49,651 nt of DNA from a virus. The translations under genes and the position numbers were made by a program. Under the pieces are notes generated by a model. That model was not told where the DNA came from and did not search any database. It saw only the letters and a program-made list of their open reading frames with translations. The stretch lies in IMG/VR virus record IMGVR_UViG_3300031706_000004, positions 1 to 49,651 of that record; one strand, 5' to 3'. Below are positions 1 through 49,651 of the stretch, in pieces. How positions within the stretch are numbered: the stretch's first letter is position 1; every line of letters begins with the position of its first letter.

Positions 1-611
1 TGCTGTTCAAATGTTGGATACTTTTCTAAGTTGTCGTTTAATATATTAGAAATTACAGGTTCAAAATGGGGATAAGGAATTGTTAATATTCTATCTTCTA
101 ATGCATAACTGTCTGCCCAAGTGTTATACTGGTCTGTGCAATCTAAGTTGCCAGTAACATATATAATTTGTTTAGGATTAATATTATGAGTTTTACAATT
201 GTTATGGAACCAACTCCATAACCATTTAGTTTGATACCCTTCATGAGATTGATCTATTAATAAGTATGCTCCGCCCTTGCGCAATGCTTTACGTTGTTTT
301 TTAGTTAGATAATCAAATAAACTTTTTCTATTACGAACATCGTTATTAAATCCTTGTCCTATACTATCAGGTCCGCACCAATCCCACGGAGCATGTGCAA
401 CACCAGTAGCAATAACATGAATTTGGCCGCGTTCATGTGTTGATCCAAATGTATGGCCAGACTTATCGCTGTGTAGCATAAATCCAATTACTATAGGACT
501 AGGAGTAAATCTAGAAATACCTGATAGATTTTTATCTCTACAGTTAGTTAAGTTTCTTGGCACAGTCTGAAATTGACCACCATAGTCTAAAGTGTCGAAA
601 GTAAAATGCAT
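1..611 (-). CDS. Conserved-looking protein of unknown function, C-terminus cut by window edge
   Basis: An open frame runs leftward from an ATG at 611 for 203 codons without a stop and leaves the window, so the C-terminus is missing. The ATG directly follows the TAA of the epimerase gene, which supports both the start and cotranscription. The product starts MHFTFDTLDYGGQF and is soluble-looking, with no signal peptide or membrane segment. It contains a segment reading ALRKGGAYLLIDQSHEGYQ, followed by a Trp-rich stretch (WLWSWFH) and IIYVTGNLDC, which suggests an alternating alpha/beta enzyme fold. I do not recognise a catalytic motif. From its position at the end of the glycosyltransferase/epimerase cluster I infer a role in the same glycan pathway, but that is context only. 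Confidence 0.75.
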   Translation of the reverse strand, partial: MHFTFDTLDYGGQFQTVPRNLTNCRDKNLSGISRFTPSPIVIGFMLHSDKSGHTFGSTHERGQIHVIATGVAHAPWDWCGPDSIGQGFNNDVRNRKSLFDYLTKKQRKALRKGGAYLLIDQSHEGYQTKWLWSWFHNNCKTHNINPKQIIYVTGNLDCTDQYNTWADSYALEDRILTIPYPHFEPVISNILNDNLEKYPTFEQ

Positions 612-1613
612 TTAAATTAACCTGTCTGTCCACGTTTTGGGTGTCCTAGAATTTACTATTTCTAAAGGAAAAGTATAATCAAAAGGCTTTGTGCCGCGGT
701 TCTTAATATATTGAACTGTGTGTTCAACTGCTGTTTCTAAAGTAGTTGTTGTTTTATAATTTAAAAGTTCTCTTGCTTTGTTTGCACTACACATTGCATG
801 TTTAACTTCTTGAGGCCTATCATCTACATGTATAGGATCTAAGTTACAGCCTGTTTTGTTAGCTACAAGTTTTGCTAGATCTTTAATAGTAATTGTTCCT
901 TCATCTGGTCCAATATTTATAATTTGGTTTATAATAGTTTTATCTAATGTAAGTTTTTCAAGACACTGTATACAATCATCAACATAACTAAAACATCTTG
1001 TTTGTAAGCCGTCACCGTATATAATAGAAGGATTGCTTTGTAAGTTTCTATTAATCATTATACTCATTACATTACGAAACGGATCATCATATCGTTGCCT
1101 TGGTCCAACTATATTATGAGGAACAGCAATATTCCACTCCATTCCATGCACTTCGCTAAGTGTTATTAATACCTGTTCGCCTGCTACTTTTGCAATGCCG
1201 TAAGGATCAACTGGCGCAGGAGTTTGTTCTTCATGAAATGGAATTGTTTGTCCGCCGTATCGTGCCATACTAGTGCAATACACAAATCGTTTTACTTTAT
1301 TTTCTAGTGCTGCACTAACTGTAGCTACAGTTGCTTGAAATATATTTTTAGTAATAAAATCTGGACTTACTACACTTAGTCCTTCGTGAGCAGTTGCAGC
1401 AGTATGTACAACAATATCAACGCCTTTCATTATGTCAGCCATGCGCTCTCTATCACAACAATCTACTTTGTATAAAGTAGCTTTGTGATTTACATTATCT
1501 TCATAGCCGCCGATAAGAGTATCATTGCCTGAAACTTCATGACCTAATTCAATCATGCGATCTGCTAAATGGCTTCCTAAAAAGCCAGCTATACCTGTTA
1601 TAAAAATGTGCAT
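612..1613 (-). CDS. NAD-dependent sugar epimerase/dehydratase (extended SDR)
   Basis: The 333-residue protein has the hallmarks of an extended short-chain dehydrogenase acting on nucleotide sugars. An N-terminal Rossmann motif TGIAGFLGSH (Gly7, Gly10, Gly13) binds NAD, and the catalytic set is Ser115 with Tyr138 and Lys142 (YGIAK). The length is normal for UDP-glucose 4-epimerase or dTDP-glucose dehydratase relatives. The substrate cannot be read from sequence; PHNIVGPRQRYDDP near residue 165 is typical of the epimerase branch. Known members make activated sugars in the cytoplasm. It starts 1 nt after the stop of the glycosyltransferase-like gene at 1615-2814 and ends adjacent to the next start codon, so it is part of a tight operon. 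I infer that it supplies a sugar donor to the glycosyltransferases of this cluster. Confidence 0.9.
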   Translation of the reverse strand: MHIFITGIAGFLGSHLADRMIELGHEVSGNDTLIGGYEDNVNHKATLYKVDCCDRERMADIMKGVDIVVHTAATAHEGLSVVSPDFITKNIFQATVATVSAALENKVKRFVYCTSMARYGGQTIPFHEEQTPAPVDPYGIAKVAGEQVLITLSEVHGMEWNIAVPHNIVGPRQRYDDPFRNVMSIMINRNLQSNPSIIYGDGLQTRCFSYVDDCIQCLEKLTLDKTIINQIINIGPDEGTITIKDLAKLVANKTGCNLDPIHVDDRPQEVKHAMCSANKARELLNYKTTTTLETAVEHTVQYIKNRGTKPFDYTFPLEIVNSRTPKTWTDRLI

Positions 1614-1614
1614 A

Positions 1615-2814
1615 TTATGTTACTCTAGGTTTTGCAAAAGTATCTACCATTATTTCTTCTGCCCATTTAAATTCTAGTGGAAAAGAATAGTTTGCTTGCT
1701 TAGTTTGCATAACTTGTGCATTGTGTTTAGCAATCTTTGTACATTTTGTAACCACTGCGGCAAACTCTTGATCTGATAAATTCGATAGTCTTTCTATTTC
1801 AGACGTAATTGCTTTCATACGGTCATTGTCATTTTCAATTGTATCGTATGTTTCGTCTATATACGGATGAAACGTTTTATATCCCAGTTGTTTAAATTCT
1901 TTTAAGAATTCTGGGGTAGAAACTACCATAAACGGTTTAGTACATCCTATAGTTTTGTATGTTTTTTCTGTTGGAAATGCAGGACTAAATTTTCTAAAAT
2001 CTTCGTATGAATGACCTTTAAAGTTCCAAAAAGGATCAAAATGCGATTCTATTATAACACTAATACCTGCTGATGCAAGTTTATCGTATATTCCTGTTGC
2101 CATTTTATCTTGCCAGCCGTTGCCAAATTGGTTAGTTGATTCTAAAGTATACGGCACTTTAGACATCCAGTTAGTTAATTCTGAAGTACGACTGTAGCCC
2201 ATTTCTTCTGCATGTGTAAGCATCTCATCATGTGAAAATGTAATAACTTCACCATAAGGCATAATGTTGTTAAATGTATAATCAAAGTTTTTTAATATAT
2301 CTTTTTTAATTAACTCACAAAAAAGTTGTAATCTAAATTTAAGATAATTTCTACTAAAAGTACTAAACCTATACTTCATTGGTGTAGGTGTTAGTGGCGG
2401 TGCAACAACTCTTTTCATTAACACATTTAGTACAGTAATATTTACATTAGGCAATCCAAGTTCAGTAAACATATCGCCAGCCCATTTTTTAAAGTTTTCG
2501 TCAATGCATATAATGTAAAGTTGATTAGCTGGTACTTTTGTTTCTATTAAAGCTTTAGCTATAATTTCTATGTCAAGTTTATTAAAATACTCATCACCGT
2601 AAAATAAAAGAATTTTAGAAGTAGGATCACGACGTAGGTGTTTAGATATAGAGTAATCTAAAAAGTCATTAAAATATAAACGATTTTGCGCGGCGTCATG
2701 TTGATCATGCCAAAATACTGATCCTTGCTCAAAGCGATGCCTAGAGTGAACAACCTCTACTATACTTTTGTCAAAATACATGCTTGTTTTTCCTGTCTTA
2801 GTATATATTTTCAT
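1615..2814 (-). CDS. Glycosyltransferase-like protein
   Basis: This 399-residue protein has no signal peptide. Two segments resemble a family of glycosyltransferase-like proteins common in marine phages. One is an Arg/Leu-rich helix after FSTFSRNYLKFR (about 151-162). The other is a C-terminal TEKTYK motif (282-287) followed by KPFMVVSTPEFL and LGYKTFHPYIDETYD. The TEK-type motif is reminiscent of the donor-binding C-domain of GT-B fucosyltransferase-like enzymes, so a GT-B transferase is my inference. The central region (30-150) is not recognised. The start codon overlaps the stop of the upstream oxygenase gene by 4 nt (ATGA), which fixes the start and implies translational coupling. It could be a non-catalytic relative. 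Confidence 0.6.
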   Translation of the reverse strand: MKIYTKTGKTSMYFDKSIVEVVHSRHRFEQGSVFWHDQHDAAQNRLYFNDFLDYSISKHLRRDPTSKILLFYGDEYFNKLDIEIIAKALIETKVPANQLYIICIDENFKKWAGDMFTELGLPNVNITVLNVLMKRVVAPPLTPTPMKYRFSTFSRNYLKFRLQLFCELIKKDILKNFDYTFNNIMPYGEVITFSHDEMLTHAEEMGYSRTSELTNWMSKVPYTLESTNQFGNGWQDKMATGIYDKLASAGISVIIESHFDPFWNFKGHSYEDFRKFSPAFPTEKTYKTIGCTKPFMVVSTPEFLKEFKQLGYKTFHPYIDETYDTIENDNDRMKAITSEIERLSNLSDQEFAAVVTKCTKIAKHNAQVMQTKQANYSFPLEFKWAEEIMVDTFAKPRVT

Positions 2815-3545
2815 TCTTGTGTCCTTTTATCATAAGGTATTTTTGATATATCATCAATCCAATATAAACTTCTGTGAGGTGGATCGTCTGGTAAATGTGT
2901 GCTGTTACTAGTATAGTAAAATAACCTAAAAGTTGTTCTATTTTTATCTACTGGACACTCTATTGGTTCAGCATAACCATGATATCCAAATCTATTATAT
3001 TGCCAAATTACACATCTATTGAACAACGTATCTACAGTTGTTACAATATTTTCTTTTTTATTATCATAAAAATCTAATGCACCCTTCCAGTCTACTTGCC
3101 AATCAGGTGTCAAGTACAAAGTAAATGTTAATACTCTATGTAATTGAAGTTGATCGTTCCAATTAAAATCAGTATGTACGTTTAGCATATCACCGTTAAA
3201 ACTTTTACTATAGCCTGCACCTATTAAATGCGGGTCGGGAATTAGTCCTGTAATTCCTGTATACTCTGAAAGCAATTTTAAAAAATTTGAACTATGAAAA
3301 TAATTAAGTGTGTTAAACGCAATTGGCGCTAACTCCATCTTATTTACTTCCATCATATGGCTGCCGTTTCTTGTAAACGTCTTCCAATGCTCGTCAGGAA
3401 TAGTTTGGCTTTCGTTGTACATGCTTAGTGCAAGATCTTTTGGGAGGAAGTTATCCATAATACCTAAAGGTATTGGCTTAGCTGATTTAAACTCAGAAGC
3501 GTTCTTAAAGATTTCAGTACCAAATACGTCTGTTACATGTTCCAA
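2811..3545 (-). CDS. 2-oxoglutarate/Fe(II)-dependent oxygenase, TTG start
   Basis: The 244-residue protein carries the facial triad of the prolyl-4-hydroxylase-like 2OG-Fe(II) oxygenases: His124 and Asp126 (HTD) and a distal His189 (FGYHG). Arg203 or Arg207 (NRTTFR) could bind the 2-oxoglutarate carboxylate. Members hydroxylate proteins, sugars or small molecules with O2 and 2-oxoglutarate; the substrate here is unknown. The predicted start is a TTG at 3545, not ATG. It is supported by an AAAGGA Shine-Dalgarno sequence about 6 nt upstream, and the next in-frame ATG is codon 30, which would remove part of the fold. A late-promoter-like ACTAAATA lies 34 nt upstream, so this gene may start a sub-operon within the glycan cluster. 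It overlaps the next gene by 4 nt. Confidence 0.8.
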   Translation of the reverse strand: MEHVTDVFGTEIFKNASEFKSAKPIPLGIMDNFLPKDLALSMYNESQTIPDEHWKTFTRNGSHMMEVNKMELAPIAFNTLNYFHSSNFLKLLSEYTGITGLIPDPHLIGAGYSKSFNGDMLNVHTDFNWNDQLQLHRVLTFTLYLTPDWQVDWKGALDFYDNKKENIVTTVDTLFNRCVIWQYNRFGYHGYAEPIECPVDKNRTTFRLFYYTSNSTHLPDDPPHRSLYWIDDISKIPYDKRTQE

Positions 3546-3579
3546 TATACGTCCTTTCTATTATAGTAGCATATAATAG

Positions 3580-3587
3580 TATTTAGT
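3580..3587 (-). promoter_or_regulatory. Late-promoter-like element (ACTAAATA) upstream of the oxygenase gene
   Basis: On the minus strand the 56-nt gap before the TTG start contains ACTAAATACTATT, close to the T4 late -10 sequence TATAAATA with its usual downstream context. It lacks the first two consensus bases. The spacing to the start codon (34 nt) is a little longer than at the other candidate late promoters here (19-28 nt). A TATAAT-like sequence nearer the gene has no -35 partner. Assignment is tentative. Confidence 0.35.
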
Positions 3588-3601
3588 AGTAAAACATATC
3601 G

Positions 3602-5008
3602 TTAATCTGACTCTGGTTGAGACTTTGCAATTTCTGCTAATTCGCCGCAGTGATTATAAAAGTTTTCCATTTCAGGAAACGTTTCTAAAAAGTTTACATT
3701 GCGCCTACGATCATACTCATTAAACCAATTATAAAAATCTATACGACCTTCTTTAACTCTTTTTTCATCATAGTTAGCTGTAGCAAAGTAATCACGCACA
3801 CGACGAAACTTTTGATACTCTAGTTCTGTAAACTTAGTAGCATCGTTGTCATCTTTGTTATCGTTAATAAATTCTAATATTTTATCAAAGTGCGGCAAAA
3901 ATTCTTCCTTAGGCAATATCATCATATCGTATTGTAATGGTTCTTTTAGATAAGGAGTATCAAATCTAATACGTCTTCCATATCCTCCTGGATTCATTGT
4001 TGCTTGATACTGTGTTCGCCAATCTAAAATTTTCTGTAAAAATTGTGTAAACGAAGTTACACTTAAAATATTAAATGTACACATGATACTAACTGGAGCA
4101 TTTGTTATTGATATGTAATGATTTAAATTCTTTTCCCATAAATCTAGTTTTAATCCTGTGCGTATATACTCTGCCCGAGCACCCCACGAATCTAAGCTAG
4201 AAAATAATTTAAAGTTTTTAATCTTTTTATCATCTTTTAATTCTTTAACATTTGTTGCTAATCTTTTAACCATTGCTTCTTTAATGCCAAGGTTACTATT
4301 CAAATTTATTTCTAATTGAGGTTTAGGATCTTCTTTTAAACGTTCAAATAAATTCCAAGTGCTTTTATGCATTAGAGGCTCTCCGCCAGTAAGACGAAGA
4401 ATGTTTAGTGTTTTACTTACTTCTGGCCACCATTTCCACCAAGCTTTTATGTAAGGATTTTCATCTTCAGCATAAGGTTTAAACCAATCAACATTTAATG
4501 TGTGATTTTTAACTGGCATAGGACCATGCTTCTTTATTTCTGCGTCATATGAACTACTAGCCATAGGATGACAGTATCCGCACTTAAAATTACATTCATT
4601 ACTAAATGCTAATTCAATGTATTCAGGGTTAATATTAAAGTCCCACGGACTATTAACAATTTCTTCTAGTCTGTGTTGATTGTAAATGCCTGCATTACGC
4701 TCATGTCTATCACTAATATGTGTGTCACTAAGCTTTTCAACATTCCAACAGTACTGACATCCTTTAGGCTGTTCACCTATTAACATTAATGCACGTTCTT
4801 TTTTCTTTTCTATTGTATTGTGAAGTGCCGAAGGATCTTTTTCAATTTCTTCAAGCGGTATATGATGAGGTGATGGATGATAACAACTGTGTGTGTCGCC
4901 GGTATGTAAATAAATTGTAGTGTGATGCCACTTGGCTAAACAAAAAGTAGGACTTATAGTATTAGTAATGTCTTTTACATTTTGTATTCTGTCGGTTTCG
5001 TTGCTCAT
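3602..5008 (-). CDS. Radical SAM protein with N-terminal twitch-type cysteine region
   Basis: The 468-residue protein has the radical SAM cluster motif CNFKCGYC (Cys139, Cys143, Cys146), followed by TGGEP (207-211), which contacts S-adenosylmethionine. Further cysteines lie N-terminal to the core (Cys23, Cys42 in HSCYHP, Cys84 and Cys87 in GCQYC), as in the twitch-domain radical SAM proteins common in marine phages. They probably bind a second iron-sulfur cluster. The twitch region precedes the barrel instead of following it as in SPASM enzymes. Radical SAM enzymes generate a 5'-deoxyadenosyl radical for difficult transformations; the substrate is unknown. Its start overlaps the upstream stop by 4 nt (ATGA). 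Neighbours suggest sugar or peptide modification. It appears full length, with no frameshift. Confidence 0.88.
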   Translation of the reverse strand: MSNETDRIQNVKDITNTISPTFCLAKWHHTTIYLHTGDTHSCYHPSPHHIPLEEIEKDPSALHNTIEKKKERALMLIGEQPKGCQYCWNVEKLSDTHISDRHERNAGIYNQHRLEEIVNSPWDFNINPEYIELAFSNECNFKCGYCHPMASSSYDAEIKKHGPMPVKNHTLNVDWFKPYAEDENPYIKAWWKWWPEVSKTLNILRLTGGEPLMHKSTWNLFERLKEDPKPQLEINLNSNLGIKEAMVKRLATNVKELKDDKKIKNFKLFSSLDSWGARAEYIRTGLKLDLWEKNLNHYISITNAPVSIMCTFNILSVTSFTQFLQKILDWRTQYQATMNPGGYGRRIRFDTPYLKEPLQYDMMILPKEEFLPHFDKILEFINDNKDDNDATKFTELEYQKFRRVRDYFATANYDEKRVKEGRIDFYNWFNEYDRRRNVNFLETFPEMENFYNHCGELAEIAKSQPESD

Positions 5009-5937
5009 AACTTTTCTATAAACCTTTGATGATCTGTCCTCGACGGATGTTGATATACTGCTTTGAAGAACTTACTTTGCTGGGCATCTAATGGATTGCT
5101 TGCAATAGGAACGTCTAATTCATCAATAAGACTATTACCTAACCGTTGAATTGATTCTAACAAGTTGTCGTCATTTATATGTACACTAACTGTTTTATCC
5201 CAATACTTGTTTAAATATTTAAAGTCTCTTACTTGAACATAATCCCAGTCTGTACACATTGTCATATACAAGCCTTCTCTAGCACCGTATATTGCCCATA
5301 GACCGTTTTCTACATCTGCACCTATCATAGTCCAAATGTACAGCCAATGTAAGCAGCGCCAGTGATTGTTTTTAAGTTCGTCTTTACTAATTCTTGCGCC
5401 ACGGTCAGTTGCAAGCTTTACACCTTCTCTGAAGCCTGCTCTCCACGCTTGTCCAGCAGTTTCGTTGTTGTATACATCTGAATAACAACTATTCATTTGG
5501 ATATATTTTGCGTCCCAACAAAAATCTACTTGTGCATGTGCATTATTAGGATCTGCATTTTCATGTGTACGCATATTCAGTACATACTGCTTGGGCCAAC
5601 ATTTTAATCCACCGTTGCCATACATTAATCCGTTTATTTCATTGCGGCCACACCAACTAATTACAGTATTTTTTAAATCTGCATGTTCTTCAAAATCTAT
5701 TTCTTGATTTAAAAACTCTTCTCGAATTCTATTATCGCCATCTACTGTAATAAAGCGATCTGTTTCACTTAGTTCTGCACAAGCTTTGTGTGCAGCATCG
5801 CTGCCATCTACCCCGTGTACACGTTTAGCCCAAGGAACTTTCTTGCATAAATCTGCATAGTTTTTTTCTGCATTAGGTTCATCGTAACTAAGATAAATGA
5901 TATCATAGTCAATTGGTTTAAATTTCTGGGACATCAT
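5005..5937 (-). CDS. Glycosyltransferase-like protein with DGDN motif
   Basis: The 310-residue protein begins with a beta strand and the motif IIYLSYDEPNA, continues through GVDGSDAAHKAC, and has VDGDN at 65-69. Its Asp66-Gly-Asp68 fits the metal-binding DxD of a GT-A glycosyltransferase, and the preceding AELSETDRFI resembles the strand leading to DxD. The C-terminal half contains several Trp/His-rich segments (NNHWRCLHWLYIW) that could form an acceptor site. The donor is unknown. The ATG at 5937 overlaps the upstream stop by 4 nt, and a second ATG follows immediately, so the true start could be one codon later. It sits between the repeat-containing protein and the radical SAM gene in one operon. 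Confidence 0.65.
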   Translation of the reverse strand: MMSQKFKPIDYDIIYLSYDEPNAEKNYADLCKKVPWAKRVHGVDGSDAAHKACAELSETDRFITVDGDNRIREEFLNQEIDFEEHADLKNTVISWCGRNEINGLMYGNGGLKCWPKQYVLNMRTHENADPNNAHAQVDFCWDAKYIQMNSCYSDVYNNETAGQAWRAGFREGVKLATDRGARISKDELKNNHWRCLHWLYIWTMIGADVENGLWAIYGAREGLYMTMCTDWDYVQVRDFKYLNKYWDKTVSVHINDDNLLESIQRLGNSLIDELDVPIASNPLDAQQSKFFKAVYQHPSRTDHQRFIEKL

Positions 5938-7274
5938 ACAACCTCGTGTGCGTAACTGTCAAAATATTTTGCTGTGTATATACTTACATCCTTAGAGTCT
6001 GCCTCTGATTCAAATATGAACGGAATGACAGATGAAGCATCTGATAATAAATCACCTACTGTAAACTCTAAGCTTCGGTATAACACATTAGGATCATACT
6101 TTGCTGTAACACTAAAATATAATGTTTCATCAGATCTATAACCACTAGTTTGTAAAAACTTTTTAGTATAAGGATTAAGTGATAAAGACCATGATTTAGA
6201 AAGTGTATTTTGTTGCACTATAATATCGTACTCTTTGTCTACTGCAATTTGATACAAAGATTTGCCACATAATATTGTTTGGCCGTTTTTTAAATCTGTA
6301 GTTTCAGATAGCATTAATCGCATGTCGTTTGAATCAACACTTCCAGTTTCTCCAGTTAAATCAATTTCTAAACAGTTTTTATTGTTGTAATATAGCAAAG
6401 TAGAAAGTGAATTATAAAAGAAAATACTACTTTTATCTTTATCAAATTTTTCTTCTTCTTCTTGAATACTGTATATACTATTATATTTTAGTATAATATC
6501 GCCTGGATTAATGTTATTGACAGTTTTTAATAATTTATTTTCGTCAGCATATAAATTTACATCGCCAATAATAACTTCTACATTTTTCATTGTAAATTCA
6601 GTGTCTGCTTCTGCGTATTCTAATATTTTATAAACATTGCCATTTAGCCATACATGTTGACCTGCTTGATGCTCTAAGGCTTTATACCATACATCAACAT
6701 GAACACCCTCATACTCAGGTTTCATAACTATTTTTGTTGCACTATGGCTTTGTGTTGGCAAGTTTGTTAACATTACATCATCTTCTAATATGTTATGCGC
6801 AGTAGTATCAAATTCTGTGCCTAGCTCAATATTAGTTTTAAGTTTGTAAACTATTTCATTATGCCAAACGAACTCACCTTCAATATAACTTTTTGTAATA
6901 TCCCAGATACATATGTCAATTCCTTCAAATACACTTGTTACTGAAAAATGACCGTCAAATGTATTCTTAATAACAGGCAACTGATACGTCATTGTATCTG
7001 CTGTTTTTTGATTGTCATCATACGATACTTCTTTTAATCTTATTTGTTTAGAACTTATATCGTATGTTATAGTAAACTCTTCAGTTCGACGTTGTCCAGA
7101 AAGAATAGGCTTAACTTCTTCATTATCAATTTCAAAAATTTCAAGCCCTTCTTGTAAAACATTAGTTGAGCTAATTTTATGTATTTTGCCATCTTCTTTG
7201 TTGTAGTATACATACGACTGTGTACTAACTGGTCCAGCTTTAATTTTTTTAAGTAAGTCTTGTAAATCAGACAT
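5934..7274 (-). CDS. Protein with chitin-binding-like (CBM5/12-type) repeats
   Basis: The 446-residue protein is not recognised as a whole. It contains two short imperfect repeats, at about 121-152 and 192-226, each with an aromatic start, a Gly, then Val-Trp and Val-Tyr-Lys (for example HVWLNGNVYKI). This matches the Tyr-xx-Gly-xx-Val-x(4-6)-Tyr pattern of carbohydrate-binding module family 5/12. The rest is rich in beta-prone sequence with no transmembrane segment. I infer a sugar-binding or virion-surface protein, possibly the acceptor or product of the cluster's glycosyltransferases. Similar mini-repeats occur in the 5141-residue tail protein. It begins 8 nt inside the upstream glycosyltransferase gene (ATGTCTGA overlap) and ends overlapping the next by 4 nt. 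Confidence 0.6.
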   Translation of the reverse strand: MSDLQDLLKKIKAGPVSTQSYVYYNKEDGKIHKISSTNVLQEGLEIFEIDNEEVKPILSGQRRTEEFTITYDISSKQIRLKEVSYDDNQKTADTMTYQLPVIKNTFDGHFSVTSVFEGIDICIWDITKSYIEGEFVWHNEIVYKLKTNIELGTEFDTTAHNILEDDVMLTNLPTQSHSATKIVMKPEYEGVHVDVWYKALEHQAGQHVWLNGNVYKILEYAEADTEFTMKNVEVIIGDVNLYADENKLLKTVNNINPGDIILKYNSIYSIQEEEEKFDKDKSSIFFYNSLSTLLYYNNKNCLEIDLTGETGSVDSNDMRLMLSETTDLKNGQTILCGKSLYQIAVDKEYDIIVQQNTLSKSWSLSLNPYTKKFLQTSGYRSDETLYFSVTAKYDPNVLYRSLEFTVGDLLSDASSVIPFIFESEADSKDVSIYTAKYFDSYAHEVV

Positions 7275-8109
7275 TTATTAAATTCCCGTATCTTTCTAGT
7301 GCTGGCGATTTTTCTATAAAATCCGTTTCTGTATAATGCAATATTCCAGTCTGTGCATAGTTTCCAACTTTTATACTGCCGTCTTTTGAAATATAAACAC
7401 CTACTTGAGTTTGCCAGCTAGATTGTACTTCGTTCCAGCCTTGGCAATATGGTTTCATATGAGTAAAGCTTGGAAATTTAGAAACTTTGTTTGTTACAGA
7501 TGTTTCACAATCTAATAGCTTTACTACAATTGCTGAACATACATCAATACTTACATGCTTAGGACGAGTGGCGCCCTCTAAATGTTGTTCGTAGAATGTT
7601 TCCCAGTTGTTAACTACTAATTCTAACCAAGTATAAAACTCTTGTGCAAAATCACACTTCTTAAAGTAGTGTAATCCTACAAATAAATTAGGAAGATTGT
7701 TTGCTATAAACGTTTTTCTGTAATAACTAGTGTCAGCAACTGTGCCTCTATATGTTAATACTTTATTAGTAAAAAACATTTCGTAATTAGAAAGAAAATT
7801 CCACCATACATCGATGTTTTGTAACACCAACATATCAGTGTCCATTACAATTGTTTCATCATACGGACTAGCATGATAAATCTTCCAACGGTTTTCTATT
7901 TTCCACGCACTATCTTTAGCACTGTCCCCAAACGGAATAGGAATAATTTTATCAAAAAGACGTATGTATTCTTGTGGCACTTCGTCATTAGTAATTAAAC
8001 TAATTTTTGCATCGTTGTACGTGTGCAAGCTCATTGCTAATAAAGCAGCTTGCTCTACATAATTATCAGTTTCATTGTTTTGTGCAAGAACTACAATTCC
8101 TTTAGTCAT
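7267..8109 (-). CDS. GT-A glycosyltransferase, paralogue of the gene at 8102-8953
   Basis: The product is 280 residues from the ATG at 8109. A TTG six codons further up is in frame but less likely, because this ATG has GGAG seven bases upstream and yields MTKGIVVLAQNN, parallel to the MSKGVFLIARNN start of its neighbour. The DxD metal site is Asp90-Thr-Asp92 within SPYDETIVMDTD; the neighbour has the same SPYDET block before its DTD. The fold is a Rossmann-like GT-A, nearest in feel to GT8 enzymes that transfer from nucleotide sugars. The donor and acceptor are unknown. The start overlaps the upstream stop by 8 nt (ATGACTAA), implying coupled translation. The pair probably arose by tandem duplication. 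Confidence 0.75.
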   Translation of the reverse strand: MTKGIVVLAQNNETDNYVEQAALLAMSLHTYNDAKISLITNDEVPQEYIRLFDKIIPIPFGDSAKDSAWKIENRWKIYHASPYDETIVMDTDMLVLQNIDVWWNFLSNYEMFFTNKVLTYRGTVADTSYYRKTFIANNLPNLFVGLHYFKKCDFAQEFYTWLELVVNNWETFYEQHLEGATRPKHVSIDVCSAIVVKLLDCETSVTNKVSKFPSFTHMKPYCQGWNEVQSSWQTQVGVYISKDGSIKVGNYAQTGILHYTETDFIEKSPALERYGNLINV

Positions 8110-8953
8110 TTGCAAACTCCCGATCAATTATTCTATCAAGACTAATTTTATTCATTACGTGTATATTCTGTCCTGTTGTTTTCAATGCAGTAAATTCGCC
8201 AAGGTATCCGTTTTTTTCTACTAAAAACATCATTTCATCTTCATTTAATTGCCACAGAATATCTTTATCTGTAGTATATAACATACTACCTGGTAATTGC
8301 TGCGCAAAAGTTCCTGTTTGAAATCCATTCATCATATGAATTGCAATACTAAAAGCAAAGTCATTCCTAAACAAACTAGAAGTTATTTGGTACACACGCC
8401 TATAATGATTCCACTCGTCTTCAATGTGCTTAACTAAGTCAAAAAATACACGATTAGTTTCTGTCTTTTTAAAGTACACAACAGTTGCCCAATAAAAGTC
8501 AACACTAGCATTACTAATAGTATCAAACTCTGCTTCATTACGCACTTTTGCAATATCGTCTGATGTGTTGTATATCATAAAGTCTGATTTAGATCCAAAG
8601 CATCCTTTTAATAAATCATTTGATATAATGTAATCAGTATCCATTAACAATGTTTCATCATACGGCGAAAGCCGGTATACATTTGCTCTGTTACTATTTT
8701 TAAAACTAGCTGTTTTTTTAGTTAAAGAACCGTCAAAGAAATATCGCATATTTCTATCATCAACATACGGTAATGTAATAATATTATCAAAGTCATCTGT
8801 GCCGTAATCTGATGTTATGTACTCTTCACTATCCGTAGCTAAAGTTACAGGTACACCTAGATATTTTTTTATTCGTCTAGCAAGGAATACTGCTTGTTTT
8901 GCATAGTCAATTTCACCGTTGTTTCGAGCAATTAAAAATACGCCTTTACTCAT
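8102..8953 (-). CDS. GT-A glycosyltransferase, paralogue of the gene at 7267-8109
   Basis: The product is 283 residues from the ATG at 8953. An in-frame TTG at 8962 would add three residues. It shares an N-terminal (M)xKGxxxxAxNN strand and the block SPYDETLLMDTD with its neighbour, giving Asp105-Thr-Asp107 as the metal-binding DxD. The C-terminal half differs clearly between the two, so they probably use different acceptors. The start overlaps the upstream stop by 8 nt (ATGAGTAA), the same geometry as the next junction. No membrane segment is visible, so it should act in the cytoplasm. Its role in virion or host-surface glycosylation is inferred from context. Confidence 0.75.
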   Translation of the reverse strand: MSKGVFLIARNNGEIDYAKQAVFLARRIKKYLGVPVTLATDSEEYITSDYGTDDFDNIITLPYVDDRNMRYFFDGSLTKKTASFKNSNRANVYRLSPYDETLLMDTDYIISNDLLKGCFGSKSDFMIYNTSDDIAKVRNEAEFDTISNASVDFYWATVVYFKKTETNRVFFDLVKHIEDEWNHYRRVYQITSSLFRNDFAFSIAIHMMNGFQTGTFAQQLPGSMLYTTDKDILWQLNEDEMMFLVEKNGYLGEFTALKTTGQNIHVMNKISLDRIIDREFAND

Positions 8954-9296
8954 AATTGACAAGTTTCTCTACGCTTCTGCTCTGTTTAAGCTTTAAGTAT
9001 TGGGTATGATAATCATTAGATGATGTAGTATAAATATCCATAATGTGTCCATAAAAGACACTCAAGTCTTCTACCATACACGGAATACCGTTATCATCAG
9101 TAATAATAATTTCATCTTGTTCTGCATGTACCATTGTACTTACAAACGTAATTAGTTCACGGGTAATTGTAAACTGTGATCCGCTATAAAAGTGTATTAA
9201 TGATTCTTGGTATTTTTCTGCTAACAATCGTTTCTGATTGTTGAGTGTTAGCATGTAATTAGAAAAGTCTAGTGCTTTCTCTAAACGCTCATCCAT
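8946..9296 (-). CDS. Small conserved phage protein of unknown function
   Basis: The 116-residue, charged, mostly helical protein begins MDERLEKALDFSNYMLTLNN and ends with HTQYLKLKQSRSVEKLVNYE. The middle has an acidic segment, DEIIITDDNGIP. I believe similar small proteins occur in other marine T4-like phages, but I know no function. The start is clear: AGGAG lies seven bases before the ATG, and a strong sigma70-type promoter lies about 30-58 nt upstream. As first gene of the glycan operon it could be regulatory or a virion accessory protein, but nothing in the sequence decides this. The stop overlaps the first glycosyltransferase start by 8 nt. Confidence 0.75.
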   Translation of the reverse strand: MDERLEKALDFSNYMLTLNNQKRLLAEKYQESLIHFYSGSQFTITRELITFVSTMVHAEQDEIIITDDNGIPCMVEDLSVFYGHIMDIYTTSSNDYHTQYLKLKQSRSVEKLVNYE

Positions 9297-9325
9297 AGTT
9301 AAACTCCTAGTTTATTATTACTACT

Positions 9326-9354
9326 AGTATATATTAAAATTAAGGGTTTGTCAA
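9326..9354 (-). promoter_or_regulatory. Sigma70-type promoter for the glycan cluster
   Basis: On the minus strand TTGACA (9349-9354) is followed by exactly 17 nt and TATACT (9326-9331), five or six of six consensus bases in each box. The expected transcript start is near 9319, giving a leader of about 23 nt with an AGGAG ribosome site before the ATG at 9296. The -10 box and spacing match the plus-strand promoters before gp55 and gp47. It lies in the 69-nt gap after the last fibre gene, so the cluster can be transcribed apart from the late genes. Confidence 0.8.
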
Positions 9355-9365
9355 GCGGAGATTGG

Positions 9366-10343
9366 TTAGGAAAGTGGTCGAGTTAGTATAGCTGTTGGTG
9401 TTGTAGTAATAACTACTGCATTATGCTGTGTGCCGTTAATGTTTATTGAACTGTTTGCTCTTGCAGTTTCTATAATGCTGTTAAATCTTCCATATACAAC
9501 TTCATCAGTTCCGTAAGTTGGATCAGTTGGAGTACCGTCTATGTATTGTACTTTAAAAATTATCGTAGACGTTCCGTCACTTGTTGCAGACTCAGCAGCA
9601 TATATTCTGTATTCATTATTAGCATATACAGCACTACTATTTCTTGAATAAATTAGCTGGTAACTTGTATTAAGATCGTAACTTCCTATATTAGATCCTG
9701 TACCAACACCTGCATTATTAACAGTGTTTTCACCTTTAAAGCTTGTTGTTCCCATACTGTTTAATATTGTTTGCCAATCAACTGATTTAGGTTGACTACC
9801 TGTATATCCTACTGATGCGCTAAAGCGTATTTCGCCGCCTGCGTTAAAATAATGACGCCTTTGTTCAGCAGTTGGAAATACAATTTTAAAAATAGTACTA
9901 ATTTCAGTTAACCATGTACCTGTTTCGGGTCTAGTGCTAGACGCACTTGGCAAAGCTTCAACAGTTAAATTAGCAGAATCAACTAGGAATCTGTCAGTTA
10001 TAATATTATTTCCTAAAGCTACTAATCCTTGTATATACGATTCTTCAATTTTGTCAGCGGTTGCTGTGTTTGTATCATAGTCGCCAATTACAAATTCATC
10101 AATAGCAAGACTAGCACCTACTTGGTGTGATCGTGTTCTTATTAAGTCAATATATAGGTTTTCGTAATCTTGTGCTGTAACTTTATCAGCATTTGGAACT
10201 GAGGCTCGTGAGCCGGCAACAGACAATGTACTAGTTGTTTGTCCATAGCCATAACTAGGACTGACAATGTCAGAAACGCCGAGTACCTCGTTTACTACGG
10301 TTCTGAGGGCGTTATATTCATCTGCTAGTATAGTTGTTGGCAT
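9366..10343 (-). CDS. Putative tail-fibre/virion structural protein, paralogue of the 10406-11329 product
   Basis: The 325-residue protein shares its layout with the upstream neighbour. An N-terminal helix (YNALRTVVNEVLG) is followed by GYGQ, an LYIDLIRTRSHQVGA block, and a C-terminal beta domain. That domain has FNAGGEIRFSAS, a WQTILNSMGTTSF segment and a GSNIGSYDLNTSYQ segment that correspond one for one to blocks of the neighbour. I associate this family with marine T4-like phage structural regions, but the precise role is not known to me. Ser/Thr/Asn richness fits a fibre or decoration protein. It has its own late-type element 25 nt upstream (AATAAATA). It is the last structural gene before the glycan cluster. 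Confidence 0.65.
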   Translation of the reverse strand: MPTTILADEYNALRTVVNEVLGVSDIVSPSYGYGQTTSTLSVAGSRASVPNADKVTAQDYENLYIDLIRTRSHQVGASLAIDEFVIGDYDTNTATADKIEESYIQGLVALGNNIITDRFLVDSANLTVEALPSASSTRPETGTWLTEISTIFKIVFPTAEQRRHYFNAGGEIRFSASVGYTGSQPKSVDWQTILNSMGTTSFKGENTVNNAGVGTGSNIGSYDLNTSYQLIYSRNSSAVYANNEYRIYAAESATSDGTSTIIFKVQYIDGTPTDPTYGTDEVVYGRFNSIIETARANSSININGTQHNAVVITTTPTAILTRPLS

Positions 10344-10368
10344 TAATCAATCTCTTTTGCTGTCAATG

Positions 10369-10376
10369 TATTTATT
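10369..10376 (-). promoter_or_regulatory. Late-type promoter element AATAAATA
   Basis: In the 62-nt gap between the two fibre-like paralogues the minus strand reads AATAAATACATTG, one mismatch from the T4 late -10 octamer TATAAATA. It lies 25 nt upstream of the ATG at 10343, within the 19-28 nt seen at most other candidate late promoters here. No -35 element is present, as expected for gp55-dependent promoters. Confidence 0.55.
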
Positions 10377-10405
10377 TAAAAATATCACTGCGTTGTTATG
10401 TTTGA

Positions 10406-11329
10406 TTATGCTAGTGCTTGATTATTAAAGTAAGTCGGTGCTACTACTGTTACACCACTGTCTGCGCGGAGATGTTGTAAAGTACTTTCCAGTCTGCCAT
10501 CAACGTTGTTATCAACATTGTTATCAACAACTACATCGTTAAAATCAATTCTAAATATAATACGTGTTGGAATATCTGAACGTGCTTTAACAGTATAAAG
10601 GTTTCCTGCATACACACCACTATAGCTACCAGAACCAGTTTTTGTATAAATGTCTTGATAAGAGCTTGTTAAATCATAATTACCAATTGACGAACCGCCA
10701 CCGCCTGTTGCTGTAGTTGTTTCTGCATTAAATTTAATAGTTCCTACTTCTGAACATAATGCAGCCCAATCAAGTCCTTTTGGAGTACTAGCACCTGTGT
10801 TGTTTGCGCTTATTCTAAGTTCGCCGCCTGTGTTAAAAAAGAATCTTCTTGTATTTGCAGATGTAAATGTAACTGCTACTTCATGATAAATTAAACCGTT
10901 CCAGTTACTAGATCTTGCACTTGCTATTGCAGGTTCTAATGCAGACTGACTGAGGTGCATTACTGCTTTATCAGTTTGTACTTGCGTCATTAAACTTTCA
11001 AAGTCTAGTACGCCCTTTTTAAATCCATCTGGATCGACAGTTGTTACACCTGCATCACTAACAAATGTACTTGTAGTTTCTGCTACTGTATTAAGATTTT
11101 GTACAACTTCAGCAATACCAATGTCGCCTGCGCCTACTTGGTGTACTCTTGCTTTAAGAATATCAGCATAAATTGCATTCATATCAGCTGCTTCAACTAC
11201 ATCGCCTGTATTATTAACAGGTACACTAGTTACTGATTGTCCGTAACCATCTTGGCCAGACCCAGTTCCTAGTATAAGTGAAATACTAGACTGTAAATTG
11301 TTAATTCGTGCTGCTGTTATATCTGCCAT
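10406..11329 (-). CDS. Putative tail-fibre/virion structural protein, paralogue of the 9366-10343 product
   Basis: The 307-residue protein has an N-terminal helix (ARINNLQSSISLILGTG), then GYGQ, IYADILKARVHQVGAG, and a C-terminal beta domain. The domain shows FNTGGELRISAN, WAALCSEVGTIKF and SSIGNYDLTSSYQ, matching its paralogue block by block. The centre has a Gly-rich turn (TGGGGSS) and the C-terminus a VDNNVDNNVDG repeat. The function is inferred as structural from composition, paralogy and location directly after the tail-fibre genes. It starts 6 nt after the stop of the 493-residue fibre gene, with AAGG upstream, so it is probably cotranscribed with it. Confidence 0.65.
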   Translation of the reverse strand: MADITAARINNLQSSISLILGTGSGQDGYGQSVTSVPVNNTGDVVEAADMNAIYADILKARVHQVGAGDIGIAEVVQNLNTVAETTSTFVSDAGVTTVDPDGFKKGVLDFESLMTQVQTDKAVMHLSQSALEPAIASARSSNWNGLIYHEVAVTFTSANTRRFFFNTGGELRISANNTGASTPKGLDWAALCSEVGTIKFNAETTTATGGGGSSIGNYDLTSSYQDIYTKTGSGSYSGVYAGNLYTVKARSDIPTRIIFRIDFNDVVVDNNVDNNVDGRLESTLQHLRADSGVTVVAPTYFNNQALA

Positions 11330-11335
11330 TTTTTA

Positions 11336-12817
11336 TTATACCTTCAATACACATTCGACTAACTTTTCATCTTCTTCGGCATTGCTTTCAAGTGCAATTC
11401 CTACCATTGCTGTTGTTGCAACAGTACCGCATACACCATCTGCCCATGCATAAATCACCTGTCCTTTATTTACAGGTCCTTTAACTCTTACTGGAAGACG
11501 TCCTTTAAGGCCGATGTATTGTCCGTCAGCTTCACTGTTCATCATATATGCTGGATCAGTTGATACAACACCAATACAATGATTACTTGTGCCTGCTGGC
11601 TCTACTTCGTAACCTTCATGGGTGCATACCGCAACTGCTGTGCCTGCTGGTAATTCTTTTTCTGTTGTATATTTTTCTGCTAAGTCAGCATAACGTGCTT
11701 GTGTTGCAGTACCTTGGAATAAGTTTGCAGCAATGTTGCCTGTTGCATCTCTAACAGCAATTGTATTATTTGTAGCACTTGCATCAGCACTTCGGAAGTC
11801 ACTTCCTACTCGTAGTGTAGTTGCTTTAGATGCTTCACCTGTAAATGCAGTTGCATATACATTTGAAAATCCTACGCTTGCACTACCTAGTGTAAATGTG
11901 TTATCAACTGCTGGAACTATTCCAGTTGCTGTAACTGTAGCTACGTGTGTTAATACGCCTGCACCGCTAGTAACTTTTAGTTTAATTGCGCCACTGTTCG
12001 TAACGTTTTGAATTATGCCGTCATAACCGTTTGAATCAATTTTTAATTGTAGATCGTTTGAATCACCAATTAATGCACCTGCATCTGGAAATTCAACTGC
12101 ACTTGTAAAGACTGTGTTGCCTATACCTGTTTGTACATAGTTTGCTGCTGCAACTCCTCCTAGCTTATCAGCATTTGTTGCTGTGCCGTGGAATCTATCA
12201 GTTGTACTAGTAACACCTGCTGTTGCTAGTTTAGTATTTCTTAATGTAAGACCTTTATTAATTCTATCATAACCTTGGCCAATTAATGCTGTTTCAGTTG
12301 ACTTTAAGTCAAACTGTGTTGGACTTATAACAAAAATTGTTCCATCTTCAATAACACTAGCAATTATTCCTCTTGTAGCACTTGTAGTATCAAGAACTTC
12401 GAGGCTTTGCATTTGGGTTACACCTTCGCCTGCGTTCTGTGGTCCTATAAGTACAAAACTTGTACCGTTGAATACATATAGCTGATCATTGCCGCTATCC
12501 CACCAAAAGTCGCCAATAGCTAAACCAGTTGGTTGTGTTGCGCCGATTTCAGCGCCACCAGTTGTGCGCCATTTTGTTCCATCATAAAACTTTAATTTGC
12601 TTGTTGCACTATCAAACCAGACCTGACCGCTAATTGGTCTGCTTGGTTGATTTGCTCCGCTAAAGTTTTCCAGCAAAAACAAAAAGTTTTCATTTTGTAT
12701 TTCGCCGTAACCTGCGTAGTTTTTACCGATGAATTTAAGGTCAGTTGTTTGATCAACTGTACCATCTTCCACTGTAGTTAACAGTGTGTTATTGTATCTA
12801 TCTATTGCATATGCCAT
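11336..12817 (-). CDS. Tail-fibre protein with shared N-terminal adaptor and C-terminal beta domain
   Basis: This is one of three tandem paralogues (493 residues). The N-terminal part (about 1-125) has GKNYAGYGEIQNENFLFLLE and two copies of a mini-repeat of the form G(Q/D)xW-x(8-10)-L-x-(V/F)-x-(D/N)-G-T (about residues 64-86 and 102-124). The same adaptor is in the two following proteins and probably attaches the fibre to the baseplate or to partner fibres. The middle is Thr/Ala/Gly-rich, with a DRFHGTATNADKLGGVAAAN segment. The last 120 residues form a distinct domain beginning ADLAEKYTTEKELPAGT and containing GVVSTDPAYMMNS and GLKGRLPVRVKG, a C-terminal module I recognise from marine phage tail proteins. 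A late-type GATAAATA precedes it. Receptor binding is possible but unproven. Confidence 0.75.
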   Translation of the reverse strand: MAYAIDRYNNTLLTTVEDGTVDQTTDLKFIGKNYAGYGEIQNENFLFLLENFSGANQPSRPISGQVWFDSATSKLKFYDGTKWRTTGGAEIGATQPTGLAIGDFWWDSGNDQLYVFNGTSFVLIGPQNAGEGVTQMQSLEVLDTTSATRGIIASVIEDGTIFVISPTQFDLKSTETALIGQGYDRINKGLTLRNTKLATAGVTSTTDRFHGTATNADKLGGVAAANYVQTGIGNTVFTSAVEFPDAGALIGDSNDLQLKIDSNGYDGIIQNVTNSGAIKLKVTSGAGVLTHVATVTATGIVPAVDNTFTLGSASVGFSNVYATAFTGEASKATTLRVGSDFRSADASATNNTIAVRDATGNIAANLFQGTATQARYADLAEKYTTEKELPAGTAVAVCTHEGYEVEPAGTSNHCIGVVSTDPAYMMNSEADGQYIGLKGRLPVRVKGPVNKGQVIYAWADGVCGTVATTAMVGIALESNAEEDEKLVECVLKV

Positions 12818-12845
12818 TATTATGTAACCCCTAGTGCTATTATAT

Positions 12846-12853
12846 TATTTATC
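12846..12853 (-). promoter_or_regulatory. Late-type promoter element GATAAATA
   Basis: The minus strand of the 43-nt gap reads ACGATAAATAATATAATAG, one mismatch from TATAAATA, 28 nt upstream of the ATG at 12817. AGGGG lies between the element and the start codon. No -35 sequence is seen. Confidence 0.55.
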
Positions 12854-12860
12854 GTTTTTC

Positions 12861-14768
12861 TTAGTACGCCGTAGTTGACTGATAAATCCATGCCGTTCCA
12901 TTCGATTTATATGCCATTAAAGTTCTTCCCGGTGTAAGAACAACCGAACCGCTTGCGCCTTCAGCAGCAAACACAACGTCTTGTACGACTGATTCGTTTT
13001 GTGTTCCATTACTATCAACAGCAATGTAACTTACATTTTTAGCACTTTCAACATCCACACCTTCAACTGTTGCTCCAGCATATGATGTTGTGTGTATACG
13101 TGCAATTTTATGATTGTTTAATGTTGCAGCAGGATACATATCACCTAAATATGACGCAAGCGCATTTTGTAATGCTGTGCTTGTTCCCATACCAGTAATA
13201 TCCATACTAAATGCAAGATCTGATGTAGCAATTTCTTCATCTGTGTATGCTTTAGTTGCAACTGTACCTGCTGTAGATTCTGCTGCTCCTAGTATTACTG
13301 CTTGTTTAGCACTAACTGCTTTGCCTACACCTGTAATTTTTTGTGCATCAGTAACATTAATATCGCCACCACCTGTAATTGCTATACCAGCAGTAGATAC
13401 AAATGCCATATCATTAGTTGAAGTAATGGTCTTACCATTAACATTAATTTCATCAACTTGTAGTACAGTAAGTGTGCCTATTTGAGCTAAGTCTGGTGCG
13501 TTTGTAACATTTACTAAGCTAGTATCTGTAAGTTTGTTTACACCTCCAATCTTATATGTTTTACCAGTGTCTAACAAATCAAAGTTTACGTTTGAAGTAA
13601 ATGCATTTGTAGCATTTTTCCAAATTATATCTTTACTACCATTAAGACTGTTAACACTAATACCTGATTCGTCTGCCTGGGCATCTGTAAGCTCAGTACT
13701 ATCGTTCATCACACCAATTTCAATAATCTTATCTTCGACTCTTAGTGTTTGTACGTCTAGTGCAACTCTAGTGCCTTCAACAATTAAATTACCTGTACAG
13801 CGTATATCGCCTTCAACATCTAGTGTATAAGCTGGTAATCTGTTGGTTGTAAAAATACCCACTCTAGCTGTGCTTGCATCTACATAAATTGCGTCTACCG
13901 AAATAGCACCAAACGTGCTTGATTTAACTCGTAAGCTTAAATCGTGATCTGTAAGCTGGTTTTCAATATAAAAACGTGGACCAACAACTTTTTGTACGTT
14001 ATTTTGTGATAGTCCAATTGTTAAACCACCTGAGTTTTGAATTGTTAGTGTACCTGTTGTAATACCTGTTGCAGTTGATGGAAGGAAACTGTCAGCAGTT
14101 CTAACTATGCCGCCTGCTGTAACAAGTGCGTTTGCAGAATCTGCAATACCTCTGTATTTAAAGTTAGCAGTATCAACAATATTCATACCAATTTTAATAA
14201 TACCATTTGGATTTGCTGCTGTAACTAATCCTAGTACTCGTTGTGCATAAATTGGGGTAAATTCAATGCTACTAATTACCGCTGTAAGTGTTCCGCCTAC
14301 ATATAAATTTGCAACTGTACGTGACCTACTTTGTGAGTCAAGTATACTACCAATTTCGAATCCACTTTTTTGTTGTGTTTTAGTATATTGCGGACCCATT
14401 AACATTAAGTCAGTACCGTCGAACGCATATACTTGGTTGTTTAGGTTATCAATCCATAGATCGCCAGCAACCATCTGTGGTCGAGTGTTTTGTACAATTG
14501 GACCACCACTTGATTTCCAAATTAATCCGTCATACACTTGCAATCTTTGATCTGTGCTGTTCCACCATAGTTGTCCAGTTAGTGGATTACTAGGTGCAGC
14601 AGTATTACTAAAATTTTCTAGTAATTTAATAAAGTTTTCGTTAAAAGATTCACCGTAGCCCGTATAATTCCTACCAACTAATGTAAGATTTGTACTAGCT
14701 GTGTCAATTTGTCCATCAATTAAATCTAGTAGCAATGTGCCGTCTGTTTTGTTTAGTTGATAGCTCAT
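12861..14768 (-). CDS. Tail-fibre protein, second of three paralogues
   Basis: The 635-residue protein has the shared adaptor at 1-130 (GRNYTGYGESFNENFIKLLE, then the two Trp mini-repeats GQLWWNSTDQRLQVYDG and GDLWIDNLNNQVYAFDG). The middle contains a segment (RVGIFTTNRLPAYTLDVEGD) like the pre-shaft region of other marine phage fibres, then long beta-prone Thr/Asn/Val-rich stretches typical of trimeric fibre shafts. The C-terminal domain, from about 540, begins near YLGDMYPAATLNNHKIARIH and ends in TAWIYQSTTAY, possibly a receptor-binding or folding tip. It has no collar domain, unlike its upstream neighbour. It starts 1 nt after that neighbour's stop, with GGAG six bases before the ATG. Confidence 0.75.
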   Translation of the reverse strand: MSYQLNKTDGTLLLDLIDGQIDTASTNLTLVGRNYTGYGESFNENFIKLLENFSNTAAPSNPLTGQLWWNSTDQRLQVYDGLIWKSSGGPIVQNTRPQMVAGDLWIDNLNNQVYAFDGTDLMLMGPQYTKTQQKSGFEIGSILDSQSRSRTVANLYVGGTLTAVISSIEFTPIYAQRVLGLVTAANPNGIIKIGMNIVDTANFKYRGIADSANALVTAGGIVRTADSFLPSTATGITTGTLTIQNSGGLTIGLSQNNVQKVVGPRFYIENQLTDHDLSLRVKSSTFGAISVDAIYVDASTARVGIFTTNRLPAYTLDVEGDIRCTGNLIVEGTRVALDVQTLRVEDKIIEIGVMNDSTELTDAQADESGISVNSLNGSKDIIWKNATNAFTSNVNFDLLDTGKTYKIGGVNKLTDTSLVNVTNAPDLAQIGTLTVLQVDEINVNGKTITSTNDMAFVSTAGIAITGGGDINVTDAQKITGVGKAVSAKQAVILGAAESTAGTVATKAYTDEEIATSDLAFSMDITGMGTSTALQNALASYLGDMYPAATLNNHKIARIHTTSYAGATVEGVDVESAKNVSYIAVDSNGTQNESVVQDVVFAAEGASGSVVLTPGRTLMAYKSNGTAWIYQSTTAY

Positions 14769-14769
14769 G

Positions 14770-16824
14770 TTATACTCCAGTATATATAATATAGTTAACT
14801 GCTAAGAAAGGATTCATAACATTTAATGGTGTTCCTAGGGTTGCATCTGTTTTAATGCCTCCGCTTGATGCAATACCTTGTGTGCCACCTAATCCAGATT
14901 CAATTGGAAGTGAAATAGCGTTTGCATCTACTGGTTCGCCAGCGCCAACTCTAACACCATAAAACTGTGTACCACTTGCTCCCTCAAAATCATGCTCGTG
15001 TTCTGGCAAGTTAGAAGTACCAATACCTGTTGTTTCTGCACCTGCGTTACCGCCTATAGCATCAGCAGCAATATTTGCAACTCTGTTTGCGCTTGGACCG
15101 CCCATGTTGTCAAGACCTAGTGCAAATCTGCCTCTAAAGTCTGGCAATGTAAATTTAGCAACGCCATTGTCACTAACTAAACTAGCATCTTTAAAGTTAT
15201 GCGAGATCGCTAACCATAATTCGTTGTAATCAGACTTAGCAATTTCACTACCATCACATAGTAGCCAACCTGTTGGGGAATCTACTCCACCAAAAGGCAT
15301 CATTGCGCCTGCTGGTACAAGGGGTATTGTCTTTAAGAAGTTACGTTTTGTAATTTTGTAAACACCAGTTGTTCCTGTGGTTACATTTAATAGTAATTCA
15401 TCTGCATTGCCTGCATCGTAAGTAACAGTCTTGTTACTAATAAAACTATTAGCAATACTTACAGCAAAGGTTTTTGTACTGCCACCTGTTTGTCCATCAA
15501 ATTCAAAACTATTTGGTTCAACATCGCCACTTAGTGCAAACGTTGTAGCACTTGCTAGTCTGTCTGAGCTACCTGCTCTGCCGCTTACTGTACCGCTTAC
15601 GTTACCTTGTATATTTCCAAAGAATGTTGTAGCATGTATTTGATCGTATTTGTTAATTGATGTACCAATATTTCTTGTGCTGTTAGCATCTGGTGCAACA
15701 TTTCCAGTTTGTAGTACACCGCCGATATCAACGTTTCCGCCAATGTATGCATTAAGTGCAATACCTAAGCCGCCTGTTGATATTATACTACCTGTACCAA
15801 TTGATGTTGAATTAATAGTACTAGTAAGCTGTAACACACCTGTTTCTGCTTCTCCTGTTTTAGGAGATATTTTAATATTACCTTTAACATCAATTGCTTG
15901 TTCAGGAGCACTATTGTTGATTCCAACATTACCTTCACTATTAATACTTACAACAGTTGGCGTTAAGTTTCCGTTACGCATTCTAACGTCAATACTTGAT
16001 CCACTTGTGTTATGTTGTATAACTCCAGTTTCGCCGTCTATACCTAAACTTAGCTGTCCGCCTGTACCAATTTTAATTCCGTCATTGCTTTTAACACTTA
16101 ATTGATAGTCTGTGCTACTTGCAGCATTACCTCTTAAAAAGTTACTTGCTGCAATTGATGTGCCGCCAACTACTAATGCTTCTGCTTTTTCAGCAGTTCC
16201 ATAATATTTAAGTGCTTGTACGCCTACAATTGCTTCATCAGCAATGTTCATACCAGGATTAATACCAGTTCTAAATCCTTTAATAGATACTTTTGGAATA
16301 AAGCTTTGACTACTAATAATAATTACTGGTTGATCTTCAACTTTAATTGCAAGTACATTATATGTTATATCATCTGTACCTACAATTGCTTGTGCTTGTG
16401 CTCCTGTTAGTAGACCATCACTAAAATCCGGTCCAACTAGTACCCAGGCGCTACCTGTAAACAAATATAGCTGCTGACTTTCTGTGTTAACCCACAAGTC
16501 GCCTGCGCTTGAGTTTGCTACTGCTGGAGCAGCACTTGCTTTTTTAAGTCCACCGCTTGCTACCCAGTTAGTTCCGTCATACACTTTAAGTTGATCTACT
16601 CCTGCTGTACTGTCATACCAAAGTTGTCCTTCTACTGGACGTAACGGTGCTGTAGTATTTGCAAAGTTTTCTAATAAGTGTAAAAAGTTTTCATTTACTG
16701 CTTGACCGTATGCTGTTGTGCCACGACCAGGAAATCTTAAAGTAGTTTCATTGTTAAGTGTACTGTCTGCAACAGTTATACTACCTTTATTATCAGTATC
16801 TGTATAATTTATTGTATATGGCAT
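14770..16824 (-). CDS. Tail-fibre protein with C-terminal phage tail collar domain
   Basis: The 684-residue protein starts with the shared adaptor (about 1-130, AYGQAVNENFLHLLENFA and two Trp mini-repeats GQLWYD and GDLWVN). A beta-rich shaft follows, with recurring GTGSIISTGGLGI-type segments. A phage tail collar domain (T4 gp12-like) begins near 505: MPFGGVDSPTGWLLCDG, then LPDFRGRFALG about 40 residues later. The C-terminal part has NLPEHEHDF and ends NPFLAVNYIIYTGV, a typical fibre tip for this domain class. It is probably a short-fibre or tip protein acting at the baseplate periphery in adsorption. His residues in HEHD could bind metal, as in gp12 tips, but this is inference. It is the first of three fibre paralogues in the transcript. 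Confidence 0.82.
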   Translation of the reverse strand: MPYTINYTDTDNKGSITVADSTLNNETTLRFPGRGTTAYGQAVNENFLHLLENFANTTAPLRPVEGQLWYDSTAGVDQLKVYDGTNWVASGGLKKASAAPAVANSSAGDLWVNTESQQLYLFTGSAWVLVGPDFSDGLLTGAQAQAIVGTDDITYNVLAIKVEDQPVIIISSQSFIPKVSIKGFRTGINPGMNIADEAIVGVQALKYYGTAEKAEALVVGGTSIAASNFLRGNAASSTDYQLSVKSNDGIKIGTGGQLSLGIDGETGVIQHNTSGSSIDVRMRNGNLTPTVVSINSEGNVGINNSAPEQAIDVKGNIKISPKTGEAETGVLQLTSTINSTSIGTGSIISTGGLGIALNAYIGGNVDIGGVLQTGNVAPDANSTRNIGTSINKYDQIHATTFFGNIQGNVSGTVSGRAGSSDRLASATTFALSGDVEPNSFEFDGQTGGSTKTFAVSIANSFISNKTVTYDAGNADELLLNVTTGTTGVYKITKRNFLKTIPLVPAGAMMPFGGVDSPTGWLLCDGSEIAKSDYNELWLAISHNFKDASLVSDNGVAKFTLPDFRGRFALGLDNMGGPSANRVANIAADAIGGNAGAETTGIGTSNLPEHEHDFEGASGTQFYGVRVGAGEPVDANAISLPIESGLGGTQGIASSGGIKTDATLGTPLNVMNPFLAVNYIIYTGV

Positions 16825-16834
16825 AGTTTATTCC

Positions 16835-17437
16835 TTACCCTGCCAAACTTTGTACACGCACTGTGTAATCAATTTGGATTAATCTGTTAAGTGACTTTTG
16901 TACTGGGTGGAAAATAACATGTGTAATTAGTCGTCCAGTACCAGCAGCACTATAACTACGTAGACCTAATTCGTCAAACACATAAGGACTGTCAGTTGCG
17001 CTTGCAGTATCAAATGCATCTTGTCCGTTAGGCTCGCCGTAATCAAGTAAACAGCTTACTACAATATCAGTATAGTTTGTTCCGCTAACATGCCTAGTTT
17101 CTAGCTTGTTTCTTGCAGGATCAGTGTTGTTTACGCTTCTGTCATCAACAACCTTAGTATAGGTTTGGTTGTATAGACTTGCATTAGTTCCTGTGCTATT
17201 AGGTGTTAGATACGTGATAATACCAGTTGGATCAACGCTTGTACCGCCGTTTCCAAAGCTCATATCGTATATAAATCCTTCGCCTGCATTAGACAAACTT
17301 TCAGCAAGTGCAAGACTCATATTTTCATAATGAATTGCATTGCGCTTGTCAATGTATACCTTTTGTGATTCAGGGTCAAATATCTTAATATGTCCCTGAA
17401 CTAGTACTCCGTTTGTATCTTGCATGTTATCGCTCAT
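16835..17437 (-). CDS. Conserved virion protein of unknown role next to tail fibres
   Basis: The 200-residue protein has a conserved-looking N-terminal region (GHIKIFDPESQKVYIDKRNA, then HYENMSLALAESL) and a segment IYDMSFGNGGTSVDP. I associate this with a small structural protein found beside baseplate and fibre genes of T4-like marine phages and other myoviruses. The C-terminus reads IQIDYTVRVQSLAG. There is no catalytic motif, signal or membrane segment. Its location between the giant tail gene and the fibre genes suggests a baseplate-to-fibre connector, which is inference. A late-type element overlaps the stop of the giant gene just upstream, so it likely begins a late transcript that continues into the fibres. 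Confidence 0.7.
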   Translation of the reverse strand: MSDNMQDTNGVLVQGHIKIFDPESQKVYIDKRNAIHYENMSLALAESLSNAGEGFIYDMSFGNGGTSVDPTGIITYLTPNSTGTNASLYNQTYTKVVDDRSVNNTDPARNKLETRHVSGTNYTDIVVSCLLDYGEPNGQDAFDTASATDSPYVFDELGLRSYSAAGTGRLITHVIFHPVQKSLNRLIQIDYTVRVQSLAG

Positions 17438-17456
17438 TTAATTTTTTCCTATACTG

Positions 17457-17464
17457 TATTTATT
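17457..17464 (-). promoter_or_regulatory. Late-type promoter element AATAAATA on the giant gene's stop codon
   Basis: The minus strand reads TGAATAAATACAGTATAGG. The element (one mismatch from TATAAATA) overlaps the TAA stop of the 5141-residue gene and lies 19 nt upstream of the ATG at 17437. It would let the fibre genes be transcribed without reading through the 15 kb gene. Confidence 0.55.
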
Positions 17465-20400
17465 CAGGTAGCTCAGATGTTCCGGCACGTAAGAATCTTG
17501 CAATGCCATTTTCTGTATTGCCCAAAGTTGTGCCACTTGAAGTCCAACTTTGACCTACTTTTTTCATTACTGATACTTTTGCATTCTCTATTGGTGTAGC
17601 AAGTAATGTAATTGCATTAGTATCTACATCGAATGTAAAGTCTGCTACAACACTAGTATCACCCTCTGGGCTATCTAACGCTGTTACAGGGTTAAACACA
17701 TCTAATGCTGTCTTACGCATACGTGTACCGCCTACAAACACTTCAATCTCGTTGATTGATGCAACTGTATACCCAACTGTGAACACACTTGTAACACCGT
17801 CTGCTGTAGCGTTATACGCTAGAGTTTTATCTTTATACGGAACAGTTTTACTTATGTTCTGATCAAAAACTTTAGTACTAACTGGGTAAGTTGTCTTAAC
17901 CCCAGTACCTAATGTGCCTCTACGTAACTGGCGTAAGGTATTAACTTCTTTTACAAAATACTCAATACGCTCGCCATTAATAAAAATTACGCCAGGTAAG
18001 TTTTGCTGTTTGTTTGGTTCTGCTAATTCAGTGCCATCATCTAATTCAATTCTTAAATCATAATAATTTAATGGTTGTGCTAGTTTAGTAGCTGCTGTAT
18101 CAAGACGCTTAAAATGTGTCCTATTTAACATATCTTTGAACTGTCTATATGCAAATTTAGCTGTGCTTGCTGCAGAAGTAAAGTGAATAACTTCTATAAT
18201 ATCATTAGCTGCTGGTGTTCTTACTAATTGAACTTTTAGCCTGTCGTCAGTTACAGAATAGTCTACACTAGGTGTCAATAGCTCACCGTTTACACTTATC
18301 CATACATATTGTGCATCAATTGCAGGTTTACGTAAAGTAATTTCGCCAACAGTTAATCTATTGTATGTAACATAATCAACCTGTGTTTCAAGTAGCGTAG
18401 ATCTGTTGACTACATCATAAGTCATACGCTCAAGGCCTAGCAAGTTGTGGTTAGTAAACTGAATTACTTCAATTACTGCTCCTGCATCTGGTGCTGTATC
18501 TAATGTTATTGTAGATCCATCTAATCTATAATCGCCATCTGTAATCACATACATTTCTAGTAAGTCGCCTGGTGCTCCTACTTCGTCTGTTAGTGTAATA
18601 GCACTGTTTGTAGCTTCAAAGCGCCAAAATAGCGGAGTTGTAATTGGAAGACCGTTTAAGAATACCTTAAGATCTGCAACAGCTAAACTACCTGCTGGCA
18701 TTTGGAATATTTCTAATGGAAATTCTCTTTGGCTATTTTCAGGAATTATATACTGTATATTGTATCCTGCACTTAAAATAGTATTATCTACTTTAACAAT
18801 TACATTATGTTCGGTTGGTGTGGCGTATAACGGAGCATTTGCTAAAGTAAATGCTGTTGTTGCTGCGTCACCAGTAAACGTATCTTTAGTAATTTGACTA
18901 TAATTAATTTGTGCATCAGCTGCAAATACAGTATAATTCACTACTGCATCTAAAGCAACTACTTCGTCAAACCTAATAGATGTCTTAGGAGTTGTTTCAG
19001 ACTTAAATGCTACTACTGTTTTTTGTATGCCGTTAATACTTGCATATACAGTTGCACCAGATTCCCAATCAACAGTAGTTTCAAATTGAACTGTTGAACC
19101 GTCGCCTGTTAACTTTCCAAAGTCTAGTATATTTTGTGTACCTTGTGCAACTGCTACAATACTAAGCTCTGCTCCTACTGTTGCTGTATTAAGTGTTACA
19201 GTGTTTGCAGCCCAATTAATTGTATAATCAGTTTGTGGTAATATAATATTAGCAACTTTTATAATAACTGCGTCACTACTATTTGGAGTAACACCTAAGT
19301 TATAAGTTAATGTGCTATCCATAATATAGCTTTGACTGTTAATAACACCTTGGCCTGCACTATCTCTCGTAAATACTTTAATATCTAATGTGTCAAGTAC
19401 TTGTCCTGGAATCAATTCTTCAGGACCGCTTGAAGTAGTAGGAGTAACAAATCCGTCACCGTCTACAATAATTTCTTCTGCTGCAAGACCCTTAGCAGTT
19501 GCATACGCTAGATCTCCGCCACTAAGTGCAGTATCGTAACTGTTAGTATCAGGAGTTGCTGCGCCATCGCTAGTTGCTTTTCTAATAATGATTGTATCAC
19601 CATCGGACATTGTTTTTGCTGTTAGATTAAAGTCATCTGTATATATAATATTAGTTGTACCGTCACCAGTAATACTCAACATAGTTGCATTAGCATTTGT
19701 TGCAGAGCTTCCTGGAGTGCCTGCTATATAATCGCCTGCGTCAATTCTTACTGGATTTGCATTAACTCCAGTGTCTTTATAATAAACATTATATACAACA
19801 CCATTCTCTAATGGAGTTAATAATGGAAGTGCTATTGTTGATCCATCTAATGTAAAAATTTCATCTTCAAACGTGCTATCAAATTCGTCCCATGCATCTG
19901 TATACCAGCCGTCTGTGTCAAATCCTGCAGGACCTGCAAAATCAAAGCTACGTATTTCAACTCCACCGTAATCGATACCTGTCATTAGCTGTGCTAAGTC
20001 TTTACCGTACATTCCTGCAATTGGATTGTATGCAAGATTAACTCTATCTTCTGCTCCTAACATACTTAATGGAATATTATAGTCTACTCTTATAACTGCA
20101 TTTACTTTAGGAGGAGTTGCAAATATAACTTTTCCTTGCTCCCTAGTATATGTTTTATCAAAATTTACAATGTTAGTAAAAGTATACTTGCTACGTAACT
20201 GTAATACACTATCTACATATACGCTAACTTTTTTCATAGCCCGGTCCATTGGCCATGCTAGGAAGAATCTTGTTTCAAACCCTGTTCCTGCAAATGTTTC
20301 AGACTTAGCTAATGTGCTAAATGTAAACTTGCCGCTGTTTCTGTCGAACTTAATTTTAACGCTTGGACTTCTTACAACTCCATTGCCTAATACCGCAGTA

Positions 20401-23400
20401 GCAGTTGCTACAGTTCCGGTCTCTAATTGTGAGCCTGATATAACAACTGTTGGAGAACTAGTGTAACCAGTTCCTGGATTGGTAACTTTAATCTTAGTAA
20501 TTTTACCATATCCTAAGTATGCTTTTGCTGTTGCGCCAGCGCCGCCGCCGCCTATTAATTTAACAGTGGGTTCAAATGTAAATCCAGTGCCGCCTCCACC
20601 TAGTTTAACTTCAGTAATTTGAAAACCTAAGTTATCTTTCCAATTTTTTCTAGGATATTTTGCAGTATCTAAGTTTTCAGTTTTAATTACGCCATCAACA
20701 ATAGTTGCAGTACTTGGGTCAATTGTGTTAGTAAGAGTATTATATGTTGGGGATAAATCAAAGTCACTAATACTACTATTTGTAGGATCAATTGCATTAT
20801 ATTCACTAACAAATTCTCTTATTTTTGTTGAATAAGGTTTAAATTCTTCAACAAACTCTTGGTAACTTGCTAAATTATCATTATTAAATGTTATGTCTTG
20901 TATGTTTAATGTTTCTCTATTGTGCTTTGCTTTTACAAAACTAGTTTTAAACATCCAATCCACTGACTGTTGTTCTGTCATTACATATCGTAATGTAGCC
21001 ATAAACAACTGATTGTATTCAACTTCTAACTTGCCTACAAAAATATTATCCCTAATAGCTTCAAGTATAATTCTCAATTCAACACTAGGATTATTATCAT
21101 AAAAATTACTGTCGAAACTACGGTTATCAAAGCCTACAGTGTTTTTACCATAATCGTACAAAGTATCTTTAAATTGAACTGTGCCATTCTGTCTACCAAT
21201 AGTATTATAGTTAATTGTATAATCTTCAGTATCCTGATCGTCAATTTTATGTAGTAATAACCAACCGCCTGATCCAACGGTTTCAATCTTTACAATGTTA
21301 CCAATAGTGTTATCTAAGCTTGGCAACTGATATGAACCTTTGATTGTGTCGTTAATATTTGAAAACTGATTGTAGCCAGGGGCATACCAATCAACATAAT
21401 CCCAATAAACGTCTACATTATAACTTTGTAGTTTTCTTCTATACCAAGCAGTTCCACTCCATGAGTATAATGCCCATTTGTTTTGAACATTTTCGTCTGC
21501 AACAACTAATACAGTAAACGGTCTAACTGTGATAGTAGTAGTTTGGTCATATCCGCTGCCTGCACTAGTAATTGTAATTGATTCAATTTGTCCTAAAGCA
21601 TTAATAGTAGTAGAAAATTCAGCATTTGCACCTTCGCCGTTTATAGTAAAACTAGGTGCTACTTTATAACCTCTGCCTGAATCAGTAATATTAATTCTTG
21701 ATATTCTGCCGTTAGTAATAATAGGTGTTAGCACAGCAGGAGTAATTTTATTTGTGCTTACATATGTAAGATCTGCTAGTGTATCAATTTTTAAATCATA
21801 CTGCTTTGAAATTAAACTAGGAGCAATATCTTTAGTTGACAATTTTGCAATATCGTATTCGTCAACTACAAGATTTTCAGCTAACTTTAAATTTATTCTT
21901 TCAATGGTTTGTTTTAGTGCTTCAAATCTATTAACAAACATACTTTGTCTTGGACGATTTTGTACACCATAACGATTTTTAACGGATATAGTTGGGTCTG
22001 GAACAATTCTATTATTGCTGTCAAACCCAATTAAACTATCAAACCATTTACGTTCAATATCTGGATCAGGCTTACTTACATCTAATCCATCTGATATTAG
22101 TTTGTACTGACTGTGTACGTTCTGTGTTTTCTTAGCACCAGTTGAATATTTAATATTCAACACTAAATCATCGCTGTTAACAAATGAATCAAAGTTGTTA
22201 AGTATAAACTTACTATCTGAAAGTAAGCTTATAAACGGATAACCTTGTGTTCTTGGATTTTCAATAAGTGCTGCAATATCAATAATGCTCAATTTTCTGT
22301 TTTCTACTACAGGAACAGTAACTTTATTAACTACCCAAAAGTAATATGTGTTGCTAAATGTTTTACTAGTTTCATTATAATTTATTTTTGTTGAATATCT
22401 AGTGTCACCAAATAAGCTTGTTCCGCTAATGCCAGCCGGTGTACCATTAGGTGTGTCAGCAACACTATCCCAAATACTTGGAATAACATTACTTTCTACC
22501 CATTCAAATATATCAATTCTTGCATCCGGAGTAAGTTTATTCCAATTAGTTTTTTGGAACGTTGTTGAGCCTTGATATGCATGTGTAAATTTAGCAGTAC
22601 TAATATTCCACCATACTTGGCCAACATGTGTTTCACACCATGCTCTATTAGCATCAACATTGCTGTCTGCACTGTTACCTGTATTATATACTGCTGGATC
22701 TGATGGAGTTTTAAATGTAATTTCTTGGTCAGCTGGTCCAGCAATCTTACCTTGCACTGGATCAATATAATCAATATAACTTACAATACGGTTTTCGCGC
22801 TTGTTGTATAAGAACATACCCCTAATGTTATCTACGTCTACTGGTGTAACACCTTCGTTAATTACACTCCATGCAAATGTAGTTGCATTTTTTCTAAAGT
22901 CAAGTAATTGGCCTTTGTTGCCCGGTAAATTATCTGTTTCACCAGCAAGCTGATCTGGAAGTCCTACATACACATGGTTACCGTTAGTATAAATGTTTTC
23001 GCCAAACGTAGTTTGTGTTAGTGGATATATAAATTGCTCTGAATATATTAAGTTACTATTAATATTTTCGTAAACGTATACTGAACCTTTGTCAAGTTTA
23101 ATATTTCTAAAGTTTGTAAATTCAAAATCAAAGGTAGTTGCAGTATCTTCAGTATCTGTAAACAATTTAACATCAAACGTTGTTGGAATTGTTTGATCAC
23201 CATTTAAGCTAGACACTACTAAGTTATCTGCGCCATATGATAGTCCAAAGCCAAAGCCTTCACTTTCTTCATTGCTTGGAGGAGTAAGTGTTTGTGTTAA
23301 ACTAAATGTTCCTGCAGATTGTGTATACACATAAACAACGCCTTGATTAACTTTACCAGTATCATTTAACATTGAACTTATAGCAAGTTGTGTTCCTGCA

Positions 23401-26400
23401 GGATTTAATGAAACGTTATCTGCCCAACCTGTAACATTATCAGGGGCATTGATTGTTTGATCCAATTGGAATTTTTCACCAACTGCACGATAAATTGCAA
23501 TTTTTGTGTTTGTTGTACTGTCTGTTCTAGTCTGCTGTAAACTTGTTACAACTAAAACTTGTGCATCGTCACTAATATCAAAACTCTTACTGAACTCTAA
23601 TATGTTTTCAATAGGATCAAATACTGATTCATTATAAAATGCGTTTGCAGTTAAGTTTGGCAAGTATCCTAAGTAATCAACATCTGTAGTAATGCTTGTC
23701 CAAGAATTGTTTGTTGAACTTGGTATAGCTGCACTTACTGATATGTTAGTTGCTGCTTTCCATAACGCATTATCTTGTACAACAATATTTCCTTTTGCAT
23801 AAGAATATGTATTATCAAATGTGCCACGATAGTTTGCATCTTTACCATGCTGCCAGCTAACTTTGTCCCAGTAAATTGGATCAACAATAACATTTTGCGA
23901 AGCTGTTGTTGCCTTACGACAAATATAATAATCATCTTTGAATACTACAATATCATCAAGTGCGTATGCTCTTATTTGATAATCGCCTTGGAAACTATCA
24001 GATGCAGTTGTACCATGACGGAACACTTCAATTGATCCAGGGTGTACTCTTCTACCTGTGCTATCAGTTTCGTTAGCACTAACAATACTGTCACTAGCAA
24101 CTAACATTGTATAACGATTATTAGTTTGTACTATTGCAACTTGAGAGCCAAAGTTTCTGTTTGCTGCCCTGTATTCTGATATAAGTGTGTGTTGTATTCT
24201 ATATGTACCATCTGGCAATCTGCGATATATTGCAACAGCACCTTCATTTGCTAATGTTGGAGTTGTTCCTGTTTTTACAGCAGGTATATTATAAATTTGA
24301 GTGTAGTCTTTGTTTAAGCTGTACGGAGGATTAGACAATCTGGCAACACCTTGCTCAGTAGTTTCATCAAAGAACCAATATTCTTCATCAATAATCCTTG
24401 GAGTAGCAACAATGTCAAAGTTACTAGAATGTTCAAATACTAAGAACTTACCAACTTCTGATGTTCCTAATACTATGCTATTATTAACATTAGTTATAGT
24501 ACCAATTGTACGATCAGCATCGCCTGCTCCACGTAAACCAACATTTGCTTTTCTGCGAAGCTGGAAGCGTCCTATGTTGGATTGTTCTACCCAAGGACCT
24601 GTTAGTACTTTTAAGTAAACTCTTACAGAGTTAAAATTACGTTTTATAAATGTAACTTCAGCAGTACTTGTGCTAATAGTTGTTAGTGCTAAACCGCCCT
24701 GACCATCTCTTGGAATTTGAATATCTTCAATTACATCTCCAATTTGTGGCTCAAATGCAAATCCTTGAAAGTCAAATTCTGTTAATGTAAAGTCAATATA
24801 GCCGTCCCATAGATCAACAATAGTTTGTGATTTGTTTAAAATATCATATGTAAATCCTGCACTTGCAACATCAATAATTCTGTTGTCAAGATTGTATAAA
24901 CGGAATTGCTGTTCTTCACCTTGCGCTACATAATCACTAAATAATTTTCCTACTCTAACTATAAATTTATTACTTGGAAGATCTCTCTCAACACCGTCTT
25001 GTGCATCAGCACCTGACGGATCACCTCGATATGACAATTGTTCAATATAGCTTACATTATTTTTGTTAGTAACATATGTACCAATTGTGCCAACTGTGTT
25101 TTGAATATTATAATAGTTATTAATAGCTCTTACTGAGCCTTGTAGTTTAACATCAGCATACACTAAGCCTCGACCTTGTTCAAAATACACACTGTTGTTT
25201 GAATAAGTAAATCCTGTATTAATCATCCAGAAGCCGCCTATTGCTGTACTTGTAGCATATGTATCTGCTTCTGAATAAAATCCTACAAAGTCTAATTCAT
25301 TAATAAACATTTCACCTGTAATAGGAAAGACACCATTTGTGTTTTTAAGGTAAACAACTGCACTGTCTCTGCGAGATCCTACATATGCTACTTCGGCACT
25401 ACCAGTGTCAGTTGTTACAATACTGCCTACTGTTGGCAATGATACAAAAGTTTCAACAAACATTACATGATCAATTTTTTCAACAATAGTATGATCTTGA
25501 CTTAAAAATGCTCCAGTAATTTCTGGAATAAGCCCTTCAAACGGAATATAGTTATCTAATGTTGGGAATGTAAAACTACGCTGGTTCCAAAATAAGTTAA
25601 TTGTGTCGCCGGCTGTTGTTCCAATATACATATCTTTTGGCGCCCGCACTAACATGTGACTTGTTGTGTTAGTTGCTAATCCCGAATCACCTGCAACTAA
25701 AAGATTTAATGTTGTACTATCAGCATCTGCTGCGGATGCTAAATTAACATATGTGTCAAATGTACTAAATGGCTGATTTGCAATCTGCGGTAACACTTCT
25801 CTATTTGCTTTCCATAGGCTTTCTCTGTAACGCACTATGTCACTTTTAACATATGTTGCATCTGGTTGGAAATCAAATGTGCTTAAACTAGTAGCTGCAT
25901 TTGTTTTATAAGCTAATTGTGTTTTAACAGAAGTTGCTTGCGGAATACCTACAATAAGATATTCGCCATCTGGCGATACTGCAATACTTTTTCCAAAGTC
26001 ACTATCTGATCTAGTAAATAAATCATCAGTTTCTATAGTAAGTTCTTGATCTAGTAATAACTCTGACTGTTCTCTAGTTCTCCTATAAACATGTACTTTG
26101 CCATCTCCGTCATTTGCAGAAGATACAAAGACGTTGTTGTTATTCTTTGTTACTGCTACACTATCACTAAATCCTTGATCAGTACTATCGTATTCTGTTG
26201 GATTTGTAACTGCTTGCGAATTTAGATAAACAGGAGTGTTTTCTAATACAGCCCATTCGTTGTTATATTTGTCAATCCATAATTTTTGTTTGCTATAAAT
26301 ATCTTGATTTGTTGCTGCATTAACTCCTGCAACTGTGTCAACTCTTATAGTTCTTAATATAGATATTGCAAACTTTTCTTCTTCAAAGTTTGTTATTTCA

Positions 26401-29400
26401 TTACCTACAGGAACTCTTATACGTACAGTGTTTAAATTAATACTATCAATTTCATACAAACCGTTAACTGAAAATTGCTCTGCTCCCCGGATACCAATAT
26501 AATCGCCAACTGCAAATAAACCATCTACCCATTTATCAAGAGTTATTTCAACAATATTTAATCCATTGTCTGAAACAGCAGTAATAAGTGCATTTAAATC
26601 TAGTGCATTTACATTTGCTCGTACTAACTGTTGAATTGTCCAAGACTTGCTATCAGTATCGGTTATCCAGATAGTGTCGCCTAGTCTAATTTGATTAGTA
26701 TCAACATCTGCAAGATCTATAAAGTTCCCAACAATAAAATCAACATCATCTTCATTTGCATAACCAGCAGTCCTAATGTATTCATTAGTTATTGTTTTGG
26801 TTGGAAATGGTGCATGTGTATAACCAGCAGGCTTATCATATACATTATTTGGCAAAATTCTGTAAATCTTATCAAAGTTAGTTTCAGGAATAGTATCTAC
26901 AAGTTCAACTGCTTGTGGTGATTCTTGTATTTCATCTTGCTTTAAGTTAAACTCAACTTGTTCAACATCATCGGTTGCGCCAAAGCGTCCAACTTGTATT
27001 GCCCATTCTTCGTAGAACTCCAAGTTATCAGTTGTGTTACCAAGTGCATCAAATAATTTAGTAAACACATTCATTGTGCCTTTGTCTGCTATTGCACCTC
27101 TATAGAATTTAAACTGACTTACATCATCATTAATAATGTTAGCAAGGTACTGGCGCTTTTGATAACCTATTAAATGCTGTGCCATTTTTTGCTGTTCAAT
27201 ATCGAAGCTATCAGAATCTAAATCATAAAAATCTGTAAACTGCGTAATTCTGTAATCAAAGTTTGTTATTAACTCTGACACTGGCTTTTCGTTTAATCTA
27301 TGCCACGATGAAGCATTAAAGTTTTGTTCGCCTGACGCATTAGATGTTGCTACATAATAAAACTGCTTATATTTTACAATATCACCAATCTTATAATCTT
27401 TCCATTGTTTCCAATCAGTAAATGTTGCATCGTCATATACAAATCCAGGAATGTTTAATCCACCATTCCAATTATCTGATCTATAACCATTAACACGTAT
27501 TCTTTCTTGTCTATAACCTGTACTTGGATTGTAGATATTATCATTAAAGTCTGTTTTATTATCAATTAATACTACATGCTCTTTTTGTACTAATGGCAAT
27601 GCTACGTGATATAGTCCTTCTTCTGTTCCTACTGTTTCAATACCAAAGCTATTTTGGTCTCTTAATAAACTATTAAACTCTGAATCTAAAAATAATCCGT
27701 CAGCTTTAAGAATACTGTAACCATAAAATTCATCTTTAATATTATCAACTATATGATAGTCTCTTTTAAATTCTAATAAATTAGCAGCTGGACTAACTGC
27801 AATTAATGAGTTATTAGCCCATCCTTGTGTTGTCCAGAATAAAAACTCTTTAGCACTCTGGGGCCAGTTTTCAACTGAATTAGATCCTTTAATAACATTA
27901 TCAAAACTAAATCCTATTTCTGATTGTCGGATACTATATCCTAATATAAAGTCAACAACATCTTGTGCTGTAGTTAAACGTGTTCCGTACTGTACTGTAT
28001 TAATTTCATTAGTATTAAAGTCTTTCTTAAACTGTGCTGTTCTGCCGCCGTCAATTGGCAATGATGGTAATTTAACAACGTCATCAAGCTCAAAATTTAC
28101 GCCACTAGTAAAGGAATTAATAACTCTGTAATATACATTATTATGTTCTAATACTTCACCGCTTAGGAAAGCTGTATTAGCAATCCACGACTGTACTTTT
28201 TCTGCTATGCCGCCAACTGTAACAGTTGAAAAACTAGATCCAGTTTGTGGTGGATAATATTCAAAGTAAGGTTTTTCTAAATTATAACCTCTTACAATAT
28301 AACCTAATTCAGTACGTTCTATAATAATACCACTAAAGATTGCAAGTTCAGTAGGACTACTTGTGTTTAAGAATACTTGGTAGTTTTCTTGTGGGACAAA
28401 TATACCATCTTGTGCTGAAGTCTGCGTTGGTGATCTACTATCAAGTATTAAATTAAACTTTTCTTTGCTTGTAAATCCTGCAATTTTAATACCAAGTTGG
28501 TTATTGATTCCTGCAAGTTCAGTTTTGTATCCATTGTAAACTGTAAGAATATCACTTGCTACAAGATTGTAAATATAATTTACTAATCCTGATGTCATAG
28601 TCCGTGCAGTTGATTGAAATGTATTAGGTAATTTTAAATCTTTAATTACAATAGGTTTATTTGTATCTATATCTACCCACTGCTTTGCTAAGTTTTTCTT
28701 AATTCTCGAAACGTCAAACCCTAAGCCCATTGTTGTTGCAGGTTTGTTTAATAGCATTGCAGTTAGTACAGCAAACGGATAGTCTGAACTTTTGCGCCAT
28801 GCATTTTCAATTGGAGCGTGATCTCCAAACTTAAAGTTTTGTGTAGCATTTCCAATTTGGAAATCTTTAGCATATCTACTATCTAGTGGCGATAGTAATT
28901 TACCGTAGCTATCAACTGGAATAAAATTAGTTAATCCAGTACGCACATAGTTTAAATCAATTCTAGTATTTTTAGGATCTGCAATTCGACCAGCTTCTAA
29001 ATCTCTCCAAAGTACTAAGTTATCACCTGTATAAGGAGCCGGACCATAAACTGTATTCCACCAGCTTGGCTTAGTTGTTAAGCCTAACATTTCCCAAGGA
29101 TGGCTATGCGGACGATCAGTATCAAATGCTCTAACATACATGCCTCTCCAGAAACCCGGGTTTACATTACCGTCTGGTGAAGTAGTTTGTGCATAACTAA
29201 ATGTCCAATTATTAGTTCTATTGTAAAACGTATTGTTTGTATACGTCTGGTTATTTAAGTTTTGCTGTAACCACTGCGTAAAATCACCAAGCAGTGTATT
29301 ATCAATTTCAGTTTTTGTAAATTCATTAATTCTAAACTCGCCGCCAATAAATTTATTAATGTCTAGTCTATCAGTTGAATATTCTGCTTTAATATTATTA

Positions 29401-32400
29401 AAGATTCTCTTTTCTAATTCTAATAGTAATTCGTCTCTAAAGTCTTTGTACGCTTTAATATAGCTGCCGTCGTGGCCTCTAATAAACGCAACACCAACTG
29501 GGTATTCAGTAACTTCAATATCATCAATGCCAGCAAGTGTTGCACCTGTTGCAGGAATATAAAACAGTTTGTTCATTCCTGCAAATGTATAAGACTTAGA
29601 TAATGCGCCAGTGCCTGCTGCACTCTTAGTAGTGTACACAGGATAGAACCAACCTCTAGTACCAGTTGCACTATCTTCGCCGTATATCTTAAACGGGCCT
29701 GTTGTTTCTGGCTCTGCTGCAATCACAGTATCGTCTATTGTTAGTTCAGGATAATACTTAGGAAACAATCCTAGTTTACTAGGAGTAGGAGCAATAAAAC
29801 TACCGTCTGTATTCTCATACTCGTGAATATCAATTGTGTCGGTTTCTACCTGTCCTGCGCTAATTGAAACGTAACCAGGAATATTAAAATTATAATCTTT
29901 AATATGTGTTAGTTGTACATTGTTTAAGTACACAATTACACTCGTTGAACTTAGTGTAGTTAAATTAAATGCAGCAGTAATTGGATATTCTGTTGTTCTT
30001 GAATCTAGTACTGTATAATCAATTTTATTAGATGTGCCTGTTGGAAGCATATCTGAGAAGTAAAAAGGCTGCGACTTTAATTTATCACTATTAACTGTTT
30101 TTAGAAGAAGATCAACGTGTCCTTTAGTTGGACCGTCGTAGCCTAATGTTGAAGCAGTATCTAAAAATGTTTTCTTAAACCTTGAATATTCTCTTTTAGC
30201 AAACTTTAATGCTTTTACGATATTATAATCTTTATTAGTTACGTGGTATAGAGGCAAGTTAATTGGTCCGCTATGTTTGACAAAACGTTTGCCATAACGA
30301 TCTAAATCACCTAAGTCACGTAAGTTACTTGGTCCAAGATACCTACCAGTATAACCTGGAATATCTTCAAGCATGCTATCAACATGGTCAATTACTTCAC
30401 CAAGTGTAAATTGGTTAACATCATCGTTTAGAGGATTGCGTTCTAAGTTATATGGAAACTCATAATAACCTTTAGAATTTTTAATAGTCTTGCTGTCTGT
30501 TTTAATTTTAACAACATTAGTATCTACTAGATCTTTTACAAATACAATAACTGCATTATCACCAGTTTTATTAATTGTATAATCAGTAGTAATTAATTGC
30601 AATTTATTATTTACAAATACAACTACTTTTAAATCAGTTACACTACTTGACTTATTGTAAACGTCAATTGCAAAGTTATTAGGTTGTATAGTAGTTGCTG
30701 CATACTCTCTTATAACAAATTGCTTACTAATTGTTGGAGTGCTACTAAATCCATTTACATTTGCAAATTTAGTAAGTGATGTGTATTTCTTTAAGTAACC
30801 ACTATTAGTTTTTTGAGTAAACAAGTCAGATTCAGTTTGATATTCAAATGTATCATTTAACAAATTAAAATCAAATACAATATCACCTGAGTTATTAATA
30901 GACTTATAGTCTAATGCAAATCCTAATTCAGTATCTACGTTGCCTTCGCCTGCTGCATACGAAAATAACTTAGTACCTTTAAACGTAGTAGATCCATAGT
31001 AAGTAATGTCACTAAAACTATTACCATTTACATCACATACTTCAAATAGAGGTGCTTGGTTACGTGTTATTTTTTCTTGTGCAGTTACCCATTTTGCAGC
31101 ATGGTAGTGGTAACTCTTACCTGCATTTTTTACACCTTGTGTAATTAAAACTGTTTCAAGATCAATCGGTAGTGTGTCAGTAGTTTCAATTAAACTTATT
31201 TGTCTATTGTTTCCAATTTTAACAAATTTAACTTGGTATATTTTTCCGCTTACTAATGTATCAGTGTCTGCTGCAAACAAAATACGCATATTATCAGCAA
31301 GATTAACACCATCAATATTATAACCAAGTTGCCCTTCAATTGTGCTAAAGGCATCTGTAGTAAAGGTATCTATTAAATCAACATCTTGTTTAGCAACTGC
31401 ACCAAAATTGTTTAGTTTTAGTCCTGCTTCAAATTCAATAATAGGACGTTTTGCACGAGAAGATTCATCTACATCCCTAGATAGATTATTAAATTTATAA
31501 CTTTGTAAAATTACATCTTTATGGTGCCATCTATTATATCGACTCCATGCATTTCTATCTGGAGATGCTCTATTAACAACAATGTAATCTTTATTAGTTG
31601 CATACGCTGTTGCATCACCAAATGGTAGTGTATCAAAGTTGTCACTATCAAATGCTACAAGCTTAGTATCACTGTATGCTGCTGGAATAATTAAATCTCG
31701 GTCTTTAATTAATTTAATTTTGTCGCCAACACCTTCTACATACCAATCATTAGTTTCATATATAGCTGGTAATACATCGCCTTGGAACTTAATTTTCATT
31801 CCATTAGATAATTCTACACCGTTTGCACTTTTGTAGGTTTTCTTACCTATTAATTCTTCGCCAATATTAAGGAAAGAATTTTCTTCAATGTCAAAAATTC
31901 TAATTTGTCCACTAGTATCAACTGCGTTTTTACTAATATAGTACAGTCTACCCGGAGCATTAAAAGGAATAGTAAATTCAATTGTTCCTTTTTCAACATA
32001 TGCAATTGCTACTTCTTCGCCTTCTTCACCTAACTTACGGATACCATCTGGGTACAGTGTTGAAACATTATCATCAGCTGCAAATGTTACACTGCCGCCG
32101 CTTGGAAGAACAATATACTCACCTTGATCATATTCGTTACCATAAAGTGTTGCATCAAATAATCCACTAGCTCGTAATCCTGTTGTGCCTGCTGTTAAAA
32201 TAGAGGTGCCAGGAGTAAATGTTCTACTAATAGCAATAGCCATTGGGTGACCAGGTGTGTCAATTTCAAATCGATATGTTTGACCTCGGTATAATTTTAA
32301 GTTAGGGTTACGTGTTAGTCCGTCATTAAAAACATAAGCAATATTATCGCCTTGATCTTCTGTAGTAACAGTATATGTACTAACAATATCTCTGCTTTGT

Positions 32401-32885
32401 CCTCTTACAGGAATACTAATAGGACCATTTGGCATCCAGTAATACTCACGAAAGTTTACAAACTTATCCCAATCAATGTTTGGATTCCATGCATAAGTTT
32501 CTTGGCTGTTTAAACGACTGTGATTATCTGTGTTTGCGCCAAATACATTAAGTTGGCCCATATAATCATTATAGTCTTTGTAAAAAGTTACATTATCATA
32601 GTTGTCTTTGATAACTGTAGCAGGCTCTAATTGGTAATTAGTTCTATCAGTAGTAACGTCATCTATATAGTTGTCTGAAGTTTTATAAGCTTTTGCAGTT
32701 GTTCTACCATAATAGCCATTTATCTTCTCAGCAACACCAGGTTGTATAAGTTGATCAAGTGTGCCTTGTAAAAACTTTTTGTTTGCTTGTGTTCTAAAAA
32801 ACTTAGGTAAAAAGTCACTTGAAGTTATTTTATTATTTTGACCCGGTACTGGTAATGCACTTTCGTTTTGATCATTCTTAGCCAT
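17460..32885 (-). CDS. Giant 5141-residue tail/baseplate protein with FG-GAP-like propeller and chitin-binding-like repeats
   Basis: One uninterrupted 15.4 kb frame. The N-terminus (FLPKFFRTQANKKFLQGTLD, then YGRTTAKAY) looks like a conserved attachment region. A cupredoxin-like beta segment follows at roughly 150-330 (HPMAIAIS, FNAPGRLYYI). Mini-repeats with Gly-(D/E)-(I/V)-Val and aromatic residues, like CBM5/12, occur near 1575, 1830, 2345, 2975 and 3030. Seven FG-GAP-like blades lie near 2237, 2297, 2911, 3097, 3153, 3211 and 3290. GYxxxP beta repeats (GRGYKVAPSF, GTGYTSSPTV) follow at about 3760-4130, then several 80-100 residue fibre-like repeats (FTGDAATTAFTLANAP). The C-terminus ends ENGIARFLRAGTSELPE. 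I know no T4 homologue by sequence; position after gp6 suggests the gp7/gp8 wedge or a peripheral adhesin role. It overlaps gp6 by 1 nt. Confidence 0.8.
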   Translation of the reverse strand: MAKNDQNESALPVPGQNNKITSSDFLPKFFRTQANKKFLQGTLDQLIQPGVAEKINGYYGRTTAKAYKTSDNYIDDVTTDRTNYQLEPATVIKDNYDNVTFYKDYNDYMGQLNVFGANTDNHSRLNSQETYAWNPNIDWDKFVNFREYYWMPNGPISIPVRGQSRDIVSTYTVTTEDQGDNIAYVFNDGLTRNPNLKLYRGQTYRFEIDTPGHPMAIAISRTFTPGTSILTAGTTGLRASGLFDATLYGNEYDQGEYIVLPSGGSVTFAADDNVSTLYPDGIRKLGEEGEEVAIAYVEKGTIEFTIPFNAPGRLYYISKNAVDTSGQIRIFDIEENSFLNIGEELIGKKTYKSANGVELSNGMKIKFQGDVLPAIYETNDWYVEGVGDKIKLIKDRDLIIPAAYSDTKLVAFDSDNFDTLPFGDATAYATNKDYIVVNRASPDRNAWSRYNRWHHKDVILQSYKFNNLSRDVDESSRAKRPIIEFEAGLKLNNFGAVAKQDVDLIDTFTTDAFSTIEGQLGYNIDGVNLADNMRILFAADTDTLVSGKIYQVKFVKIGNNRQISLIETTDTLPIDLETVLITQGVKNAGKSYHYHAAKWVTAQEKITRNQAPLFEVCDVNGNSFSDITYYGSTTFKGTKLFSYAAGEGNVDTELGFALDYKSINNSGDIVFDFNLLNDTFEYQTESDLFTQKTNSGYLKKYTSLTKFANVNGFSSTPTISKQFVIREYAATTIQPNNFAIDVYNKSSSVTDLKVVVFVNNKLQLITTDYTINKTGDNAVIVFVKDLVDTNVVKIKTDSKTIKNSKGYYEFPYNLERNPLNDDVNQFTLGEVIDHVDSMLEDIPGYTGRYLGPSNLRDLGDLDRYGKRFVKHSGPINLPLYHVTNKDYNIVKALKFAKREYSRFKKTFLDTASTLGYDGPTKGHVDLLLKTVNSDKLKSQPFYFSDMLPTGTSNKIDYTVLDSRTTEYPITAAFNLTTLSSTSVIVYLNNVQLTHIKDYNFNIPGYVSISAGQVETDTIDIHEYENTDGSFIAPTPSKLGLFPKYYPELTIDDTVIAAEPETTGPFKIYGEDSATGTRGWFYPVYTTKSAAGTGALSKSYTFAGMNKLFYIPATGATLAGIDDIEVTEYPVGVAFIRGHDGSYIKAYKDFRDELLLELEKRIFNNIKAEYSTDRLDINKFIGGEFRINEFTKTEIDNTLLGDFTQWLQQNLNNQTYTNNTFYNRTNNWTFSYAQTTSPDGNVNPGFWRGMYVRAFDTDRPHSHPWEMLGLTTKPSWWNTVYGPAPYTGDNLVLWRDLEAGRIADPKNTRIDLNYVRTGLTNFIPVDSYGKLLSPLDSRYAKDFQIGNATQNFKFGDHAPIENAWRKSSDYPFAVLTAMLLNKPATTMGLGFDVSRIKKNLAKQWVDIDTNKPIVIKDLKLPNTFQSTARTMTSGLVNYIYNLVASDILTVYNGYKTELAGINNQLGIKIAGFTSKEKFNLILDSRSPTQTSAQDGIFVPQENYQVFLNTSSPTELAIFSGIIIERTELGYIVRGYNLEKPYFEYYPPQTGSSFSTVTVGGIAEKVQSWIANTAFLSGEVLEHNNVYYRVINSFTSGVNFELDDVVKLPSLPIDGGRTAQFKKDFNTNEINTVQYGTRLTTAQDVVDFILGYSIRQSEIGFSFDNVIKGSNSVENWPQSAKEFLFWTTQGWANNSLIAVSPAANLLEFKRDYHIVDNIKDEFYGYSILKADGLFLDSEFNSLLRDQNSFGIETVGTEEGLYHVALPLVQKEHVVLIDNKTDFNDNIYNPSTGYRQERIRVNGYRSDNWNGGLNIPGFVYDDATFTDWKQWKDYKIGDIVKYKQFYYVATSNASGEQNFNASSWHRLNEKPVSELITNFDYRITQFTDFYDLDSDSFDIEQQKMAQHLIGYQKRQYLANIINDDVSQFKFYRGAIADKGTMNVFTKLFDALGNTTDNLEFYEEWAIQVGRFGATDDVEQVEFNLKQDEIQESPQAVELVDTIPETNFDKIYRILPNNVYDKPAGYTHAPFPTKTITNEYIRTAGYANEDDVDFIVGNFIDLADVDTNQIRLGDTIWITDTDSKSWTIQQLVRANVNALDLNALITAVSDNGLNIVEITLDKWVDGLFAVGDYIGIRGAEQFSVNGLYEIDSINLNTVRIRVPVGNEITNFEEEKFAISILRTIRVDTVAGVNAATNQDIYSKQKLWIDKYNNEWAVLENTPVYLNSQAVTNPTEYDSTDQGFSDSVAVTKNNNNVFVSSANDGDGKVHVYRRTREQSELLLDQELTIETDDLFTRSDSDFGKSIAVSPDGEYLIVGIPQATSVKTQLAYKTNAATSLSTFDFQPDATYVKSDIVRYRESLWKANREVLPQIANQPFSTFDTYVNLASAADADSTTLNLLVAGDSGLATNTTSHMLVRAPKDMYIGTTAGDTINLFWNQRSFTFPTLDNYIPFEGLIPEITGAFLSQDHTIVEKIDHVMFVETFVSLPTVGSIVTTDTGSAEVAYVGSRRDSAVVYLKNTNGVFPITGEMFINELDFVGFYSEADTYATSTAIGGFWMINTGFTYSNNSVYFEQGRGLVYADVKLQGSVRAINNYYNIQNTVGTIGTYVTNKNNVSYIEQLSYRGDPSGADAQDGVERDLPSNKFIVRVGKLFSDYVAQGEEQQFRLYNLDNRIIDVASAGFTYDILNKSQTIVDLWDGYIDFTLTEFDFQGFAFEPQIGDVIEDIQIPRDGQGGLALTTISTSTAEVTFIKRNFNSVRVYLKVLTGPWVEQSNIGRFQLRRKANVGLRGAGDADRTIGTITNVNNSIVLGTSEVGKFLVFEHSSNFDIVATPRIIDEEYWFFDETTEQGVARLSNPPYSLNKDYTQIYNIPAVKTGTTPTLANEGAVAIYRRLPDGTYRIQHTLISEYRAANRNFGSQVAIVQTNNRYTMLVASDSIVSANETDSTGRRVHPGSIEVFRHGTTASDSFQGDYQIRAYALDDIVVFKDDYYICRKATTASQNVIVDPIYWDKVSWQHGKDANYRGTFDNTYSYAKGNIVVQDNALWKAATNISVSAAIPSSTNNSWTSITTDVDYLGYLPNLTANAFYNESVFDPIENILEFSKSFDISDDAQVLVVTSLQQTRTDSTTNTKIAIYRAVGEKFQLDQTINAPDNVTGWADNVSLNPAGTQLAISSMLNDTGKVNQGVVYVYTQSAGTFSLTQTLTPPSNEESEGFGFGLSYGADNLVVSSLNGDQTIPTTFDVKLFTDTEDTATTFDFEFTNFRNIKLDKGSVYVYENINSNLIYSEQFIYPLTQTTFGENIYTNGNHVYVGLPDQLAGETDNLPGNKGQLLDFRKNATTFAWSVINEGVTPVDVDNIRGMFLYNKRENRIVSYIDYIDPVQGKIAGPADQEITFKTPSDPAVYNTGNSADSNVDANRAWCETHVGQVWWNISTAKFTHAYQGSTTFQKTNWNKLTPDARIDIFEWVESNVIPSIWDSVADTPNGTPAGISGTSLFGDTRYSTKINYNETSKTFSNTYYFWVVNKVTVPVVENRKLSIIDIAALIENPRTQGYPFISLLSDSKFILNNFDSFVNSDDLVLNIKYSTGAKKTQNVHSQYKLISDGLDVSKPDPDIERKWFDSLIGFDSNNRIVPDPTISVKNRYGVQNRPRQSMFVNRFEALKQTIERINLKLAENLVVDEYDIAKLSTKDIAPSLISKQYDLKIDTLADLTYVSTNKITPAVLTPIITNGRISRINITDSGRGYKVAPSFTINGEGANAEFSTTINALGQIESITITSAGSGYDQTTTITVRPFTVLVVADENVQNKWALYSWSGTAWYRRKLQSYNVDVYWDYVDWYAPGYNQFSNINDTIKGSYQLPSLDNTIGNIVKIETVGSGGWLLLHKIDDQDTEDYTINYNTIGRQNGTVQFKDTLYDYGKNTVGFDNRSFDSNFYDNNPSVELRIILEAIRDNIFVGKLEVEYNQLFMATLRYVMTEQQSVDWMFKTSFVKAKHNRETLNIQDITFNNDNLASYQEFVEEFKPYSTKIREFVSEYNAIDPTNSSISDFDLSPTYNTLTNTIDPSTATIVDGVIKTENLDTAKYPRKNWKDNLGFQITEVKLGGGGTGFTFEPTVKLIGGGGAGATAKAYLGYGKITKIKVTNPGTGYTSSPTVVISGSQLETGTVATATAVLGNGVVRSPSVKIKFDRNSGKFTFSTLAKSETFAGTGFETRFFLAWPMDRAMKKVSVYVDSVLQLRSKYTFTNIVNFDKTYTREQGKVIFATPPKVNAVIRVDYNIPLSMLGAEDRVNLAYNPIAGMYGKDLAQLMTGIDYGGVEIRSFDFAGPAGFDTDGWYTDAWDEFDSTFEDEIFTLDGSTIALPLLTPLENGVVYNVYYKDTGVNANPVRIDAGDYIAGTPGSSATNANATMLSITGDGTTNIIYTDDFNLTAKTMSDGDTIIIRKATSDGAATPDTNSYDTALSGGDLAYATAKGLAAEEIIVDGDGFVTPTTSSGPEELIPGQVLDTLDIKVFTRDSAGQGVINSQSYIMDSTLTYNLGVTPNSSDAVIIKVANIILPQTDYTINWAANTVTLNTATVGAELSIVAVAQGTQNILDFGKLTGDGSTVQFETTVDWESGATVYASINGIQKTVVAFKSETTPKTSIRFDEVVALDAVVNYTVFAADAQINYSQITKDTFTGDAATTAFTLANAPLYATPTEHNVIVKVDNTILSAGYNIQYIIPENSQREFPLEIFQMPAGSLAVADLKVFLNGLPITTPLFWRFEATNSAITLTDEVGAPGDLLEMYVITDGDYRLDGSTITLDTAPDAGAVIEVIQFTNHNLLGLERMTYDVVNRSTLLETQVDYVTYNRLTVGEITLRKPAIDAQYVWISVNGELLTPSVDYSVTDDRLKVQLVRTPAANDIIEVIHFTSAASTAKFAYRQFKDMLNRTHFKRLDTAATKLAQPLNYYDLRIELDDGTELAEPNKQQNLPGVIFINGERIEYFVKEVNTLRQLRRGTLGTGVKTTYPVSTKVFDQNISKTVPYKDKTLAYNATADGVTSVFTVGYTVASINEIEVFVGGTRMRKTALDVFNPVTALDSPEGDTSVVADFTFDVDTNAITLLATPIENAKVSVMKKVGQSWTSSGTTLGNTENGIARFLRAGTSELPE

Positions 32886-35800
32886 TAGTAACTATAACCT
32901 CCACCTGAGCCGCTGTTTGACGAGCCGCTACTTGACAAACTACTTGTAGTAGTTGTTGTATTTGTACTTGTACTTGTTGGTATTGATGCACTGCTCGTTA
33001 TCCCTGAAGTTATACTAGTCGAAACAGCATTAATTACTGTACCGCTTGCTTGTAAATTAGTTGCTGTTATCTGGTCTATAGTTTCGATATCACTCACCTT
33101 AGCTGCACTTGCAAATATTTCATCTGGCTCACTTTTTATTTCAAATAGGCTACCAAACGATTGTGTAGTTTGGCGCGGTACTATTAGTATACTTACCAGT
33201 TTAGGAGACAGCTGGTTTATAATATAGGCACTAAGCTCTTGGAAGTAAAATGTTTCGCCAAAGTCCCAATTTTCAATATCAAAGAATTTATTAATAGCTT
33301 CAATAATATCTGATTTAAGTTCGTTGTCATTAATAACTATACTAGCATTTTTAACAATTTTAAATTTAACTTGTAAATCTGGATTTGCTTTACTACCAAA
33401 CAATATCTTATATTTTACAGGGTGATAAATTATCTCATCACTTATACTTTTAATTTTGTTTATTGAGCTGCCGTAACTTCTAAACAACTCATCATTACTT
33501 GGAGGTTTGGGCTTAGTTAAAATTGTTCCTGCAATATATTGTTTTACTTGTGTGTCGTATGATTTAGACATTATATAAGTGTCAATAATATTGCTTGCAC
33601 TTGGGTCAATTCTGTATCCACTATCTGCAACATGTGTGTAATGGAATTTTAAATCTGCTCGACCAAAGTATGCTTTATAATCTGTATTAATTGCAGTGTT
33701 GTTCAACGCCTTATTAAGCTTTCTAAATACTTTTTCATTAATCAAATAGAATATTTGTCCTTCTAAACGTGTGCTATACGGAGCAATTGCTGCTTCATTT
33801 TCTATTACAAGTATTTCAGAAGTAGTGTTTGCAAAATATTTAAAATCTTCTACAGCATCGGTTGTTGTATATTTCTTTTGGAATATAATTTTATCTTTTG
33901 TTAAAATAGATACATCTTCTTCACCGACAATTTGTTCAAAGATATCAGGATCATCAATTACTCCGTCATCATCGAGGTCAATAAATTGAACTTGTATTTT
34001 ACGGCTATCTAAATATCCTTCTACATCTCTATATGCATCTGTAATTGTCCAGTTAAAATCTCTTGTAAATGGTGTTAATTGCCCAGGCTGTCTGTTGATG
34101 TTTAAAATATCAATCTTGTCTCTAACAATTTGACCGGATGATGGATCATAAATCTTATCAGCACTGTCAAAGAAGAATCTAATTTCGTCTGAGCTTTCCA
34201 TTACATATCTCAAGTTACGATATGTAATTGTGTACTTTTCGCCGTCTGTTTTAAAGTATAATACCCAGCTTGCATCTAGTGCTGCACTAGTGCTATCACC
34301 TGCCTTACCTGTAGCAAATTCGCTAAGTGTGTTAATGTCTTCAGCTAATACTATTTTCCACTGTCTATCATATTGATCATATCTTAATGCAAAATCTTTG
34401 TACTCAAATACTTGATCAATTAATTGTACTTTTACATCATTAATTAATACTTTAGAATAAGTTGGTATAACTTGCTGCAATATTGCACCTGTTGGTATAA
34501 CATCATTTAGTGCAATTGGAGCAATACCGTCCTCGTCTATTACTGTTCCGTTGCCAGAAACAGAAATTACTTTACACCATTTGTATGATGTTTTTCCTAA
34601 GTGGTCAGTGCCTGCGCCGTCAGTCATTAGTGTTCCATTAGGCATAAAATGTTTACCTGTAGGAGCAACAAACTTTAACATTGTTCCTGCTTCTAATAAA
34701 CGTAAACTATTTGCAGTGAATGTACCTACTGTATATGCATTGCTATCAATGTCTGTTAGTAAACCTAATGTTTGGTTTGTACTAGTGCTTGACTGTGTCC
34801 AAGCTGCGTTAAGATCGCTAACAATAATTTTTGGAAATTTACCAAGGTAGAAGTTTTGTCCGGTTGCACTACCTAATATACCTTCAATAGTGTTATATAT
34901 AATACCTTCAATATCTGTTTGTGTTGCAAACGTAAATGATTGTTTTTCAGTAAATTCTTCTTTATAAATTATTCCATCGTCTGCAAACAAACTAGTGTTT
35001 GAATATTTTCCACTAGCATCTTTTAGATCAAAGAAGCGACTAATACCGCTTGATATTCTATTTGAACTTTTAGTTTTAATAATATCTTGACTAATTGCAA
35101 GTGGACCAATATTATAGTCTTCACCGGTAATTAATCTGTTTTGAGTGTAATATGTAGCAGGCGCATTTTGTTTAATTTCTGTATTAGTTTCAGTTGCTGT
35201 GCCGTTACTAACTGTGTAATTTAATTTTAATCCAATTGTAAGAGTTTGTTGTGATCCGTTTCTTGACTGATAAGGAATATCAATACTTACTGTGTTTATT
35301 GCACTTGGAGTAATTACACTGCGTAAATTATTACTAGTTCTGTAAAATGATCTAAAGTCTCCCGCAGGTAAATTACCAAATACACCGTCACTAAATACCA
35401 AATTAATTCTATCGCCGACTCGTGTTGTTACTGCAAATACATCTCTAGTTTTATTAAACAAACTATTATAGATAACATTGTTGCCTTCTACAGCATCAAT
35501 TTTTGACCATTCATTACTTTCAAAGCCTGCACTGTTTAGTGCAAACAACCACACATCACTATCGTTAATATTTTCAGCATCAATTGCTACTGCTTGATTT
35601 GGTGTTGGATTACTTACTGCAAAGTTTCCTGTTTCAAGTTTACCTTGCCGGAAGTGCATAAAGAAACCTGTGTTATTACTGCCTGCGCCTTGGCCGTCAT
35701 CTCTAAACAAAAATGCAGGACTATTGCCAGGTAAGGGAGCTTCTTCTAAAATGCTATCTGCTGATATGTCTGTACTTACAATTTCAAAGCGTGTGCTTAC

Positions 35801-36421
35801 ACCTTCAATACGTTTAGTAAACGGGTAAATTGCTTGCCCAGTGTTTGTAGCGTTTAAGCGATATTTTTGTGTTTGCACGTCTGCAATCAACGAAGTTTTT
35901 AAAGGATTACCAATTGAGTTAGACAATGGTAATGCTGAATTCATAATCTTAACAAACTGCTCAAAATAGTTTGTGTTAGTTTGATCATTCCACTTAACAG
36001 TAATACCTGATATGTTTAAACCATTACTATCTAAAAGATTTTCAGTTGTTTTAATTGTGTCAAATTTAAGCAAGCCGTTAGCTGCTTGATTGCGTCGTGG
36101 ATTGTAGGACAGCATACGTGCTAGACGTAATACACTTTCTCTGCGCTCTGCTGTTTCAAGGAAGTTTTCACGAGCGTTTAAATCAATACGGAATGATAAG
36201 TTTTGCCCAAGGAAAGCAATCATATCAATTAGCGCAAGATATTCACTCGATTCAATGTAATCGTTAAAGTCTTCTGGATAGTTTTGACGCAGATAGTTAA
36301 TCATTGTGCGTCTTAGGTTATCAAAATCGTAGCTTTGGAAATCTGCGTTCCTAAAGCTTTGGTAAATTCGTTTCCAGTCCTCAGCTACTAATAGCCTGGA
36401 CTGTCTATCATTTGAAGACAT
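32885..36421 (-). CDS. 6: Baseplate wedge protein gp6 (T4-like), enlarged
   Basis: The 1178-residue protein has the gp6 N-terminal signature: MINYLRQNYPEDFNDYIES, LALIDMIAFLGQNLSFRID, then NARENFLETAERRESVLRLA and LSYNPRR. The C-terminal part (FQELSAYIINQLSPKLVSIL) matches the dimerising end of gp6-type wedge proteins. gp6 homodimers link wedges into the inner ring of the baseplate that contracts on infection. T4 gp6 is 660 residues, so about 500 are extra, mostly in the middle, with beta-rich sequence. The last 70 residues are almost only Ser/Thr/Gly (TSTSTNTTTTTSS), a flexible tail. A late-type GGTAAATA lies 23 nt upstream and AGGA sits before the ATG. It follows gp25, as expected for partners in the wedge. 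Confidence 0.9.
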   Translation of the reverse strand: MSSNDRQSRLLVAEDWKRIYQSFRNADFQSYDFDNLRRTMINYLRQNYPEDFNDYIESSEYLALIDMIAFLGQNLSFRIDLNARENFLETAERRESVLRLARMLSYNPRRNQAANGLLKFDTIKTTENLLDSNGLNISGITVKWNDQTNTNYFEQFVKIMNSALPLSNSIGNPLKTSLIADVQTQKYRLNATNTGQAIYPFTKRIEGVSTRFEIVSTDISADSILEEAPLPGNSPAFLFRDDGQGAGSNNTGFFMHFRQGKLETGNFAVSNPTPNQAVAIDAENINDSDVWLFALNSAGFESNEWSKIDAVEGNNVIYNSLFNKTRDVFAVTTRVGDRINLVFSDGVFGNLPAGDFRSFYRTSNNLRSVITPSAINTVSIDIPYQSRNGSQQTLTIGLKLNYTVSNGTATETNTEIKQNAPATYYTQNRLITGEDYNIGPLAISQDIIKTKSSNRISSGISRFFDLKDASGKYSNTSLFADDGIIYKEEFTEKQSFTFATQTDIEGIIYNTIEGILGSATGQNFYLGKFPKIIVSDLNAAWTQSSTSTNQTLGLLTDIDSNAYTVGTFTANSLRLLEAGTMLKFVAPTGKHFMPNGTLMTDGAGTDHLGKTSYKWCKVISVSGNGTVIDEDGIAPIALNDVIPTGAILQQVIPTYSKVLINDVKVQLIDQVFEYKDFALRYDQYDRQWKIVLAEDINTLSEFATGKAGDSTSAALDASWVLYFKTDGEKYTITYRNLRYVMESSDEIRFFFDSADKIYDPSSGQIVRDKIDILNINRQPGQLTPFTRDFNWTITDAYRDVEGYLDSRKIQVQFIDLDDDGVIDDPDIFEQIVGEEDVSILTKDKIIFQKKYTTTDAVEDFKYFANTTSEILVIENEAAIAPYSTRLEGQIFYLINEKVFRKLNKALNNTAINTDYKAYFGRADLKFHYTHVADSGYRIDPSASNIIDTYIMSKSYDTQVKQYIAGTILTKPKPPSNDELFRSYGSSINKIKSISDEIIYHPVKYKILFGSKANPDLQVKFKIVKNASIVINDNELKSDIIEAINKFFDIENWDFGETFYFQELSAYIINQLSPKLVSILIVPRQTTQSFGSLFEIKSEPDEIFASAAKVSDIETIDQITATNLQASGTVINAVSTSITSGITSSASIPTSTSTNTTTTTSSLSSSGSSNSGSGGGYSY

Positions 36422-36444
36422 ATCATTTTCCTTGTTTACTAATG

Positions 36445-36452
36445 TATTTACC
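36445..36452 (-). promoter_or_regulatory. Late-type promoter element GGTAAATA upstream of gp6
   Basis: The 64-nt gap between gp25 and gp6 reads GGTAAATACATTAG on the minus strand, 23 nt from the gp6 ATG. A second TAAATA core (ATTAAATA, 36470-36477) lies further upstream. Both lack the first consensus bases of TATAAATA, so strength is uncertain. Spacing matches the other candidates. Confidence 0.45.
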
Positions 36453-36485
36453 TGAAATGATAATGTGTGTATTTAATTTTTAAAT

Positions 36486-36920
36486 TTAAAGAAGTCCGTT
36501 TTCTTTATCAAATTTAAAGCGTAATTGGTCTGTTACTCCGAACGGAAGAACAGTTATTGTGCAGTCAATTTGTATACCTTGCTCATAAGTGTCAATTACT
36601 ACATCATCTGCTTTTATTCTAGGATCGTAGTTAATAATACGAGTAACATCTTCAATTATAGCTTCTTGAACTTCAATTGTAAAAGGTTCATATAGCAGAT
36701 CCCAAATAATTGTGCCAAAAGTAGGATCGCTTAATTTTTCAGTTTGTCTTATATGGAAGTGATTAATTAAATCTTGCTTAATAAGCTCAAAATCATAAAC
36801 GCTAAAGCTTTTAGCATCAGCAACTGTCGAAAACCCTCTGTATTTTCTATTAGAGCTTGCAATTTTTGTAGGCTGACTTACAGTTACACGTTTATAAAGA
36901 TTTTTTTCTAATTGGCTCAT
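36486..36920 (-). CDS. 25: Baseplate wedge protein gp25
   Basis: The 144-residue protein matches the GPW/gp25 family: RKYRGFSTVADAK, FELIKQDLINHFHIRQTEKL, FGTIIWDLLYEPFT, then IIEDVTRIINYDPRI. The family has a lysozyme-like fold without proven activity, also found in type VI secretion TssE. gp25 joins the wedge core with gp6 and gp53 and contacts the first sheath ring. The size is close to T4 gp25 (132 residues). It begins 3 nt after the gp5 stop. The TAAATA that precedes it is part of the gp5 stop region and too close to the ATG to be a promoter, so it is probably cotranscribed with gp5. Confidence is high from several conserved blocks. Confidence 0.93.
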   Translation of the reverse strand: MSQLEKNLYKRVTVSQPTKIASSNRKYRGFSTVADAKSFSVYDFELIKQDLINHFHIRQTEKLSDPTFGTIIWDLLYEPFTIEVQEAIIEDVTRIINYDPRIKADDVVIDTYEQGIQIDCTITVLPFGVTDQLRFKFDKENGLL

Positions 36921-36923
36921 ACT

Positions 36924-39413
36924 TTATTTACCCCGTTCTGCTGCTGTGCGATGCGGCGCTACTGTTTGTGTAGCGGCACTATTATCTGTTGGTGACGCTT
37001 TTGGTGGATTTTCCTGTGCTTTTTTAACTTCTTGTTGTAGGCTTCTAAGTGCATCTGCTTCTTCGTTATGGAATCTATTAACAACACTTGCCCTAACAGA
37101 AGCTGTACTACTTTTAAAGTACTTACTACCATTGTTTGCTCGACGTTCTGAATATACTGCTCTTATCAATGCAGCATCTGTTGGCTCAGTAGTTGTTGGA
37201 CTATTTGTAGGGTAGCCAAGACGTCCTAAAGCTCGTTTATAAATGTTTCTTGCTCCGCCTGGTCCATGTTGAATAGCAGCAGACCAAACAGTGTTTTGCA
37301 AAGTTAACGATCTTTGATTTACATCAAGATTAGTTTTCTTTACAATTAGGCTGGAAGCTGGAATATAATAAGATACAACAGCATATTGGTGTTGTGCTTC
37401 TGCGCCTTCTGCTGACGACATTATTTGTCCCCATGCTGCTTTATAAGCTGCTGTACCGGCTTTTGCTGCCGATGGACCACCTGCTTGAAGTAATCCGCTT
37501 GCTAAATCTGGATGGTTTCTGCCTAACCATGCATGGAATTCTCCCATAACACCTCGATTAGCTGCAAGCTGATATGTACCGTAACTAAAGCCGCCGGTGC
37601 TATCCCAACCAATAGTTGCAGGATTTCCTCTTGATTCGTATCTTGCACTTAATGAACCTAATTCTGGATCAAAGTCAAAGTTACTATTATAATCTCCTGG
37701 TGCTACAGGTGTTTGTCCATTTCCCGGACCTCTTGAAATAATGCCAGTACTAACATTTCCTCCACTACCTTGTATATACGCACTAGATGTTCTACCTTGT
37801 AAATTTTTATCAAACGTATCTGGTGTAACTACTCTATCTGCAGAAGCAAGCGAACCTGGTGATTCTCTATCTGTTTCAATCTTTTTAAATGCTAATGGAT
37901 CTAAGTTTTCGTGATGTGGCCAAGGTTCGTGTTGTGGTGATCTTGTTAATATACTTTCGTAGCGGGATATAACACCACCTGGTTTAATACGTGGCAATGT
38001 TTGTGTGCTTAATGTTTCAACTGGGTTAGCAACACTTGCTTGAGCTGCTTTAGGGCCATTCATATGTACATACTGGGCTGTTTCTCTATGTTCTTTTGCA
38101 CTATTAATATGTGTCGAACCGCCAGCAGTTAATCTGTTATCTTGTCCTGATTTAATATGCAATGATTTTGTTGTGTCAATATATTGTGATTTTTTTACTT
38201 TTATGTGCTGATTTTGTCCAACAGTGATTTTACTATTTGCTCCGACAGATAGATTAAAGTCTCTATAAGATTCAATCTGCACTCTACCACTTGTAGGACC
38301 AGTTGTTCTGCCTGTGGCTTTCAAATTGATGTTTCTACCAGCTTCCATGTTTATATCACGTTCAGCTGTAATGTTTAAATCATTTTCAGTCATTATACTA
38401 ACACTGTCCTGTGCATGTATATCAATCTTACCATCGCTAGACATTTCTATCCAAGTTGAGCCACGGGCGTTACCAATGTAAATTAAGTCTTCACTATTAT
38501 TCATTAGTATTTGATGGCCGGTTCTTGTCCTAAAACGAAATAATTCATTTTGAGGAATAGTTCTATCGCCGCCTGTTTCTCTAGCACCTATATTTTTATA
38601 AATTGGAGGACCGTCTTCTGCGTGTGTTGCACGTACAAATCTGTCATCACCATCATCCATTACAAACGATGAACCACCTAACCTATTAGACGGTACATTG
38701 ACTTTAGATTTATCAGTGCCAATGTCTACACCTGGTGCGCCATCTCTGCGGTCTTTAGGACCTGGGGAACTAATACCAAATACCATACTAGGTATTTCTC
38801 GCCTTGCACTACTTGTAGTTGTGCCCCTCACTTCGTCATTTAGTAAACCTTGTATTTCTAAAGTTTCAGTAAAGTCTTTGTTATAGGGTTTAGCAAATAA
38901 AGTAGGATCAACCTTTTCTCCAGCTTCTATTGCTTTATTATATTCACCTACTGGTAATTTTCTTCCTTTTAACGGAGGAGGAGTAATACCTGTTGTGTTC
39001 TCGGTAGATGCTCTGCCATCAGGAACCATAAAGTTCATATAATCTGCTGGTATACATCCAATCCAATATCCAAAGTTTGCATTGCCTTCAGCAAATATTA
39101 CAAGAACTTTTGTGCCTATATCAGGCGGCACCATCCACATACCATAGCTTTTTTGTGTATGCTCATACCCATCATTTGCTGTAAGGGCAGCATTAGGAGT
39201 TACTCCATAAAACGGACTTAGATATCTAACGTTCATTAACTGTCCGCTACGTTCTGGTGCGCTGCCTGCGCTAGTATATTTTAAAAGCTCAACTGTTAAT
39301 CCGCCCATATACTTTGTATCTAAATTATTAACTACAATAGCTTCATAAGGTCCAGAATCTTTAAATCCTGCTTTAAGATTAGATGTTGTTCTTGTATAAT
39401 TACTATCTGACAT
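36924..39413 (-). CDS. 5: Baseplate hub spike gp5 with C-terminal peptidoglycan-hydrolase-like domain
   Basis: The 829-residue protein has an OB-fold near 20-125, seen in WMVPPDIGTKVLVIFAEG and NFGYWIGCIP, the signature of phage gp5/VgrG spikes. REIPSMVFGISSPGP (205-219) follows. Residues about 325-455 show the short alternating pattern of a triple beta-helix (DLNITAERDINMEAGRNINL). A Pro/Gly-rich linker precedes a globular domain at about 585-790 with RYESRGNPATIGW, TGGFSYGTYQ, LQNTVWSAAIQHGPGG and RAVYSERR. This resembles the C-terminal lysozyme-like domain of VgrG3-type T6SS spikes, with Glu593 a candidate catalytic residue. T4 gp5 instead has its lysozyme between OB-fold and helix. Role: puncture the outer membrane and digest the wall. 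GAGG precedes the ATG. Confidence 0.88.
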   Translation of the reverse strand: MSDSNYTRTTSNLKAGFKDSGPYEAIVVNNLDTKYMGGLTVELLKYTSAGSAPERSGQLMNVRYLSPFYGVTPNAALTANDGYEHTQKSYGMWMVPPDIGTKVLVIFAEGNANFGYWIGCIPADYMNFMVPDGRASTENTTGITPPPLKGRKLPVGEYNKAIEAGEKVDPTLFAKPYNKDFTETLEIQGLLNDEVRGTTTSSARREIPSMVFGISSPGPKDRRDGAPGVDIGTDKSKVNVPSNRLGGSSFVMDDGDDRFVRATHAEDGPPIYKNIGARETGGDRTIPQNELFRFRTRTGHQILMNNSEDLIYIGNARGSTWIEMSSDGKIDIHAQDSVSIMTENDLNITAERDINMEAGRNINLKATGRTTGPTSGRVQIESYRDFNLSVGANSKITVGQNQHIKVKKSQYIDTTKSLHIKSGQDNRLTAGGSTHINSAKEHRETAQYVHMNGPKAAQASVANPVETLSTQTLPRIKPGGVISRYESILTRSPQHEPWPHHENLDPLAFKKIETDRESPGSLASADRVVTPDTFDKNLQGRTSSAYIQGSGGNVSTGIISRGPGNGQTPVAPGDYNSNFDFDPELGSLSARYESRGNPATIGWDSTGGFSYGTYQLAANRGVMGEFHAWLGRNHPDLASGLLQAGGPSAAKAGTAAYKAAWGQIMSSAEGAEAQHQYAVVSYYIPASSLIVKKTNLDVNQRSLTLQNTVWSAAIQHGPGGARNIYKRALGRLGYPTNSPTTTEPTDAALIRAVYSERRANNGSKYFKSSTASVRASVVNRFHNEEADALRSLQQEVKKAQENPPKASPTDNSAATQTVAPHRTAAERGK

Positions 39414-39425
39414 ATGTTACCTCGG

Positions 39426-40685
39426 TCATGTTGATATTGCTTCTTTAGTTCTACTAGGCCCAATGTTGGGAGTATAAACTTTTTTGCCTGAATTAAAATC
39501 ATACCTATCAAATCCAGGAGTCAGTGGCTCATATATATATACTCCGGGTGGGCGATCTGGTGTCGTTGCTGAACTTGTTGGAGTTGACGGTGGGTTAGTT
39601 ACTGTAGTAGGAGCAGTGTCAGTAACATCGTCGCCTGCGCCGCCAAACGGATCTAACTCTTTTGCTTTATCAACAAGTACCGACTTAGGTGCTGCTGCTT
39701 TAGCTCTAGCTTCTGCTATAATAGCATCTGGGCCTTTTGCTTTTGGAGGTGTACTTCCTGAGCCGCTTGTTCCGTCACTTGCTGGTGGGTTAGATGGTAT
39801 ACATGGTTTTTCACCAACTTCTGGGCCGCCTCCTGCTATCAGTTGCATCATAGTTTTCTGAGAAACAACATCACCAACGCCGCCAAATGCATCTAACGGG
39901 TCTTCAGCTGTTATTGCTTTTGGTCCAACTTGTCCTGGAACAACTTCTACACGTTTTGTTTCTGTGTAACTAAATCCATCTTCGTCTACGCCTTTAGTTA
40001 CAACAGTTGTATATTCTTTTTTTGCTTTGCTTGCAGCTGACTGCCTTAGTATAGCATCGTCATATACTTTTTGGTCACCTTGTTGAACATCAGCAGCAAC
40101 AACTTCACTTTTTGTTGTACTTCCTGCTGCTCCTGGAGGTGTTTCTGTAGTTGTTATTAAAGTAGTTCCGTTTGTTTTTCCTGTAGATGCAGAGGTTTGT
40201 ACAATTGGTCGGCTATAGTCCATTGTAGGATCTGGAAGAAGAACAGGAACATTTTTATACTTGCCCGCTTGTATTGAACCTCTAATTTTAAGATCTTTAG
40301 GACCGCCGCGTTCCTCATACCAGTTTTGCATTTGTTTGTATAATGGATAAAAATCAATGTCACCCTTAAATTCTTTATCTTCACCAACATAGTCAGGAGA
40401 AAGATAACGTTCCCCTACCCAGAAGTTAGGTTGGTTAGGATACAACAAATCACTTTCATCTGAATTATCAACTACTATAATAATTTGATAGCTGCGGGCA
40501 GCATTATATATAATATCAGAACCATATTCCCACATATCATCAGTGTTTTGAAATATCTGTCTATACTTTAGTCGATAAGGTAGGTCTTGTCTCTTCCACG
40601 GTCCAACTGGTTCTACAGCAACCGCGTTTGATTGTTCGCTAAAACCTTTAAAATCTTCTACGCCACCGTCTTCGTTCATTTCCAT
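39426..40685 (-). CDS. Linker-rich baseplate-associated protein with repeated DPF/LGG motif
   Basis: In this 419-residue protein residues 1-160 look folded (WKRQDLPYRLKYRQIFQNTD, SYQIIIVVDNSDES, VGERYLSPDYV). The rest is low-complexity Ala/Thr/Pro/Gly linker carrying two copies of a short motif, DPLDAFGGVGDVV (262-274) and LDPFGGAGDDV (344-354). A related copy, NPLEAFGGAGPDI, is near the N-terminus of the upstream hub candidate. The C-terminus has a distinctive PPGVYIYEPLTPGFDRYDF. I do not know a T4 counterpart. Between hub candidate and gp5 it most likely belongs to the central hub or its assembly, for example as an adaptor or chaperone. The ATG overlaps the upstream stop by 1 nt (TAATG), with GGAGG six bases before it. 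Confidence 0.65.
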   Translation of the reverse strand: MEMNEDGGVEDFKGFSEQSNAVAVEPVGPWKRQDLPYRLKYRQIFQNTDDMWEYGSDIIYNAARSYQIIIVVDNSDESDLLYPNQPNFWVGERYLSPDYVGEDKEFKGDIDFYPLYKQMQNWYEERGGPKDLKIRGSIQAGKYKNVPVLLPDPTMDYSRPIVQTSASTGKTNGTTLITTTETPPGAAGSTTKSEVVAADVQQGDQKVYDDAILRQSAASKAKKEYTTVVTKGVDEDGFSYTETKRVEVVPGQVGPKAITAEDPLDAFGGVGDVVSQKTMMQLIAGGGPEVGEKPCIPSNPPASDGTSGSGSTPPKAKGPDAIIAEARAKAAAPKSVLVDKAKELDPFGGAGDDVTDTAPTTVTNPPSTPTSSATTPDRPPGVYIYEPLTPGFDRYDFNSGKKVYTPNIGPSRTKEAIST

Positions 40686-43600
40686 TACGTGCCTCCTAAT
40701 AGTGAACTAACTTTAGATTTAGCTGCGCCAGACACACTAGCAATTTTTTCATTTGCGGCGCGAGAAGCTGTTACTGCATCAGTTGCCTTTTGTCCTGCTG
40801 CAAGTCCAGCTTGGAGACCAGTAGGGTTGTATCCGCCTTTTAAAGCTGTTCCAATGCCGCCTATTGCATTACTTGCTAGTGAGCCGGCAGCAATTCCTGC
40901 TACGCCGCCAAGCTTACCTGCTACTGCGCTGAATGCTGCGTCTTTTAATCCACTTGAGATTGCACCTGGAATAATCTTGCTTAAATCCGGAAGTTTTGCA
41001 ATGCCAAAATCTATACCTTCTACTACAGATTCTAAACTTGGTGCTGAAATCTGCGCTGCTGCTTCTTTAGCTGCTTCGGTTGCAGCAAGTGCAGTTGCAG
41101 TTTTAGAATCAATTGCAGGTAATTTATTTCTAACATCATCATTCTGTGATGCAGGGAAACAATCTATCATGTTTTGTCCACTTTGTCCTACAGTACCATC
41201 TGTTACTGTTCCGTCTTTATTAAGTTTAGCTGTATTATCAATTGATAAAAACTTGCTATTGCCTGTAGTTTCTTTATCGTCTTGACCTTTACGTCTAATC
41301 ATCTTAAGAGTTTGGGTAAATTTTCCTTGGCTAAATTTATTAGTTACTGCTCTTACTTGGAACAGTCCACTAAACCCTGGAACAATTTGTGGAAATTCCA
41401 TTGTTGCTCCTGTAACTTGGTAATCAAATGGCGTTCTAAAGTTAACAATACAATATACCGGTCCATCTTGATAATTCATTGTTCCGTCATTATTAATAGC
41501 AGGTTTATTAGCTATGTCTGCCACATAGTTGCCTGTTTGTTGCGGAACATAATAAGGATCTCCCATTATTTCCATTTCTGCACTAACCATATCAATAGTC
41601 ATATTTGTAATTCTATCATGGAACATTTCTGCAACTACTCTACGAACATCGTTACTATGTGCACCAGCAGATTCTTTTGGTTTCTCTACAAAACCTGTTT
41701 CAGGCCCAGTGTCATCATTTGATTTTAAATCTTTGTCTGGAACATTTACAACAACGCCACTATCTGAGTCATTACCAGAAGTCATAGTTTTGTCGCCGTC
41801 TTTTCCTCTTATGTTAGCATTACTCATACCAAGATCTGAGTTTGCTGTCATTAAGAATGCATTATTAAAATTAATATCAAAGTTTAAAACATCTTCATTT
41901 TTTCCAGTGTAAATGTAGTTGTATTCTTTAACAGCAGATTCTCGTATTCCTTTAGTATTTTTTGGTTTACTAGTTCCTGCCGCTGTAACAGCTTCGTCAA
42001 TTTCATGAGGAATAACACTATACACATACACTTTTGGTTTACGTCCCATCTGTGCTTCAGTAATTGGACTTTCGCCTATGAATACCTGTGTGTCAATTTT
42101 AAACCACTTATTCATTCCATTTTTAGCGTCTTCAGTTGATTTCTCAGCACAATATTCAGACTGTAATAATATTTTTTCAATAATAGATGTAATTTGTTGA
42201 CTTTGACTAAACTGAAACTCTCGTGCTTTATCAGATGTTTGCGCGGCAACATTAGCAGTATCTACTAAGCCAGTTTCTGAATCAGTTACATTATTAGCAT
42301 CTGCTGCACTAGTATTTCCGCCGGCATTTGTATCTACATTAAGAGGACTTAGCCCAATTTCATTCATTAGCGAAGTATCTTCTGCAAAAGTTTTAAATAT
42401 TGCATACACGTTGTTTGGAGGAGTAATTGTAATAGTTTTTGAATTATTTGCTTTATTTAATTCATCATTTGTTTCTCCAGTGCCAATGCGTTGAGCTTCT
42501 CGTTCTTCGGGTGTAGTAATAAATGCAGTATCAGTAACTGTTCCGGTTTGTAAAACTTTTCTTATTTCAGCTCTTGTTTTTGGAAAACAGATAACATATC
42601 TATCATATGGACCTATTGCTCCAGTTTCTTCTAAAGCCTCAATTTGTGAGTTAACTGCACCTGTTACAGATTTATCATTTGTTTCAAGTACTTCATGTAC
42701 TATTGTTCCAACTGCTTTTACAGGAGTATTAATTTTATTAATGTTATCACGAAGTCCTGTTTCACTCATAGGAACTGCTTTAACAGCATACGTGCTACCA
42801 GTACCAGTAACATTAAATTCCATATTAATAAATTTGATAGGAATAAACATTGGTTGTTGTACAAAATTAGCATTAGTTTCGCCGCCTAAGTTCCATCCTG
42901 CAAAATCAATTTTTATACAAAACGGAGCTTCGTTATATCTATCATATCCCGCAGCCTTAGTTGCAGTAATTATAGACTGTATAAAGTTACCCATACTATA
43001 TGGTTCAATAACTGTAAATGATAACGCTGTACCTGCTGTAACTCTAGTATTAGCATTTGGAGAAATTACTGCGTCTATTTCAAGGTCCTCAATATAATAT
43101 TCTGCATGGTCACTTTTGCCGCCAACTGTTTCATCTAGAACTTGTGTTCTTCGAGCAAGGTCGCCGCCTGAGCTTTTTATTATATAATTTTTAAAGCCTC
43201 CTGAATCTCTGTACTTACTTGGATCATTATATTCTGCTGAACCAAGTACTCCAAGTGTAATTACATAATTACATCCATTATGATTTCTTAAAGGATTAGG
43301 TATTTTACTTTCTGCAGAATCATCGCCGAGATAAGAAGGAGCAAATTCATCGTTATTGAACGCATCATATGCACTTCCGTCTTTTAGTTTGTTATACTGT
43401 TCAATTGTAGGTCCAAATTCGCCGCCTGTAATTCCTGCGAGATCTGCTGCACCCTTTTCTATTAATTTTAATGGATTGTCAAATAGGCTATTAAGTTCAG
43501 GCGAGTTAGAAATTATACTTCCAAGTTTAGCTTGGAGATTATTAAGTAAATCGTTTCCTACAGTTGCTCCCATAAGATCACCAAAAGCTGCATCTGCTTT

Positions 43601-43798
43601 ACCTGTTAAAAATCCGCCAATGCTTCCTCCTAACGCCGCTGCGCCTATTTGCCCAGCTTTGGAAGATATGCCGCTTACTGCACCTGCTTTAGAACTAATA
43701 TCTGGACCTGCTCCGCCGAATGCCTCTAATGGATTAGTTGTAGCAAGTGCTCTAGATGCAGCTTTTTTGGCTGCTGATTTTAAATTAATAGCTGGCAT
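40685..43798 (-). CDS. Large baseplate hub candidate (gp27-like position) with Gly/Ala-rich ends
   Basis: This is a 1037-residue protein. The N-terminal about 100 residues and the last about 110 are Ala/Gly-rich with GxxxG patterns (AALGGSIGGFLTG; GGVAGIAAGSLASNAIGGIG). The core from about 170 has beta-rich blocks, including YYIEDLEIDAVISPN, YSMGNFIQSIITATKAAGY and PIKFINMEFNVTGTGSTYAV, resembling tail-tube-like hub domains. A later half contains FRTPFDYQVTGATMEF and PGFSGLFQVRAVTNKF. T4 gp27 (391 residues) is the hub partner of gp5; here the gene lies just upstream of the gp5 region, so I infer a gp27-like role with extra domains. A tape-measure or injection function for the ends is an alternative. 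It starts 2 nt after the gp53 stop. Confidence 0.6.
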   Translation of the reverse strand: MPAINLKSAAKKAASRALATTNPLEAFGGAGPDISSKAGAVSGISSKAGQIGAAALGGSIGGFLTGKADAAFGDLMGATVGNDLLNNLQAKLGSIISNSPELNSLFDNPLKLIEKGAADLAGITGGEFGPTIEQYNKLKDGSAYDAFNNDEFAPSYLGDDSAESKIPNPLRNHNGCNYVITLGVLGSAEYNDPSKYRDSGGFKNYIIKSSGGDLARRTQVLDETVGGKSDHAEYYIEDLEIDAVISPNANTRVTAGTALSFTVIEPYSMGNFIQSIITATKAAGYDRYNEAPFCIKIDFAGWNLGGETNANFVQQPMFIPIKFINMEFNVTGTGSTYAVKAVPMSETGLRDNINKINTPVKAVGTIVHEVLETNDKSVTGAVNSQIEALEETGAIGPYDRYVICFPKTRAEIRKVLQTGTVTDTAFITTPEEREAQRIGTGETNDELNKANNSKTITITPPNNVYAIFKTFAEDTSLMNEIGLSPLNVDTNAGGNTSAADANNVTDSETGLVDTANVAAQTSDKAREFQFSQSQQITSIIEKILLQSEYCAEKSTEDAKNGMNKWFKIDTQVFIGESPITEAQMGRKPKVYVYSVIPHEIDEAVTAAGTSKPKNTKGIRESAVKEYNYIYTGKNEDVLNFDINFNNAFLMTANSDLGMSNANIRGKDGDKTMTSGNDSDSGVVVNVPDKDLKSNDDTGPETGFVEKPKESAGAHSNDVRRVVAEMFHDRITNMTIDMVSAEMEIMGDPYYVPQQTGNYVADIANKPAINNDGTMNYQDGPVYCIVNFRTPFDYQVTGATMEFPQIVPGFSGLFQVRAVTNKFSQGKFTQTLKMIRRKGQDDKETTGNSKFLSIDNTAKLNKDGTVTDGTVGQSGQNMIDCFPASQNDDVRNKLPAIDSKTATALAATEAAKEAAAQISAPSLESVVEGIDFGIAKLPDLSKIIPGAISSGLKDAAFSAVAGKLGGVAGIAAGSLASNAIGGIGTALKGGYNPTGLQAGLAAGQKATDAVTASRAANEKIASVSGAAKSKVSSLLGGT

Positions 43799-43799
43799 A

Positions 43800-44099
43800 T
43801 TAGAATCCTAATGTGTTACGTAATGCAGACGGGTCAGGTAGATAAATTTTAGTGCCAGCAACAAAATCAAATACAGGATCTTTTAGTATATCTAAATTAC
43901 GCTGTGCAAATACCCACCACAGTTCTCTTCTGCCGTATGTAATGTGTGCTAATAAATCAGGACGGTATGTGTATTCAGAAGTTATTTCAAATAAAATATC
44001 GTCGTTGTTAATTGGTACAGGACGAGGACTTAAAATATCCAAATATCCGGATCGATTAATTGGTGTACGTGCATACGGGCTTAAACTATTTTTTTCCAT
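43800..44099 (-). CDS. 53: Baseplate wedge protein gp53-like (LysM-like)
   Basis: The 99-residue protein contains YRPDLLAHITYGRRELWWVF (45-64) followed by AQRN, then DPVFDFVAGTKIYLPDP. T4 gp53 has the corresponding RPEELANAIYGNPQLYWVL, and both look LysM-like. gp53 completes the wedge and triggers joining of six wedges around the hub. The protein is half the length of T4 gp53 (196 residues), lacking its C-terminal part, which is usual in my experience of marine relatives. It overlaps the upstream gene by 1 nt (TAATG) and sits directly before the hub candidate. Identification rests on one conserved block and context. Confidence 0.78.
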   Translation of the reverse strand: MEKNSLSPYARTPINRSGYLDILSPRPVPINNDDILFEITSEYTYRPDLLAHITYGRRELWWVFAQRNLDILKDPVFDFVAGTKIYLPDPSALRNTLGF

Positions 44100-44950
44100 T
44101 ATACAAATCCCTCGGAACCGCCAATATGACCGCCTCCAGCATACTCATTTAAACTAAATCCTGATTGTGATCGTCTTGCATATTGTGGCTGTAGTGTAAC
44201 TGTTATTGAACTAAATGTTGGAACATAGTTTACTTGTCCTTTTACCTTACATTGTATATAATCAACGTCTACTGGTAAATCTGTTGTAAAGTTTGTTATC
44301 ACAACTGGCATATTATTTAATATGTGTTTACCGTATCCATTTAATCTACAAACAACAGGTGGGTTACCTAATGGATTGCTGTTTCCGTAAAACATTTTAG
44401 TTGCACTTCGTAAAAAGTGCAAACACGCAATCCAATACCTTGCATCGTTTTCATTTTCTTGATAAAATTCACCAGTAATAGTAATTGCATCTACCTGACT
44501 ATTTTCATATGCATTATATGGATAGTTTGTATGTGTAGGTTGTATTTGAGAATAATTTGCACTATGGCTTAGCAGTACTGTTGGGTTAAACGGAAATATC
44601 ATTCTATTTCTAGTGTTAAATACCGAAGCTTCTTTTGATTCTCTTAATGGAGCAAGAATATCTCCTTCATTAAGTAAGATTTTTGGAACTTCAATACTAA
44701 CACGCCAATCTTCCTCAGCACCTATATCGGCATTATTTTGTGAAATAATGGCTCTTGATATTGTTCTGTTATTAGATGCGCCAAATCCACCAGTTTGATT
44801 AATAAAATTCGCAGCAAGTTTGCCTAGTGGTCCTAGACTACCTAACTTTTGATTTATAGTATCGCCGAGAGCGCCTTTAACAACACCCTTGACATCGTTT
44901 ACAATGCTACTAACAAAGTTGCTTGAATCGAAATTGACTTTAAATGGCAT
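44099..44950 (-). CDS. Baseplate-to-tail-tube protein, gp48/gp54-like
   Basis: The 283-residue protein has a Gly/Leu-rich helical N-terminus (LGSLGPLGKLAANFINQTGG). A core follows with DWRVSIEVPKILL, FPFNPTVLLSHSANYSQIQP, ARYWIACLHFLRSATKMFYG, PPVVCRLNGYGKHILNNMPV and a final VPTFSSITVTLQPQYARRS. These blocks fit the tail-tube-like fold of baseplate proteins such as T4 gp48 (tube cap) or gp54 (tube initiator). I cannot decide between the two by eye, so no symbol is given. It is the first gene of the leftward structural operon, with AGGAG upstream and a late-type ACTAAATA 23 nt before the ATG. It shares its regulatory gap with the divergent gp55 promoters. Confidence 0.62.
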   Translation of the reverse strand: MPFKVNFDSSNFVSSIVNDVKGVVKGALGDTINQKLGSLGPLGKLAANFINQTGGFGASNNRTISRAIISQNNADIGAEEDWRVSIEVPKILLNEGDILAPLRESKEASVFNTRNRMIFPFNPTVLLSHSANYSQIQPTHTNYPYNAYENSQVDAITITGEFYQENENDARYWIACLHFLRSATKMFYGNSNPLGNPPVVCRLNGYGKHILNNMPVVITNFTTDLPVDVDYIQCKVKGQVNYVPTFSSITVTLQPQYARRSQSGFSLNEYAGGGHIGGSEGFV

Positions 44951-44973
44951 AATTATTGAATCTCCTATACTAC

Positions 44974-44981
44974 TATTTAGT
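44974..44981 (-). promoter_or_regulatory. Late-promoter-like element ACTAAATA for the baseplate operon
   Basis: The minus strand reads CAACTAAATAGTAGTATAGG, 23 nt upstream of the ATG at 44950. The TAAATA core and spacing match the other candidates, but the first two consensus positions differ, as at 3580-3587. Its upstream end touches the TTGACA of the divergent rightward promoter. Confidence 0.42.
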
Positions 44982-45009
44982 TGACAAAATTATGTTAGTA
45001 GTTTATAAT
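44981..45009 (+). promoter_or_regulatory. Sigma70 promoter, perfect consensus, upstream of gp55
   Basis: TTGACA (44981-44986), exactly 17 nt, then TATAAT (45004-45009): all twelve consensus bases match at optimal spacing. It lies about 65 nt before the gp55 ATG and upstream of a second promoter, giving tandem early promoters. Confidence 0.88.
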
Positions 45010-45019
45010 TATTCTCCGG

Positions 45020-45048
45020 TTGACATCCTTGTAATTGTCGTGTATACT
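45020..45048 (+). promoter_or_regulatory. Second sigma70-type promoter upstream of gp55
   Basis: TTGACA (45020-45025), exactly 17 nt, then TATACT (45043-45048). Transcription should start near 45055, giving a leader of about 20 nt that carries TATAGGAG. The -10 box TATACT is the same as before gp47 and before the glycan cluster. Confidence 0.82.
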
Positions 45049-45074
45049 AGTTACTAACACTATAGGAGAAATAA

Positions 45075-45923
45075 ATGCGTCCCAAGAATTATCTAAACAA
45101 TAAAGACATACTTAAAGAAATACACAAATCAAAGAATCAGTTCAACAGTTATTTAGAACCTGAACATGGTCAATATGATATTATTTTACTAGATGTAGGT
45201 AAAATAAATCGACTGTCTGTTGCTGAAGCAAAGCGTAATAAAGCAAAGAAGATGTCTTCAGCAGAATACGAGCGCAGGAAAGGCTTAGGTGAGAAGGTCA
45301 AACAAGCAGAATGCGAAACATTAGCATCTGAAATTACAAAAGAAGAGCTAATCTTCCGTGTAATGACATTTGATCACATTCCAGAAGAGCCAGGTCGCAA
45401 AAAGAACCCTAAGACTATTGCTGATACAAAAGTTAAGCTACCGTTTCCCCCATTTAAACATTACAAGTATGATGACGAAGGCGAAATTATCCTAGTAGGT
45501 AAAAGCCATTGGGAAGGCGGCATGGATAACGGCAATTTTAATCATAAGCACGGTAAAGCAACTAACAACCTTGCTATGATGTGGTTAAAACTTGTCGATC
45601 GTTATGCAACTCGAGGCAATGTACGTGGTTACACATATAATGACGAAATGAAAGGACAAGCAATACTACAATTATCACAAATTGGTTTGCAGTTTGACGA
45701 ATCTAAGTCAGATAACCCATTTGCATACTATACTGCCGCTGTTACTAATAGTTTTGTACGAGTTATTAACATAGAAAAGCGTAATCAAAACATTAGAGAT
45801 GATATCTTAGAGATGAACGACTTGTCTCCTAGTTATACAAGACAGAATCAAGGCGAATGGGAAGCAAGCGTGAAGCGCAATGAAGATGCTGCACCTACAC
45901 AATACACTGATACCAAAAAATAG
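45075..45923 (+). CDS. 55: Late-transcription sigma factor gp55 (T4-like)
   Basis: The 282-residue protein begins with NYLNNKDILKEI, matching the T4 gp55 start (NYVNNKELLQAI). Its second half, LAMMWLKLVDRYATRGN, YTYNDEMKGQAILQLSQIGL, then NPFAYYTAAVTNSFVRVIN, corresponds to the sigma region 2-like core that binds RNA polymerase and recognises the late -10 sequence. Two differences from T4 (185 residues) stand out. About 110 Lys/Glu-rich residues are inserted at roughly 25-150. The C-terminus (NEDAAPTQYTDTKK) has no hydrophobic clamp-binding tail like the DFLYE-type end of T4 gp55. AGGAG is six bases before the ATG, behind tandem sigma70 promoters. It should drive the late genes on the opposite strand. 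Confidence 0.92.
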   Translation: MRPKNYLNNKDILKEIHKSKNQFNSYLEPEHGQYDIILLDVGKINRLSVAEAKRNKAKKMSSAEYERRKGLGEKVKQAECETLASEITKEELIFRVMTFDHIPEEPGRKKNPKTIADTKVKLPFPPFKHYKYDDEGEIILVGKSHWEGGMDNGNFNHKHGKATNNLAMMWLKLVDRYATRGNVRGYTYNDEMKGQAILQLSQIGLQFDESKSDNPFAYYTAAVTNSFVRVINIEKRNQNIRDDILEMNDLSPSYTRQNQGEWEASVKRNEDAAPTQYTDTKK

Positions 45924-45924
45924 G

Positions 45925-45938
45925 TTGACAGGTGTCAA
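45925..45938. repeat. Perfect inverted repeat TTGACA-GG-TGTCAA over the -35 box
   Basis: The -35 hexamer is followed after GG by its exact reverse complement, forming a 14-nt palindrome. It could be an operator half-overlapping the promoter, or a short hairpin just after the gp55 stop. No T-run follows, so a terminator is unlikely. The other three promoters lack it. Confidence 0.6.
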
Positions 45939-45953
45939 TAATTACTATATACT
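45925..45953 (+). promoter_or_regulatory. Sigma70-type promoter for gp47/gp46
   Basis: TTGACA (45925-45930) starts 1 nt after the gp55 stop; 17 nt later comes TATACT (45948-45953). The expected start of transcription is near 45960, giving a leader of about 20 nt with a strong GGAGG. It is the fourth promoter in the window with exactly 17 nt spacing. Confidence 0.82.
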
Positions 45954-45980
45954 ATAACATGTATATATGGAGGATACTCT

Positions 45981-46997
45981 TTGTTTAAAAAAGCTGCGGT
46001 GTTTACGGACATCCATTTTGGTTTGAAAGGTAATAGTCGTATACATAACGAAGATTGCGAAGAATTTATTGATTGGTACATAGAACAAGCTCAGGCTGCT
46101 GGTTGCGAAACTGGTATCTTCTGCGGAGACTGGCATCATAATCGTAATAGCCTTAACCTTACCACTATGGATGCCACAATTAGAAGCATGGAAAAGCTAG
46201 GTGCTGCATTTGAGAAGTTTTACTTCTTCGATGGTAACCATGACTTGTATTATAAAGACAAGCGTGATGTTAACAGTACTGCCTTTGCAAAACACATACC
46301 AGGTATTACGTTTATAGACGAAATCTTCATTGAAGATGATGTTGCACTAGTACCATGGCTTGTTGGCGATGAGTGGAAGAAGATGAAAGATATCGAAACA
46401 AAGTATTTGTTCGGTCACTTTGAACTTCCTAGCTTCTATATGAACGCATTGGTTAGAATGCCTGATCATGGTGACCTAAAGCCTGAACACTTTAAGCATC
46501 AAGAGTACGTATTCAGTGGACACTTCCACAAACGTCAGAAGCAAGGTGCTATTCATTACATTGGTAATGCGTTTCCGCACAACTATGCTGACGTAGGCGA
46601 TGATGACCGTGGCATGATGATACTTGATAAAGAGAATAACAAAGAGCCAGAGTTTATTAACTGGCCCAACTGTCCTAAGTACCGTACTGTAACACTTAGT
46701 AACCTAATTGACAACGCAGATACCTTTATTAAACCTAAAATGTACTTGAGAGTAACGCTTGACCTTCCTATTAGTTACGAAGAAGCAAGCTTTATCAAGG
46801 AAACATTCATTACCCAGTACAACTGTCGTGAAATTACACTTATTGCACAAAAGCACTTAGAAGAGATTAGTACAGAGCTTGATATTGCACAGTTTGAAAG
46901 TGTAGATCAGATTGTAAGTAACGAAATTGCAGAACTAGACACTACTAACTTTGATAAAAGTTTGTTGTTGCAAATATATAATGGACTAGAATCATAA
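45981..46997 (+). CDS. 47: Recombination nuclease subunit gp47 (SbcD/Mre11-like), TTG start
   Basis: The 338-residue protein carries the full calcineurin-like phosphoesterase set: FTDIH (Asp10, His12), CGDWHH (48-53), FDGNHD (83-88), FGHFE (144-148) and SGHFHK (179-184). These bind two Mn ions for DNA end processing. With gp46 it forms the Mre11/Rad50-like complex that resects ends for recombination-dependent replication. The length matches T4 gp47 (339). The start is a TTG with GGAGG seven bases upstream. The only nearby ATG, at 45967, is out of frame and leads to a stop after 19 codons. It has its own sigma70 promoter and ends 1 nt before gp46, so the two subunits are cotranscribed. Confidence 0.94.
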   Translation: MFKKAAVFTDIHFGLKGNSRIHNEDCEEFIDWYIEQAQAAGCETGIFCGDWHHNRNSLNLTTMDATIRSMEKLGAAFEKFYFFDGNHDLYYKDKRDVNSTAFAKHIPGITFIDEIFIEDDVALVPWLVGDEWKKMKDIETKYLFGHFELPSFYMNALVRMPDHGDLKPEHFKHQEYVFSGHFHKRQKQGAIHYIGNAFPHNYADVGDDDRGMMILDKENNKEPEFINWPNCPKYRTVTLSNLIDNADTFIKPKMYLRVTLDLPISYEEASFIKETFITQYNCREITLIAQKHLEEISTELDIAQFESVDQIVSNEIAELDTTNFDKSLLLQIYNGLES

Positions 46998-46998
46998 T

Positions 46999-48768
46999 AT
47001 GATAAAGATTAAAGACCTTACCGTAAAAAACTTTATGAGTGTGGGTAATCAGACTCAAGCAGTAGACTTTGAAGGTGAACAACTAACACTTGTACTAGGT
47101 GAAAACTTGGACCAGGGTGGTGATGACAGTGGTTCACGTAATGGTACTGGTAAAACTACTATTATCAACGCTTTGTCCTATGCATTGTACGGGAAAGCCC
47201 TTACAAACATTAGAGCTAACAACTTGATCAACAAAACTAACAGCAAAGGTATGTTAGTTACACTACAGTTTGAAAAAGATAGCAATAGTTACCGCATCGA
47301 GCGGGGACGTGGTCCTAATTTCTTTAAATTCTACATTAACAACCAAGAATCATTAGTAGACGAGTCACAAGGTGACAGTAGGCAGACACAAGACGATGTT
47401 AACACACTGTTGGGTATGAGTCATGACATGTTTAAGCACATTGTTGCGCTAAACACTTATACCGAACCGTTTTTAAGTATGCGTGTTAATGATCAAAGAC
47501 AGATCATTGAGCAGTTGTTAGGTATTACTATACTATCTGAGAAGGCTGACTTACTTAAAGAGCAAACTCGTCAGAGTAAAGACGCTATCACTGAAGAGAC
47601 ACTAAAGATTAATGCTATTCAGACTGCAAACGAAAAGATTGAAGTAAGTATTGAACAATTAGCTGGTAGACAACGTGCTTGGGTGTCCAAGCACAAACAG
47701 GACCAAGATAAATTAGCAAATGCTATTGATCAACTGGAACATTTAGACATTGAATCAGAACTTGAGTCGCATGAAAAGTTAGCTAATTGGACTGAACACA
47801 ATAATAAGATAACTTCTTTGAGAAAAGAACTAAGCACACTGGAACCAGCACTACATCGTGCAGATAAGAGTGTTGCAAAGCTTGTTAAGGACATTACAGA
47901 TCTTGATGATGCAACTTGTTACACATGTGGTCAAGAATTACATGCAGACAAGAAGGCAGAGATCGCAGAGCGCAAAGATAAAGAACTAGTCGATGCAAAA
48001 GCGTATCAAGTAGAAGTTTCTGACAAATTATCGCATGTTGTTACTGATCTCGAAGCAATTGGTGACATTAATGGCAAGCCTACAACGTTTTACGATAGTG
48101 CAAAAGAAGCATATGAGCATAGAAGCAACGTAGACAACTTAAAACAGACATTAGAAACAAAAGTAGGGGAAGAAGACCCATACACTGCACAAATTACCGA
48201 CCTAAATGAAACTGCTATTCAAAAAATTGACTGGGGTATTGTTAACGAGCTTACTAGTTTTAAAGAACATCAAGAGTTCTTGTTAAAGCTACTTACAAAC
48301 AAAGATAGTTTCATTCGTAAGAAGATTATTGATCAAAACCTAGCATACTTAAACAACAGACTTTCATATTACCTTGACAAGATCGGGTTACCGCATCAAG
48401 TTGTATTCTTAAATGATCTAACTGTTGAAATTCAACAGCTAGGACAAGACCTAGACTTTGATAACTTGTCAAGAGGCGAACGTAACAGACTTATATTAGG
48501 GTTGAGCTTTGCATTCCGCGATGTTTGGGAAAGCTTGTACCAGAATATTAATTTATTGTTCATTGATGAACTTATAGACAGTGGTATGGATACTGCTGGA
48601 GTAGAAAATTCGTTAAGCATACTTAAAAAGATGGCACGGGAACGTGAAAAGAACATCTATCTTATCTCACACAAAGATGAACTCATTGGAAGAGTTAATC
48701 ATGTGTTACGAGTAGTAAAAGAAAATGGCTTTACGAGTTACGCAAATGACTTAGAGGTTATAGACTAA
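46999..48768 (+). CDS. 46: Recombination ATPase subunit gp46 (SbcC/Rad50-like)
   Basis: The 589-residue SMC-type ATPase has Walker A in SRNGTGKTTIINAL (46-59). Coiled-coil segments with many Glu/Lys/Gln flank a zinc hook, CYTCGQE (Cys307, Cys310). The ABC signature is LSRGERNRL (490-498), Walker B is LLFIDE (519-524), and the H-loop His is in YLISHKDE near 558. All are intact. The length is close to T4 gp46 (560). It partners gp47 to tether and process DNA ends during replication by recombination and host DNA breakdown. It starts 1 nt after gp47 and its stop overlaps the next ATG by 1 nt (TAATG), a compact operon. Confidence 0.95.
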   Translation: MIKIKDLTVKNFMSVGNQTQAVDFEGEQLTLVLGENLDQGGDDSGSRNGTGKTTIINALSYALYGKALTNIRANNLINKTNSKGMLVTLQFEKDSNSYRIERGRGPNFFKFYINNQESLVDESQGDSRQTQDDVNTLLGMSHDMFKHIVALNTYTEPFLSMRVNDQRQIIEQLLGITILSEKADLLKEQTRQSKDAITEETLKINAIQTANEKIEVSIEQLAGRQRAWVSKHKQDQDKLANAIDQLEHLDIESELESHEKLANWTEHNNKITSLRKELSTLEPALHRADKSVAKLVKDITDLDDATCYTCGQELHADKKAEIAERKDKELVDAKAYQVEVSDKLSHVVTDLEAIGDINGKPTTFYDSAKEAYEHRSNVDNLKQTLETKVGEEDPYTAQITDLNETAIQKIDWGIVNELTSFKEHQEFLLKLLTNKDSFIRKKIIDQNLAYLNNRLSYYLDKIGLPHQVVFLNDLTVEIQQLGQDLDFDNLSRGERNRLILGLSFAFRDVWESLYQNINLLFIDELIDSGMDTAGVENSLSILKKMAREREKNIYLISHKDELIGRVNHVLRVVKENGFTSYANDLEVID

Positions 48769-48965
48769 TGGAAGATGATGCACATGACTTGCTTGTAAAA
48801 GCATATCTTGATTATTTCAAAGCAAACGAAAACTTTGAACAGAGAAATAGTGTACGAACACACCGCGCAGTACGAAAGTGCTTACGTGATATTCGATCAC
48901 TAGCTAAAGAAAGAGCTGATGAAATACATATTCATCATAATACAACAAGGCAAACCAGAACTTAG
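48768..48965 (+). CDS. Small charged protein downstream of gp46, unknown function
   Basis: The 65-residue, helical, highly charged protein has an acidic N-terminus (MEDDAHDLLVKAYLDYFKAN) and a basic second half with SVRTHRAVRKCLRDIRSLAK. Similar small proteins with an acidic helix and an Arg/Ala-rich helix are common in T4-like phages, in my experience, without a known role. DNA- or RNA-binding through the basic helix is possible. The ATG overlaps the gp46 stop by 1 nt, so its expression is coupled to gp46. The short length and tidy overlap argue that it is real. Confidence 0.7.
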   Translation: MEDDAHDLLVKAYLDYFKANENFEQRNSVRTHRAVRKCLRDIRSLAKERADEIHIHHNTTRQTRT

Positions 48966-48997
48966 GCAAAAACTACATTTACATACATATATAATGT

Positions 48998-49447
48998 ATG
49001 CAGTGGATATATGATGGCAACGAGATTGACCAAATACCGGACGACTACGAAGGATTTGTTTATCTTATTACCAACACCACTACAGGCCAGAAATACATAG
49101 GCAAGAAACTAGCAAAGTTTAAAACTACTAAGCCACCACTTAAAGGCAAGAAAAATAAACGTCGTGGAACTAAAGAAAGTGACTGGAGAGAATACTATGG
49201 CTCCAGTGATAGACTGAACGCAGACGTTGCAGCACTAGGCGCAGATAAATTTACAAGAGAAATACTATACCTATGTAAAGGTAGGGGCGAAATGTCCTAC
49301 ATAGAGGCAAGAGAACAGTTTGATAGACGTGTACTTGAAACAGATGAATACTATAATGGTATTATAAATGTTAGAGTCGGTGGATCAGACAAACTCAAAC
49401 AGGCATTACTAGAACATCACATACAGGCAAAACAATCTAACACATAA
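48998..49447 (+). CDS. SegE-like protein with GIY-YIG-type nuclease fold
   Basis: The 149-residue protein has GFVYLITNTTTGQKYIGKK (19-37), a GIY-YIG motif variant (VYL and YIG). A basic KGKKNKRRG stretch, DWREYYGSS and a helix with YIEAREQFDRRVLE follow, which could supply the conserved Glu. This layout matches SegE-like GIY-YIG proteins of T4-like phages, some of which are homing endonucleases. It has no separate DNA-binding domain and sits in the gp46 operon rather than in an intron, so it may be a free-standing homing nuclease or a domesticated repair nuclease. There is no clear Shine-Dalgarno sequence before the ATG at 48998. An ATG 4 nt upstream is out of frame. Confidence 0.8.
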   Translation: MQWIYDGNEIDQIPDDYEGFVYLITNTTTGQKYIGKKLAKFKTTKPPLKGKKNKRRGTKESDWREYYGSSDRLNADVAALGADKFTREILYLCKGRGEMSYIEAREQFDRRVLETDEYYNGIINVRVGGSDKLKQALLEHHIQAKQSNT

Positions 49448-49651
49448 GGCTGGCGGGCCAGATAGTAATGCCGCTGTGGAAAAAGCTACCGTATAGGAGC
49501 ACACGTACATATTGATTGACACACCAGAGTGTGGAAGCCACCAAACAAATTGGGCTCACTAGTTGATATAGATTGAATTGTTAGCAGTCGAAAAACACAA
49601 CATAGTTCATAAAAACCCTTTAGCACTAGGAACGAAGCGGGGGAATATTGT
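49448..49651 (+). other. Non-coding segment with several short hairpins, up to the window end
   Basis: No open frame longer than about 16 codons is seen on the plus strand, and no known gene start is recognised. Small inverted repeats are clustered. CTGGC-GG-GCCAG lies just after the preceding stop, GCTACC with GGAGC around a short loop lies near 49480-49500, and CACAC-CAGA-GTGTG lies near 49518-49534. The segment is visibly richer in G and C than its surroundings. No T-run follows any stem, so classical terminators are unlikely. A TTGACA near 49516 has no -10 box at 16-18 nt. It may be a structured leader, a small RNA, or a processing site. Confidence 0.4.

Follow-up and report, generated by a model that had tools for sequence, protein, structure and literature searches.

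Gene content of the window and the glycan cluster

The window (the whole stretch of DNA that was analysed, 49,651 bases, one virus record; GC 35.5%) belongs to a T4-type, jumbo-like phage from a family of large marine phages; baseplate wedge and hub proteins, gp55, gp47 and gp46 are recognisable. The reverse strand encodes the virion genes and the glycan cluster, whereas gp55-gp47-gp46 are encoded by the forward strand (Table 1). The large wedge protein (ORF 32885-36421), called gp6 in the earlier note, a name not derived from any match, is 37% identical to its counterpart in Agrobacterium phage Atu_ph07; gp55 of the window is 46% identical to gp55 of Pseudomonas phage PA5oct. Positions 3602-17437 gave no match by megablast to 50,697 phage records, and nothing was found in the window with Rfam (gathering threshold) or ARAGORN. 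The RNA polymerase beta-subunit (PF00562) had no match in 13 phage records or on a related 335-kb contig (see below), which suits the use of host RNA polymerase (RNAP).

Table 1 Features of the window discussed in the text, with strand and basis of assignment. Distinct relatives are loci with different upstream regions.
Feature	Position	Strand	Basis or remark
Next cluster gene, runs off contig	3..611	-	
NAD-dependent nucleotide-sugar epimerase/dehydratase	612..1613	-	
c399, variable cluster member	1615..2814	-	
2OG-Fe(II) oxygenase	2811..3545	-	
TAAATA (CTAAATA at 3585), inside cluster, 40 nt before 2OG-oxygenase gene	3580..3585	-	3/3 distinct relatives
Radical SAM protein (rSAM), twitch-domain family	3602..5008	-	NF033640, above cut-off
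c310, well conserved, possible GT-A-like enzyme	5005..5937	-	invariant D66-x-D68-N69; weak fold match
c446, divergent protein	5934..7274	-	CBM5/12-like matches weak, below Pfam cut-off
c286b, GT8/glycogenin-like GT-A glycosyltransferase	7267..8127	-	profile, fold, DTD motif
c286a, glycosyltransferase-like, homologous to c286b	8102..8962	-	invariant D108-T109-D110
P116 (116 aa), first operon gene, conserved family	8946..9296	-	homologue loci
Predicted 23-nt leader with AGGAG at 9308-9304	9297..9319	-	+1 at ~9319 inferred, 7 nt past -10
Sigma-70-like host-type promoter TTGACA-17-TATACT, head of glycan cluster	9354-9326	-	sequence, conservation
fib325, last gene before cluster, fibre-type virion protein by position only	9366..10343	-	no family match
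Late-type element TAAATAAATA before fib325	10369..10378	-	TAAATA in 25/26 distinct relatives
TAAATA before fibre ORF 11336-12817 (fib493)	12846..12851	-	29/29 distinct relatives
TAAATA before virion ORF 44099-44950	44974..44979	-	one base from -35 of divergent gp55 promoter
First gp55 promoter TTGACA-17-TATAAT	44981..45009	+	gp55 upstream strict in 42/53 distinct relatives
Second gp55 promoter TTGACA-17-TATACT	45020..45048	+	window scan
gp55, late-transcription sigma factor	45075..45923	+	phrog_12791, E 1.2e-76
TTGACA-17-TATACT before gp47	45925..45953	+	strict in 39/52 distinct relatives
gp47 (SbcD-like nuclease subunit)	45981..46997	+	

Profile, fold and motif together identify c286b as a glycosyltransferase, and c286a as its glycosyltransferase-like homologue by profile comparison (hhalign, 99.2%) and an invariant DTD motif. 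A match of c286b to glycogenin was obtained by hmmsearch (E 7.2e-6 over ~90 residues); Foldseek gave E 3.7e-8 at probability 1.00, with TM scores by query length of 0.35-0.51 among the matches listed, and this is therefore a match at superfamily level; the DXD metal-binding motif, D96-T97-D98, is invariant in 26 sequences. The window protein c286b had no match to Pfam GT8, and c286a by itself matched neither a family nor a PDB entry. Weak GT-A fold matches of c310 (TM ~0.2-0.4) include peptide S-glycosyltransferases and a PBCV-1 glycosyltransferase; no sequence-family match was found for this protein, and profile comparison with c286b showed no relation. For the part tested, the label "glycan" in the earlier note is borne out by a pair of related GT8-like proteins, possibly by a third, and by an epimerase.

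P116 had no match at E 0.01 in the 50,697 phage records, and searches for a function gave none; 541 candidate viral-contig stretches encode members of its family. Weak CBM5/12 matches were seen in 8/18 members of c446, in which mean column identity is 50%, versus 76-77% in its neighbours. Encoded in the middle of a constant operon, c446 may be a rapidly evolving protein with a surface or substrate role.

The promoter-type site before P116 and its class

The gap at 9365-9297 (69 nt) extends from the stop of ORF 9366-10343 (-) to the ATG of ORF 8946-9296 (-). The TTGACA-17-TATACT sequence reported earlier for this gap, on the strand of the cluster, was recovered exactly, both in its letters and in its coordinates: -35 hexamer TTGACA at 9354-9349, 17-nt spacer, -10 hexamer TATACT at 9331-9326 (-), the ATG of P116 following 29 nt after the -10 on the same strand. 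The site matches 11 of the 12 letters of TTGACA and TATAAT, and its spacer of 17 is within the 16-18 nt of sigma-70-type promoters.

Sites were scanned in a loose form (9/12 hexamer letters) and in a strict form (TTGACA-17-TATAMT). The loose scan returned 84 sites in 20 kb versus 81.6 expected; such matches, about as common in the AT-rich window as chance predicts, were not used as evidence. Its top score, 11/12, is shared by the P116 site and a promoter-like site before c310 at 5962-5933 (-). The TTGAC of the latter coincides with coding sequence for a conserved C-terminal segment of c446, so that its conservation is not assignable to a promoter; by sequence this site may be a promoter or a coding coincidence. 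The strict form was found four times in the window, versus a mean of 0.067 and a maximum of 1 in 300 dinucleotide shuffles (three TATACT, against 0.027 expected by shuffles for TTGACA-17-TATACT, and one TATAAT): once at P116, twice before gp55 and once before gp47.

Related loci were taken as the best 80 of 541 candidates for P116 and the best 80 of 483 for gp55, identical upstream regions being merged (34 and 53 distinct regions, respectively); as only these best 80 were kept, the counts describe the nearest relatives. Upstream of P116, the strict form is present in 29/34 distinct regions and the relaxed form in 34/34, compared with 0.7% and 0.9%, respectively, of random 130-nt stretches from the P116 loci; for P116 proteins clustered at 80% identity the values are 9/12 and 12/12. 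Information per position amounts to 1.91 bits in the -35, 1.88 in the -10, 0.93 in the spacer and 0.61 in the 20 nt upstream: the hexamers are near-invariant, the spacer and flanks have diverged. A P116 homologue of only 38% identity (L199) still has TTGACC-17-TATAAT 6 nt before its ATG, and where extra genes are present between fib325 and P116 (e.g., L093, L108, L114, L121), the promoter remains at P116. In L124-L128 and L132-L135 the early site is located ~40 nt further upstream. Within 50 nt of P116, near the ATG, these loci also carry a AATATATAATA box that may represent an additional promoter, of a different class. Twelve related records (1.19 Mb), chosen by us, mostly by length, from those behind the gp55 loci, contain 52 strict matches and none to the reversed pattern.

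The c310 profile also matched a contig of 335,231 bases (L203-L219) filed under a Neomarinimicrobiota MAG, on which the gene order of the window is kept (gp55, wedge protein, fibres, P116, c286a, c286b, c446, c310, rSAM) and which is therefore considered a related phage; its genes were called by a script of our own instead of a gene finder. On this contig, 27 strict sites were counted versus 0.225 expected; a called gene start follows 25 of them at a distance of 5-120 nt, versus 7% of random positions. In its reverse block (160,868-220,105; 40 ORFs) the only strict site is that of P116, between 15 virion-side and 25 cluster-side ORFs; another 11/12 site with spacer 17 is present in the block, inside a giant gene. 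The fib325 homologue appears split over two of the 15 ORFs; a duplicate copy aligns whole. The cluster continues there with radical SAM proteins, a fatty acid desaturase and a UDP-sugar dehydrogenase; Pfam was run on 10 of the 25 ORFs, of which 6 matched. In the 2.4-Mb MAG as a whole, 40 strict sites were counted, 27 on the 335-kb contig, 10 on C77 and C79, whose letters are identical to it, and 3 elsewhere, next to a single match to the reversed pattern; the sole RNA polymerase beta-subunit match in the MAG is on a contig other than the 335-kb one. That this contig and duplicates of parts of it were binned with Neomarinimicrobiota, and similar loci with a Rickettsiales MAG, may be due to misbinning or may be a hint at the host.

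These counts bear on whether conservation in so short a gap could derive from some other DNA or RNA constraint (chance consensus, leader RNA or a processing site). The chance level of loose sigma-70 matches in the AT-rich window is in favour of this, but strict matches are ~60-fold more frequent than in shuffles for the window and ~120-fold for the 335-kb contig, where their placement before called gene starts argues against it as well; we consider such a constraint very improbable.

Upstream regions were then scored gene by gene, homologues covering <60% of the window gene or starting <120 nt from a locus end being excluded, here as in the gene-by-gene counts of TAAATA and of the strict form. 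Scores of at least 11/12 were obtained for P116 (31/34), gp55 (43/53) and gp47 (51/52), against 35/3000 random stretches; for none of the regions before c286a (0/37), c286b (0/35), c446 (0/22), rSAM (0/31), 2OG (0/3), fib307 (0/28), fib493 (0/29), fib635 (0/20) and gp46 (0/45); and for some before c310 (9/33) and fib325 (2/26), so that the class is imperfectly confined. The remaining 10/53 gp55 regions have no site scoring at least 11, in at least some of them since the start was called at a position upstream of it. Of the genes following the 27 strict sites on the 335-kb contig, three were identified by BLAST (P116, gp55, gp47) and 20 were scanned with PHROGs; 13 of the 20 match a family, 7 of them with a named function. 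Genes after these other sites encode an exonuclease, an endonuclease, a transcriptional regulator, QueD and sugar enzymes. Counting against the early-promoter reading are one gene on that contig with a weak baseplate/fibre match after a strict site, a strict site 261 nt before a portal gene in one relative, and a few strict sites located inside genes.

In T4-type phages, gp55 and gp47 are part of the early/middle programme, and the P116 site shares its class with both, which points naturally to expression in the early or middle phase. The same membership would fit a middle promoter dependent on a phage activator of the T4 MotA/AsiA type, instead of a plain host promoter. In T4 middle promoters, however, the MotA box replaces the -35 hexamer, whereas the P116 site has a full, near-invariant TTGACA. 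MotA and AsiA models matched 0/13 records, but as no control matched either, this carries no weight; motA and asi are reported absent from pelagi- and cyanomyophages (PMC7029224). A requirement for such an activator appears distinctly improbable to us, and a plain host-type promoter is preferred.

Late-type elements and supply of the cluster

The statement that late genes upstream use TAAATA-type elements holds for ORFs 9366-10343, 11336-12817, 16835-17437, 32885-36421 and 44099-44950 but is not general: before the ORFs adjoining fib325 and fib493, TAAATA is present in 1/28 and 0/20 relatives. The control TATTTA was found in 0/26 (fib325) and 0/29 (fib493) regions; its high count at gp55 (40/53) arises because the divergent late element sits there. 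ATAAAT was discarded as a control, the late element itself often containing ATAAAT (22/26 and 29/29). At gp55, reverse-strand CTAAATA abuts the forward -35 TTGACA (TATTTAGTTGACA) in 51/53 distinct regions (loci with <200 nt upstream excluded). In the divergent early/late pair at 44974-45009 of the window, use of one promoter may preclude use of the other.

Unlike T4-type late promoters, the P116 gap of the window has no TATAAATA-like -10 element, TAAATA being absent from it; among relatives, TAAATA is present in 2/34 distinct P116 regions. In the reverse block of the 335-kb contig, TAAATA precedes 5/15 ORFs upstream of P116 and 2/25 from P116 on, thus 7/40 genes versus 1 for its reverse complement; outside the block, where the element is frequent as well, the values are 65/392 versus 25, so that its occurrence is not limited to virion genes.

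In the window, the 150 nt that precede P116 contain no terminator-like structure; among distinct relatives, only 2/34 have one nearby. Together with the conserved TAAATA of fib325, this leads us to expect late read-through into the cluster. That the promoter "splits" the cluster from the late genes was therefore too strong a wording for a boundary without terminator-like structure, although a promoter-type site does mark that boundary. The idea of the cluster as an early unit is likewise retained in part: a conserved host-type promoter stands at its head, but the 2OG-oxygenase gene has a TAAATA of its own. Given this element and the read-through, early in addition to late describes the cluster better than early instead of late.

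With read-through unhindered, the promoter could serve chiefly P116, an early non-glycan protein without recognisable function and the sole gene directly at the promoter, with the glycosyltransferase genes riding along by position and expressed mostly by late read-through. The gene arrangement speaks against such a restriction. The order P116-c286a-c286b-c446-c310 is constant wherever a locus holds these genes, with variable spacing and variable downstream genes; c286a follows P116 in 80/80 loci and c286b comes next in 75/80, the other five loci ending first; P116 overlaps c286a and c286a overlaps c286b in the window; and neither kind of promoter is conserved among relatives before c286a or c286b. 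We thus regard a promoter chiefly for P116 as unlikely, and favour one for the operon as a whole.

In the mechanism proposed, host RNAP with its housekeeping sigma factor would recognise the P116 site, and the operon P116-c286a-c286b-c446-c310-radical SAM would start early or in mid-infection, alongside gp55 and gp47. The gp55 protein would then redirect the polymerase to TAAATA late promoters, and later supply of the cluster would come from read-through from the fib325 late promoter and from the internal TAAATA, during virion building. The enzymes, present from early on, could glycosylate or otherwise modify a target at the host surface or one in the virion. With a probability of roughly 0.8, the P116 site is in our view a genuine early/middle promoter of host RNAP for the glycan operon, to which read-through would add a later supply; RNAP use, timing and read-through are deduced from the sequence.

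Comparison with known systems and biological meaning

T4-like early promoters of the host sigma-70 type resemble the class described here in their TTGACA/TATAAT hexamers and 17-nt spacer, and here the class also precedes gp55 and gp47; unlike in T4-like phages, one such promoter is also located within the reverse-strand virion block, heading the glycan cluster. The late promoters of T4-type phages that are read by gp55 have their likeness in TAAATA before fibre genes, before the large wedge gene and before the virion gene divergent from gp55.

In the jumbo phages PA5oct, Atu_ph07, Phosso and PBECO4, gp55 is found near a gp47-type nuclease and divergent from virion or hypothetical genes, as in the window. 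Their gp55 gaps have TAAATA on the matching strand, and that of Atu_ph07 contains TATTTAGTTGACA, as does the window. They differ in that their gp55 is 38-47% identical, that P116 had no match in the phage collection, and that early-class scores in their gp55 gaps reach at best 10/12. In Sinorhizobium phage Phosso (L195), an annotated glycosyltransferase directly follows the gp55 homologue; this gene and a small ORF separate gp55 from the gp47-type nuclease.

According to PMC7029224, pelagimyophages carry, within the structural region, a host recognition cluster between VrlC and gp14, in which fibre and LPS genes are accompanied by glycosyltransferases (GT8 being the commonest) and radical SAM cassettes; fibre, glycosyltransferase and radical SAM genes are likewise found together here. 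In that study, a change of the host surface against co-infection is proposed for the glycosyltransferases, and early promoters were predicted with BPROM, prediction of middle and late ones having failed. A conserved promoter at a fibre/glycan boundary is not described in the limited literature searched, including the accessible text of PMC7029224, and the literature searched on promoters of PA5oct, cyanophages and Syn9, with passages of PMC13282480 and PMC3037559, gave no directly comparable promoter map.

Early supply of the enzymes permits modification of the host surface and does not show it; the promoter alone cannot separate this from glycosylation of the virion. Superinfection exclusion, put forward in the earlier note as a role of the cluster, is a guess. 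A dual-phase programme fixed in this lytic jumbo lineage, with early remodelling of the envelope (e.g., to prevent superinfection) and, later, decoration of new fibres by enzymes supplied through read-through from the fibre operon, is conceivable, and we put it forward as a tentative and rather doubtful extension.

The element is of an ordinary kind, in an informative place. Marine myophages are known to carry glycosyltransferase clusters next to their fibre genes, whose enzymes may act either on the host surface or on virions, and the boundary promoter, conserved and of early type, yields a testable prediction of when the enzymes would be made. The strict TTGACA-17-TATAMT form and TAAATA together provide a first regulatory map for a jumbo lineage that is represented here by metagenome-derived contigs only.
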